NCBI GenBank assembly: GCA_033220425.1
Contig: CM065653.1
Location: 3,782,001 to 3,846,000, forward strand
Reading direction: 5' to 3'
Source of the DNA: Lepraria neglecta
Taxonomy: Eukaryota; Ascomycota; Lecanoromycetes; Lecanorales; Stereocaulaceae
Length of the DNA: 64,000 bases
Shown here: piece after piece, positions 1 through 64,000 of the stretch
How positions within the stretch are numbered: the stretch's first letter is position 1
Layout of the letters: every line of letters begins with the position of its first letter
Made by a program: the position numbers and the translations under genes
The notes under the pieces: model-generated
Told to the model about the DNA's origin: nothing
The model's input: the letters and a program-made list of their open reading frames with translations, nothing else
Database searches by the model: none

Positions 1-1
1 C

Positions 2-3000
2 TATGGGACGGTCGACATCACCATCGCGTCACCAACTGGTAGGACAGAAAATATTTCACTCAAACAAGTGGCCCTGATCCCAGGATTCTTCACCAACTTA
101 GTCTCATTCAGTAAGGCAAAGACTGCAAACATTTATTGGGATACCGCAAAGGATACTCTATACACAGTTGGTAGCAACGGAAGACAGGATCACTTCTGCC
201 AGCTCAAACCACATAATGGGCATTGGATTGTTGAATACAATGACCCACCATCAGCGAAACAAATCTTTGCTGCTTCAAATACTGCATCTCAGCAAAAAAC
301 TTTCGAAGCTTCGCCAAACCATCTACACCAAATAATGGGCCATGCAGGAGCTGATACTATTTCCAAGCTACCAACTGCAGCTGAAGGACTAAAGCTCACT
401 TCGCCATGTGCTCAAGACGAGTTCAAAACCTGCGAAACCTGTCGCCTGTCGAAAGCACATCGGATTATTTCAAGAAGAAGTGATAATGAAGTCCCATCAA
501 CACGTCCACTTCATCGAGTAGCCTATGATCTTATTCCCATGGAGCAAGGCTACAATGGGCATGCTTGGATCAGTCATTTTGTCTGCCAGAATACCTACTT
601 CCATTGGTTATGGACACATCGCAACAAGCATGAGGCTACTAACATAGTCGCCCGCATGGTTAACATCGCAGAAAATCAGTACCAACAGCGGATAACTTTC
701 CTTCGTACTGATGGTGAGAAGTCCTTAGGACAAGCCTTCGAAGACCTACTCACTGGGCATGGCATCCAATCAGAGCGCACTGCTCCATACACCCCTGCCC
801 AAAACGGAAAATCCGAGCGCTCTGGGGGGGTGATTATTCAAAAAGCCAGATGTATGAGGATCAGTGCCAACTTACCACATGATCTATGGCCGGAAACAGT
901 ATCAGCAGCGGCATACATCCTCAACCGCACACCAACATCCAGGACGGGAATAACACCGTTCGAAGCCCTTTACCACTCAAAGCCGACGCTCTCATATATG
1001 AAGATTTATGGCTGCAGAGCTTACCCTCTCATTTACAACATTCCAAAGCTCCAGAAGCTAGAGCCTCGAGCTCACATTGGGTATCTAGTAGGGTACAGCT
1101 CCAGGAATATCTATCGCATTTGGATTCCTAGTAAGAAGCAAGTGATCCGAATCCGCGATGTTACCTTCGATGAGAACACTTACTACAAGCTATCTGATAT
1201 TGACGCTGGACAACTAGTACAGGAGCAAGAACTGCTACAAGCCATACAAATCTTGTAAGAAATCCCTGAAGCTCTACTGGCCGATAATCAAGATGAGCAG
1301 GAGCTGGAGATTCCCATTCCTAGCAATATCAACACTACTCCAATCCCACCTCCCAAGACAATGACCAATGAAAATCAATCATACATATCACCGCCGCCAT
1401 CAGAACTGGTCGATCCTAATGAATCAACATCCTCATCGGCATCATCAGGAACACCACCAGTAGGTGACGGAGATGGCAACTGGGAATATCGACCAATAGG
1501 AGCTCCCGCTCCCCGCTCGAACGATATATCCGCAGATATAAATGAGGATTTCATCCTTCCTTCCAGAACCAGGAACCGTCGACAAGCTCATGCGGTAGCC
1601 ATCAACAATCTACATGATCTTTCAGGATATCACGCTGCCTTCGCCACTAACCTGGTACCCAAAGATCACCTCCATCGTGATCAACTCCCAGACGAGCCGA
1701 AGAATTAGAAGCAAATGCTGAAACATCCGCATATGCACCAATTTGTTCAAGCAGCAAATTGGGAGTTCGACCATCTGAAATCTAGGGGCACCTTTCAACT
1801 TGCAAACCGAGCCACTATCAAGTCAAACATTCTGCCACTAGTATGGGTTTTCAAATATAAATTTGATAACGCCGGCTTCCTCATCAAACATAAGGCCCGA
1901 CTATGCGTCCGCGGCGATCTACAGAAGACAGAGCAGGATACTGCTGCAGCTACTCTAGCTATCCGAGTATTCCGAGCTCTTATGGCTATCACCGCAACCT
2001 TCAAACTCAAGGCAAAACAATATGATGCAGTCAATGCATTTATCAACAGTGCTATGAATGAGGAAGTCTATGTCAACTATCCAGAAGGAATGAAGCCACC
2101 AACCTATGCCATCAACCCATGTTTCCTTCTGCTCAGAGCTCTGTATGGCCTCAAGCAATCTCCACTACTATGGCTCCAAGAAGTCACATCAACATTGCTC
2201 GATCTAGGCCTCTATCCAGTGCCAGGAGTCGACTGTCTTTTCACCAACCAATGGCTCATCCTCTTCTTCTATGTGGACGATTTCGTACTACTTTATCGTT
2301 CCCAGGATGAGAAGAAGTTCGTCCAATTTGAGGCAGCACTCCTTGCCAAATATGAGATTCGGAGCTTAGGTGATCTCAACTGGTTCCTAGGTATTCGGAT
2401 CATTCGAAGCGACGACAAGCTCTATCTATGTCAAGACTCGTACATAGAAAAGCTGGTAGAACGATACCATATCCCAACAAGTGGGCCAAGTCCTAGAACA
2501 CCACTCCTCATAGATCAACTAGTAGAATATGAAGATACTGCGACAAAGGTACAAATCCATGCCTACCAACAGCGCATTGGATCACTCACATTCGCGGCAA
2601 CGACCACGAGGCCAGATATCGCATTCGCTACAGCTAAGCTAGCGCAGTTCCTCGTCAATCCATCACCGATACATTTGACTGTAGCTAACAGGCTTCTGGC
2701 ATATCTTCATCATACAAAAACGCTGGCCATTAAGTTTTCAAAATCCAAGATCGACCCCATATTCCTCTCTAGCACCGATGCAGCTTTCGCAGATGATCAG
2801 AAAACTCGGAAGAGCTCATTCGGCTACCTCATCCAGCTCTATGGCGGACCCATAGATTGGAAAGCTTCAAAACAGGCCACCGTTACTACATCAAGTACTG
2901 AGGCGGAGCTACTGGCCCTGTCCGAAACAGCTAGGCAGACTCTTTGGTGGAAACGATTTTTCGCTAGTATCAAATTTGATACTCAACAACAACTCGTCAT

Positions 3001-3250
3001 ACATTGCGATAATAAGCAAACTCTAGGACTAATGCAATCTGAAACTCCAAGGCTTTCAACGCGTCTGCGGCATATAGACGTCCATAGTTGCTGGCTTAGG
3101 CAGGAAATCCAGGAAAAACGGATCACAGCCTCATAGATTCCCACGGCCGATATGCCAGCAGATGGCCTCACCAAGGCTTTACCAATTCAAAAGCACCAAA
3201 ACTTCATCAAACTCCTCAACATGGCCGACATTTCAACCCTCATTATGTGA
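2..3250 (+). pseudogene. copia pol polyprotein, single frame broken by three stops
   Basis: One reading frame runs from the window edge to TGA at 3248-3250 and is interrupted by TAA (1256-1258), TAG (1706-1708) and TAG (3134-3136). The start holds the end of the aspartic protease domain (LIPGFFTNLVS). The integrase zinc-binding HHCC motif follows (HQIMGHAG...CETC), then the DDE core with D in AYDLIP, D in LRTDGE and E in NGKSERSGG. The RT has the YVDD catalytic box (FFYVDDFVLLY, about nt 2265-2300). RNase H ends with the hallmark ADGLTKALP at about 3152-3178, downstream of the last stop. The family normally has Trp at the second and third stops (NWKQML, SWIPT), so these look like TGG-to-TAG changes; the first looks like CAA-to-TAA. 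Confidence 0.93.
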
Positions 3251-3292
3251 GATTTTTTCAGCCTGATCGCATCAGCGCTCAAGCTGGGGGGG

Positions 3293-3510
3293 TGTATTGT
3301 ATGCTATTTGCCATTTTCCTTTGCCATTTTCCTTTATCACCATTTCTTTGTCAACATTCTAGCGTCTTCTACTGTTTGACACTCCATCATGTATATTAGG
3401 AGCCTCATTCCATAGATTCTGGCTCCTCAGGCTGTTCACATTCATAGATCTCATTGATACATTGCAACGCTTACACCATAGCGACACTTCCAAACACTAG
3501 GCTCCTAACA
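3293..3510 (+). repeat. 3' LTR of the copia element with preceding polypurine tract
   Basis: The 218-bp segment begins TGTATTG directly after a run of seven G and ends CTAACA, so it has the short TG...CA inverted termini of LTRs. It contains a duplicated TTGCCATTTTCCT block near its start and a TATA-like GTATATTA at 3391-3398 that could serve as the promoter. The 5' LTR needed for confirmation is outside the window. Confidence 0.85.
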
Positions 3511-4045
3511 TTTTGACTGACATTGCATGCCCAACTACCATGAAATGACTACGTCTAGGTATACATCTCTCGGAGGACAGGTGACCTCGAATGTAATTTA
3601 GTCTGCGTAGGACTTGAGTCTGTCAGTGGAAGCCGTCGAGCATATTAGGAGAGGCTTTTGCTACTTAACGGGGCCGTTAGACACAATCAAAACATTTGGG
3701 AATGCGGTTAAGTCATGCAAGTTGCTCTTTTACTTTTGGTACTCTTAGCAATGACTTTGAAGTATCCTAGAGCCTAAGTCACTATCTTAACCCGTGTTGA
3801 CAAATTCGACGAACACTCAGTCGCTTCTCAAAGCTTCGTTGAGCAACGAGCGTAGGCGACTTTCATGTTCGATCTTAGTAGCCAACTGGTTCTGATCTCC
3901 AACTTTTGTCTCGTACTCAATGATCTTGACTTGCGCGTCCCTATGTGCTCTTCTCGAATTGCGTCCGTTCGTCTTCTTCCATTGAAGATATAAGGTTATC
4001 GAGATCAATGTCCATGGGAACCTCTGGCTCGGCAACCTGTTCCTT
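3511..4045 (-). other. Spacer with possible lost C-terminus of ZF-A
   Basis: There is no independent gene. On the minus strand the frame of ZF-A continues past its TAA into an acidic stretch (PMDIDLDNL, 3941-4045) up to a TAG. In a shifted frame, 3817-4035 encodes a charged, coiled-coil-like peptide (IIEYETKVGDQNQLATKIE). Together these suggest a former C-terminal extension of ZF-A separated by a stop and a frameshift. The rest, next to the LTR, shows nothing. Confidence 0.4.
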
Positions 4046-5976
4046 TTACTTGTGAAGCGAGAATCTCTTCTTCAGCTGCGAAACCAGTGACGGCGACTTC
4101 TTGCGAGAGGATGTTCCGCCGAAGGTATGACATGAGGATACTGTATCAGATTGGCTTGACTGAGTCGTCTCTGTGGCGCCGATACTACCATTTTCGTTCG
4201 CCAGAGTATCACACTGCTCTCTTAGCGAACCCGCAAACTCTGACGATGATGATGTGGCGATATGAGACTGAGGGTTTGCATGCCAGACTTCGGTCTCATT
4301 CGGATGCGCATGAGCTGGGATGGTGCCCTCGACATTCTCCGACAGTGTGGACACCAATTCAGCCTGGTTTTCGAGGGGCAAACTCTGAAACCTGGCCTGA
4401 TCGATATGGTATATGGGGAAGAGTGGTGGGTGTATGCTAGTATTGTTGTATTGGTATCCCATGACTGCAGTACCATTGAGATTTCGATCAGAGACTTCAG
4501 GCTGAGACATATATGAGAGGTATGGTTCAGGAAAGTGTGTCTCATTGAGCGACATTGTTTGAACCTGATATTGCGGTATGATAGCATTGATTTGTGAGCC
4601 GGTAGTTGACGATACCTGGCGTGGAGGAGCAGATGATTCGACCGCTCTGTTCCCGAGTTGCGTAGGAGTGCCCATCGAGAGGCCTGGCTCATCGTAAGTA
4701 TGATGGCTCCAATCATAGATACTCTCGTTGAATGCGGCTACAGCAAGATCTTGTGCGGGTTCCTCAGCCTTCTCAAGTCTCAGTTGTAGAGATTGACTAG
4801 TTGATCGATCCCAGCTAAAACTACAATCTGTGTAGTCTGAGGAGACGTCTCGCCACGCCATGTCCACTCCAGGCTGGAGCAGTAAGCCTTTGATGACTTT
4901 GGTCATATCCCAATTAAAAATGTCCTCAGATATCCGGAAATGATCGAGGTCAATGTGGTTCAGCTGATCATTGATGGTGTAGAAGACTGCAATGCAGAAG
5001 CCGCACGACAAGTATCTCTTCTCAAAGGCAAATCGCCACTGTTCCGCTAATTTGAGGCTATCTGGAACGCCGTGAACTTCCAGGTGCTTGATCAGATTTG
5101 CCTTTCGTGTGTAGCTCCGAGGTCTCGCTAAGCAATGCTGAATCGAGTGTGCGGTAAGATGATCTTGGTCAGGGGCTGGTATACCGCAGAGGACGCATTC
5201 TGGACCGGTATCCGCAAATTTCACAGGTCCCTGCGGCATGCAAGAAAATATTGTTTCATGCTCTTTCATATGCCGTTTCCATCCATCGCAGGTATAGATA
5301 GCCTTTGGTTTTTCACATGTCATACACCAGTGCGTGTGAATGCTGTTGGCAGAATTGGATGAAGGGGAGGCTATAGTGCTGTAGGAAGGCCGTCTCGAGG
5401 ATTCAAGAGAAAAATCTCCTTGGCTGATAGAGGTCCGTAGTGTATCACCGCTAGCATTCCTGCTATAAGGAGTTAATGGGCCTAGAGAACTGCTGGAAGA
5501 TTGTGGGAGCGAATTGAAAGAGCAATGTCGCGTTGAATACGACGGAGCTGCGCTTGGCAGGGCGTTGAAACTATCATTGGCATATGATGCATTAAGATCA
5601 TTGTCCTTCTCTGCAGCAGGTTGTCAGCTTTGTTTTGATCTAGTCTTTGCGCAATCTAAGACTGACTGGGAGAGCGGCTAGTCCGTAGCCATGATAGTAC
5701 AAGACTATCAGGAAAGTCCTTCAATATTGAGAGAGCGTGAATATGCTGACTAGAGAGAGTGCAAGAAGATGCGAAGTGCTGATAACCAGGTTGAAGGGAA
5801 GGAGGCAGGGTCAGCCACGCCTGGACTTGCTCGTCGCTGAATTCCTGGAGAATGACACTGGCTGCTCTCTGTGATGGGGATGGGAATGTAGAAGTATCCA
5901 ATTCCTCAATTGACGCAGCGAGGATTGCGTTCTCATGTGACTGATGCTCCATGATGTGCGATGTATACCAGCCCAA
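4046..5976 (-). CDS. ZF-A: C2H2-like zinc-finger protein, paralogue 1 of 3
   Basis: Two exons are joined by a 56-nt intron (5611-5666; donor GTCAGT, branch GCTGAC, acceptor CAG): exon 1 5976-5667, exon 2 5610-4046, giving about 624 aa, or 616 aa from the second ATG at 5952. Exon 1 holds two helical-looking repeats ending in AWL/SWL (ILQEFSDEQVQAWL; ILKDFPDSLVLSWL). Exon 2 has a Ser-rich stretch, then Cys/His modules: HWCMTC...TCDGWKRHMKEHE, CVLCG...HLTAHSIQHC, and a clean C2H2 finger CGFC-x12-H-x4-H. The C-terminal half is low complexity. ZF-B and ZF-C share this architecture and intron position, which supports the model. It is presumably a nuclear DNA- or protein-binding factor; the target is unknown. 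The stop may be premature (see spacer 3511-4045). Confidence 0.8.
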
Positions 5977-7482
5977 TTGAAGTTTAAAATGTTACCAGCT
6001 AGCCCATCCGCTCTGCCATTTCTAATCATAGCAGACCCTCGAGTAGGCGAAGAAAGGGAAAGCTCTTCGAGCTATGAAGACTGCTCAAAAAAAGGCTACT
6101 GACGAGATGCGGCTCTGCAAAAGTTCAACAATAGCCAGTGTCGAGTTCGTGAGGCTACGAATCCAAAATTTAGTCTGCGAACCCAAGGGTCGTGATCCAG
6201 CTCAGAGCATGCCGTGGAGTGCGTATTCTCAGACCTTAATGTGATCTTTGGGCCAAAGGACCTGCCTGATCTTTGAGAGTCCAATTTGAGGAGTGCTGGC
6301 CCCCAGCTTAGAGGGGTTGAGAGCCGCCATCCCTGCCTCTTGGCAGCCCGACTAGTATAGCTCCGGCCAAGACACAGGTTCCCGCGGCCTCTTGGGGGTG
6401 ACCAGCGAGGAAGATCCTTGCATGCGACGTTGCCTAGGATTCGACAATGCTCATTTGACTTCCAAGCTCTGCAGGGGGGATTGCAGAAAATCGCATCAAG
6501 ACATTGAATTCGTTCTTGTTCAACCTCAAATACTTGTTTGCCACTGACGGGAAGACTGTGTTGCCTATCAAAGCAGAATCTTGCGAGGCGATCTACGATG
6601 CGTCGCAATCTAAGCAGCCAGTAGATTACACAAACGAGTTTGCAAGGCATGTTGGACTCCCTGCGACTCGTTGTACCTTCTGGTATAGTTTCACCGGTTC
6701 AAGCGTAACAATTTTGCCTGTCTGCTGGAAGTTCGACTCTTCCACAGACCCTAGGGTGGCCTCTAATACCTAATAGGTGTTGTGGTGTCATAAGTAAGGT
6801 ATGCCGCACAAAAGGCTTTGCAGTAAAAGCAAGCAGGTTGTAGTGACTGGCACTATGTAAGGCCAAAATTCGATGGAGGAGAGATTAAAATGCAGGATTA
6901 AGCGAGGCGAGAATGCGAGAAGGCGCTATACAGCGATAATGCTTTATCCTTCTTCGAGCTCAGCTGTGGCCAGATCTAGGCCATTCGATTCGTTGCAGGT
7001 AGAGTGGCCCCTGAGTACGCGCGACTTGGCCCCAGACTGATGCCTGCAGCTAGTATGCGGTGCCATTAATTAGCAAGAAATGGACTGGGCATCCTGCTAA
7101 ATGTAGAAAGTCCAAATTCGCGACGATCAGGGTCTTTCATATGCTATTCCAGCCAATCGAGCTCTCCCAAAACTCGACGCGAAGGCGCGAAGGCGGGGAT
7201 TACCGGCTGTCTGGCTCCCTCGCTGGTGCGCGCGAAATGCACCGCCGTGAATGACGTGGTCCCGATAATGGAAAAAGTGCAGTCCGGCCATTGATATACC
7301 CCTTCAAAGACCACTGTCGAAGATGCCTTGAGTAAACATAATAAGCTGCATTCTCTCTGCCTCTCTGTTCAAAAAACCTGACCATCCCAGCTCAAGGGGT
7401 CTCCAACTCAGCCTTGCCAAATCATACCTTCTCAAGCCTTTCTTTACGAGACCTACGCTTCCACGCCTAATTGAACATCACC
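5977..7482. other. Intergenic region between ZF-A and SSP-1
   Basis: This is the divergent upstream region of ZF-A (minus) and SSP-1 (plus). Open frames here are short, overlap on both strands and show no recognisable domain. A TATA-like GATATACC lies at about 7294-7301, upstream of SSP-1. A strong hairpin at about 6719-6752 (GTCTG...CAGAC around a TTCGACT loop) resembles a tRNA T-arm but has no matching tRNA body. Confidence 0.4.
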
Positions 7483-8005
7483 ATGAAGCTCACATCAGTT
7501 TTTGTATTCCTCTTTGCCTCTATAAGCTCTGCCCTAAACCTCTTCACCTATCATAATGGTCCTAGAATTGGCAAATACCACATGCCTGGAAACATCTCTG
7601 GGGATTGTACGCCGTGCCGCTGCGTCGCCGGCCGTCTGGCTCTCTCGAGTCACCACAATCTCCTGAAACGGTCACATAAGCCCGAATCTTCGATCTCACC
7701 ACCCACCCTGGCTCCACCAAACAGCAATGGCAAAACCAATAACACTCAAATCGCGGACCAGGAATCCACGCTGCCATCCTCATTGCTTACTCTCGAAAAT
7801 CTAATCATTGTTGTCTTTCGCGCTGTCATTACCGTTCTCACCATATTCAATGTCAACATCACATGGAGAATTCATGGCAAGTTCTGATATCTCCTTCCAC
7901 CTCTCGGCCTGCAGCCAATAACTTCTGCTAGCACACAACGCTGAACATCAACTTCGTGGCGGCCGAGAAGGTAATCACAACGCAAGAGGCGGGTGGCCAG
8001 CCTGA
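7483..8005 (+). CDS. SSP-1: small secreted protein, founder-like copy of a four-member local family
   Basis: Exon 1 is 7483-7876 and exon 2 is 7932-8005, 155 aa in total. An upstream in-frame ATG at 7471 would add four residues. The N-terminus is a signal peptide (MKLTSVFVFLFASISSALN). It is followed by a small Cys cluster (DCTPCRC), a dibasic KR, a Ser/Pro/Asn-rich linker, and the family block FRAVITVL...NVNITWRIH. The intron (7877-7931, 55 nt) needs a GC donor (GCAAGT) with acceptor CTAG. The spliced end, ...HQLRGGREG...GGWPA, matches the ends of the other copies (RHGWPV, RHGWPA, RYGWPA). Without splicing the frame would stop at GKF*. No known family is recognised. It is likely secreted or membrane-associated through the hydrophobic C-terminal block. 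Confidence 0.65.
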
Positions 8006-9710
8006 GCGAAGGTCACATACCAAATTCAACTCAATCAAAGCATTACCTACCGCCAGAGCTCCGCCGCGAAGGATGTATCATCAAGTTGGACCAAGGCATT
8101 ATCGTTTAGCGCACCAACTCTGAAAACCTAGTTCACCGTCACCTGAGCTCGAAATCTCATGTCTTGTACTCATCATGTCATGGTGCCCATATTTTGTGAT
8201 TTTGCTGCGTCGTGTAAACATATATGGAGCTCTAGATACTCAGTGCAGCGAGGATATTCGGAATTGGTCACACCTTTACATATTCAGAACATTCTTTCAA
8301 TGCCTTCAGTTGATGGTTTTCCTACCGCTATTATTTTGCAGGGTCTTGAATTTAATAACCAGGAATCCAACGAGCTCTTCACAGATGGAGATATGCTCTA
8401 GATAAATGGACTGAAGGTAGGGCACACGCTTAGGGTTGAGCGGAAGACGGCCATGTCTCATGCCTTCCAGCACGGTCGGGCCGGGCTCGTCAACTTGGAG
8501 GCTGAAACGAATCACACTTCTCAAGTGGTCGAAGAAAATCGCGTCCAACTTTGATATGAACGCCAGGTAGTTTTCTCGGGTATTGATGCGTCAGCCAGCA
8601 ATAACTTGGCCAATCTGCAAAATTGGCATCAGAATGTAATTGAGTATACCAAGCCAATATCCTCTCGATTTTCTATCCTCGTCATCGAACCCTAGTTCCA
8701 AAATTACCTCGTATCAGAAGGAAGAGAGAAGCTGAGTAATGAATTCTCTCCTCTGAGGGAAGTACTCAATTTGTAAGCTCTCAGCTCCCTCGCACTGCTC
8801 GCACTTTATTCGGCGCGACGGAGTTCCTAGAGAGCGAAAGCCCAAGAGGATATAACGACCAGACTCGCTCCGTATTATCGCAAAAGCGAGCACAACCCAT
8901 TATGCTGCTGTTGTTGTGGATTCGGTGCAACGCACTTTTTAGAGATCGAATTTCCAGGGGATGAAATGACAAGATTTGCTCCGCATAATCGAAAAGGCGA
9001 GCACAACCATTATGCAGTCCCTTTGCAGGATTCAGTAATCATCGGGGTAGCGAGCTGATGTACCGGAAACTCGTTTGACAGACTCCGCTGTACGAGATAC
9101 GAATCCGAGAATGCTGACGCAGCAATGTACATTACTGACGCCTGCTATGTGAGTCGTTCGACAATGGTTTGTCCGCTCTTGGGGTGCTTTTCGACGATCG
9201 CGATCGAACGAACTAAGCAGCCAAACGATCACAAATCTTGCTAAAGGTGGGGAGCAGAGTTATGCTATCTCCGCATGCCGAACCTCCCAGGCTGTGGCTG
9301 AGTCCTCGAACCGAACCCTTGTGCGTGAAGCCTGCAGGATCAGTACTCCATAACTCGCATGGAATACCGAGTGCCAGCCAGTACGAGTTCTCAATTTCTA
9401 CGATGCTTGCTGAGCTGTCCCCGCCATTATTTAAAAGGAAAGAGACCTCGGCTGGGGAGGCAACCACCACCACCCAGAGCCACGTAAGGCAGAGCTTAGT
9501 TGCGAGAATGGGCATAAGGATCACAGTATTCCCTTGGAGTAAAATTACCTGTGGACAATTATTGTTGGACATTCTGATGCACGCCTTATGCAGCACTCGC
9601 TCTCTACAAACCCGATCCACAGCCTTATCATACGGAGAGAAAAGGGATGTTGAACTGTAGCAGCCACTTATGTCATTCAAACTTCAACTACTCCCCTGCT
9701 ATGTATGGTA
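8006..9710. other. Intergenic region, no convincing gene
   Basis: Only short, mutually overlapping open frames are present. On the minus strand, 9213-9515 could encode a peptide with a signal-like start (MPILATKLCLTWLWVVVV), but an equally long frame overlaps it on the plus strand and no paralogue exists in the array. The stretch contains the degenerate duplication listed at 8828-9049. Confidence 0.35.
8828..9049. repeat. Degenerate tandem duplication, two units of about 111 bp
   Basis: The unit near 8828-8938 and that near 8939-9049 align along their length. Both contain CTAGAGA/TTAGAGA...CGAA...CCA, then GCTCCGNATNATCG (starting 8867 and 8978), then GCGAGCACAACC and CATTATGC. The spacing is 111 bp. 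The first unit also has a small hairpin TCGCAAAAGCGA. It is not coding in any clear frame. Confidence 0.6.
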
Positions 9711-9720
9711 CTATATAAAA
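9711..9720 (+). promoter_or_regulatory. TATA box upstream of SSP-2
   Basis: CTATATAAAA stands about 100 bp before the signal-peptide region of SSP-2 on the same strand, a plausible core promoter position. It is a retained promoter of a gene that now looks broken. Confidence 0.4.
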
Positions 9721-9807
9721 GTGGGAGATTAGGTATGAAAACTCTGCTTGCTAAGGGTCTAACCCTATGCGGTTGGCGCGCTGTCACATGATAGCTACCC
9801 TTCTCTC

Positions 9808-10254
9808 GGAGACCGCTAGTCTTCTTCTGTGCGATCCTAGCCGCAACCCATTGCCTCTCCGACAGACTTCCACCTCGTGTGGATACTGAACACAGTGAAA
9901 CAGCCCCAACTCCAGTACTGCTTGACGAATCGCCTCAATGCACGTGCGTTATTAGTCGACTTGTTCGCAGACTCACTCAGGGAACGAGCCAGGAACACCA
10001 CGACATATCCATATCACCTGAGCCGGGATAACCTTCAGCTCCGCCAAGCAGTCCACAGGGTAATACAGCGAGTGATCACATCTATCGCGCGGTTATAATG
10101 GCCCTCACACTCTTCAACGTTAATATCACCTGGCGAATCCACGGTAAGCCTCAAGTCTTACCACGGTATGTGATACCGTGGAATTTTAACCACGGTAGCA
10201 GCTTTGAATGCTAGAGGCCGGCGTGCGCCTGTTAGACATGGTTGGCCTGCGTAG
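9808..10254 (+). pseudogene. SSP-2: second copy of the small secreted protein family, start codon lost and one nonsense codon
   Basis: The frame FFCAILAATHCLSDRLP... corresponds to the signal peptide of SSP-3, but the place of its ATG reads CGG. It then has QCTCVISRLVRRL, DISISPEPG, an in-frame TAA (within GGATAACC, about 10035), and the family block YRAVIMALTLF...NITWRIH. Splicing a 58-nt intron (10144-10201; GTAAGC donor, TTTTAAC branch-like, GTAGCAG acceptor) gives the second exon 10202-10254 ending RHGWPA and a stop. Except for the lost ATG and the TAA the copy is in one frame. The same TAA occurs in SSP-3, so it predates their duplication. Confidence 0.7.
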
Positions 10255-11570
10255 AGGCCTGCTGACGGGCATGAACCATCTCAACTCTTAATGCCTATTA
10301 AGAAGATGTGTGGGGTCAGCATACTTGCGGGAATGAGTGCGATGACACTACAGTGCGATAACGCCAGAACCTTATCATGTTTGTATAGTGCGAATGAAGA
10401 GCGAGGTGCATGTATGTTATGCTTGGCAAAGAGCCTCCTTTCGGGACAACCACAGTCAGATCGTGCTTAACGAGGCATCGATACGTTTCTTAGACAGCCA
10501 CACGAATACTGTTGGCTTCAGGATAGCGCATTGTATAGACAGACAATGGTTAGATGGGCATCAAAGAAGGAGTACTGCGTCCTTGAATGGAGACTGACCT
10601 CCGCAATAGCTTTTCTTGCGAGGCGGCGACGTGAACCAGCTAAACACGTTGGGCCCGCATAATCTTCTCAAGTATTGAACGGACAAATCCAAGCCTCATG
10701 ACACACATCATCTGTATTAATGCGCTCCATCGTCTCTGTCCAGGATATATCAAACTCTCCACTCAGTGGTTAGTCGTGGATATTACAAACCCAAAAGTTT
10801 GGCTTTGGTGCGAGCACCTTTTTTGTATCACAAGTTCACAAGGCAGACAAGAAATATGCGGACCCCGGTCTTTGAATACAAACGTTAACGGGTGTATTCA
10901 ATACAACCCAAAATGGCGAAATGCCAGCTTTCATTAGAGGATATGATTAGATATTATCCAGAATATCCCCAGGCTCTTGCTAAGCACAGTATATCACTAT
11001 GCAGCACCCAGATCTGATCAACAGCATCCTATCGAGCAATCATATCCTCGTCATCTCTCCTCCAGGGAGACTGTCTCTATATATTCGTTTGTGGTCAGAG
11101 CATCGACCAGCTGATGCGACTCCAGAGCCAGCACAGATGGGAATCAAGGTCTCCGCCGGTCGTCGTCATCGAAGTCATAGTGTCCAAGCATTGACCCAGT
11201 AAGTGCAACTTCAATCCAGTCGCTGAAAGGATCGAAGACTCCTCCCGAGAGCTTATCATCATCGAAGTCATGATGTCCAAGCGTCGACGCAATAATGCAA
11301 CGCTATCGCTAAATCAAAACATGTTTCCACCTGGGAGAATTCCATCATAAAAGCCATGATATCAAAGCATCGACCGGATGATGCCACTCAAACGCCATCG
11401 CTAAAACGCTCGAGGTCGTAGGACCGTGTCCATCAATGCATTAGTTGTACAATCAAAAAACCAATACCAAAGAACCTACAGCCAAATCAGCACAGGGGCC
11501 TCGTATCTAAGTTATAGATAATAATGCAACTTACCTTTCACCTTCAGACCTTAAGCGGCTTGTGAAACCT
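10255..11570. other. Spacer between SSP-2 and ZF-B; left part duplicated beside SSP-3
   Basis: About 10255-10600 aligns with 17497-17790. Both contain CTTAATGCCTRTTAAGAAGATG and then a short frame with similar residues (VCYAWQR/VCYARQK, SQIV.NEA..RF.DS). This is the non-coding arm of a segmental duplication. The 11095-11420 part holds the imperfect repeats listed separately. No gene is called. Confidence 0.5.
11080..11420. repeat. Imperfect repeats containing CATCGACC / ATGTCCAAGC
   Basis: At least four diverged units occur: GGTCAGAGCATCGACCAGCTGATGC (about 11092), GTCATAGTGTCCAAGCATTGACC (about 11175), GTCATGATGTCCAAGCGTCGACGCA (about 11268) and GCCATGATATCAAAGCATCGACCGGATGATGC (about 11352). 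The middle two share TCATCGAAGTCAT upstream. They lie downstream of ZF-B on its 3' side. Confidence 0.5.
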
Positions 11571-13639
11571 CTAAAAGATATCGAAGTCAGAGTCGAAGTC
11601 AGATTCCATTTGGATGTTAGGTGGATTCTCAAAATCCTGCTGTGGCAGTGGCAGTGCTGGAAGAGGCTTTCCCTGGCGAGAATTGGCGCCAAAATCATGA
11701 TTCATTTGTGAGCCCGTATCGCCATCAACAGATGGGGAAGCTAGCATGGATGCACTTTCATAATGATTAAGTTGCTCTGGTCGAGGAATACCATGGTGGA
11801 GTCCCGCCGGCGCGCTAGCGAATGTAGAAAGTGCTTGACCTGCATCAATATATTGGTCTATAAGCGAGGCTTCGCTTGCATTGAAATGGTCTCGGTCGTA
11901 CGAATTGTAGCTGGGGTGGAAGCCGGGATTCAGCGGCTGCGTCCTGGTTGAAGAGGCAAAAAATGACCATGGTTGCTGGAGCATATGTCCGCTGGTATCT
12001 GAGAATGAAGCCGAGTGCGTTGTAAGGCCGGCCAAAGAATCTTCCGTTGCAAACGGGCTTTTGAAGAGAGCTGTCTGACTTGGTTGTGGAAATTGCGACC
12101 CGCAAAAGTCCAGTCTAGAAGTGTTGACATTGTTCAATGGTGAGACTGAAGCACTTCGTTGTGCAAAGGTTGCATTCGGTGTGAGGCTCATTGTAGACGT
12201 CAGCGCGGCATGGGCCACACCTTGGAAATCGGAGTTTGAATCAAAGTCCATCTGTTGTTCGGCAGATACCGCGATGGGCGTCGTGTAGCCCTGACGAGGC
12301 GTGTTAGAGGTATTGGCGCGTAGCTGGAATGCCGCTAATGCAAGGTCTTGTCCACACTCCTCGCCTGTTTCCAGTCTGAGCTGCAGTCCTTCTGCAGTTG
12401 GCAGCTCCCAGCTGAAGTTGCATTCGAGCAACGTGGGGTGTGATGCCAGGAGATGTTGCCAAGCATTGGTGACCTTGGGTTGTAGTAGCAAGCCTCTAAT
12501 CACATTCGTCAAACTCCATTGGTCCATGACCTGGCCGTGGCTCCAGTGGTCGTGGTCGATGTGATTTAGGCGATCCGTTAGGGAAGCGAAAAGCTTGACG
12601 CAGAATCCACAGGAGAAGGCATTCTTGTTAGGAGTATATCGCCATCTTTCAGCGAGCATAGATGCATCATCGCTTGAGATACCATGAGTTGCCAAATGTT
12701 TGACCATGTTTGGCTTCCTTGTTCTAGTCAAGGGTTCCTTTGACGGACCAGCGCACGAGTAGGCTCGGTGTTCCTGGAGGTGGCTCGGACTTGGCCCTCG
12801 AAGGCCACAGAATACGCATTGCGGACCCAGTCCAAGATCTTCGAGAGGGCCGTGTGGCATACACGCATAGACGGTCTCATGCTCTTTTTCATGCCTTTTC
12901 CATCCGTCACAAGTATTTATAGGGTTCTTGTGCTCGCCATAAGTGCACCAATGGGTATGTTCATCTTCTTCGAGGTTGAATAGACTGGCTTGGCCCAAAG
13001 AGCTCCTCGGAGAGCTGTAGGCTGTAGCGCTACTGTAAGGAGAGGACGGCCCAAACGAACTGATTGAGGATCTCAGGCTTGACCTTGCTGAGCTCTTGCG
13101 TGTAGCACGAGAGAAGGACGTAGTAGAGCGTTTGGAGGCAGACCGGCTGCTTCCGTAGGACCTGCGTTCGAGGAGTTGTTTGTTGACATTGACGTTGTCT
13201 GCAGGCAACGATTAGCTGTTTGAGATGCTGAAGTGTGCGTGAGAGCGTGAGCGGAGAAGAACTAACCCGCGAGAAGGTCGTACCGAAGCCACGCCAGAAC
13301 ATTACCATTATGACAGTCCTTCAATGTGTTGAGTGCATCGATCTGCTCGCTCGAAAGACAACCAGGGCCCGAACGAAGCTGGAAGCCTGGTTCGATAGAT
13401 CGAAGCAGTGTAAGCCAGGCAATGACCTTGTCTTCTTCGACATCCTTGAGTACTGTGATAGCTGCCTCCTGCTCTGGTGTTGGGATAGAAGAAGGCGTCT
13501 TTTCCTCATCGTCTGTGTTTGTTGTCGAGCTTTCGAAAGAGCTAGCAGGCTTCAGAGTGCAAGAGAACTCGGGCAGTTGCGACCGGGTGCTGACTAATTG
13601 ACGATCGCTCTGCGTTGGGGCTGAAGCCTGAAGATCCAT
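11571..13639 (-). CDS. ZF-B: C2H2-like zinc-finger protein, paralogue 2 of 3
   Basis: Exon 1 is 13639-13267 and exon 2 is 13198-11571, separated by a 68-nt intron (13199-13266; GTTAGT donor, CTAAT branch, TGCAG acceptor), giving about 666 aa. A frame-open ATG at 13774 exists, but the 13639 start aligns with ZF-C (both soon read QLVST). Exon 1 encodes the duplicated AWL motifs (VLKDVEEDKVIAWL; TLKDCHNGNVLAWL). Exon 2 begins ADNVNVN and has a Ser-rich region. Its Cys/His modules are HWCTYG...TCDGWKRHEKEHE, where the second Cys of the first module is replaced by Gly, then CVFCG...HLQEHRAYSC, KHLATHG and the finger CGFC-x12-H-x4-H. The end is acidic (FDSDFDIF). It is closer to ZF-C than to ZF-A. 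Confidence 0.83.
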
Positions 13640-16600
13640 GCGTAGATCAGGTTGGGTGAGGGATAAGAGCGACGAATTTGCACATCGGATGAAAGAAGAA
13701 AATTGGTCCCGAATGACCCGTAGAAGAGAAGCGCAAAAAGGGAAGAGAACTTTTGTGACATCTGAAGGGGACAAGCTGACGTTTTACTACGAGCATTTGT
13801 TATGGTGGAGGCTTGGTGGAGGGATGGCAGTGTAACCGGCGGGGTGGCAGGCGCTAATGGAAAATCGAAACCGTGAAGATTTATTGGTCGTTGATTGTTC
13901 CTGAAGCTTCGAGGCTGGCAGCCAGGAGGTGACAGACCTGTGAGTGGTGAGGCGATGATGGTGTCAAATCGACATTTTTCAAAGCATTCAGATCCGTTCT
14001 TACTGTACTGGCTCGGCTGGATCCTCATCTTCGTTCTTTAATTGACCATTACTAAAGCATCGACCTCAAAGTTGCGTGGCCCTCCCTACCAGAGTCCCCC
14101 AATCAAATGCGAATTGCTTTCGAATACTAGGTGATCAAGGTTGTGCGGCGCCTCGGACCGAATCGTGGTATGCATCGTATTTTAACCAGAGGCACTGTGG
14201 ATCAGCAATAAATAATTGGATCGTATGTAAGCTGATTAAGGTCGACGAATATTTCCAATTCTGCCTTTAGAAGGATTCACCCCCCAAGTTGTCACACCCA
14301 CCGAGTTGTCAGCCCTGTAGGGCTGAACATCAAAATTTTGCAAATTTTTATTGCATATTTAACTTATTCAACACCAAAAACTAGTAACTCTACTATATCT
14401 AAATTTACCGCCCGCAAGGCGTCAGAAGAAGATTATAACTCTGCGGTTAAGGGTGACTACTACGGATCTACAGCAAAGACGGTGGAAGGCGCGGGGCGAG
14501 GACGAGCAGCAAAGCTCTGGGGACCTTAAGAAGCAACCAATAGGAAGAGGGCAACGTATAAGGAAGCCCCGCAAGGCTAAGATATAGCTAGCAACCTGAA
14601 TGGAGTCCAAAAAGTCCAAATCTGCAATAAAAATTTTCAGATTTGCAAATTTTTGATGTTCAGCCCTACAGGGCTAACAACTTGGGGGGTTCTAGTTCGG
14701 CGCCGCCGAAAGATTTAGGCCGCCAATGCTGCCCAGTCGTTCCTTGCCACTTTCTCACTCATCAGTACATTTTCTCCCCTGATACAGATTGAGACTCAAA
14801 CTAAATATTTTTAAAAAAGCCTTTATTGATAACAATATGCTTTTCTCAAATTAGCTTCTCGGCATCTAGAGTCTCAATACGGAGTCGAAGGCAAAGGCGC
14901 ATCTTCCATCCGATCCCCCGAGAGGCGTGAATGGGCTTGGACATCATCTCGTGGGAATCGACGTCACTCTCAACTTACGACCTAGGGAGTTTTTGCAAAT
15001 TCTTTCAACAGCAGAAGAGATTCAAAAGCCGCAGCGGCCTAGGATCGTCGACACGCTCAATGATCACTGTCATTTATTTGATACGAACGCCGGAAGAGAG
15101 GACATACTTCAGCATTACTGAAACGAAAGCTCCGCAATTTTATCCACCAACCAGGATGAGGAGCTCGTGGGGCTGTCGACCGATTGGGTTGAGGTGCTAC
15201 TCTTCTCTTCGAATTCTGGGCTCCGAAAACGTTCCAGGCTGAATTGATTATTATCATCGTTGTAGCGCAATCATCAGGGAAGCGCAGCATACAATACTGG
15301 GACAACATCAATTAAGGTATTGTCAATGTGGACATAGCCCTTAATGTCCTGCACTGCTGCTGAAACCTGCTTTGCTAATGGGGGCAGGCTCCTTGTAACA
15401 TTCTTCTGATGGTCAACCACTCGCTTTATCGGTCGAAGTCCACATCTCAAAAGGAATGAGTCTTTCACCGACTTAGGTGTATGCATCGAGAGTTGCGTCT
15501 TAGTAATCCCTAGAATCTCACTGATATATGCCAAGGCTGACACCTCTGGATAGCGCACCATGCCGAACAGCGACTCCGCCTAGCGAGGGATAAGATCCGC
15601 CTAGATCAGAATCGATGGCCCGTGTAACACCCACAGCAGCACCGACGCTATCTTCCAGACTTGAGACATCCGCCGGTGCCGGATGTTAAGTGTTCATGCC
15701 AACGAGATTCGTCTTCTAGCATTAGCTACAAACCCATAGACATGGATCCTCGCGAACTGAGCTTGATCATTGACACTTTCCAGCATCTGCTATCTAGATT
15801 CTGCTTTCCCTTCGATTCATGAACAACCATAGACGGTACCGATACATATCATATATGCTGCATACCGTCCAATCATCCACCTGCAGCATTCATCAACCTC
15901 TGATATAGTCTCAAAATGTTTGACACTTGGCCGGTTGTATAAAGATGTAATGACTCGGTTTGCCTAATTTGGTTTAGGTAGATGACGAAGTGGTATGTTA
16001 GATTCGATGAAATAGGCTGCTTCAAACTACGGCCGCGTTAAAATTCGCATATCAATGTCACTACACCGCCCCCAGTAACCACCTACTACTACGAGCATAT
16101 AGACCTGCGCTCCCTAAATCTGCTTTGAGGAGGGGGAAAGGTTAATCGTCTTGCGCAGCCTTGCGGAGTGAGCGTGTTCTCTAACAGAAGAGGTCGTCGT
16201 ACCAAATATGGTAATGTTCCGCTTATCATGCTGACCAATGGGCAAATGGTAAGCGTTCTATTGAGAAGCGTGACCGCAGCAGTAGACTTGGCACCGTGGC
16301 GTGTCACCCATATGAGGGTTGTTCGAGAGCCGACCTAAAAATGTATTGTCATAGGAACCCGCTCGTAAGAATGGGCGTAATCGACCGTAATTTTGGCTAA
16401 GGCAAGGGGAAAGGCGCCCTATGCCGCCCAATCCCGACGCGGACTTTGCTAAAATGGGGTCCCATTTTGGGTTGTTGCAGGGGTTTTCCCGCGACAATAC
16501 AACAAATTAAAACCTTACAAGGCGAATGGCTATTACTAGCCCAATCGGCCCCATTACACTGCCACTGAGCTTGTCGGATCCAGTGCTGAAAACCAAACAT

Positions 16601-17046
16601 TTTATTGGCTTGTTTGACTCATCAGATTGCTTCGCAGGCAGGCTATTGATCTCGCATCGATGTGGCTTACACCTGAGCCCCTTGAACAGCAAGAAGGATG
16701 TTGGCTACTTGCTAGCTCCATTGCACACAATGCAGGAGCCTAACAGCTGATGTGTCCGCGAATGTCTTACCTATTGCAAGTATTTGCCGTCTCCCATGTC
16801 TTTTGACCTTCCTTATCTTCTCCTCCGTTTCCCTTGCGACAATTACCCCCCTCTTACTTCATTATTGCATAATTCTCGGGCTCTTTTTACTCTACGAGTG
16901 GGTCTATTGTTGTATGACCATCATGAGGCTCGTACTTTTTTTTGTACTAGTCCTTGGTTCTGTCGCTTTTCCGTTGCAGCTCTTCCCTGAGGACCATGAG
17001 CCGAAAATCTCGGGCTACAAAATTTATGCCAACTGCGTGCCTTATC
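13640..17046. other. Long spacer between ZF-B and SSP-3
   Basis: It contains the inverted-repeat element at 14279-14690. On the minus strand, 15274-15561 has an open frame (ITKTQLSMHTPKSVKDSF...GYVHIDNTLIDVVPVLYAALP) that continues one frame over as PDDCATTMIIINSAWNVFGAQ. This looks like a frameshifted gene fragment, but its family is not recognised. The rest shows only short frames. The region from about 16900 resembles sequence upstream of SSP-2. Confidence 0.4.
14279..14690. mobile_element. MITE-like element with nested terminal inverted repeats
   Basis: The left end begins ACCCCCCAAGTTGT and the right end is its exact reverse complement ACAACTTGGGGGGT. Further in, AGCCCTGTAGGGCTGAACATCAAAA on the left is matched by the inverted copy ending at about 14675 on the right, apart from one or two mismatches, and GCAATAAAAATTTT closes the inverted arms. 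On the left an extra 17 bp (CACACCCACCGAGTTGT) separates the two parts and partly repeats the end motif. The 412-bp interior has no transposase. No clear target duplication is visible. It is probably a non-autonomous DNA transposon; the superfamily is unknown. Confidence 0.7.
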
Positions 17047-17496
17047 ATGCAAAAGGTTTTGCTCTTCGTCTGTGCAATCTTTGCTGCCACCCATTGCCTC
17101 TCCGACAAACTTCCAACTCGTGTGGATGCTGAGCACAGTGAAGCAGCCCCACCTCTAGTACTACTTGACGAACCGCCTCAATGCACATGCATCGTTAGTC
17201 GACTCGTCCGCAGACTTACTCACTCACGGAGCTCGCAACACCATAACATGTCCATGTCACCCCAGCTTGGATAACCATCATCTCCGCCAAGCGCTCTACA
17301 GGGTAACACAGCGAGTGATCACGTTTTTCGCGCCATCATAACGGCCCCACGCTCTTTAGTATAAATAATACCTGGCGGCTCCACGGTAAGCCTCAAATCG
17401 TACCATGGTACGTGATGCCTCGGAATTTTGACTACGGTAGCAGCTTTGAAGGCAAGAGGCCGGCGTGAACCGGTCAGATATGGCTGGCCTGCGTAG
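17047..17496 (+). pseudogene. SSP-3: third copy of the small secreted protein family, truncated by a stop and a frameshift
   Basis: ATG at 17047 opens a 75-aa frame with a good signal peptide (MQKVLLFVCAIFAATHCLS), then QCTCIVSRLVRRL, ending at TAA 17272-17274. The homologous frame resumes after this TAA and reaches FRAIITA; one extra base then shifts it before NNTWRLH. Splicing a 48-nt intron (17396-17443; GTAAGC donor, TTTTGAC branch, GTAGCAG acceptor) would give exon 2 17444-17496 ending RYGWPA and a stop. It is very similar to SSP-2, including the TAA. It could still express a secreted 75-residue product lacking the family C-terminus. Confidence 0.7.
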
Positions 17497-18058
17497 AGGT
17501 CTGCTGATCGATACGTCAACTCTTAATGCCTGTTAAGAAGATGCGTGAGACCACCATGCTTGCGAGAACGAGAGTGGTGATACCAGAACGTTATCATGTC
17601 TGTATCGTGCTCATAAAGAACGAGGTGCGTGTATGCTATGCTAGGCAAAAAGTCTCCTATTGGGACAAATATAGTCAGATCGTGCCTAATGAGGCACTCA
17701 CTCGTTTCATGGACAGCAACACAGATCCTAATAGCTTTGGGCTAGTGCACAGTATAAATAAACAACGTTTAGATAGAGGTTAAGGAAATCACGCTGCGTT
17801 ATATAACCTTATCTCTAATTGTGGGATACCTCGCTATCATACTGGAACAGCCCCAACGCCATCGCTAATAGCTTCGGCATGTAGAATGAAAGCCTGGAAA
17901 TCTATTCGTTACACAAACATTGAATGATGTGATGACTATAGAAGTGTTAGTACGAGACGGTAGCAGAACTTGGTTGTCTTTACTCACAACTGTGTATCCT
18001 CCTCTTTGTGGCCTCTCTCATTACTGTGTAGCTTCTTAGACCTGAAATGACCTTGAAG
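17497..18058. other. Spacer between SSP-3 and ZF-C, duplicated arm
   Basis: The left two thirds align with 10255-10600 next to SSP-2 and mark the segmental duplication. No gene is seen; the short frame here is shared with the other copy but has stops and no domain. Confidence 0.5.
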
Positions 18059-20130
18059 CTAGTCACTGTCCAATTCCATGGAGGATCTGGCCCGAAGCGC
18101 GAATGAATGAGCCTTCCGCGGGTCTGGCAACGGCGGTAACGGCTTCTCTATAGACTGGCGACTAGGGGAATGCATAGGCGACGAGACCAGCGCGCCATCA
18201 GGACTGCGAAAAGCCAACATCTTGCCATTTTCGTGACGATCAAAGACATTCGACCATGAGTTATATTGTAGTTGTTGCTGCTGTCTTTCTGAGCTTTGTA
18301 AAGCGTTGATGTATCCCACACCGGGGTGTGGAAGTTGAGCGACACGGGGCGACCCTCGTGGAGTGGGATATTCTCGGTTCTGTGTCTGGAAACTTAGGTG
18401 CAACTCTGGATTAGCTGCTGAAGCTGCAGGCTGGGGAACATGGAACGACGACTGCGGTAGGATCATGTGGCTAGTGCCATTAGGGAAGGGAGCTGTTGAG
18501 AACGAAGGGTTCCAAGAATAGCCGCTCGTAGACGGACCGTTGAAAATCGCAGTTCGCTCAGTGGAGTAGTTGGAGCGCCTATCCAGTGATTCCGATCTAG
18601 AGGCCGTGGTGTTGCTACATGGCGAGTTTGGCTGGACCCTCAAAGCCCCTCTCTGTTGTATGGTCGATATTGTAGGATTGGTCACCGGCGTGCGCGCTGT
18701 CCTTGTCGGATGATGCCCGTCAAGGGAAGAGACATCGAGATCCATCTGGTGTATCTCAGGATTCGCGACCCCCTGCCCAAGAGCCCCATAGTCGTAATCA
18801 CTAAGCCAATAAGCAAGCGTAGCAAGGTCTATGGCGCTGTCTTCGCCCAACTCTAGCTTGAGCTGGAGACCCTCGGCTTTAGGTAGTTCCCATCGGAGCG
18901 AGGATTCGCCGAACGGAGGGGCCAGATAACTTTCCCACACTTCTTTGACTTCAGGCTGTAGTAACAAACCTCTGATCACGTTAGTCAAACTCCACTCACT
19001 CATGTCCCGGCCATGTTTCCAATGCTCGTTATCAATGTGACTCGATCGGTCGGAGAGTGTGGGAAACAGCTTGACACAGAACCCGCATGAGAAAGCTTGC
19101 TTGTTCGAGACGTATCGCCATTTGTCAGCCAGTGATGAGGCCTTCTCTCCAAAGATGCCATGCAATGTAAGGTGTTTGACGAGGTTGGACCTTCTTGACA
19201 ATGTCAAAGGCTTGCGAGAAGTTCCCGCGCAAGCGAGTAAATGATGCTGATGTAGATGGCTTTGGCTTGGGTTGCAAGCCCCACAGAATGCGCATTCAGG
19301 TCCCGCAGCTGTATTCTCCACAGCACCAAAGGGCATGCACCTATAGACGATCTCATGTTCCCTTTCGTGTCTTTTCCAAGCGTCGCAGGTGCCTATAGGT
19401 TTCGGATGCTCGCAGTGCGTACACCAATGTTTATGTCCAGATTCCTCATCTTCAGGCCCTCCCTCCGGAACATCGGACAATAAGATGCTGCTCCCTAGTG
19501 AGGTTCGGGGGGTGCTGCGGCTTGTGCCATTACTGTAAAGAGAGCACTGGCCGACAGAGCTAATCGACGATCTTTGGCTAGACCTGGTCGAGTTTTGTCG
19601 CGTATGACGTGGCGATGAACCATTGGAACGTTTAGGCTGGGTCCGCTTGCTTGTGTAAGAAGCCGAGTGCTTGCTTACATTGTCTACACACAATGATTAG
19701 CTTTTCCCCTGTAAAGAAGTATTGAAGCTTGGCATCACGAACCAGGTGTGAGTGCCAAGTCGAGCCATGCCTTAATTTCCTCATCATGGCAGGGTTTCAG
19801 CGTTGAGAGCGCACTCAGATGTTGGCTGGTAAGACACCCAGGGCCTGTGGGACCAGCACGCAATTGAGTACCAGGCTGAAGGGACCGAAGAAGTGTGAGC
19901 CAGGCAAGGATGTTGCCTTCGCCGAAAGCCTGCAAGTGGCCAATAGCTGCCCTCTGCTCGGCAGATGGAGAACGAGACGTAGCTCGTTCATCTGTGCTCG
20001 CATCAGTGCTTCGAGAGGAAGGAGGAAGATAGGGCGTCTCCGAAGATAACGAGGCAGATGTGGCTGTTGTGCTGACTAATTGACTAGTACCCATTGGCTT
20101 TAAGGCTGATGATGGACAACCCATGCTCAA
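18059..20130 (-). CDS. ZF-C: C2H2-like zinc-finger protein, paralogue 3 of 3
   Basis: Exon 1 is 20130-19743 and exon 2 is 19683-18059, with a 59-nt intron (19684-19742; GTTCGT donor, GCTAATC branch, GTGTAG acceptor), giving about 670 aa. A second ATG stands two codons in. Exon 1 carries the duplicated motif (HLQAFGEGNILAWL; TLKPCHDEEIKAWLD). Exon 2 starts DNVSKHS like ZF-B's DNVNVN. It has a Ser-rich stretch, HWCTHCEHPKPIGTCDAWKRHE, CAFCGACNPSQSHLHQHHLLAC, KHLTLHG and the finger CGFC-x12-H-x4-H. A WSLTNVIRGLLLQP block is shared word for word with ZF-B. The C-terminus is Pro/Ser/Gln rich and ends in an acidic ELDSD. It converges on SSP-3 and diverges from SSP-4. Confidence 0.83.
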
Positions 20131-22661
20131 TGCAATATGTACGAACGGTAGTGCTAAGTTCGATGATGTTCACTCATTTCTGTGGATCACGCTTCGTTAG
20201 AAGAGATAGTGAGTATTTTTGTTTTTCTGAATTTCGAAAGGGGATGCTGCCTTTTTGCTACAGAGCTCTTGGTCGTGGTGGAATGGCTGTGTTTCAGGAT
20301 GTGGCAGACGCTAACCGAAGCTACGCCTGCTCCTCATGGCAGGCAAGAATTCAGGAGGTGAGAGACTCAGCGGCTGAGTGTGCAACACTATGCCTTATGT
20401 AGACAACAGGATTGTTGCAAGATCGAAGCAGCCAAATCAGATCAATTCGGACAGCCTCATTCACCTGATCGTTGTCGAAGTCGGTCACAATTTCCAATCC
20501 TCGGTCTCAAAAGTTACAGTATCGGTACCAGCGAAGCTCCCGCACCCTAAGCCAACATGGTGTGGACTTGACGCATTTCCTTCTCATCTTTACAGCAAGC
20601 TTAATTTGTAGCAGCTGCCAAAAGCCAAAAGGTATAGTCACGATCGTACAACCCATATTGGATGAGCGGATGGAGCGCCCCACACAGGATCCATTTGTTG
20701 ACACTCGTATTGTGGTGATCGTTGGTGCCCTGCGTCCGCGCAGACAGGATTCCACCACCACTTCCTGAAAAACTTGGCGACTCCTACCGCCAAAATGACC
20801 TGCCCTAAGTTAGCGAGGGTCATTCTCTTCCACCTTCCCTTTCCGGCGCCTGCAGGTCCAAGCCGAGCTGACCGAGCGCCGCTGTCGCCTGATCGCAGAC
20901 AAAAATGCCCTTCGCGCCACACGTACCATCTATTACTATAATAGCCGGCCACGCGTCTAACAGCTGAGGCTGACTACAAAATTGGCTCACACTATGCACG
21001 TAAAAACAACCATAGTTGAGCCTCCATATGTTGTGTTACTCCCAGCCGATCAATATCGAAGACTGCGCAGCGCCACAATCCGGGGCGCATCATGGCTAGC
21101 AGGTCTCCAGAAGCCATTTGTGAGTAAAACACCTCTGCGCACATACGCTATAAGTTAAATTTGTAACCACAAAAGGTTCAAAGTTGTCTAAATCTTCAAC
21201 CCTGCCCGCACAACTATTGTATCAAACATCTTAGTGGTGTGTGTACAGTGACATCGAACAATATAGGGCTGCTCGCTCTTCAGACGCCGCGAGTCTTGCC
21301 GTCTCTACATATCACTCCAGCTGCTCGTCGAGGCGTCAGGGCGTCAAGTCATCAACGAGATGATAGAGAATATTATGGAGGTTGATGTGCATCCCATTTT
21401 GCCTGCCAGGATCGTCTACGGGTGATGCTGTGGGCTCAATTGTCTGGCTTCCTAATATCATGATAAGGCCCTGACCTCTTGAAAACGTTTCATGTTGAAT
21501 TGATGATTTGACGTGCAAGTCAAATTTTCGAGAGTCAGATCGATGGAGTGGAAAATGATCTTGATGCGGTCCAGTTTCTGGCCCCATAACGATCCAGCTC
21601 TGCTGCTCGCAAGAGTGAAATCCAAGGGCTGTCCTTGATGTGCAATAGTAAAGCCTATAGTCAAACTGCCGAGATTTCGATTGGCAGGGCCTAGCCCAAG
21701 GGATTTGCTGGAAACGGCTGGACCGGGACAGAGTGGTCAACGGACATTAGCGCGAGAATTCATCTGCCTCTGAGATGCCTTGCGTACATAAATACGAGAG
21801 CAACTTTGACAACCCGTTGGACACTGCGAGTAGTGACAAGGTCGCCTTGAAAAATTTAGTATGTCTGGTGCCGCAAGCCCTTAGTAGAGAATTCCAAATC
21901 AACTATCAAGATCCCTCGCTCAGACGTCAAGCACATTCCAAGATACAAATATGTGACACTTCTCAAGGTCTCAAGTGAGTTGAGCTCCATTCTTTTCTGC
22001 ATCGACATAAAGTCAATCATCTCATCGCTCCAGACCCCTGCAATTTCAGGACTCACACTGCCGCCCGGATTATTGGAAATGGCGGCCAATTCTTGATCGA
22101 TCACCTACCCGACAAGACTTTTATCAGTTCTTGCACTTTCATTTCCACGGCATGGGCGTTGTTATCTTCGTGGTTGTATGTTTCGTAGGGCACTCAGGGC
22201 GAAGTCAATTGCTTATCGGCTCCATCATTCGCAACGCAGTAGTGATACTGATGTGCGTTGACTTGCATGGTAAATATAAGGAGCCGCTTTCTCCCCTTCT
22301 TCTCGTGGTCTCACATCATTCCCTCGTGCAAAAATCGCTCCAAAACTACAACGCTGCCCATATCTCTTGTCAGAGGGTTCCCTTTACCACATTGGTCCTA
22401 CCTTTGTACGTCCTCCTATTGGCCCGTTGGAACCATTCGAAAGAAAACTGGTTCCAGAGTGTGGAACCACTCTCATCAGCTGGCTACAGCTGGACCCATC
22501 CTTGGATGTAGGTCGTCGGGCCACGTGATGGACCCTGCATACGTTAGTGTGGTGGGTCCAGCTGTAAAAGGTGGGTATACCTGTAACGCACGCAGGATAA
22601 AGAGGGGGACCTCCTCCCCCGCCATGATGGCATTCATTGCCAGCCTTTATACCATACCATC
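20131..22661. other. Spacer between ZF-C and SSP-4
   Basis: No domain is recognised. Around 22225-22266 a frame reads IIRNAVVILM..DLHG and then GTAAAT, which faintly resembles the SSP family block with its splice donor. It lacks the NITWR core and no GWPA exon follows, so it is not called. Other open frames are short and overlapping. Confidence 0.35.
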
Positions 22662-23161
22662 ATGCGCATCTCTATCTCTATCATACTCGCCCTGAGCATA
22701 ACTCAGATAACCTTATCCTCTCACTTCTCAACCCAGCCTGACAAGTTCAGCCTTAGCCTGATCATACATGACAGTATCAACACTCGATACACGTGCACTC
22801 CTAGTCAATTCGCCGTCTCAACCCCTTGTCGCTCGAAGCGGACCCATGAAAGAGACATCTCCATAACGCCAGGCTCCTCGCCAGTGTCACCAAATACCAG
22901 CACAAGTACCACTAGTGGCTTTGCCTCGGGGTCCGAGCCTGGATTTCCCAGCGTCGATGCCATTATTACAAGGGCCTTTCGGGCAGTCATCACCATCCTC
23001 AGCCTGCTTAATATCAACATCACCTGGCGGCTTCATGGTAGGGCACATCCCCTTACAGCCTTGGAACACGCTGACGACTATCAATAGCGCACCATGCAGG
23101 ACATCGACTTCGTCTAGCTCGGGACAACATCTACCTCGACAGGCATGGATGGCCGGTATAA
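22662..23161 (+). CDS. SSP-4: small secreted protein, intact copy
   Basis: Exon 1 is 22662-23037 and exon 2 is 23100-23161, 145 aa in total. The signal peptide is MRISISIILALSITQITLSS. The middle has spaced cysteines (YTCTPS, TPCRSKR), a dibasic site and a Ser/Thr/Pro-rich linker (DISITPGSSPVSP), followed by the family block FRAVITIL...NINITWRLH. The 62-nt intron (23038-23099) has donor GTAGGG, a consensus branch GCTGAC and acceptor TGCAG. Exon 2 reads HRLRLARDNIYLDRHGWPV and stops, matching the ends of the other copies. Reading through instead gives a different tail ending at 23087. No known family is recognised. Confidence 0.68.
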
Positions 23162-23771
23162 AGGTTAAGCTACCGCCAACGGTAAGCAATCCTAAACACC
23201 GATGAATAGGAATACATTGGCCATGATCTTACTCAGCTTCTATACCATGAAGCCCACGAAAAACGATGTGTCTTCAAAAGCCGCCCTTTGCTTTTCGATT
23301 CAGACACTTGAACCTCCCCGACGCGAGCCTCGCCATCCATCATAGACCACCCGCGCTCAGAGCTCATCACGAGTTTCATGCTCCAGTTTTCCCCTCGGCG
23401 ACCACCTTCAGCCTATTATGCTCGAAAGCCCCATAGCAAGCCCAGCCAGCCATCCTAGTTCTTGACAGTCACTTCCGACGCTCTTACCCACCAATATACA
23501 CTCATTCATCCACTCTCGTTCCTGCGGCCCTAACATCCCCGACGCTGGCCAGATATTCAAGGACTTCACGACACAGTCAAGATTATAGGAACGGTTGTTG
23601 GGTAAGGTAGATAATATGATTTGATAGGAGATGGATATAGATGGCAGATATATAGTAGCTAGCAGCGCTCGTAAACGCGCGCGCTCGCTCAAACAACACA
23701 ACACAATAGACATTGGCCAGACCATAGTCGCCTTGGTATATAACAATGAAATCACAAAAAACACATCACAT
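23162..23771. other. Spacer, right border of the SSP/ZF array
   Basis: This is the convergent 3' region of SSP-4 and the F-box/UBA gene. Nothing beyond probable untranslated sequence is seen. Confidence 0.4.
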
Positions 23772-26700
23772 TCAATACCTTACCCCCAACCCCACAGCCT
23801 CCCTAATAGCGCTCTCAGGACTAACGGGGCTCCTAGCCTGCTCCCTCTGCTGAATCGGTCCCCTATAAGTTGCATGCATCAAACCCCCCACATCCCTCTT
23901 CCTTTCCCTCACCAACCACTCCATCGCCGCAGCAAAATCAATCGAATTCCCTGTATCAGTCTCCGCAAGTGCTTTCTTGCACTTATGCTGCTCAAACCCC
24001 ATAGCCACTAATCTCTCAACAGCGACGTCAACGGGATCTCTTACTTGAGGACCAGCGGGCACGACGAGCGAGGAGATGAAGGTCTTGGAGGTATCGGTTT
24101 CGGAGGGTGTTTTTTGGTGGTGGGAGAGTTTAGGCATTGGTGGGGCGGATGCAGAGTCGAGGGCTGCGAGCACGGAGGGGAATTCTGACATTGGGCGGTC
24201 TTCGGAGGGTGGGAGGGCTTTGAAAGCGGGATCGTTGCGCTTTGCGCGGATTTCGGCTGCGTGGCGGGCGCAGCGCCAGCGGGCGGCGATGGGGTCGTTC
24301 ATTTCTGGGGATCCGTTTCTTGGAGAGGTGGGTTCGTTGATGGTGGCGGCCATGGGGGAGGCGATGGGAGAGGTGGGGTGGCGAAGGGTCATTTTCTCTT
24401 GGTAGACGCGGGAGACGGCTTCCTTGAGAAAGGTGGCGCGGGAGACGGGCGGTGGAGTCCAGGTTGTGTAGCCGCGGGAGCGGGCGTGGGCGAAGGTTTG
24501 GGGGGTTGGGGAGGTGGCGGCTGAGACGTCGAGGACGGTTGGTGGGGCGAGGGTGAGGAGGTGGTAAGTCCATTCCTCTAGAAGGATGTTAGCAGGTTTG
24601 GGGGAGGGGGAGTGGGAGTGAGAATGACATACCGAGAACTGTGTCTTCCTTCTCAACATCGCCAGCGGCGATGTCTGCATTTTGGAAGATACCGTATTCC
24701 CTCGCTTCTTGTCGTCGGCCTTGGAAGCCACGGACAAGAACACCGAGGCAGGTCCAGATCTCCGTCATGTCGTAGAGATCTTCAGCTGAGAGTCCAGCTG
24801 CGTTGCCTCTGCCAAATGAGGTCGGCGAGCTGTACAGGACGCTGTTCCTCGCGACATCGGAACCAAGGTCCATCGCATTCTTGTTACGTCGCTGTTGAGC
24901 TGCCAATTGGCCACCTCTCAACCAGTCCATCTGAGCAATAATGTCATCTTCACTGTTTGAGCCACAACCGAAGACTTGGCAGAAGGTCCACACACGCCAG
25001 AAGGCATCATCGATCTGGGACGCTCGCTCAGTCTCGCCACCTGCAAGAGCAGTGATGGTATCAGCGCGGAGGAATGATTCGCAATGGATCAAGATCATCG
25101 ACTTGAGAGCAACCATAGTGTACATGTCCCTCATGTAGTGCTGGAGGTAGAGCGATGGTGAGTAATCGAGTCTTGGGGATTCATTGTGAACTCCCTCGAG
25201 ACCAGGGTACGGTGGGCTCATCTCACGAAGCTCCCACGCAGCTGTAGACATGCCGTAAAGAGCGTTCTTCATCAAAGGAAGCTCGTGTCGCTTGTATGTA
25301 CGGTAGAAGCCTCGGCTGACGGTAGCGCATGCAAACAGATCTTGGAGGTTCTCGAGATTCTGAAGGATACGAAGAAGAACCTTCTCAGCTGCATCGGCAG
25401 AGATCATGCGCTCGACTTCTTCAGCAGTCATAGAGTCGTCCATCTCAGTCCTGATGGTCAGGCCTGGAGAAGGCAGACTGGCATACATATCTGGAATCTC
25501 AGACATGGCGATAGAGCTTAGAGAGCGGGCTCGCACATCATCTTCCAGGCGGCCTCGTCTTTGTAGAGGATGTACATTGCTCTCATCGGCAAGCGCAATG
25601 GAAATCTCGACTTGTGAGTCCTCCTCTTTGATCGCAGTCACGTGCACAGAAGGTGTAAACGGTTCTTTCTCCGAAGTAGTGGGTCGCTTTCTTTCCGGCG
25701 TAGCACCACTACTCTGTTCCTGCAAGGGCAACTCGACTGACGATCCTGAATCCCTCCGCTCGTTAGTTGCATAATGCGAGTCATTCTTAGGGCTGAGCAA
25801 TTCCAGCCTTGCACGGACTTCCTCGAAAGCATAATCTGGAATTGACGAAACATCAGTCTCTGGAGTGGCCGAGTCCTCCCTCGACATCGTAGTAGGAGAG
25901 GATGAGGAGTCGTCGTAGTTAGTGTGAGGGGATCCACTAGAACTCCAGTTAGATTCCGTGCTTCGTTCCCGCTCCATCGTCACGCTAGTGGCGACGCTAG
26001 GAGTTTTGCCGAGAACCCGCTCCGCCTTCATGCTTGAACCCTTCATTGGCAAAGATGTCGATACACGTTTGCGCAAAACATCTTCCAACGAACTTTCTCT
26101 CGAATGCGTCCTTGGGTCTGACTTCATCTGCATTGCGACGTGAAGAGTGTTTGACTTCTTGATGAATCCCTTGCGACTGGTGATGCTGCCATCGCTTGAC
26201 ATTATTGACGGAGTGAATGATTTGGGTGGTGGAGGTGCTTGTCGTGATGGTACCATGGTGTTGGGTCCGCGACTGATTTGAAGCGGGTCATGTACGGCGG
26301 GAGCGGTAGCATGGTATGTTGGCTCTTCGTTGATCGTGTGGAGATGGGCCTCTAATTCTAACTGCGCTTGACTTAATGATGGTTCGATGTGAGTATAGAA
26401 GCCCGAGTTTATAGTAGGGCTTGTCTTGGTGAATGCCTCATCAAGAGCGTCGAGGTCGGCGGGGGTGTACTTGGAGCGAAGGGAGGACATTCGAGATAGG
26501 AAGTGCGATGAGCTATCGATGGTAGAGCTACGCCGGATGTTGAGAGGTGACGGAACTTTGCGTCGGGCCTTCATGCTACCTGGTCGAGAGTAGCTGGACA
26601 CATTCAGTGGCGACAGATCAGCCATTCCTGGCTCCGGCGGCAGAGGTTTGTTCAGGTCAGTACCGAGATTGGTGGTGCTCTTTGCGCCTCTCAGCTTGCT

Positions 26701-27891
26701 AGAGAATCTGGTTGTGAGTGGCATGCCATCGAATACACCCGCCGCGGCAGGCGAAATGATCGAGAAAGCCATGCTATGCTTTCGCTCAACCTTTGGTTTG
26801 TCAGCGCCAGCATCTTCTGTCAAGCTTGACATTGAGGAGCGACCACTGTAGACTGATGACCTGTCATCATGATCGGCGGTATTATCCGAAAAGTCAGAAC
26901 TCGCCGACTTCTCCAGTGTGGGTGTGGGTGCGTCCTCAGGCATGTCATTGGTCATTTCCTCGAGCGAGAAAGCCGAGAAGGGTCTCCTGGGCTTTGGCAT
27001 CTCGACTGCAGACAGCGGAGAGATGACCGATAACCTTGCAGGAGCCTCACCCTCTTGCCTAGTTGTCGACGATGGAGGCGAGACTTGCTGTGTTCGTGTC
27101 TGACGAGACCGTGCACTTGTCTTTGACCTGTTCATCTGATTTACTAGGTGGGCCGAGGATGTAGGTCGCCTTATTGGTTGCGAGTCTGGAATCGTGACGT
27201 GGATCTTTGGTCTCCGGTGTTTGGCGGAGGGTATGTCCTTAGTGTCCATGTGGAAGTTAACCTCCATTGAGTCGGCGGTCATAGCGCTCATGTCCGAATC
27301 CGGTCTCAGTTCAGCAGCTGGTGCCGTCTTGAGCCGTTGGGTTGCAGCAGGCTGTGGCCTTTCATTCCCTCCCAGGCCAAATGCTTGTGACAGGTACTGG
27401 TCATAAGCAATCTGGCGGTACGAGTTCTCCATTTTGCTCAATGCCGGTCGTGAGAACTTCCCATCCCGCAGCACATTCTCCTTGCCAGTCCCAACTTCCC
27501 GATGTCCACCAGTATGGTGCCTCGAAAGGTCTTGTGCTTGCCTGCAATAACGCTCTTTCTGGGATGCGGCGTCCATCAGGTCGAGATGCTTCGGGTACCT
27601 GCTGACGACAGGTGCATGTGCAGAATTGGTGGATTGATTCGATTTTGTAGAGGTGTCAGACTCGTTGCTGTTCTTCTTGCGATGCAAGCTTCTCATCATC
27701 TTGTCGGATATAGTTCTTGAACGACCATGAGTAAGCCCGTAGTCACGTTCTGGGATGTTGGTAACAGGTGGTTTGTTCGAAGCAGAATGTTTGAACTTGG
27801 AATTGAGACTATGTGTCCTTCGTAAGCTCGTGCTGCGGTCCATCCGCTGAGATGAGGGAGCGAATATGATTCCACAGCCCGGGGCAGCCAT
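23772..27891 (-). CDS. Large conserved protein with F-box-like region and C-terminal UBA domain
   Basis: Exon 1 is 27891-24633 and exon 2 is 24577-23772, joined across a 55-nt intron (24578-24632; GTATGT donor, GCTAAC branch, CTAG acceptor), giving about 1354 aa. The start has a good context (AACATGGCTGCC). The first 800 residues are Ser/Pro/Arg-rich and probably disordered. Around residues 825-880 an F-box-like helical region appears (VLLRILQNLENLQDLFACATVSRGFYR), followed by a conserved helical domain (residues 900-1090) rich in aromatic positions. The end of exon 2 has a UBA-type fold (VERLVAMGFEQHKCKKAL...MEWLV). Both ends suggest a role in ubiquitin-linked recruitment, which is inference. 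Codon use looks normal and the gene is intact. Confidence 0.85.
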
Positions 27892-30800
27892 GTTGGGGGC
27901 CTGAAGGTGGTGATCCGTAGGCGAAATGAAATGTTTCTAAATGACGGCACAGCCTACCATTAGCCAAGGCCACATGTAAGCAGTACGAAAACACGAATCG
28001 GTCACGTACAGGTCATAAGCACAGTAAGGTAATCGCCCGTTCGTATGAGGATCAGGCTTCCCAATCCTCCTTTGACTCGGCGCAATTCCTCTGGAACGCT
28101 TCCTGAGAGTCAAATCGGAGAGTCCGTCGAGCTGTTTCGGAGTTAGGTCTTAAGCGAGTACAACTGAATGTCTCAGCTTCCAATGAACAATGACGATGAT
28201 CACAACGAGCAAAGAACAATTGAAGGTGTACAGAAAGCTGAATCGGAAGAGAAAGGGACGAAAGGGAATTGGATGACATAGAAGTGCGAATACCTCTACT
28301 TTTGCGCATGTTACACACTTTGCGACGGGGTCGTGTTGGTGCGGCCTGCTGTGCGCACAGCAGCAACAGTGGGCAGTCGCATGGGCAGATCTGACACGAG
28401 CAAGGGCCAGGCAGGAATACCTGGCACACAAGCGATCGGCGGATTCGGCGCATCATCATTGTGAAACCAGCCGATGGGATCAGACTGCCAAGCTTGAGAC
28501 GGAGGGCTCGTAACGTTTGGTTGTAGACGACAAATTTTTGCTTGCTGCGGCAAGGTGGCCTCGCAGAATATGCCCCCAAAGTCCAAACTGATGTTGGGTT
28601 GGAAATAAACTGTATTTTTCGCCGGGCGGTTTCAGACTAGGAGCTAGTCTTGGGCGCTGAGGTACCTCGCACGCCTAAAATACGCGGAACAGGTACTTAA
28701 TCCCGGGATCGTGAACCGCGATCTCTCATCGTTGCCATGATTATGTGATACGGAGAATCGCAGCAGTAAGAACACAATGTCCTAATCCTCCGTAGCGATC
28801 CAGTCACTCCTGGAGCATCTGATACAATCAAAATCCTCTACACAACAAAAGCTGTGCCTATCACTCAATTGCAAGTGGGTGCGGGTCGAAAAAAAAGGTC
28901 TCAAGCTACCAGCCGAAACCCTCATTGAAGCGTAAAGCGTCTTAAACCACCAGACCTCAAGGCTCGGCACAGTGGATAAAGTTGCGACTTGAGAGTCATG
29001 CGTGCCGTATCATTGGAGGTCTAATGCACTTTAGCATACAAATCGGCCGATGGTAATGATTCCAACGGACTCTATTGCTCACGTGGCCAAGATCGTCTTG
29101 TCTTAAACTATATTTTCCTCCAACACACGGAACACTTAAAACCCACGATTAATGCTCCGAAGCGTTTCCGTACGTCATCCCGTGGGATGTAAAGGGTATT
29201 TACAGGTGCGCTTGGCATAATGGGTTCCTGACTGAACTGCCTGGCCCACCCACCTGGTCGTCGCCAATTGGCCCCCAATTGCCGACAAGAGATTCAAAAG
29301 GACTGGATGTGCTGCGAGAACCCAATCCTGATCCTGGATTTCATATACTGACATACGGAATCATGAGTCTTCAGCGGTGAGATCGCAACAGTTGCAGTGG
29401 AGCTCCAGTGACTGCACCTGATCTGCCTCGCTAGTACGCCACAGCGTAGACGACAAAGATACCCAATCATCTATCTCACATATCTCGCTTGAATATCCTT
29501 TCTGCATACCATTGCCCATAGACATGCTGACGAAAAGTCTCAGGCCATCAGGCGACCCCAACTCCTCGATGTTGGTTGCCTGTTGGCCTCAATAAAAATT
29601 TACATAATGATGATCTTTTAGGCATACAACAACAACCCTCTTCTCAGCAAACTCGTATCGCCTCCAGTATGGAACGCGTAACTTCCACCAGTCATAGCGC
29701 TGCATCTTGTCGCAAGCACCCGCATACAGCGACCTACATTCCGACCCACGGTCCACGATACAAAGCTACAAACAATCCACTGGCTTTTCTGCGTGGGGTC
29801 TGAGACCTTTTTTGAAACTCGGTCTCGTGCTTGCTCCTAGGCGCGGCTTTACCCGCGACCCAGAAGCGTGGTTCGAACTCGTGCCGCATAGGCCACGTTT
29901 CATATATTATTGTCGGTCGGGCGTATTTATGTACCCTGCTATTGCGTGCATGAACGACAAAAGTTGCGGTTTGTATATTAGCGGCTCCCTGCGCTCAAAT
30001 TAGTCTTGTCATATATTGATGATACCGTTCAAATTGATTGCCTAGGCATCAGTTATCTTGGGGCCTCTGATTTCTGTAAGATTTGGGAAGCTATTGTGTC
30101 TGCAACAGGCCAGTAAAAGGGCCGACTTGACTGAAACCAGTGTTCAGCTGTGCCCCAACACAGTTCCAACTCCCCTCTTCTCCATGGATCTTGCAAGTGC
30201 CAACAACTCGACTTTGCTCTATCTGGGCTCGGCTTGCGAGTGAGACAAGGATGTCCACGTTTTAGACATAAAGTCGTGTGCATGCCCCTGGACCCGGTCT
30301 AAGTTGCTGTCTTCTAATCCGAGCTCATTGTCGGTAGCGAACGAGAATTTGCATGTCTTAATGTACAGTGGGCTTCAGCATCTAAGCAAGGTACAGATCA
30401 CGACAGCTTCGGGAGGCCTGTTCCAGAAGAGTTATTCGTCATGGCTTTGTTTTAAGTGTGATGAAGCTCAGACTAGAATGCTTTAGCCTCGAGATGGCTC
30501 TACTCACAGGGTTGTTTCTCTAGATCTTGTGGTGATAAACGTTAATGAAATGAAGTTTGTCAACGCCGCAAGCTTGTCTTATTGACTTCAGAACCTTTTC
30601 TTATTGACTTCAGAATCTTTTACTATGAAGAAACGTGAACAGGCATTACTGTGAAAGCTAACCTATCCATACTACACACATTACGTTGCCGAAACTCATG
30701 CCGTACACTTGTTGAAGGCATTGTGAACCTACTTATCGAACTCTAGTCTTGGTTACGTGTCTAGTATTCAAGAGTTATTCACTCGAGCAGGCAATGTGTT

Positions 30801-32465
30801 ACGTCATGTGTAAAATGCGCTGTCAAAGCTTACCTATGTTCTATATGCTCTGTGATGCCATGACCTATGAATTACCATAGAATGTCTCTCCAATACAATA
30901 TCATTCTCATATACCATCCAGCATTTTCGAAGGCTCCAACTCTACTGGACTGCCTTTCATTCAAGCTTCTCTCTACACCCAAACAACAAGCGCTTGTTTG
31001 TGCACCTCTTAATTAAATATAATCCCCCCACGTGTCCTCAACGACAGCTAAGTCTCCACATTCCCTTACATTGTCACGGGGGGTAATAGGATCTCGCTTG
31101 CCCTACTATCCGCTCGTCTCGTCAGCACTAGTGGGTCTTTGCGCTTAACGCAAGGTCGCTTGTGAGTACACGCATAACATCTAAAACACAGAGCGACTAC
31201 CGATTTGGAGTCAGCTGAGTCACACGGTATAAGGTGTCAGACATCTTTTGCTGTTCTTTGTTCTCGAGAAAGTTGGTCCTCGAGTTGATGCCGGGCAGGT
31301 CCGTTTCAGCTGCCTGAATTGGGCCGAATTTGGGCGAATTCTTGCAGTACTTAACCAATCGAAGGGAAGTTTCTACCAGGCCAATTTGAAATTTGTAGAT
31401 CAAGTATATAGCCCAGTCCCCATTCAGTAACCAATTTTACAGCTCTGTTTGAGCACCCAGCGGAGCCAAGAGCCAAATTCTTGAGACTTTGCAGAACTGT
31501 GGCGCTTCCTATGCTCCGAAGCGTGAAATACCAATCTCAATACCTAATCTTATTTGATCGACTGTATGCAATTGATTCCTGGCAGGGGACTGTCAGCGGG
31601 CTGTCCAGTGTCTTCTCGAATCCGTGAGTGCCACGGTAAGAAAATTGTGATTACTGCAGACCATGATAATGGACCTTGGAAGATACCAGCAAAGGCGAGA
31701 CTATTCACGCTTATAATCGAAGAAGATAGTGCAACATTGTCCTGCCTAACGCGCAGATTGTTCCGGGCTGATGTTATTTAAAATCAAATTATACAGTCAT
31801 AATAGATAGCATTTGGAGGGGCTTGATACTTTAACGCTCGACCTTGATAGCTTTAGAGTTCTCATGTACATTAATAGATCCTATTCCTCTTGCCGTATGT
31901 TAGCAGATTTACTCAAGTGTAGATCATGTTCATATAAAATTCTAGCTACTTAGGACTTATGAGCATATTCCGGCCCATTTTTCACTGCCAGTCGAGGACT
32001 CAGGAAGTGCTAGTCATTGATCAATGTGCAAGGTCTCAATGGAGATTACAGTGCAGATGCTCGTAAAGGAATTCTGTTAATTTTACTGCTATGGAATGTA
32101 CGTCAAGATCGTAATATCATAAACATTCTGAGAATTCCCTTGACTAAAAAACCGACCGACAGCGCCTGCAACATGACAGAGTAAAAGTGTGGCCAGAATT
32201 GACAATGATTCAGATTTCTTGAATCTCACTTGTCTCCGTACCGAACGTTCGCCAAGTCAATGAAGAATAGGCTATTGAACCTGCCATCTTGATCGTGTAG
32301 TGACATGAGGCATGCAGGCACCTTCAGCAAAGCATGACTGCCATCCGTTCCCGGCTTCGAGGGCGCAGCACCATCAAGCAGGCTTGCGAACCGTATGGGT
32401 AAAGCCGCGGGAGGTACGATATATTGCGAAATGGTGTCGCGTTAGAGTTGACTGACTGAGTGTGT
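27892..32465. other. 4.6 kb without a supported gene
   Basis: The part next to 27.9 kb is probably the promoter and 5' UTR of the F-box/UBA gene; the minus-strand frames at 28052-28579 overlap each other and show no domain. The remainder has only short frames. A 22-bp unit TCTTATTGACTTCAGAAYCTTT is tandemly duplicated at about 30577-30620. No transposon ends, tRNA or CRISPR-like array is seen. Confidence 0.45.
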
Positions 32466-34077
32466 TCAGACCAATGTGATGATCTGCTGATGGCTAGCAC
32501 TGAACCAAGAACCATGCACGCGGATTCTCCGTCCCAAGGCGCCATGGGTCGATCTCAAGATGCTTCCCTTCCATCTTTTGATGCCACAACTCCATCCCAA
32601 CAGCTGACATTCCCTTTTGCCACTTGCATTAAAAACGCCGCATCGCTCATACATTTCGCCGCCTTGAGCTGAAAGCCTAACGATCAATCCGGCCACCCAT
32701 GGTTCCTTGTATATGTAATGACAGATTGGCAAGCAATAGAACCCTTTACCGGTCTCTTGAGTCTCTGTGGCAAGGTAGATAATGGATGCCGTCACTTTCG
32801 AATTTCTGTGCAGCTCGTAATGCTGAGCTTTGCACAGCTCGACTGCAGTAAGGCTCCCTTTGAGACGAATGAAGCCATTTTCAACCTGGCCTGTGGGATC
32901 CTCGGTTACGGGGATAACACTTGTATCTATAACTTTGACGAGAATATCAGATTCTACTGAACGGTATCGAACATCTGCTTCTACAGATGCCCAGCTCCAC
33001 GAGGGCGCTCGATATAGGTTTGCTCTTGTCGACGGGAGATCATTGGCTTGCTTGCACTCTGGAACATACCATTGTAGATCACTTAACAAATTACGCCTCC
33101 ACAAGCCGGCTAAGTACTCGTCGTCAAGGACTTGTTGCATTCGCTGCGCGATATCAGACAATGCGATTAATTTATCCTCGTGCTTCGTCAAGCATGCACC
33201 CATGTATGATTCCATAATCATTTGCCAGCCGAATTCATCGCTCGGGAGGGATTTGAAATTGAGACCGTGGATCCAACTGGGTATTTCTTTGGATGTGTCG
33301 CAAGCTTGAGTTTCAAGACACCCAGAGAATTTGATCTCTCCCATAATGTAAGACCCGAGGTGCTAAGATACGTTCCTGAAAACACCACCCTCTGCCGGTC
33401 AAAACAGACCTGGATACCCGATCAATCCAAATGTGTTGATCTACCACAACTTAAGATTGATCGGGCATATCATTCCATTCTGACTTAATTATGAGAGGCT
33501 CGATGAGGGGTGTCTCTCGAGCTCGGAAGCCACCTTCGTCGCCATTGGCAGCCGCCGACGCGGCGACGTTACAGAACGAATGCTGATACACCTTCCTCAT
33601 CTGAAGGGCCTCATAACGCCAATCCTCCGTCGAGTCCTGAAAGATGCACGAGTCAATCCAAAGGTACCTAACACCAAGCTCCCGATTTATGGTGAATGCG
33701 TCCTGAAATGTTTTCGGCAAGTCCGCGGGCGAAAAGCCACCTTTTAGGCCTTCATATGTTGATTGGGTGAGTGTAAGAAACTTCGCAGTTCCTCAATAAT
33801 GACTTAGGGTCATGTATGGAGATGTTGGGAGATGATCATGTGTGGCGCGCAGATAAAATTCGGCATCAAAGACAGAGGTCGCAGCTCCTATTTCTATAAG
33901 TCTTGTAGGAGAGTATGCTACCGCGTTGGTAGTCTGAGTGCACTGGGTGTGATCTTTCATGCACATTGAGATCCAGCTTTTGGCTAATTTGAAACAAGAA
34001 TCAGACGAGGTATTAGGCATGATGCTGTGTTCCTTCGTGGGGAATCCTGGATCTCGAACATCAGATTCAGTCATCAA
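32466..34077 (-). pseudogene. HET-domain (heterokaryon incompatibility) protein, decayed
   Basis: The frame from 34077 reads TSPYMTLSHY and then TGA where HET proteins have SHCWG. It resumes in the same frame with GTAKFLTLTQSTYEGLKGG, LPKTFQDAFTINRELGVRYLWIDS, then CIFQDSTEDW, where the usual Leu before Cys is missing. Next come VYQHSFCNVAASAA and a TAA after NDMPDQS (about 33451). The frame resumes with RGWCFQERILAPRVLHYGRDQILW, after which one lost base moves it into the frame starting near 33344 (ETQACDTSKEIPSWIHG). The C-terminal part keeps the family's RAPSWSWASV. Two nonsense codons, one frameshift and one codon deletion make this a pseudogene. Intact HET proteins trigger programmed cell death on non-self recognition. 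Confidence 0.9.
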
Positions 34078-34701
34078 GGGACGAGCACGACCCCTCTAAA
34101 GTCTCGGACCATACCTTCAACAGGACATACGCCATACGATCTGGAGATATTACGATGTCTCGAAGAGACCCTGGGCGGTCAGATGATGATCTCTGGCTCT
34201 GGTTTCAGTAAAATTATTCTCGTTGAATGTACCAAGCTGACCACGGAAGATATTTTGACAAGCAGCACAGAGCATGATTGGAGACGATTTTAGCAGGTCA
34301 AACAGACGGGACTAAAGGCAGCCGTGCTGATGAAATACGGTAGCTGATTAAAGGCAGTTGCGGCCGTCCAGATCAAGGTCCCGGCTTTGGCTTGAGTTGA
34401 CGCTCATCGGGGCGGCGAGGAGAGCCTGAGAACTGTAGCGGGGACACCCAGACTCTGATGTCGCTTTGTTTCTGGCCGGACAGCATCGTAAGATTGTTAT
34501 TGGAGCGTGTGTACCTGTGGTCTTGTCTAGAACAGGCAGCCGCGATGCGTGGCGCCGGGAGCTGTTTCCACGGAGAACCCCAGAACCCCCAACTTTCCTT
34601 GGCGCCATAAACGGCTCCTGCAACGAAATTCAAATCATCCCCTACCACTATAGCGGAATAGAAAGACATGCTACAGTACATCATTCCACCATACTTCCAG
34701 G
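34078..34701. other. Spacer between HET pseudogene and GH3 gene
   Basis: This is the probable promoter of the GH3 gene on its right and the upstream region of the HET pseudogene on its left. No separate gene is seen. Confidence 0.4.
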
Positions 34702-37632
34702 ATGGCGCGTGAAGCAGACCTCTCCAGCAGCCGAGAAGGCCTTCTCAAGCACGGCGCAGCTACCCTCTCACGCGATTCCCTGGACAACTACAGCTCTTCC
34801 TCGGAGCTGGACCTTGACGAATTAGAGCTGCTCGAAGGACAAACATCACCAAGACCCAGAGGAGAATGGTCGCCCTCTAAGCGGAAGAAGAAGGACAATG
34901 GGAAAGAGAAGGAACACAAGAGAGCTCAAAAGGCAAAGAGGAAAGGAGGATGGCTACGGAGCAAAATATGCTGGGTGGTCTCGGCAATACTGTTAGGAGG
35001 GCTATTGGTCCTACTGGGTGGATTCCAAACGTTCGTTTACAAGAAGCCTCAGCCAATGGATGGACTATCACCCCCCTGGTATCCTTCGCCCAAAGGAGGG
35101 ACGTACCTGCAATGGCAAAAGAGCTATTTGATGGCAGCGACTCTCGTGTCGAAGATGTCACTCGTCGAGAAGGTCAATGTTACGACAGGGACTGGTTGGG
35201 CATCGGATCTATGCGTCGGTAATACCGCGGGGGCGTTTGACGCCGGATTTCCTCCATTGTGTCTGCAGGATGGACCGCTGGGGATTCGATTCGCGGATCA
35301 TGCTACTGCTTGGCCGGCTGGCATCACCGTGGGGGCTACTTGGAACAAGGACCTGATGTATAAGAGAGGACGAGGACTTGGGCTTGAACACAGGCTGAAG
35401 GGTGTGAATGTGATGCTGGGTCCAGCGATGGGTCCAATGGGTCGTATGCCTGGTGGTGGAAGAAATTGGGAAGGCTTCGGTTCGGATCCTGTATTGCAAG
35501 GTATTGCTGCGGCTCAGACCATACGAGGCATACAAGATGAAGGAGTCATAGCTACTGCGAAGCACTACATCGCCAACGAGCAGGAACACTTCCGTCAAGC
35601 TAGGGAATGGGAACTGCCCAATGCTATTTCATCCAACATCGACGACAGGACATTACATGAACTGTACCTCTGGCCATTCGCTGACAGCATCAGAGCTGGC
35701 GTCGGAAGCATCATGTGCAGCTATAACATGGTCAACAGTTCCTCTGCTTGCAGTAACAGCAAGCTCCTGAATGGTGTCTTGAAAGATGAGCTAGGATTCC
35801 AAGGCTTCGTACAATCGGATTGGCTGGCTCAACGAAGTGGAGTAGCTAGTGCGCTAGCTGGTCTCGATATGACCATGCCAGGTGATGGTCTGATATGGGC
35901 TGATGGGCAATCACTGTGGGGTCCGCGTCTGACTGAGGCTGTGCTGAATGGTTCTGTACCAATTGAAAGAATCAACGACATGGCTTTGCGCACTGTCGCC
36001 GTATGGTATCAACTTGGTCAAGACAACCAAACCCTATTTCCGATTCCTCTTGAAGGCAACCCAAGACCCAATTTCTCATCGTGGACGAATGACAAGATGG
36101 GGCATTTGCACGAGTCAACTGATGATGACACAATGGTCGTCGTCAACAACTTCACCGATGTCCAAGGGGACGGCAAGAACTTCCATGGCCGATTGGCGCA
36201 GGAGATTGCAGCCGAGGGCACCGTTCTGGTCAAGAATAAAGACAACATTCTACCTCTCAGCCCCAGTGGTGGGCCTGAACATGCGAGAGGTCGCCGCAGG
36301 GCTAAGTATAATGTTGGTGTCTTCGGAGAAGACGCAGGGCCGAACCCTAAAGGCCCCAACGCCTGCGCCGACAGGAGCTGCAACGACTTCACCTTAGCCT
36401 CAGGCTGGGGCAGTGGTGCCGTAGAGTTCCCATTCCTGACGCCGCCAATCGAGGCATTAGAATCAACCTTCGATCTCGACCAAGTGCAAATCACCCAAGT
36501 ATTAACAAACGACTTGCCCAATGATTGGTCAGCAGTGCATGGCACCCAAGATCTCTGCATTGTCTTCATCACTTCCGACGCAGGCGAAGGCTTCGCATCC
36601 TGGAACCATATCACTGACAGAATAGATCTATACCCGCAGAAGGGAGGAGACGACCTCGTCAAAAAGGTCGCTGCCAGCTGCGCCAACACAATCGTTATTG
36701 TCCACGCCGTTGGCGCCGTCATCCTAGAACGCTGGATCGACCTTCCCAACATCAAAGCTGTTGTCCTTGCCAATCTCCCTGGCGAAGAAAGCGGCAACGC
36801 TCTCGCGGATGTGCTCTTCGGCCGAGTCGATGTTAGCGGTCGCCTCCCCTACACGGTAGGCAAATCGCTATCTGACTACGGTCCAGGAGGCAAGATCATG
36901 TCTAAACCCAATGGCATCGCCCCCCAGCAAGACTTCAAAGAGGGCCTTCTAATCGACTACCGCCATTTCGATGCCAACTCCATAACGCCGCGCTACGAAT
37001 TTGGCTTCGGCCTCTCCTACACCACATTCACCTTCTCTGACCTAAACCTCAAGACCCTGAAACCAAAAACTCTACTCCCTTCTCCGCGCCCAAACGCTAC
37101 AGTCCTACCTCCTACATTCTCGACTCTATTACCTGACCCAGAGACTGCTGTCTTTCCTGCCGGTTTCAGGAAGTTGAAGAACTACATCTACCCCTATCTC
37201 GACAACAGCACCATCAAACCCGAGCCCTATCCCTACCCATCAGGCTACAACACCCCACAACCACCCTCTCCAGCCGGAGGCGGCGAAGGCGGCAATCCTT
37301 CCCTCTATGACGAGCACGTCTCCGTCTCAGTCAACGTTACCAACACCGGCAAACGCACAGGAAAACAGGTGGTGCAAGTCTACGTCTCCTTTCCCTCCGA
37401 CGTCACCGACGTCTCAACGGGGAGAAAAATCGATTTCCCAGTCAGAGTGCTAAGAGGCTTCGAGAAAGCAGAAATCAATGCCACCGAGACGACGACAGTG
37501 GAAGTGAATTTGACGCGAAAGGATCTGAGTTATTGGAGCGTTGGAAGGCAGAATTGGGTCATGCCTGATGGGGAGTTTACGGTTGCAGTGGGAGCGAGCT
37601 CAAGAGATTTGCCGCTGCAGGGGAGTTGGTGA
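34702..37632 (+). CDS. Type II membrane-anchored GH3 beta-glucosidase
   Basis: A single exon of 976 aa. The N-terminus is cytosolic, acidic then very basic (RKKKDNGKEKEHKRAQKAKR), followed by one membrane segment at about residues 90-107 (WVVSAILLGGLLVLLGGF). The glycosidase therefore faces the cell exterior or the secretory lumen. The GH3 N-terminal barrel is clear: LCLQDGPLGIRFADH, KHYIANEQEH, and SDW of GFVQSDW with the nucleophile Asp at about residue 363. The GH3 C-terminal sandwich follows, then a fibronectin III-like domain (VSVNVTNTGKRTGKQVVQVYV). Length and anchor match the Aspergillus BglE-type enzymes. It hydrolyses terminal beta-glucosides from cello- or other beta-glucan oligomers. 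It is intact, with no cluster partners visible. Confidence 0.95.
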   Translation: MAREADLSSSREGLLKHGAATLSRDSLDNYSSSSELDLDELELLEGQTSPRPRGEWSPSKRKKKDNGKEKEHKRAQKAKRKGGWLRSKICWVVSAILLGGLLVLLGGFQTFVYKKPQPMDGLSPPWYPSPKGGTYLQWQKSYLMAATLVSKMSLVEKVNVTTGTGWASDLCVGNTAGAFDAGFPPLCLQDGPLGIRFADHATAWPAGITVGATWNKDLMYKRGRGLGLEHRLKGVNVMLGPAMGPMGRMPGGGRNWEGFGSDPVLQGIAAAQTIRGIQDEGVIATAKHYIANEQEHFRQAREWELPNAISSNIDDRTLHELYLWPFADSIRAGVGSIMCSYNMVNSSSACSNSKLLNGVLKDELGFQGFVQSDWLAQRSGVASALAGLDMTMPGDGLIWADGQSLWGPRLTEAVLNGSVPIERINDMALRTVAVWYQLGQDNQTLFPIPLEGNPRPNFSSWTNDKMGHLHESTDDDTMVVVNNFTDVQGDGKNFHGRLAQEIAAEGTVLVKNKDNILPLSPSGGPEHARGRRRAKYNVGVFGEDAGPNPKGPNACADRSCNDFTLASGWGSGAVEFPFLTPPIEALESTFDLDQVQITQVLTNDLPNDWSAVHGTQDLCIVFITSDAGEGFASWNHITDRIDLYPQKGGDDLVKKVAASCANTIVIVHAVGAVILERWIDLPNIKAVVLANLPGEESGNALADVLFGRVDVSGRLPYTVGKSLSDYGPGGKIMSKPNGIAPQQDFKEGLLIDYRHFDANSITPRYEFGFGLSYTTFTFSDLNLKTLKPKTLLPSPRPNATVLPPTFSTLLPDPETAVFPAGFRKLKNYIYPYLDNSTIKPEPYPYPSGYNTPQPPSPAGGGEGGNPSLYDEHVSVSVNVTNTGKRTGKQVVQVYVSFPSDVTDVSTGRKIDFPVRVLRGFEKAEINATETTTVEVNLTRKDLSYWSVGRQNWVMPDGEFTVAVGASSRDLPLQGSW

Positions 37633-38859
37633 TTGATTTTTTTTATACAACAGCGTTGTTTTGGTTGTAATTGTATTTTCAGGATGAGCTATCGTGGTGC
37701 GGTCAGCGACTAGGTTTTGTACAAAAGCGTGTTCGGTAAGAATCGCATTCTTAGGATGGATTACTATGGTGCGGTCAGCGACTGGGTACCGGCGCGGGTG
37801 TGGGTATTGATTCTGGATGTTGGAGTAAAGCGCATACCATAACGACAGGATATGAAAAGACAAGAGCGTAAAATAGACTACAAACATCACACTACCAACA
37901 CTAGCTCCTAAGTCGATGAACACAATTAGAATTTAAAATCTGCGACTGTTCAAGTCCGGGTTGAAGGAACACTCACATGGCCTTGAACTGTGCCAAGGTT
38001 TTCCCAAAAAGGAAATCTGTAAACAAACCCCCTCACAAACTCGGATAACGCTAAGCCTCTAGCTCTCCGACAAACTATTGTATTGTGGCCTATTTATGCG
38101 AGACGTTCGACGGCGAACATTTCAAAACCTTGAAAGAGGTTAGTGCGTCGTCGTCGCGAGGTGATGATGGATCCTGGGAGGCAAAGGCGGCTTACGCAGA
38201 GTGCGAAGGGGTGGGCATTGAGTAATAGAGGTAGGCTGGGAGTTGATGGAGAGGCCTATGAGTGGGAAGGAATGGGTGACACCCTGATGTTCGAGGTAGG
38301 TCACGAGGTCGAATTCGTGGAAAACGCCGGAAATGAGATTGGTTTTGGCAATATTACAAGACCAATTCAAAGAACGGCAAGCAAGGCCAGCACCTCGACA
38401 CTGACGGATAATTTTCTGATTAACAAAACACGGGCATCTTACAAGCCGGGGTTTAAATAACTTCTAAGCGGTAAACAGTCTCTCCAAAGTCTTTCAAGGG
38501 AGTTTCTGGGCAATCGTGCTCCGAAGGCCAATGAAGTCCGAGCAGCGCCAGGACCCAATGCATCTGCAAATCTATAACCGAGTGCCTTGAATATTGATTC
38601 CTGAAAGCGATGCTAGAAATACACGTCAATTCGACTTTGCTTCTTTGTGCTCCAGTAGAACTTTGCGCGGTGGTATCATAGTTGACTCAAGAAGACTCAT
38701 TCCCCTTTTTCTATGCGATTACCTTATTGGCTTTGAAGTATTAGCCACCGTCTATCTTTCTTGCACCTGTCTTACTATTCCTTACCCCCTTATAGCACAT
38801 ATTTCAACCCGAACTTTTCGAGAAATAGTTTAAAGAACCAGCGATCCATCCGTGAAGTA
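37633..38859. other. 3' flank of GH3 gene and spacer
   Basis: It contains the 72-bp duplication listed separately. A plus-strand frame at 38143-38460 encodes a 105-residue, Arg-rich peptide of unknown kind with no supporting signal. No gene is called. Confidence 0.35.
37647..37790. repeat. Tandem duplication of a 72-bp unit downstream of the GH3 gene
   Basis: The units at about 37647-37718 and 37719-37790 share ACAAMAGCGT, GTAA, and a strongly conserved core GGTGCGGTCAGCGACT (at about 37695 and 37767). They probably lie in the 3' UTR. The function is unknown. Confidence 0.6.
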
Positions 38860-39856
38860 ATGTCCATATCCTCCAATGCTCCTCTCGCAACCGCCACCGA
38901 AGCCGCCAGAACAGGCAATGTCCCCCTACTCCACTCGCTCGTAGTTCAAGGCAAGTACTTTCCAATACCAAATCTTACCCAATTTGAGATGTAGCTTAAG
39001 TGCTTATCTAAGCTTCGAGAACAAAGGTAAATGGTGATCTGCTAACCTTTCGCTCTCAACACATGCCAGGAATCTCGTCATACACTATGCTCACTTCAAA
39101 CATTTTACAGGCACCATCGACCCCAAACACCTCGTCCTCCCAGCCCTGTCCAACGGCTCCCCACAAACCTACGCCTACCTCCTATCCGCCGGCCTCTCAC
39201 CCAACCACCACCTACCATTCTACTTCAGCTCCGCTCCCATCACCGCCTAAAAATTCGCCAACGTCCCTCTCATCACTTTCCTACTCTCCAAGGGCACAAA
39301 ACCCAACCACAACGCGAGTTGGGACGGACCGCCCAATTCGCGCAGTCTAGCTCTTGCAGCTGGGTCTATGAAAGCTGAGGCGCCGGAGGCGGTTAGGGTG
39401 CTGTTGGAGGGAGGAGCGGAGTGGAGAGGGAGTGGGACTGTGCATATTTCTGCGACGAAGTGGAGGTTGGGGCATTTGAGGGTGTTGGTCGAGAAAGGTG
39501 TGGATGTTAAGGATTTTAACGGGAGGGTGGAGGGGGGGAAGAGGGTTGTTGTACAGGCGAGGGAGAAAGGGGAGGTGGAGATTGTGGAGTTCTTGAAGGG
39601 TGGAGTAGAGGCCGATTGGAGAGAGTTCAGCACCGTTTCAGCGCTTCCGTCAACGTCTTTACAACGTCCCAACGTCTTGTCCGTTCGGCCAGTTGCAGCG
39701 CAGTCCTGGCAGTATCAGACGGGTAGTGCCCATTCAAAGGCTCAGCCACGGTCTCGACATCAGCCCCATCGTCCAGCAACAGCTATACCATGCCAATGCG
39801 ACCAGTCCATGCCGCAGAGTGTAGGGCTGTTGCCCCAAAGGCACTTTTCGCATTGA
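38860..39856 (+). pseudogene. Short ankyrin-repeat protein, one in-frame stop
   Basis: Exon 1 (38860-38950) reads MSISSNAPLATATEAARTG...LLHSLVVQ. A probable intron 38951-39110 with a GC donor (GCAAGT) and acceptor TTTACAG leads into TIDPKHLVLPALSNGSPQT...LLSAGLSP. TAA at 39248-39250 then interrupts the frame, which continues KFANVPLITFLLSKG and two ankyrin-like repeats (AVRVLLEGGAEW; HLRVLVEKGVDV...VEIVEFLKGG). The ankyrin similarity ends near 39620; beyond it the frame runs into the antisense of another ankyrin gene until 39856. A single nonsense change may be recent. Confidence 0.65.
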
Positions 39857-40356
39857 CGTCGGCTCCAGCGCCTAGTAACACCTGCGCATTTGCTTTCTGC
39901 ACCCCAAGATGCTGCGTTGAACAGCGGTGTCATCTTATGCAAGCCCTGGAATTCGAGATCAGCTACATACTCGAGTAGTAGAGGCAGTACACGGCTATAA
40001 TCCCTGTTTGTTGCGCTATGCAGCGCTAAGTCTCCGGCGTATCCCTACGCATTTACATCGACCCCCTCTTCCAATAGTAGCCTCGCTATGCCCGCGTGAT
40101 CTTCGTATGTGGCTAGATGTAACGCTGTAACTCCGGCCTCATCCACGGCATCAATTACAGCCGCATGCCCGCGCGGAGTCTGCGACACTGCTTCATAACC
40201 TTGGTAAGCAGACAAATGAAGAGGTGTTCGTTTTCTAGAATCATCGTAGTGGGCCATCTGAGGTCCTCGATCAAGAAAGAATCTCAGGGTACCTTCATGT
40301 CCCTTGCATGCCGCCCAGTGAAGGCCAGTGCGATCGAAGACACCTCTTGCGTCAAA
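39627..40356 (-). pseudogene. Ankyrin-repeat tail of a decayed NACHT/ankyrin (NLR-like) gene
   Basis: The minus strand reads through typical ankyrin repeats: FDRTGLHWAACKGHEGTLRF, RTPLHLSAYQGYE, GVTALHLATYEDHAGIARLL. A TAG follows VDVNA at 40045. The repeats continue in frame to NAASWGA, where a frameshift occurs. They then resume with AQVLLGAGADVNAKSAFG, a further TAG after IGMV, and LLLDDGADVE to a final TGA at 39627-39629. This is probably the C-terminal repeat domain once joined to the NACHT-like part at 41019-41875. Confidence 0.85.
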
Positions 40357-40375
40357 TCTAACAACCCCTAGCTAT

Positions 40376-41018
40376 AAAGGCCTCCACGATTGAAGTAAGA
40401 CCTAAAGCTGCAGCAAATAGCATCCCCGGTGCAAATTCTAAAGTAAATATAACATTTTCTTAGATGATGCCCAATCAACGCCGCTGATGGTTACCAACCA
40501 TTTAAGGGCTTGGCGGTTTGTTCCGGTTGGTACAGCCTTTTTGGCTTAATAGTTGGTACGGTTTGAGATTTAAATAGTACGGTTTAAACCGTTAAGGTTT
40601 TTTTCTTTCGTAGTTGGTACGGTTTGACCTTTGTACTATTTAAAAAGTTTTGGCGTAGAGGCTCGTTGCTCGAATATTTGCTTACGGCCCAAAACCCCGC
40701 CAAAAGCGAGCCCTAAAAATATGGGCGCCGGGGTTATACCTATACCATCGACAGCGTTGTGCCCAATGCAATAGAAGGGTGCTCCAGAAGGTCCACAATT
40801 AGATGCTGGACGATGGAATTAGTTTCTGGTTGTCCAGCTACATGTTGCTCCCGGAAAACAATCCGCGGCAAAGTCTTTCAAAGATATATGTGTCAGGCAA
40901 GTCCTGCTAACATCTATATGGGCCGTTGGGAAATGATGAATTATGGGGCAGAAGGTGTTGTTCATTGAGTTGATTAAAGAATATTTGCATGCAGAGATTT
41001 CAACGAAGATAGTGCTGA
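40376..41018. other. Sequence inserted between ankyrin and NACHT parts
   Basis: The stretch 40500-40640 has GTTGGTACGGTTTGA twice and related GGTTGGTACAG, plus a palindrome CGGTTTAAACCG, which suggests a worn repeat or insertion. From about 40790 to 41018 the minus strand still has NLR-like pieces out of frame (CLTHISLKDFAADCFPGA), as expected of the linker between the winged-helix and ankyrin parts of fungal NLRs. Confidence 0.45.
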
Positions 41019-41875
41019 CTAAGCAATTTCCAACAGGAAATATTCGCCTCGAAGTCGCTCAAGGTATTCCTGAGTAGTGTAATGCACTAGGCGAATGTCG
41101 TCGGTCTCTTGATCGATGGTGACCAAACCTGCGCATACTGAAATGACGATGTCCTCGTCTGGTACAGTCTCATCCAGCTCTCTTGTGTCAGGTTCGATGA
41201 CCAATGCATGTCGAATTTCAAGGACAGTGAATGGTCTGATAGCACATGATATCCACATTAATATCTTCTTGGCTAGCTGAACATCGTCACGTTCTTGAGC
41301 ATGGGTCCGTTTCATGGCCTCATCATATATGGTGTCTAAATTCCCGGGCAATTTGTTTAGAGCTAGACGGATTTCTCTTTTGTTGTTCTTCTTGGCAAGT
41401 GATTGGAGGCGCAGTTGAGCCATTAAGAACCTTGACAAAGTTAGCACCGATCCTGTCATTCTGTGTGAATATTTAAAACATACATTCCTTCGGCTTTATC
41501 GATGATAGTGCTTACGATAGACTCTTGCAAAACGGCGTTCTTGCTGATGTGACGGGCCAAGCGGCTTTCCTTTGGGATTCGAGTCTCGAGATACTTTCGG
41601 ATGTCAGCATGAGATGCTCGGATCTCAAGATAGACTACGTCAGTGAAGCAAGTCTCGATGCCAGTGATGTGCCGCGAGGTCCTGATTAAATGTGTGTTCG
41701 GAGAGCCTAGCAAGTTTTCGAGAGTTATAAGGACGGTATCCCTAGTTTCATTGCTTTTAGGGCATTCATCAATGGCATCGACTAGTACATCATTGAGATA
41801 TTGAATGGTTTGTGCGGTGGTGTTGATTATCTGGAGTATGCTAGCAGCCAGTCCAACGGCCGTAACTGGGTCCAT
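41019..41875 (-). pseudogene. NACHT-type STAND (NLR-like) protein lacking its P-loop, 5' part
   Basis: Exon 1 (41875-41484) begins with the common fungal NLR N-terminus MDPVTAVGLAASILQIINT. After only 30 residues it jumps into the Walker B region LVDAIDECPKS. The P-loop and flanking sequence have been deleted, without breaking the frame. A 53-nt intron (41431-41483; GTATGT donor, GCTAAC branch, CAAG acceptor) joins AEGM to FLMAQLRLQSLAKK. The winged-helix region follows (NKLPGNLDTIYDEAM, ILMWISCAIRPFTVLEIRHAL, HYTTQEYLE) to a stop at 41019. The spliced frame of 267 aa is open, but without nucleotide binding or repeats it should not act as an NLR. Confidence 0.8.
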
Positions 41876-42670
41876 TGAACACTGCTGATTTCCCCAACAG
41901 ACGTCTTCAGATTAGGCTTAAGTGGCATCCTCCCTATCAAACTGGGCTAGTTGTGCTCTTCCAGTCACTGGGAGGAGCCTGCAGTGGACTTGGAACAGTT
42001 GAAATCTGGATGTAAATTGAGGTGTGAAAGTTGTCCGCGTATTTTCAGGTCTTGTTGAGCCGTGGTCTACTTCGGAATGTCTTACGGTGGATGCTGTCAA
42101 AGCTGTACAGTATTCAGCCATTTAGCACGTTTGTGCGATGATGGTGATGGATTGTGGTTGATAATGTACAGTACGAACACGACCAAATGCTCTTTTTGCT
42201 GCCTGATGTTGTTTTGCGCTAAGCGAATCGAGTTGGCGCTGTGGGCACGAGAACATGCTTCTTGTTAGGAGCGAATTTTTGCAGCCTGTAGTGGTGTAAA
42301 TAGAACTGCCCTACTCTATATCTGCGCTGCGGTTCCTTGGTACCACAGCAATGATACAGAGATACAATGGGAAGGCACGCCTCGAGAGTTCTTCCTACCT
42401 CACGATTAATTTAACAGTGGCTCAATTGCGTAGCTTAGCAGAAGGCTGGTTGGATTTTATTGGAAGCCTGCTGTTACTTCGTAAACATCTCATTCATCTC
42501 ATTCGCTAACGAAAAGGGTAGGAGCATTCGATTGCAGGTGAGAACCACGGTCTCCAACAATTAACAGAAATACGAGAGCTAGTAATCCAACCGCTCCCGA
42601 ACCAGAAAACATGAGCCTCAAGGCGGGGTTTGCACCATTCCGAACAATACCAAATATCAACCTACCCCTG
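41876..42670. other. Spacer, nothing recognised
   Basis: It lies between the NLR relic and the 3' end of the SH3 gene. There are only short frames on both strands and no repeat ends. Confidence 0.4.
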
Positions 42671-45600
42671 TCACACATCTATGTCATAAGCTGCATAATC
42701 CTCCTGATCACTCGCCTCCCACTGCGTCCACTCCGCATTATCAGCTGCCGCCTCCGGACTCTGCTGCGTCATCGTTGTCACAGATACCGACTGATCCTCA
42801 ATGAGGTCCGGAGGATCTGGTGGCGTACCAAGTCCACTGGCCCCTGCCTCAGCTCCCGCATCGATGGCTAGAGCTGGTGTCGCCTGCGCGGCGAATGGAC
42901 TCACTGCCATTGGCGGCTCATATCCAGCATCCATTGGGGCTGCAGGACCTTGGGGAACTCCTGTTGCTACTAATACGGAGTTGAAGTCCGGTGCGCTTGC
43001 CAAAGAGGGATTTTGGGCGGCGAAATAGGGATCTATGGTTGCGAGCTCGGCGATTGGGTTTGATTGATCCATTGTTGGTTGGGGCTCGAAGGGGGTGAAG
43101 CTGAACGCTGAAAGGTCCGTTGCTGGCGGAGCGTAGGCTTCGATAGGGTCATTTTCGACCACTTCGGTTGTGTTGGTCTGGTCAACGGTGACGGTCTCTT
43201 CAGTCACAAGTGAGTTTTGAGGCGTGGTGTCACCAGTAAGCTGCGAAGGTTCACTTGCTTGTTGAACGCCTGTGGTTGCTGTGGTTTCTGTTGTTTGATA
43301 TTGCGTTTCGGACCCTTGCATGAAGGTGGCCATCCCAGCTGCGGTTCCGGCTGTTGCTACTAGGAGACCTGCGACCTCCATCCCTTTGCCAAATTTCCTC
43401 GTGTTCTGGGCTGGTCCGGGATTGCCGCCGTATAGTTGAGGGTTGTTTGGATAGGCTGCTGGGTATGAAGAAGCCGTAAGTCCAGATGAGTGGAGCGGAA
43501 GAGACGCCTGCGGGGACATCATGCTTGCAATTGAAGCTCCATTCATTTGATGTCCAGCAGATGACGAATTTGGTTGCCCATATATAGAAGCTGGGGGTGA
43601 CTGGGTAGCAGTAGGAGATGTCGGGCCGGAAGTCTGAGCAGGCGCTGGTGGCTTATTTGCTGTTTTAGGTTTCACCTCGATCTCCAAGTACTCAAGCGGT
43701 ACAAGGCCAAGCTTCTTCTGTCCCTTGACTCTAGCTCTACACCATCCTTCTTCCTCCAAAGCTGCAGTCTTCTCGACAATCTCAATGTCATCACCCTCCT
43801 GGAACGCCAACTCCTCATCATTATCTTCTTCAGGTTCAAAGTCATACAATGCTTTCGCAGCAATAAATTTCTTGGGTGGTGGCGGCGCTTTGCGACGGAC
43901 GACTGGCTTGCTAGAGAATTGGAAGCCAGTATTTGTACTACCTGTAGCGGAAGGTGGCGAAGTCGGGGAGTATGGTGGTGGCGAAACCGACGGAATTGGA
44001 GATGGTTGGGATTGCGGAGAAGCAAGGCTGGGCGTTGGCTCTGTCGCTGGTGAAACGGGCAATTGGGGCTTTAGGTCATGAGGAATCGAGCCAGTCGGCG
44101 ACACAATGGGTTGGTCTAGATTGACAACGTGTAGAGGATTACCAGCAGACCAGTTCTTGCTTGCAAGGTCTAGGGCATCCAGCAGTTTCTGAGCCTGAAC
44201 AATCATGTCTTTCCTCCGAGCCCGAGCAGGATGAACCTCGGGTATTGGGAAGCCATCGAGCCAGTCGATCACACCTCTCTCGATGTGTTGCGTGAGTCTT
44301 TTGTGTTCGAAATTCCTGGTGTTAGGATCAGATGGAGGTTTAGATAGGAGTCTTTGACATTGCGGTACTATAATGTCGTTGAAGTCCCGATCGACATCAT
44401 CTAACCGCTCGTCTATTGTCTTTGGTGGCAAATGGGTAGGCACGGGGCCTAAGTCTTTCGCTACAAAATGGGGTCCCGGTTTCGCTAGAGGAGGTACCAC
44501 CGGGAACGCAATTGGCGGTATTTCAACGATCTTTTCGGGTGGCGCGGGCACGAGTTGCACTGGTACTTTGGTTGGCTGAGGCTGTTGTGGTTTTGGTATC
44601 TGAACCGGCGGCGCTTGGGTTGCAGTCTGCTTATGAGTCTGCGCCCACTGGGCCGAAGAAGCACGGCGCGCCCCCTGCGCTTTTTCCGACGGCATCAACA
44701 GCACCCACGTTCTTAGAATAGCTCGACTCTTATTGTCCAATTGCGCATGAGCACCTCCCAAATCTAGCTCTGTGGCTGCATGAAGGATGGAATAGCCCAT
44801 GCGCAGTCCAATCCACTTAATGAGCTCGATATGTTGGTCATAGTATGCTATGACTGCCTGGCCTGGTGGAAGTCTATCGGCTGAGCATACTAGCCAATAC
44901 AGAAATCTGCCAAAGCCTTCTCCAATGTTTTTGTCTGCCTTCTCGATGTCAAAGTTGCGCGAAGGAGAATCTGAATCTAGGAACCGCCATTCTCTGATCA
45001 AGCCGACCTCTCCTTGACGTGAGGCAACTGGCTGAGGGAATCCTGACTTCTCGAAATGGCGCACTAGTTTCTCGTAGATCAGTCTGTGACTCCGCACGTC
45101 CCCAAACGATTTACTTGAATATCGACATGGCGAGAAAGTAGGAAAGCCTAGCAAAAGTCAATCACCATTCTATTACCTCGAGTTAAGGGAAATTTACCTG
45201 GAAAAGATGAGTATCCAATATCTGTTGGCCGTAAGAGGCCTGCAGTTGTTGCCAGCGTTTTGTATGCATCAAGATTGGCAGTCAGATTCTCCCTGAAAGC
45301 GTCTTCTCCGATGGCAGTCCTGAAAAATTGCTGTACAATTTGAGGTCCCAAAGGCGCATACGTCTCTTTATAGTTGGGTAAGCTGCGTGACAACTCTGCG
45401 GTCAGAGCGCCTAAGAAGTAGATAGAGGTAAAGACACTATTAACCAATATTGGGTCCCCTAGCTTTGGGGCCAATGAGGCAAATAGTCGATTCGCCTCCC
45501 CAGAAAACAAGTTGACCTCAATATGTTGCGTAGCAGCCGTAAGCGCTTTCGTCAAAGCATGCTCATCCACCAAGCCAGCAGCGCAGACTCGCGTACCAAA

Positions 45601-45867
45601 TTCCCGCAGAACAAAATTGACAGTCTCATACGCTCGGCGCTCTCTTTCTGGATCCATTCCAACGGCAGGCGCCTCGGTGCTTGTTTGGGCTCGATGAAGA
45701 GATGTTGGACCTTGGTTGTTGGCCGAATGGCTTTTTATGGAGTTGGTAGCATTCTTCAAGGCCGGTACGGTGCGCAGGACGGCGCCCACAAGACCCACTG
45801 CGGCTCCAGCTGCGGACAGGGCGCCAGTTGGGTCGAGATCAGTAAGCGACGACATCTTTACTAACAC
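42671..45867 (-). CDS. SH3-domain protein with Pro/Gln-rich C-terminus
   Basis: Exon 1 is 45867-45198 and exon 2 is 45147-42671, with a 50-nt intron (45148-45197; GTAAAT donor, CTAG acceptor), giving about 1048 aa, or 1044 from the ATG at 45855. The first 450 residues form a conserved helical region (GALSAAGAAVGLVGAVL; FGRFLYWLVCSADRLPPG). Prolines then dominate. An SH3 domain lies at about residues 650-715 (AKALYDFEPEEDNDEELAF; EEGWCRARV; GLVPLEYLEI), preceded by a Lys/Pro linker KAPPPPKK. Near residues 805-835 a Gly/Ala hydrophobic stretch (GLLVATAGTAAGMATF) could insert in a membrane or form a prion-like segment, and the tail is acidic. It is probably a scaffold binding Pro-rich partners; the precise role is not identified. 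Confidence 0.88.
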
Positions 45868-47077
45868 TGATCAGACTGAACACGCATCAAAAATAACGAA
45901 TTGCTACGCTCGCGATCTGCATGTTTGTATACATAACCATGGAACATGATGGTTGGAGCCGATGGCGCTGAAGCCCACAAACCGTGCGGCAGGCCATAGG
46001 GCTTTATCAGGGTGTGCTGTGACCACAAATGGCATGGCCAAGCATCTTGCATGTTTGAGGCTTGCCAGACTTGACTTGATTCGTGAAGCGAAAGAGGGGC
46101 CAAGCTACGGGACGAAATTAGCAGGTCTCGAACTTCTTGGCACAGTACTAGCGCGTCACGATTGGAATTTCCCCAAGACCTTCCGTCACTCAACATGAAA
46201 AACGTTAATATCCCTACTGAGAGACACCTGCACCAGACCAGACGCATTCTCAAAATCTGCAGTATCTGCCTGTGGGCCAGCTTCATTGCTTTCTACCTCC
46301 TGACTCTTCAGAAGTGTATCTACATGAGTAATAACCCATGGTGTTACTGCGTCATATGGTATTTGAACGCTGCTGCGCCTGCTGGATGCCTTGGATTAGA
46401 GCGGTTGATTCTGAATACCGTCGACCTCTGTAAACCATTGCATGAGAGACACAAAGAGTCCTTGGATGAGTCCGGCATAAGTCTCAAAGCGAGCGGCGCA
46501 GCCACGACTCAACGAGTACTCTCTCGGCCGTATCGTATACTCGTTCGGCCTATGCCACCGACGTAGCTTTCCGCCACCTTCCACTACCTTTGTGTTCATT
46601 GGGGGTTTCGCCATTTCATCTGGGGTTCGATAGTGCAAGGCTGCTTGATGTTCATGCCAACCCCGACAGATTATCAGGTATTGACCTTCCTATTGGTCTT
46701 GGCAACCGCAACACCTAGAGTAGTATGGCCGACGTTTTGGGAACGTTCGAAGCGAGGTGCTGATTTGGTGGTTTCTGGTATACGCCTGTTATGTGACGTC
46801 CATATGGAGATTGTATTTCTCGTGTTTCAATATAATAATAATCTACGTGATCTAGGCTTACTTGTACCACGAGGACTGAGAATTTCTCCATATCACGTTG
46901 TTTTCACAAATAAACGTGTTTTGCCTACTAGAAGAACTGATCCACGTACTTCGGGATTAGTCGGAGGCGGCCCGCACGTGGTAGGCTTCTTCTAGCTGCT
47001 TCGCCGCACTTTGTACAGTTAGTTCAGCTCCACCATACCTTCGCAAAACAAAACATCAATGAAAACATCTTGCGATC
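45868..47077. other. Spacer between SH3 and DUF7730-like genes
   Basis: A plus-strand frame at 46195-46566 encodes a 123-residue peptide with one hydrophobic stretch (ICSICLWASFIAFYLLTL) and a Cys-rich patch. It may be a gene fragment, but there is no family match or intron support. Nothing else is seen. Confidence 0.35.
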
Positions 47078-48084
47078 ATGTCCTGCAGACCCAGCTTCCT
47101 CCGTCTCCGCCGCCAGAAGAAAGACCGCCCACGCATCGATGGCACGGCCAAAGACTCATCCCCCGCATCCAATCCCAACCCGCCCTCACAACAGCCGAAT
47201 CCACAGCTCCAATCCCTCTTCATTACGCGCCTCCCTCTCGATATCCGTGTCCTCATCTACGAATACGTCCTAGCGTCTGCAGAACGCCTGCACATCATCG
47301 ACTGGCTTACCAATCTGGGGCATGTGGAGTGTAAGGAGGAGGCGGAGCTGGACAATAGTGATAGCGATCGTCGAAGTGGAGCTAGGAGTGTAACGCACAA
47401 TAAATGCTTGGGATACGAGACCCCCGAGCGCGCGCCAAGGGGGCCGTGGCCTGTGATTGACGGGGGCAAGATGGGGTTGTTGGCGTGTTGTGGGATTGTG
47501 TGAGTATTGCTTGTTGTTGATTCATGGCACAGGTAACAAACAAGAGCTGATGCAAATCATGCAGATGTTCCGAAGCGGTCGAGATTCTGTACTCGTACAA
47601 TATGTTTGACCTCACCTCGGTCTCCACCTTCCAAACTTTCACAACAACCATCTCTCCCCACTCCCTCCACACGATCCGTTCCCTCTCCCTCTCGCTCTTC
47701 TACCACGCCTGGTTCCCGCACTCCTCAGTCCAAAACTTCCGCCAAGTCACCTGCCCCCCAGAATTCAAATTCGAGTGGAAGAAATGCTGCGATACATTAG
47801 CCTCAATGGAACGGTTACAGGAATTGAAGGTCAAGATTGGCTTTTCGCCACAGAATGCCGAAAGGGCTGCATTGATGGAGGGATTGTGGTTTGAGGAACT
47901 TAGAAGAGTTGGTAGGGTGAGAGAGTTTGAGGGACGGGGGCTGAGGGGGTTTGAGGTTGGGGTTAATTGGCAGAGAACTGGGTACTGGGATGGGCGGGGG
48001 AGGAAGGAAAATGATTTGCCGTTTCGAATTGTGAGGGATGTGGGGGATAGGATAGAGGTTGGTCCTGATTTGTTACCATCTTAG
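47078..48084 (+). CDS. DUF7730-like protein (fungal QSLFxxRLPLxIRxLIYEYVL family)
   Basis: Exon 1 is 47078-47499 and exon 2 is 47565-48084, with a 65-nt intron (47500-47564; GTGAGT donor, GAGCTGATG branch, TGCAG acceptor), giving 313 aa. After a basic N-terminus the signature LQSLFITRLPLDIRVLIYEY appears at about residues 44-63. This F-box-like opening is typical of the large ascomycete DUF7730 family. The exon junction restores the family motif IVCSEAVEILYSYNMFD, then STFQTF and an LHTIRSLSLSLFY block. The C-terminus is basic. The biochemical function of the family is unknown; the F-box resemblance hints at substrate recognition, which is inference. Confidence 0.85.
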
Positions 48085-49257
48085 ATATATCGGAGTGGTG
48101 TATGAGCTCGAAGCAACATGCCGCAGATGTGAATTTGTGAGAGTGTTAAATTTGAGATGCCAGTTGACAATGGAATGCTTCCCGTTTAGGACAGGCATGA
48201 ATTGGAGCGGCGAAGAACATTCGAGGGAACTTGAAGTCCCGTGATAGATCTGCACAGATTTCGTTGGCCTGACGCCTAATGGCAAAGGTTTCGCGGATGA
48301 GCAATGGCATTTCTGCGGACGATGGGACAGTTAGGAATCCCTTGAGGACGAAGACGGGGCCCTTCTGTAGCGCAGCAGCACAGCATACATGTCTGGACGA
48401 ATGCATGAATTCCGGAGTTGCCCCAGCCCAGGCTTCTGTACACAAACACTTATAGCATCGACTTACCGTTGCATTTCTAACATCCGTCATCTGCAGCCTC
48501 ATTGTCGCTGCCCACATCTACATGTTATTCACCAACCTAACTGCTTGCCTTGAGCATCTCGATTGGTGGCCTCTTCAACGGGTCCTCAATTCTCGACTTC
48601 ATGCTCTATGAAAGTTTCTTGAGATCTGTCAACCATGAGATCTGTCAACCATGAGGACCAAAAGCGCAAAGTAACTCCAATGCAACCTAGTGGTCCATCA
48701 TTGGAGGTTAGACATGAATCTGATCACCGGAGCCAGAAAGCATAGAGTGTGAGTACGTCTCTACCTGATCAGTGATCTTGCCTCTGTTTCTAATAGATCT
48801 GATGTTTCAAGAATATGCAACAAGGTTTGTGACATACGATTATACGGCAAATATTCTCTTATCGACAGGCTCGCTTACTGTGCGCCCTACTGTGATGCAA
48901 CATTGTTTAAGGTATTCATGAGACGTATGGAGTTGATTGATAGACGAACAAGCTGAGCTGCAGAAGGTGTGTTTTGAAAAAGGGTTGACTAAGCGAATTG
49001 CCAAAATACTGTAGTAACCTGTGCTGATGAGAAGAATGCAGCGCCTTTGACACGACGTAGATACTGTTACCCGCAACATTGCACAGTCTCGGTTCCATAA
49101 ACTTTTCTGCACAGGGAGCCGCATTTGAGCCACAACAGGGCATTATGGAAGACCTAGTCTAATACCTCAGCATCATCGACATTCTTCAAATAGTCTCTTT
49201 CCCTACATTGAATACGCCAACCTAACCCAAGTCACAACTCTCCCGTATTTCCTCTTA
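48085..49257. other. Spacer between DUF7730-like and cupin genes
   Basis: There are no recognised genes. A perfect 16-bp tandem duplication, GAGATCTGTCAACCAT, stands at 48621-48652. The minus-strand frame at 48146-48517 has no domain or start context to support it. Confidence 0.4.
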
Positions 49258-49808
49258 CTAAGCACTATCCTTCCCCCTCTGCCCACAAAAGAATCCCAAC
49301 CCGCCCTTCTCAGTCTTAAAAGTAATCACGCTCCCCTTTGGAAAGAAAAACACATCTCCCTTGGCAGCCTTAACAGTCTGCCCGCTCTCATCACTGATCT
49401 CAAAATCGCCATCGACAATTATTTTCATCTCGTCGTAGGTGTAGGTGTAGACGAGGGGGGTGCCGGGCTCGAGGCGGTAGAATCCTGCTGAGATTGGGGC
49501 GGTGGGAGCGGAGGGACCATTCTCTCTGTGAACGTAAAAGTATCAGCCCGTAGTCCGTTGGCTCGCACTGTCCTTCCCAGGAAGGCAGCGGGTTGGGACG
49601 GAGGGAAAAGCACTCACGAAGAAAACACATCTGCTAGGAAGGCGTTCTCATTCGCAATCAGCGGGAGCGTCTTGGTGAATTCTTTCTGCGCGTTGGCGTA
49701 GTGCTGGAAGACGAGGGGGCCGGTTGATCCCATTTTTGTGGATGTAGATGTTTTCTCGGTGGAGGAGGTGGAGGTCGTCTTCTTGAGGGAGCTGAGGAAG
49801 GAACCCAT
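49258..49808 (-). CDS. EutQ-like cupin protein
   Basis: Exon 1 is 49808-49618 and exon 2 is 49525-49258, with a 92-nt intron (49526-49617; GTGAGT donor, TTCACAG acceptor), giving 152 aa. The N-terminus is Ser/Thr/Lys-rich. The single cupin barrel runs from about residue 70 to the end (FYRLEPGTPLVYTYTYDEMK, IVDGDFEISDESGQTV, KGDVFFFPKGSVITF, GLGFFCGQR). This resembles the small fungal EutQ-type cupins related to the ethanolamine-utilisation protein. The usual metal-binding His residues of cupin motif 1 are not obvious. The substrate is unknown. It stands alone with no eut-like neighbours. Confidence 0.85.
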
Positions 49809-50865
49809 TGTTAGCTAGTTGCTGGTTGGATGGTAGGAGTGGTGTGGTGTGTATGTTGTGAGTCCGTGTGATGGGAGAGGTAGATGAGGCTTTAGACTGA
49901 CATGAGGATTGGGAACTTGCGGACTTATGCAGTGGTGGTGTTAGCTGGTGGTGTGTTTTGGAGACGTCTGCTCTTTCCTGTCACTTGTGGTATGAGAATG
50001 CAGGTTTCGAGATAAGGGTAGTAAGATGGTGGATCGATGCTATAAAGCAACGAGAGTCGTTCGCCATTTCAAGGTGGTAGCAGTGGATCCATTGACTGCA
50101 TGGGGAACAGTCTCTTCGCACCCCATGAACGAGATGGCCGGAGTCTGTTCAATAGTGACAGCATGGCGTAAGCTTCAGAAGGTCTTGAGCATGGCGTAGG
50201 ATGACTCGCAGATAACGCGAGTACCGTTGATAGGGTTGAGAGACATTCGAGATTTGGGAAGAAGAGGTTGATGTCGAAGGGAAATTATTTCCTCTTTGAG
50301 CCAATATTATCAATAATGGATGCCAAGATTTGGGGTTTGGAAACCCGGGAGCTTTTTGTTGTTAACGGCATATCTGACCCCCAAGATTTCAGCATTGGCA
50401 GCCTGGAACGTGATAGCTAGGCCTTTTATGGGGTAGCCTTTCGGTTATGAGACGTCAATGCAAGGGACAGCATCTCCATGTTAGGGTATGAACTTTTCTC
50501 TATGAAGTCTAAATAGCCTCTATCCCGTTGTAATGAATGTAAGATTGCTAATATCAAATCCTTCGATAACTCCTTCACCCACAGCAAATCGAACGCTTTG
50601 GACACGTTCGCCCCAAGCATGAGCGGTCTGTGCGCAAATCGCCGGACGCCTCAGCGCCTCGCTACAAAAGCATTTGAACTCCCTAGTCCATCATGAACCG
50701 TGAAGGTTCCCTGCACCGAGAAACTATCATATTGTCTAAGAAAGCACTCGCTGTTGTTAGGCTCGCTGAAAAAAAATCATAGCAGTCGTCAAGGGCATAA
50801 GTAAGGGACATGGTATGAGATGGTCAAGGTAGTGGAGCACAGCTCACAGTATCGTATGGGAACTT
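49809..50865. other. Spacer between cupin gene and transcription factor gene
   Basis: This is the upstream region of the cupin gene and the downstream region of the transcription factor gene. No gene, repeat or RNA is seen. Confidence 0.4.
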
Positions 50866-53579
50866 CTATCCGAGAAGCACTGAAATAGGTCAGCAAAGTG
50901 TTGAAACAACCGCAGGATCTGTGGCTTACCCTCCCATTTCCAATCTTTCATCACACCAGCCCAGTGGCATCTTCCACGCACTGTCAAGTCGTACTCGAGT
51001 TTCTCCTCTTTGATAGAAGATTCTCTCCTCATGCTCCCAAGCCTAGAAGAGTCCGTCGAGTCTTGAACAGCTCTACGCTTTCCACTGCCCGACACCTCAA
51101 CATCATGAACACCAGCATCATCGGCGATCATGATCTTCCGCTTCATAACAGTGGTAGGGATGTCTCTCGACTGGAGGTTGGAAGCAATGACACGGGCTTT
51201 GTTCCGCTCTTTCTGGGCTTCGTGAGAATCACGACGTTCCCACACTTCCTTGACTGCTTCCAGGCATTTGTCGAGGTTACCAATTTTCATCCGTTGCATC
51301 ATCGCCAACCATCGATCTTCGACGAACTTTCGGGTTTCCTGATCGGCAGCCTCGCAACCGGCGGCAAGCAATGGGAAAATGTGAACAATGACAGTACCAG
51401 AAGTGACCGGGACATTGGCAAGGCTGGTCAAACACTCCACCGCAAGGTCAGCTATTTTATCTGTAACTGAGTCGAGCGAAATGCCCGGCACGGCCTGATA
51501 AAGATATAACAATGTCGCCGAGCGATAAGCCTCTGCGGTCCACAAGGCCTGTTCGACGTCTGTCGAATTATCCTGCGGCTCCTCAAACGTAGGTAAGGGT
51601 TTCCATTTCTCGAGTTTTGCTTTCAGAATATTTGCCTCCGTGATGGCATTCAATGAATTTCTAGAAGTCTTTCGGACTTTACGTACTAGATTGCCGACTC
51701 GACCAATGATTGGAAACATTGTGCTGGCACAGCCCATGAGAGGATCTATGCCCTGGTTCCGAATAGTGTCTTGACATATGGGCTTGTAAAGGATGTCGAA
51801 GTCCTCAGAGTCATCGCAATCGAGTGAAGTTAGGCGGGCGATGACATCCATGTATACCCATGTCCTGATAAGGAAGCCTACGCACTCCTCATTTTCAGGT
51901 AGCATGGTACCCTGTTGATAATATTTCAACAATTGCACAATCAGTTTCTTGGCTCCCTGCAGATGTGCTATGCCGGTAGATACGAGTAAGTCCCACGACT
52001 CGCAGAAGGCTAGGACTAGGGTTGTAGACAGTGCAGCATCGGGGCGCATGGAGCCAATGCCATGAGACAGCAACTGTAGGCTTTGATTCATGTGCTCCAT
52101 GCCAATGATCCTCAAATCACGCTCCTCCTTCGATGCATGGAATGCAGTCATAGCACTGATCGCATGATGCAGAGCCGGTTCCGACTGAGCTAGAGGCCGG
52201 AGCATCGTACTCCACGGATTCTCAGTTGGGCCATTCTTGATGGAAAGTATACCGCAAGTTTCAGTTTCGAAGCGCATGACCAGCATCTCTTCACTATGAC
52301 GATGTAGCTTTGGCTGCCCCATTAATGTTGCCGTGAAACCATCCAACCAGGATCCACCAGACGAGGACGATGAGTCTGAATTTGAAGGAGACGACAGAGG
52401 TATCATGAAACCATTATTAGCGTCAGGTTCACGAATTATCTCCTCCACGCCGTCTTCGAAGTATGATGATGAGTTTTGTAGAGTACATGTAGGTAACCCA
52501 TTGGATTGATAGGCCGGGATGGACTCCATAGGCTGAAAGTCCATGAGGTCGGACGGGCGAGCGTAGAGGTCGATGCCAGGTAGCAGGCGTTCAGCCAAGC
52601 AAGGACTTTGGCCAGACCAGAGGCTAGAAGTCACTGTCCTGGCTGACTGTGGTGTCGTATCATCATTGAAGGTCTCGTTCATGAGACTTGGAGTAGCGCT
52701 TGCGAAACTGTCCTCCGACTTCAATGTAAAGCTCTGATAAGTCCTGTAATCATCAAGCGGCTGTGTAGACTGCATGAAATGGTCATTGTATGCCTCGAGA
52801 GGGTTCAACTGTTTGGACAGCTGAGGGTCAAGGGGTAGTGCGGGTTGTTGTGGCGTGACACCGCTGGGAGAGTACGGCGTGTACCCATTGCTGTTGGGTG
52901 ATCTAGCAGTGTGTGTGGATGAAGGACTTGTAGGAGGTGGTCGCGACCGCTTGGGTATGGTTGAATCTTGAAGAATCAGCAAAACCTCGTTGCTATCGTC
53001 ATTGTATGGCCTACTCTTTCTTGGCCTTGGAGGAACCGTATTATTCTTGAACGAGTCCTCTTGAGGGCGCCATTTCAGAACCTTCTCATACCCTTTGCAT
53101 ATGAACCCCTTCTTCTCACATTGTTTGCATGATGGTTTTTCCTCGTCGCATTTCAATCGCTTCTCCTTGCAATTTTTGCATCCTAGGGTAAACATGAGCG
53201 GTTGCACAAACAGAAATTTTCGGAGCCATGATAAGACGACGATGCTTCCGAAGAACTTACCATTGCGGCTCTTGGTTTGTTTGGGTTTCCCAACGAGGGT
53301 GTCCTTTGTCTTAGGCTTTCTCTGAGTCCTGGTGGTGGATGATCGCTTTTTGGAAGTGACCTTGAATGAGAGCTTGGGAGTGGAGCCAGCTGGGTCAAGC
53401 GCGGATGAGATGATAGGTGAGGGCGGACGAGATGTGATCGTTGCCATTAAAGTCAGCGAGTGAATGAAGGTGTAATTGACACTGCTGAGGTCTGCTGAAG
53501 GTGGTGGAGTGAGGCAAGTCTCTTCATGTTGTGGGGAGGAAGGCGTGTTGTGAGAGGGGGAAATCGGGGATTTGATCAT
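50866..53579 (-). CDS. Zn2Cys6 transcription factor with Fungal_trans_2-type domain
   Basis: Exons are 53579-53261, 53182-50930 and 50879-50866. The first intron (53183-53260, 78 nt, donor GTAAGT) is a multiple of three and open, so it can be read as coding. Splicing turns RNGKFF into RNGCKNCKEKRLKC, the normal start of a zinc cluster. The cluster is CX2CX6CX6CX2CX6C (CKNCKEKRLKCDEEKPSC, then CKQC and C). The last intron (50880-50929, GTAAGC donor, GCTGAC branch, TTTCAG acceptor) gives the end WKWEVLLG, fitting relatives that end WEVLLG/WEVMLG. The middle region is Ser/Pro-rich; the C-terminal two thirds is the helical Fungal_trans_2-type domain (HHAISAMTAFHASKEERDLR; VWERRD). The result is about 861 aa. 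Target genes are unknown. Confidence 0.87.
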
Positions 53580-55163
53580 CTTGCGCCTGCTGATACGCCC
53601 ACACCGGTAGGGTCTAGTAAACGTATGACAGCGCTAGGCGTCGATCCTTCCGAGACCTCGTTTCTCACCTAGCCCATGGCTAATCTAAGCGAACTTTTGG
53701 GGGCGATGAGCCTGTCATCCCTTTTCTTTCGTTAATCTGGTATCCAGAGACCCCGCGAATTCTGTCTTACGGCGCCAAGGATATAAGCCAAGTCACCTTA
53801 CCTCAAGGAGCTCCACCGGCACGTAACCGATGTCGCCATCAGGTACCTGGCTGCCTGCAGGATGTATATGAGATGGCATGCAACAGATTGTGAAGATCGA
53901 TTCCCAGATACGTTCCAAAGCTTGTATCCTGACATGGTCTTTACCGCCGAACATCTCTAGTGAGCTACGCTCATATCGCTTATACAGTATCCACTGCACA
54001 TATTTTTCAAAGGTGCGGTTGTCTCAGCGAAGCCTCGAAGTATTGCGACTTCTTGTTGTCTGGATTTTGAGATGTTCAGCTACCATTCGTTGATTGGGAT
54101 GCTCGTTTTTCTATGATTTGGAATACCAAGGTACCTTACATCCACGAGCTGCCTTAGTGGAGATCTTAGACCACAGAAATAACGCGTGGAGGGTGTCACA
54201 CGCCAGACTCTCAAGGGTCCATTTCTCGGACCTCAATAGAGCCCGCCGATTGAAACTCATTCCTAGCGAGAAAGGGATTGCATTGGCAAGGATGATGGAG
54301 CTTTTGCATACAGCAGCGGGAGAAAGGGGCTGCTGTGGAGAAGTGACCTGATTGAACTTCAAGTCACCTCTGACTATGGGGTTTCAAATTTCCGGATTCT
54401 CCACTCTCGTCCAGGAGTTATCTTTGATGGCATTGATGCGAGCCAGTTGTCGAAGGAAGGCCTCCCAAATGAGCGAGTCTCCTGTCCGCCATATCTCGCG
54501 TGATGCATTGCATATCATTGACACAAGGAGCTTCGGTGACGCATAAGTGTTTGAGTACTTCCCCTAATTAGAAGACTTGGTATCGATGTCTTGAGACTTC
54601 GAGACTTCAAGGCAGAGAACTGGAGCGAGTCACGAAGCATGAAGTGGCGAAGTTCCCGCTCCTCGAAGCAGGTGACATTGTACTTCTAGACTCTTTTCCC
54701 GCCACAAATTGCCAATCCTTCTGGCAGCCTGCCTGGCTTTGAGACCAATTCTAGAATTGCGCTGCAAAGACTTGCAAGCTGCATGCTCTCCATTGCTGTT
54801 GTGGGCTATGTATTGGGCTCCTTTCGACTCAACAGCAGGACATTCTCAGCTCAAATTGCTGATATGATCACGTCAAATTCTGACTGGCGGAGTTCTACAC
54901 CGTAGTATGTAGTAGCTTATAGAGAGCCCCGATTGGACCTTTGTCTGCTACCCGGGACCATGCATATCTTCATATGCAACGTGCTGAACGTGGAAGTCGG
55001 GGAATCTCAACGCCAAGCCCGCTTAGAACACTGGGAGCGCCGCTCGTGGCTGCCACCACACATGGCCAAAAATTTGTCATTCAAGCTCTTCTGGCCAGCG
55101 CAGTAGGCGCACACCTTGTAATCTACATATGAGGTTTATAGGAACCAAAAATAAATTGGAAAT
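53580..55163. other. Spacer upstream of the transcription factor gene
   Basis: This is presumably the promoter of the transcription factor in its first kilobase. Short frames only; no domains or repeat ends. Confidence 0.4.
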
Positions 55164-55338
55164 TCGCCCGAGGAGGGGCTCGAACCCTCAACCTTGAGAT
55201 TTCGACTTAAAAGTCTCCTAAGACTGGATTAGTGTTGAAGCTTAACATATAGTGCGGGAAAACTCACACTGTGAAAGTTTAGAGTCGAGAAAATTTGCAG
55301 TGAATCATTGTTACGAACCGCGCTAGCCAACTAAGCAA
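55164..55338 (-). other. tRNA-like sequence, probably a tRNA relic
   Basis: On the minus strand GAGGG-TTCGAGC-CCCTC (55173-55189) is a perfect T-arm with five pairs and a seven-base loop. It is followed by CTCGGGC, which could be an acceptor 3' strand. About 130 nt upstream, TTAGTTGGCTAGCGCGG (near 55318-55335) looks like a D-arm. The anticodon region (GAGACTTTTAAGTCGAAATCTC) does not fold into a proper 5+7 arm, and the 5' acceptor strand (GCCCGAG expected) is absent next to the D-arm. A functional tRNA is unlikely. Confidence 0.4.
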
Positions 55339-55735
55339 ATATCAGTTATTGAAACGAAATGAAAATTGGGTAGTGAGGCGAACTTGTGCCACCCGGGCTT
55401 GAATTAGAATTTATTCTATTTTATTTAATCTTCTAAATAATTCTGAACATGATTGTTTCATGCCAAGACCTGGGATATATCCTTACACGTTAATTGTACA
55501 GAGAGTAACGCCAAAACTTATGGGTAACAATCCCAATGGAATTATAGTAGTTCGCTCAAAGCTTTCTTGATTCTACCTAATCAAACAGAATGAAGAGCCT
55601 GCGCGATCTTATGTATCCACTCCGATTGCTTTACAATGCTGCCCTTCCTCTCGAACACCCGCTAGAGCTGGAGTCCCCAGTCTTGGACTACGAAATTTGT
55701 ATCTAGGTTTTTCTCTCCCTCAGCTCACAAGAAGA

Positions 55736-57658
55736 TCAAACCCGCTTCCTAAATACCACCTTCGTGCTTGCATACGGCAACGTAAACGACTCAGACATCC
55801 ACGTCTTCCTCGCATCCGGATCTTCCAGTCGAACATCATAATTCGTAATCACATGCACAATCGCCATCTTGATGATACCAGCCGCTTGAAATCTCCCGGC
55901 ACTAACATAGTAGTTAGCATTCTCCCTTATACGTATATGAGCGACCTACCACGCCTTAGGACCGTACCCCAAAGTAGAAAGGTCTCATTAACATCAGTAA
56001 TCTTTCCCGGTTTTGACCCATTCAACATGAACCGTGTGCCGTCGAAGGAGTTGGCGTTGCTATAGTTTGCTTCATCATGCATGATGTCGTACATTGGAAC
56101 GGCTGCTATTGAGCCGAGTGGCATTTGAGGGCCATCTCCAGAGAAGGAGAAGGGTTGGAGTGCTTTTCTTCGGATTGCCATTGTGGAAGTTCAGCATCGT
56201 CTAGTCATTAAGGCGAGATGGCTGGACATGGGAACAAGGCCTTTATCAAGAGGTTCATATCGCATGACTTCCTTGATGAAGCTATCAAGAAGCTGTAGAT
56301 CATTTATGATTTTGTAATCCATATCCCGGAGCGTCCTTCCATTGAGCTCTTCGCGCAAGTTCTGCAGGTATTCCGGCCGAGAACAGAGGTTTAAGATGCA
56401 CATGTGGAGATACTGTCGGATCAGCTAAGCCTTGCACGCAGAATCTGAATACTCACCGACCACGGCTGATGAGAAGCAGCGAAGAACATGCCCATGACCA
56501 TTTCGAGCAGTATCTCTGGAGTCCAGTAGTCACCCTCCTTGCCATTTGTCTCCTCGAGCACCGTCTGGAGCAATGTATGACTTTTGACTGGCTCCGGTTC
56601 ATCATACAATCCTCCCGCGTGGCCAACGATAGGACGAAGACGTTGCGTGAGAATGCGCATGGCATGGCCATTTCGTGTGGCGATGGCAGTCAAAGTCTTA
56701 TGCAGGAAGGCAGGCATGAGCCTGTTCATCTTCAGAGACGTCACGATATCGTGACTGTGGTCCAGTAAGGCACTCGCAAATTCTGGCTCACTGGCTATTG
56801 TCTGTCAGCAGTGATAGCCCCGGGGTCCTGGACCATAGCTCACAGAGTTGTTCGCCAAAGAAGAGCAACGCCATCAGGCCAGAAGTAACCTTTCTGATCA
56901 TCGGAGCAAGGGCCACTACCGACTCTCCTGCGGATATTAGCGGTGCACTCGACTTTGGAATGCCGGTTCACCACCTCTCATCTGGCCTGAAAAGAGCTCA
57001 GCTTCAAAAGACGACTCCAGCCGTAGCCTCAACGCGGGATCCATAACAGCAAGCTGTTCAGGAGCATTAAGCCGGAGGACCTTCCCATAGAGTCTAGTCC
57101 TCAGATTGGTCTGCTCATTGTGATCCATGTTGTTTATGTGGTACTTGAGTCCAAACATCTTGGTATTCTCAGCTTTTGTTATATCCTCAATAGGAATGTA
57201 TTCTCACATCAGCGTAGACTGCTTTGATGGACAATTCCGGTGCGGTGCTTAATTCCAGCATATGCTTCTTCCCAGTCACCATAATTGGCGAGGCCCCCGA
57301 TCCCCAGGGGATATAGTAGTAGCCAGATCGCTAAAGTTCCCAGTCAGTATTCGGCTAAAGTATTTGTGTCTCAGACGGAGCCATGAGATGCATCTTGGCT
57401 CACGAAGTCGCGCAACATCTGATAGAATTTCCTAAAATAAGAGCCAAGTTTCTCGACCCATATTTGAAGGCCGTAATAAGTACTTTGGGAGAGGTTGAAC
57501 GTTTCCTTTCGGAGATCAGTGACTCTTTAGGGCCAGGGAAGATAAAAGAGGAAAGAAACATTCTGTGGGTTGCTCACATATATTGCTGCAGAGAAAGCCG
57601 CAGAGATGACAAAACCGACAAGGAAATCCAGAATTGAGTAGGCTTTGAAGGGCTGCAT
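55736..57658 (-). pseudogene. Cytochrome P450 pseudogene 1
   Basis: From 57658 the minus strand encodes a membrane anchor (ILDFLVGFVISAAFSAAIYV) with a stop soon after. It then has P450 N-terminal sequence (GASPIMVTGKKHMLELSTAP), a probable intron, MFGLKYHINNMDHNEQT, and the oxygen-binding helix region (LLEMVMGMFFAASHQPW). A GTGAGT intron leads to NLCSRPEYLQNLREEL. The ExxR helix is damaged or replaced by IKEVMRYEPLDKG followed by noise, then RRKALQPFSFSGDG and FDGTRF. At the haem loop TDVNETFLLWG is followed by a one-base deletion; adding the shift and splicing a GTAGGT...GCTAAC...TTAG intron gives YGPKACAGRF with the haem Cys. The gene ends at 55736. The P450 clan cannot be set from sequence alone. 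Confidence 0.85.
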
Positions 57659-59125
57659 TGTGTTTGTGGAGACGATATGTGAGGAAGGCGCATTGGACGA
57701 CATGACGCACAGATTGTACTGCAGCGTTGATGGCAGACAGGGACGCTTGAGTTCAATAGCTGGAATTCGAAGGCTGGTACTACTTCATTTTGGGGGGAGG
57801 CCTGGGTTAGCCCCTCATTCGGCGACTTTTCTGTACAAATGTTTTTGAGGCGGAGTCTTATACGGCGTGTGCATAAACGTCGTAAGAGAAGAGGTAACTG
57901 GATCATCGAGCATTTACTATCGGTCCGTCTCATTCTTCCCAAGGCGGGCCAGAAGCATTCAGACTTATGCATGGCTTCAATCAATTGGATATCCACGTGG
58001 GAACCAGCGGCATATTGCGGAGCAATGGAGACAGAAATGCATATCTACGCATAGCAAACAACCTCAAATGAAACTTTATGCATGTCGAATCATTTGCCCG
58101 GGCTGAGTGTGACGCAAACCTTACGGACGAGGATCCACTCATCAGACACTGACTCCGCATACATTGTGGCTACCGATGAAGTTGATGTCTCGCTCCTGCC
58201 GAATCTGGCTGCCAGTTCTTCTTGCCAGTTGACTGACAAACCCATCTGATTGGGGAAACCTGTGTCCTCATTTTGAGCCTAAAAAGGAGGTCATCACGTC
58301 CGACAGAAATGAGGGATTAAAGAGTGCCAGATAATGAGTCGGCGAGTTACCTGCATGAAGACCTACATTGCCGCATCGTACCTGATCCAGCACACCTCGG
58401 CTTATGCATTGGGAAATTCTTCGCCTTTATGTTACATACCGCGCACACAGAAGCTCTAATCATCAAACGTCGCAGGCTACTAGTGTAGTGGTAGAGAGAT
58501 AAGGTTGCATGAACAGAAGGCGGCACAGCAGACGCTGGAACTATAGGGAGCAGAGCTTGCGAGCAGGGTTCACGTTTTCATGCTCATACGACCCATAATT
58601 CCAAACCCCTATATTGGATTATGATTGTGTATGTCATACAGCGCGACCTTTGCCGTTATCGCATTCCGATATCGGTATTGGCACGAGAACATAATTCTTG
58701 CTCAGAGTGACCTTTTGTAGCCTGTAGTCGTGCAAGGATTTGGTCTTGAGTAAACTAAGCTATGGCGCAACTTTAGTATCCTTGGCGGTGAAGGGTGCCA
58801 CATAAGAATGAGCGAACACTATGAGACACCTGATGCTGCAGAACATACCGTACAGGAATTCCGAAATACAAGTCGCTCTTTCTGCCGAGAACAAAAGAGC
58901 ACAACACCTGGAAGGCTTTACGGAAGTTGCACTGCGCGGGGAAGTGGCAGTGCTAGGCACACATGACTACCTTTACAACACTGCATTCTGTTGTGAAAGA
59001 GTAGAGGTACCTTTACAGAGCGAGCATACTATAAGAGTAACGCTGTCCACAAGTCTGCAGTTCTTAAAGGATCATTCTACAAGGTATTCACAGGCAGCAA
59101 GCAAGATAATTGCCGATTCCTTTCA
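57659..59125. other. Spacer between the two divergent P450 pseudogenes
   Basis: This is the former bidirectional upstream region of the two P450 relics. Open frames overlap on both strands and are not convincing. A D-arm-like TAGTGTAGTGGTAGAGAG at about 58480 is not followed by a T-arm. Confidence 0.4.
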
Positions 59126-60751
59126 ATGCGGGATGTTTTGATATCTTTGATCATAGTGCTCCTTTTACTCACCGCATTGCACCTCCGACAAAGTTCTAAT
59201 CTACCAAGCAACACTCCTTGGGTAGGCGGCTTCAAGAACTCCTTCAGCAAGGCCTTAGCGCCATACATAAGTCTAATGCATGGACGCGCATGGTTAGAAG
59301 AGGTCTATTATGAAGTATGTTAGTATTATTCGTATAATACCCCAAGACTGACCTTTTCACTAGTAAGACAAGAAAAACTAACTATGCATCCTCCCAGGCC
59401 TATTCGGAAACCAAGTCATAGTGTCTCCATCGCAAATATCGTGGTTGATTGAGCAGCCTGATAGTGTCTTGAGCGCAAAGAGTGCTCAATTTGACCAAAT
59501 GGAAGCTACAACGACTTTGATGTGACCGGCGTTAATGACCAATCCTATTCATGAAGGGATCATTCGGAGAGAACTCAAAGGGCAGCTTAATGAGTTGACT
59601 GCGGACATGATGGACGAAGTTGGCTGTGCGATGGACGATATTTGGGGTCTTAAAAATAACGGTTGGAAGCCCGTTAATCTGGACCAGACTCTCAAGACGA
59701 TTGTTGCTAGAGCGTCAAACCGGGTTCTGGTAGGATTGCCGCTCTGTGAATACTGCGTCTGTCTTTCCGAGTAGTTCCATCTGATATCGAGATTCCAGGC
59801 CGCAACCCTGACTTCACCAAGAACGTGATTGAGCTCATGGAAGACATTCCAAAAACCGCACTACCGATGAAACTATTCCCGAGCCCATTGAAGCACATCG
59901 TTGGTAAAATGCTTACTACCCTTCGCAACCGAGTCCACTACTCAAAATGCGTTCATCTCGAGCCACTATTCGCAGCGAGGCTCTCTGATTGTCAAGCGGA
60001 CTCAGAGATCCTATCAAACAACTACGCCACCTAGTCTGTCCAGGACGCTATGAAACGTAATGATGAAAGCGAGAAAACGCCAGACATGTTATCGAGATGG
60101 TTAATGGCGGTCAATTTCGGTGCCATCCATACCACGACGATGACAATAGCCAATTTGATTCTTGACATGGCGTCGAGTCCAGGTTGCTTAGACGATATTC
60201 AAGCAGAGTGCAAGGGGCTAGGCCAGAAGTATGGCTCCGAGTGGAACAGAGTCCGTCTTGCAGATATGGTCGTTGTGGACAGCAGTCTAAGAGAGAGTAT
60301 GCGACTATCAAGCTTCGGTAGTATTACCCTCACGCGCAATGTGATGGCTCCCCGGGGCTTGACCTTCTCGGATGGTACCCATATACCCCGTGGAGCCACC
60401 GTCTGCGTATCTGGCCATTCGTTGCATCACGAGAGCATATATCCGGATCCTTATGCTTTTCAATATATACGCTTTATGCAGTCCAGCGAAACCAAAGGAG
60501 CGGCGAGGATGAAGACTGCTGTAACAACAGAGCCAATATTTTGGGTCTGGGGTCACCGCAAGCATGCTTGTCCGGGAAGGGTTTTCGCTGTGGATATGAT
60601 CAAGATGATCATGGCCTATATCGCTGCGAATTATGAGATCAGGCCTTTTTCGGAACGACCTGAGAATATGTGGATTGTGCATACGCCAATCCCACCTCCA
60701 AGCACAGTGATGGAGGTTCGACGGCGCTCTCCGAAGCCAGTACTGGCATGA
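59126..60751 (+). pseudogene. Cytochrome P450 pseudogene 2, catalytic half well preserved
   Basis: ATG at 59126 opens a membrane anchor (ISLIIVLLLLTALHL). After a possible intron the frame reads LFGNQVIVSPSQISWLIEQP, is stopped by TGA at 59523-59525 within TTLM*PALMTNPIHEG, and continues to GLPLC. A 53-nt intron (59746-59798; GTGAAT donor, CCAG acceptor) restores LCRNPDFTKNVIEL. TAG at 60032-60034 is a second nonsense. From 60050 the frame is open: the I-helix region (WLMAVNFGAIHTTTMT), the ExxR motif in SSLRESMRL, PDPYAFQYIRF and the haem-binding loop WGHRKHACPGRVFA. Two stops make it a likely pseudogene, though an open 233-codon 3' half remains. It may descend from a secondary-metabolism P450. 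Confidence 0.87.
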
Positions 60752-61535
60752 CCAAAGCCTTTCGTAATACTTGTACTACTGCTTTCGGAATGAGATTCAA
60801 GTCATTGAAATTGATTGTTAGCTTCCACACATTTTCCCTTGAATTGGGGACCGACACCTTTGGAACGCAAACGTTACCTAGCCTGCATCCTGCATTGCAA
60901 GTTGCTATCATCTGCGTCTTCCCCTATCAATCTTCTTCCTTTGAGCCTTCGTCGGCATCAAACTACCTATCTCTAGATGCCCCATACCATCACTTTGGAG
61001 TGGGGTTTTTGCAATTGGCACATCTAGATAGGGCAGGTAAATCCACGCAGCTGTTGGGTCATCATGGCGCTGTCTTCGTGGCGTTGGGCCAATGACTGAA
61101 CGTTTGTCAATGAGGGACTCAGCAATCGGTTGATGGAATGTTCAGCGCCATTCTTTGCTTCAGCTGGGCTGCATGGGGGAACAACTCTGACGCGTGCTCG
61201 CCTAGGGCAGACGCGTCGCGCTGTCGGTCTATGCACAAGAGCAACCTGTCCAGTGCAAATGAGAGGCGCTCTTATTCAGCACACAGCCCCTTCAACCGCC
61301 ATCAGAACAAGAGGTTATCAAGTCCAAGCCTCGAAAGACTTGGGTAAGTTTTCTACTGTTGATGGGCATGGCAGAGGCTCATGACTGATCATCGTGTAGA
61401 TGACATCTGTTCCAGGCAGCCAAAGTTGTCGGCCCTCCTCACGCCCCGAGCCGAAGTGCGCGCCGACAACCAACGCTGCTTCCTTCCGACCTCCGGCCGA
61501 ATTCGTCCTACGTTAGCAGCTCCTCCTTAGTCAAG
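60752..61535. other. Spacer between P450 relic and RNase H gene
   Basis: No recognised gene. The right end is the promoter of the RNase H gene. Confidence 0.4.
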
Positions 61536-62051
61536 ATGGTCTATATTATGAAGATATACGTCGATGGCGGCTGCCGGCGCAATGGCCACAACAACGCTAT
61601 TGGCGCCGCGGCGTGTGTAATTGAGAGCAAGTGGGGCAGAGAGTCGACTTGGACACGCCGTCTGCCAACTCCAAATCCTAGGCGCAACGATCCTATCCCA
61701 ACGAGTCAGAGAGCGGAGATTACGGCCATTATACTTGCCTTGGAGAAGGCACTTGATAAATATGACCACCTTGATGGTTATCCAAGGATGGTGGTCACAA
61801 TCTACACGGACTCGAAATATGCCCATGGGTGCATGACGGATTGGGTATACAAATGGACAGGGAATGGATGGATGAATGCTACAGGTAATCCGGTTGCCAA
61901 TCAGGATATCATTCGAGAGGCAAGTGACTTGGATGACAAGGTCAAGGAGTTGGGTACGGTGGAGTACATATGGATACCGAGGAGTGGCAACCAGGCTGCT
62001 GATGAGGCAGTTAGTGATGAACTGAATGATATGGAAGATGAAGGATTGTAA
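61536..62051 (+). CDS. Ribonuclease H (RNase HI fold)
   Basis: A single exon of 171 aa starting in the context AAGATGG. The four acidic catalytic positions are visible: Asp in IYVDGGC (about residue 9), Glu in SQRAEITAI (about 60), Asp in IYTDSKYA (about 92) and Asp in NQAADEAV (about 158). The protein is essentially only the RNase H domain. It would cleave RNA in RNA/DNA hybrids. Similar small RNase H proteins are common in ascomycetes, partly as domesticated or stand-alone copies. No organelle targeting signal is obvious and no retroelement parts flank it. Confidence 0.92.
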   Translation: MVYIMKIYVDGGCRRNGHNNAIGAAACVIESKWGRESTWTRRLPTPNPRRNDPIPTSQRAEITAIILALEKALDKYDHLDGYPRMVVTIYTDSKYAHGCMTDWVYKWTGNGWMNATGNPVANQDIIREASDLDDKVKELGTVEYIWIPRSGNQAADEAVSDELNDMEDEGL

Positions 62052-62856
62052 GGAGGTAAGGTGAATAGGTGTCGTAGGAGGGCCGGTGGTCATTTGAGTG
62101 GTGCTGATTGACATTTTCATCTAGAAATTATGACGTTTGCACGCTTGAGCTACGAAGAAACATCCAGTCTGGAATTTTTCTTGAGTACTGTGGCACAGCT
62201 TTCTGCCGTGCGGTATTCTGATGGAGGGGAAGATCTTCGATAGGAGTTTTCCAATGCAACATTGAAGAATGTTTCGAATGTTTGGGGGCCGCTGCATCTT
62301 TTCGGCGGAGAATCTCGTTTTTGCTGCGCGCATGGTAAGCGAGCCAGTTAAACCCGTGGGGGAAATCACGGGGGGAACTACGGAAGTGGTATTATTGTCA
62401 GGTATCTTTAAAATCATTGAAGATGAGAGCCAATTGTTGCCACTTCTTGAAGCCCAACAATTGGATTGATGCGCAGCGCCGATCATGGGCTAGATCCATC
62501 GCAGGGTTGATATGCGCCTGAAATATAGTATCATGCTGGTGCCTGTTACCTCAAAGTGACAACTGCTGCTATATGGATTACATTCGTGTTAGTTTGATCT
62601 TTCGCAATAAATATTTTTATCGACGTCCATCGTCTTCTCAATTCTCATCCTACTCAACGCATTTCAATATGCCTTCCATTCACTTTATAATGCTTGTTAT
62701 CGTCATACGTCAGACGTGCATGGTGCCGTGTATAAGTCTACTGCATGAAAGGCCTTCGGCACGAGAAAGCCAAATAGAAGATCCCATCACACACGACTCA
62801 AATGAAGACACGTTCGTCCTCCTTCAGCATCGAAGTCATTGTCTAGTATTTAATAA
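62052..62856. other. Spacer between RNase H gene and membrane protein gene
   Basis: It may contain a 5' exon of the next gene: ATG at 62669 opens a signal-like peptide (MPSIHFIMLVIVIRQTC), but no convincing splice pair joins it to 62857. Confidence 0.35.
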
Positions 62857-63459
62857 GCGTCTCCCAGTGGTACCCCACCGCCAGGTTCCACGACAGCATC
62901 GAAGCGACAAGCTATTGCTCTGAACACAGTGCAGCCTTCTGATACGGTCCTACACTGCATAACTGCGTCATCTGCATTGACACCTCTCAATTTGGAGAAA
63001 CGTCAGAACTACGTTACCAATCAGAACCCCGAAAGTCTTACACCGTCACAGAATCCCGAGCAGCCACAGCTGTTTAATCCTGAGGGCGTGGAATCTTCGA
63101 TTCTCGGCATCACATTTGTCGGCGTGGTTCCCGTCGCCGCACTGCTCGCTTTCGTTGCTGTCAAGATGTTCAGGTGGCAGCAACGAAAACAGAAGAGAGG
63201 CCTTGCAATTGGTGGGAATGGTGTGAAGAGAATAAATTCACAGCCTTCTCTTCAGCAGCCTTATCTCCAGCCAAAAGCCGAGCTGGACGCCGAACAAGCC
63301 AGACAAGAGATCGAAGCACGCGAGCGCCGATATGAAACGGATGGGGCAGATGCGGTTTCGGAGTTGCCAGTAGCGCATGATGGACTGCTTTCCCTTGGCT
63401 TGACGCACGAGTTGAAAGGCGATGAGCATTCAACGGAGCTTGAAGTTCCTGAACCGTGA
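62857..63459 (+). CDS. Single-pass membrane protein of unknown function, 5' end unresolved
   Basis: The frame is open from 62857 (after a TAA) to TGA at 63457-63459 and has no ATG near its beginning, so a 5' exon is missing or unidentified. It contains two Kex2-like dibasic sites (SKRQ, EKRQ), a Gln/Asn/Pro-rich outer part, one membrane segment (ILGITFVGVVPVAALLAFVAV) followed by a strongly basic stop-transfer (WQQRKQKR), and an acidic, helical cytoplasmic tail (ELDAEQARQEIEARERRYE). The design resembles fungal cell-surface anchor proteins with short ectodomains. No family is recognised. Confidence 0.55.
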   Translation, partial: ASPSGTPPPGSTTASKRQAIALNTVQPSDTVLHCITASSALTPLNLEKRQNYVTNQNPESLTPSQNPEQPQLFNPEGVESSILGITFVGVVPVAALLAFVAVKMFRWQQRKQKRGLAIGGNGVKRINSQPSLQQPYLQPKAELDAEQARQEIEARERRYETDGADAVSELPVAHDGLLSLGLTHELKGDEHSTELEVPEP

Positions 63460-64000
63460 GGGAGAGGGACATTGTAATGAGCTTTAGTCAACTGGGCGTG
63501 GTGGGAAAGTGGGGATGGCTCCGAGTTCCTGTATATATACATCGCCACTGCATGGGGTACTTTTGCGACTGAGAGGCCAATGATTTGCTCGCATGGTGTT
63601 GTTTTAAATGCGCAAGCACTGCCCACCTCGATAGAGCCGTCGTCCTAGAAGTCTCATGGGAATTCTGTTAACTTCCTTAAGCCGAGATTTTTGAGCTCCC
63701 CATTCTTCAGCAAAGTGATTCCTGTTCGAGTCTTTGGTCTCATCGCATGGGTGCTGGTAGCACAATGTTCGTGTGATTGGTGCGTACCATGTCCAGTGAG
63801 CAGTTGTGAGGGCTGCTATGTAGATGCAGGTCTTGCCACCAAGGTAGTCACAACTACTGATCTAACTCAAAAAGGGTACATTTTCCGCCCCGTCGTGGGC
63901 TGACTTGCACAAGATAACCATGATACTAGGACTCCCATTCCAACAAGCGAGAAGTGGCTAGTCATGACGGACTACACGGCCACATTCTCGGACGTTATAG
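63460..64000. other. Right window edge, no supported gene
   Basis: A plus-strand frame at 63691-63903 is Cys-rich (QCSCDWCVPCPVSSCEGC) behind a hydrophobic stretch but lacks an ATG. It may be an exon of a gene reaching past the window; it cannot be called from here. Confidence 0.3.

Follow-up and report, generated by a model that had tools for sequence, protein, structure and literature searches.

An array of C2H2-like genes interleaved with genes for putative secreted proteins in Lepraria neglecta

RESULTS

Two gene families alternate in the window

The window, a stretch of 64,000 nucleotides from Lepraria neglecta (C8:3782001-3846000; the genome comprises 42.0 Mb in 11 contigs), carries two interleaved gene families, one encoding C2H2-like proteins (ZF) on the minus strand and the other encoding putative secreted proteins (SSP) on the plus strand. 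Three minus-strand ZF paralogues had been proposed here, and all three were confirmed. Each follows the same plan, a main exon of 525 to 546 codons with a short upstream exon joined to it by a predicted splice. The ZF-A main exon (4046 to 5623), a C2H2-like open frame of 525 amino acids, is accompanied by a frame with the upstream exon at 5656 to 5991, which contains two repeats with A-W-L or a similar motif. The corresponding main and upstream coordinates are 11571 to 13211 (546 amino acids) and 13262 to 13783 for ZF-B and 18059 to 19696 (545 amino acids) and 19735 to 20169 for ZF-C, and the main exons of all three are of type I. The spacing C-x2-C-x12-H-x4-H is invariant across ZF-A, ZF-B, and ZF-C (C201, C204, H217, and H222 of ZF-B) and falls within the C2H2 consensus, C-x2-4-C-x12-H-x3-5-H. 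The array ZFs resemble fungal C2H2-like protein families in this Cys/His spacing and in their Ser-rich flanks, but they differ from these families in scoring under the Pfam cutoffs, in their irregular fingers, and in forming a large tandem array. For instance, ZF-A scored 18 bits against zf-C2H2, under the Pfam gathering cutoff of 25.2, and ZF-B, ZF-C, and ZF2 gave no zf-C2H2 match in Pfam. The best match of the ZF profile to the PDB by sequence was at E = 0.35.

SSP sequence was found at all four predicted places and in the predicted order, but in the window only SSP-1 (7483 to 8005) and SSP-4 (22662 to 23161) have an open frame. The first exon of SSP-1 (7483 to 7876) encodes a signal-peptide-like start, a Lys-Arg site, and a hydrophobic segment, and is followed after a 55-nt GC-AG intron by a predicted exon 2 (7932 to 8005) whose tail ends in GGWPA. 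SSP-4 consists of exon 1 (22662 to 23037), a 50-nt GT-AG intron, and a predicted exon 2 (23088 to 23161) whose tail ends in HGWPV. SSP-2 (9820 to 10254) appears to be broken, having an in-frame stop and no in-frame start that could be seen, and so does SSP-3 (16923 to 17496), which has an in-frame stop and a frameshift. The in-frame stop is common to the two copies, and it may instead be spliced out by an additional intron. A fifth SSP, which the original prediction missed, is a 92-bp plus-strand remnant at 15536 to 15627, between ZF-B and SSP-3. It comprises an intron end and exon 2, with 74% identity to the 3′ end of SSP-4; its exon 1 was not found.

The array continues to the left of the window

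The array does not start at position 4046, as had been supposed. Searches of the organism's own genome showed that it spans ~109 kb (C8:3,696-3,805 kb), with the window as its right end, and that it reaches ~90 kb further left than window position 4046, 86 kb of this extension being outside the window. With ZF-B as the query, at least 17 C2H2-like ZF places were found at C8 3,696-3,802 kb, all 17 on the minus strand and 13 of them with a long open frame, together with at least 6 matches outside the array (two each on C5 and C6 and one each on C7 and C1). Three of these six carry 6 to 9 stops, and the other three are open. A type-II query (ZF4) retrieved the identical 23 ZF places. One outside relative (C6:554708-556027) has a Myb DNA-binding domain in the same open frame (25.2 bits; cutoff, 24.4), which would be compatible with a nuclear role of the ZFs. 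The region also contains a copia-like element, as read from the sequence. This element, the short predicted SSP introns (50 to 56 nt), and the RIP-type mutation pattern described below are in line with a filamentous fungus; a search for 5.8S rRNA gave no match.

SSP places were collected with SSP-1, SSP-4, x1, and x3 as queries and by an exon-2 scan. At least nine were found (x1, x1b, x2, x3, SSP-1, SSP-2, the remnant, SSP-3, and SSP-4), all nine on the plus strand and in one ~97-kb stretch inside the array (C8:3,707.9-3,805.2 kb); like those for ZF, these counts are lower bounds, with scoring restricted to the best candidates. Four of the nine (x1, x3, SSP-1, and SSP-4) are open, and the other five look broken. 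Among the latter, x2 has a 160-codon open frame across exon 1; it was counted as broken because it has no in-frame start and has stops where exon 2 is expected. No SSP was detected at E < 0.05 outside the array in the 42.0-Mb genome, the weak matches there being on C7 (E = 0.08), C3 (E = 0.16), and C4 (E = 0.89). The likeness among SSPs is not a matter of chance, because SSP-4 matches SSP-1 at E = 8e-10 and because the nine places are confined to ~97 kb of the genome.

The SSPs have a predicted second exon and a constrained C-terminal part

A candidate intron of 50 to 56 nt lies at the corresponding place in all four open SSPs, just past a T-W-R-x-H motif (T-L-R-F-Q in x1). Its ends are GT-AG, except for GC-AG in SSP-1. 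The predicted exon 2 encodes, in all four, a basic tail ending in W-P-A or W-P-V. A matrix built on the tails of SSP-1 and SSP-4, applied to both strands of a 156-kb stretch, picked out four further exon-2 places with scores of 45 to 65.5. These were the remnant, x1, x1b, and x3, all on the plus strand and all within the array, and the maximum among 10 random sequences of equal length and neighbor-base make-up was 33.0. The SSP-2 and SSP-3 tails were under the matrix threshold and were identified by eye. These results argue for a second SSP exon, with which the four open SSPs would be 149, 155, 158, and 161 residues long after splicing.

The four open SSPs each begin with a hydrophobic stretch and have in common an aligned Lys-Arg, a hydrophobic segment (best 19-residue hydropathy, 1.66 to 2.20), and a basic tail with a net charge of +2 to +6; the signal peptide and secretion are assigned by hydropathy only. 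A conserved Arg lies within the hydrophobic segment, which in x3 is short. The four lack a second conserved dibasic site, and no repeats between Kex2 sites were seen in them by eye, the conserved Lys-Arg being a single one. In the C-terminal part, pN was 0.25 to 0.38 versus a pS of 0.63 to 0.74, and in the N-terminal half, pN was 0.34 to 0.55 versus a pS of 0.69 to 0.80. Judged by these values, the C-terminal part (hydrophobic segment plus tail) is constrained and the N-terminal half less so. One reading of this layout is that the SSP is retained as a small single-pass membrane protein, with a signal peptide, an outside Cys/Lys-Arg region, the hydrophobic segment in the membrane, and the basic tail in the cytoplasm. 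The hydropathy and tail charge seen in all four open SSPs agree with it, but the Arg inside the segment, the short segment of x3, and the conserved Lys-Arg, which suggests processing, do not, and we consider it rather unlikely. It would be compatible with any reading of the cluster as a whole.

The original prediction did not recognize the two families as a described pair, and no sign of one emerged among the matches examined here. None of ZF-A, ZF-B, ZF-C, ZF2, SSP-1, SSP-4, and x3 reached a Pfam gathering score, and three array proteins, SSP-1 and SSP-4 among them, had no match in NCBIfam, a prokaryote library. The SSP profile had no match to the PDB by sequence up to E = 1. Searches of prokaryote and viral collections gave 21, 50, and 12 pattern stretches and no confirmed relatives. 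Among the matches listed from the PMC literature, which covers only a minority of subscription papers, no description of an SSP/ZF pair was recognized. Neither family has a known name.

SSPs are confined to the ZF array

The repeated linkage of the two families has more support in the whole genome than was available to the original prediction. One stretch of the 42.0-Mb genome holds 9 of 9 SSP places, all of them within the ZF array, and 17 of 23 ZF places; SSPs lying mostly away from ZFs, the pattern named as contrary to the prediction, were not seen within this genome. Several features of the linkage were apparent. First, an SSP adjoins 10 of 12 type-I ZFs versus 0 of 5 type-II ZFs (Fisher P = 0.003, where neighbors are nonindependent and the ZF types were defined after looking). 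Second, 7 of the 17 array ZFs have no adjoining SSP, and five of the six ZFs next to broken SSPs are still open. Therefore, a ZF is not dependent on an intact SSP. Third, the 10-kb stretches around the three open ZFs outside the array contain no SSP match (best E = 0.32). Finally, six SSP upstream regions contained no standout promoter word. The best 7-mer was present in four of the six (P = 2e-4; 2,797 words tested), and it is unconvincing because it does not exceed what is expected from that many tests.

Much of this could be explained if an SSP gene was caught inside an old tandem ZF array and duplicated locally there, so that the two families share an address and have unrelated jobs. The ZFs that have no SSP neighbor, inside the array and outside it, are in line with this, and the uniform strands are weak evidence of a partnership because tandem copies retain their strand by default. 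On the other hand, mere co-residence accounts less well for SSPs being found in the array only, for their neighbors being type-I ZFs only, and for the old open copies in both families. We consider this explanation a credible one that falls short of being probable.

SSP and ZF copies appear to differ in age

The original prediction held that the SSP/ZF blocks share coding and spacer sequence and that the pair was duplicated as one unit. Sharing was borne out for SSP-2 and SSP-3, which match over 736 bp at 77.7% DNA identity, extending beyond exon 2 into the noncoding flank. ZF-B and ZF-C match at 66% over 508 bp and in 43% of residues; no further match of the ZF-B/ZF-C spacer was found in the window self-comparison. 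As for copying as a unit, the orders SSP-2/ZF-B/remnant and SSP-3/ZF-C/SSP-4 would be compatible with an old block duplication. The claim does not hold as it was put, given that ZF-B and ZF-C have saturated synonymous sites (pS 0.74) whereas SSP-2 and SSP-3 are 78% identical. Because this identity includes the flank, the SSP-2/SSP-3 split must, by its divergence, be younger than the ZF-B/ZF-C split or the two SSPs must have been homogenized later. Also at odds with the claim is x1b, which is a copy of x1 plus upstream DNA without a ZF. It shows a RIP pattern, in that 27 of 106 sites changed from CA to TA and 18 of 58 from TG to TA; the figures for the opposite direction were 5 of 90 and 1 of 48, respectively. 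RIP was rejected as the source of the SSP-2/SSP-3 differences, which, unlike those of x1b, have no clear direction. SSP copying without a ZF therefore took place at least once, in x1b, and SSP-2/SSP-3 is probably a second case. Such copying counts against a partnership and, together with the unequal ages of the SSP-2/SSP-3 split and the ZF-B/ZF-C split, would speak for a shared address alone.

Substitutions in the ZFs point to constraint. pN was below pS in all eight ZF pairs compared, for example, 0.26 versus 0.80 in the ZF-B/ZF-C core, and pS was saturated for most pairs, so that no ratio could be obtained. For the ZF3/ZF8 core, dN/dS was 0.13; these two lie in a ~4.3-kb segmental copy with colinear flanks at 64 to 73% and a synonymous distance of 1.2. 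Diversifying selection as the cause of the ZF-B/ZF-C divergence was not supported, the synonymous sites being saturated. A tree built from the cores of 16 open ZFs (13 from the array and 3 from outside, with 7 broken ZFs excluded) grouped ZF-B with ZF-C, ZF3 with ZF8, ZF4 with ZF5, and ZF11 with the C6 copy, and 5 of its 13 inner branches were well supported. By these measures, comparison of the open copies shows old duplication, with amino-acid-changing changes far fewer than silent ones. Other copies are broken to judge from their frames, at least one of them with a RIP pattern.

DISCUSSION

The one line of evidence that points to a possible functional partnership of SSP and ZF is their linkage, and a regulator-product partnership and simple co-residence are about even as explanations of it. 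The explanation that we regard as best, tentatively and at somewhat less than an even chance, is a birth-and-death cluster of secreted, probably Kex2-processed SSPs and putative nuclear C2H2-like ZF regulators. The SSP would be synthesized as a secretory precursor, and a Kex2-type protease would cut this precursor at the conserved Lys-Arg. Kex2 cleaves after Lys-Arg. Such cleavage is reported for another protein, Ece1 (PMC5784256). In the SSP, the cut would free the C-terminal part, with its membrane-seeking segment and basic tail, and this part may act extracellularly or on membranes, its target being either a different organism or a different hypha. With less confidence, we propose that the ZF proteins may be nuclear DNA-binding regulators of the adjoining SSP genes, and perhaps of each other, and that this control would hold the two families together.

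Two further readings give the families a role in recognition. In one, which we consider improbable, the SSP serves as a signal or a poison that is secreted or active on membranes, the ZFs recognize it or protect against it, and the copies vary among strains, as in self/non-self or poison-antidote systems. The highly divergent paralogues, the many lost SSPs, and the conserved hydrophobic segment and Lys-Arg site of the SSPs would fit such a role, but SSP and ZF are not paired one to one and the ZF cores are constrained, without diversifying selection. A HET-domain gene lies ~9 kb outside the cluster. Many filamentous ascomycetes have HET genes in abundance, and a lone one nearby therefore means little. 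The other reading, which we hold to be more improbable still, is a multispecificity complex in which SSP-derived peptides are membrane active, particular type-I ZFs set the response or protection, and strains with different sets recognize or harm each other.

The cluster of putative secreted products and regulators can be set beside several published systems. The UhAvr1 cluster of Ustilago hordei, a smut effector cluster (PMC4081816), resembles the array in being a local cluster with several paralogues and with transposons. Its paralogues are small secreted proteins; the array has four open SSPs in ~97 kb that are putatively secreted, as assigned by hydropathy only. The UhAvr1 cluster consists, as described there, of effectors only, whereas in the array the putatively secreted family alternates with another family, which is ZF-like. 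In Fusarium oxysporum, FTF1 and SGE1 are transcription factors, some in multiple copies, that can induce secreted-protein genes on the same DNA (PMC5140021). Putative regulator genes also share their DNA with secreted-protein genes in L. neglecta, but the F. oxysporum case, compared by description, concerns an accessory chromosome and regulation that has been shown, while the array is a single tandem one whose regulation we infer. KEPs are Kex2-processed proteins with a repeated motif between Kex2 sites (PMC6339444), and by description the SSP is like them in being a putative secretory precursor with a Lys-Arg site. It is unlike them in having no repeated peptides between sites, which places it outside the KEPs as defined there. 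Candidalysin is a peptide of Ece1 bounded by two Kex2 sites (PMC5784256). Compared by description, the SSP precursor shares with Ece1 a Lys-Arg and a membrane-active or hydrophobic part, but its conserved Lys-Arg is a single site, where Ece1 has a pair flanking the helix, and so it does not match the candidalysin arrangement.

Clusters of secreted-protein genes are already known in fungi. In this one, an unnamed, putatively secreted family is interspersed among the genes of a ZF-like family and was found nowhere else in the genome. The two-exon SSP model and its conserved tail would provide a signature with which further fungal genomes could be searched, and the cluster may serve as a test case for whether selection holds a regulator and its secreted product together or whether they are together only through local duplication.

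Other elements and genes in and around the ZF-SSP array

Within the array of interleaved ZF (C2H2-like) and SSP (small, probably secreted protein) genes, ZF-A is adjoined by a copia-like element (C8:3780459-3785489), named from a reading of its frames, the right end of which lies within the window and extends to about position 3489. This element is young, and sequence comparison showed 99.5% identity between its two 193-bp terminal repeats. Near the SSP remnant is an inverted repeat (window positions 14296-14690) in which two 50-bp arms, 92% complementary, are separated by 295 bp; it looks like a small non-autonomous transposon. The array also contains a GMC oxidoreductase frame (C8:3771702-3773057) and another frame of 279 residues (C8:3701033-3701869), which has a signal-like start and gave no match in a Pfam scan. 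Past the cluster's right-hand edge, at a distance of about 9 kb, lies a HET-domain gene on the minus strand (window positions 32469-34095). A domain scan of three frames there matched PF06985 at 64.5 bits in the frame at 33454-33792 and gave no match in the other two.

ZF relatives outside the array

A search of the L. neglecta genome found six ZF relatives beyond the array, on contigs C1, C5, C6, and C7, every one of them on the minus strand of its contig. The chance of six falling on one strand is 1 in 32, and their common orientation is probably a coincidence. On C6, a ZF relative and a Myb DNA-binding domain share one open frame (C6:554708-556027). Because a second Myb-domain frame is found ∼3 kb away, the sequence suggests that this combined frame arose by a local fusion.
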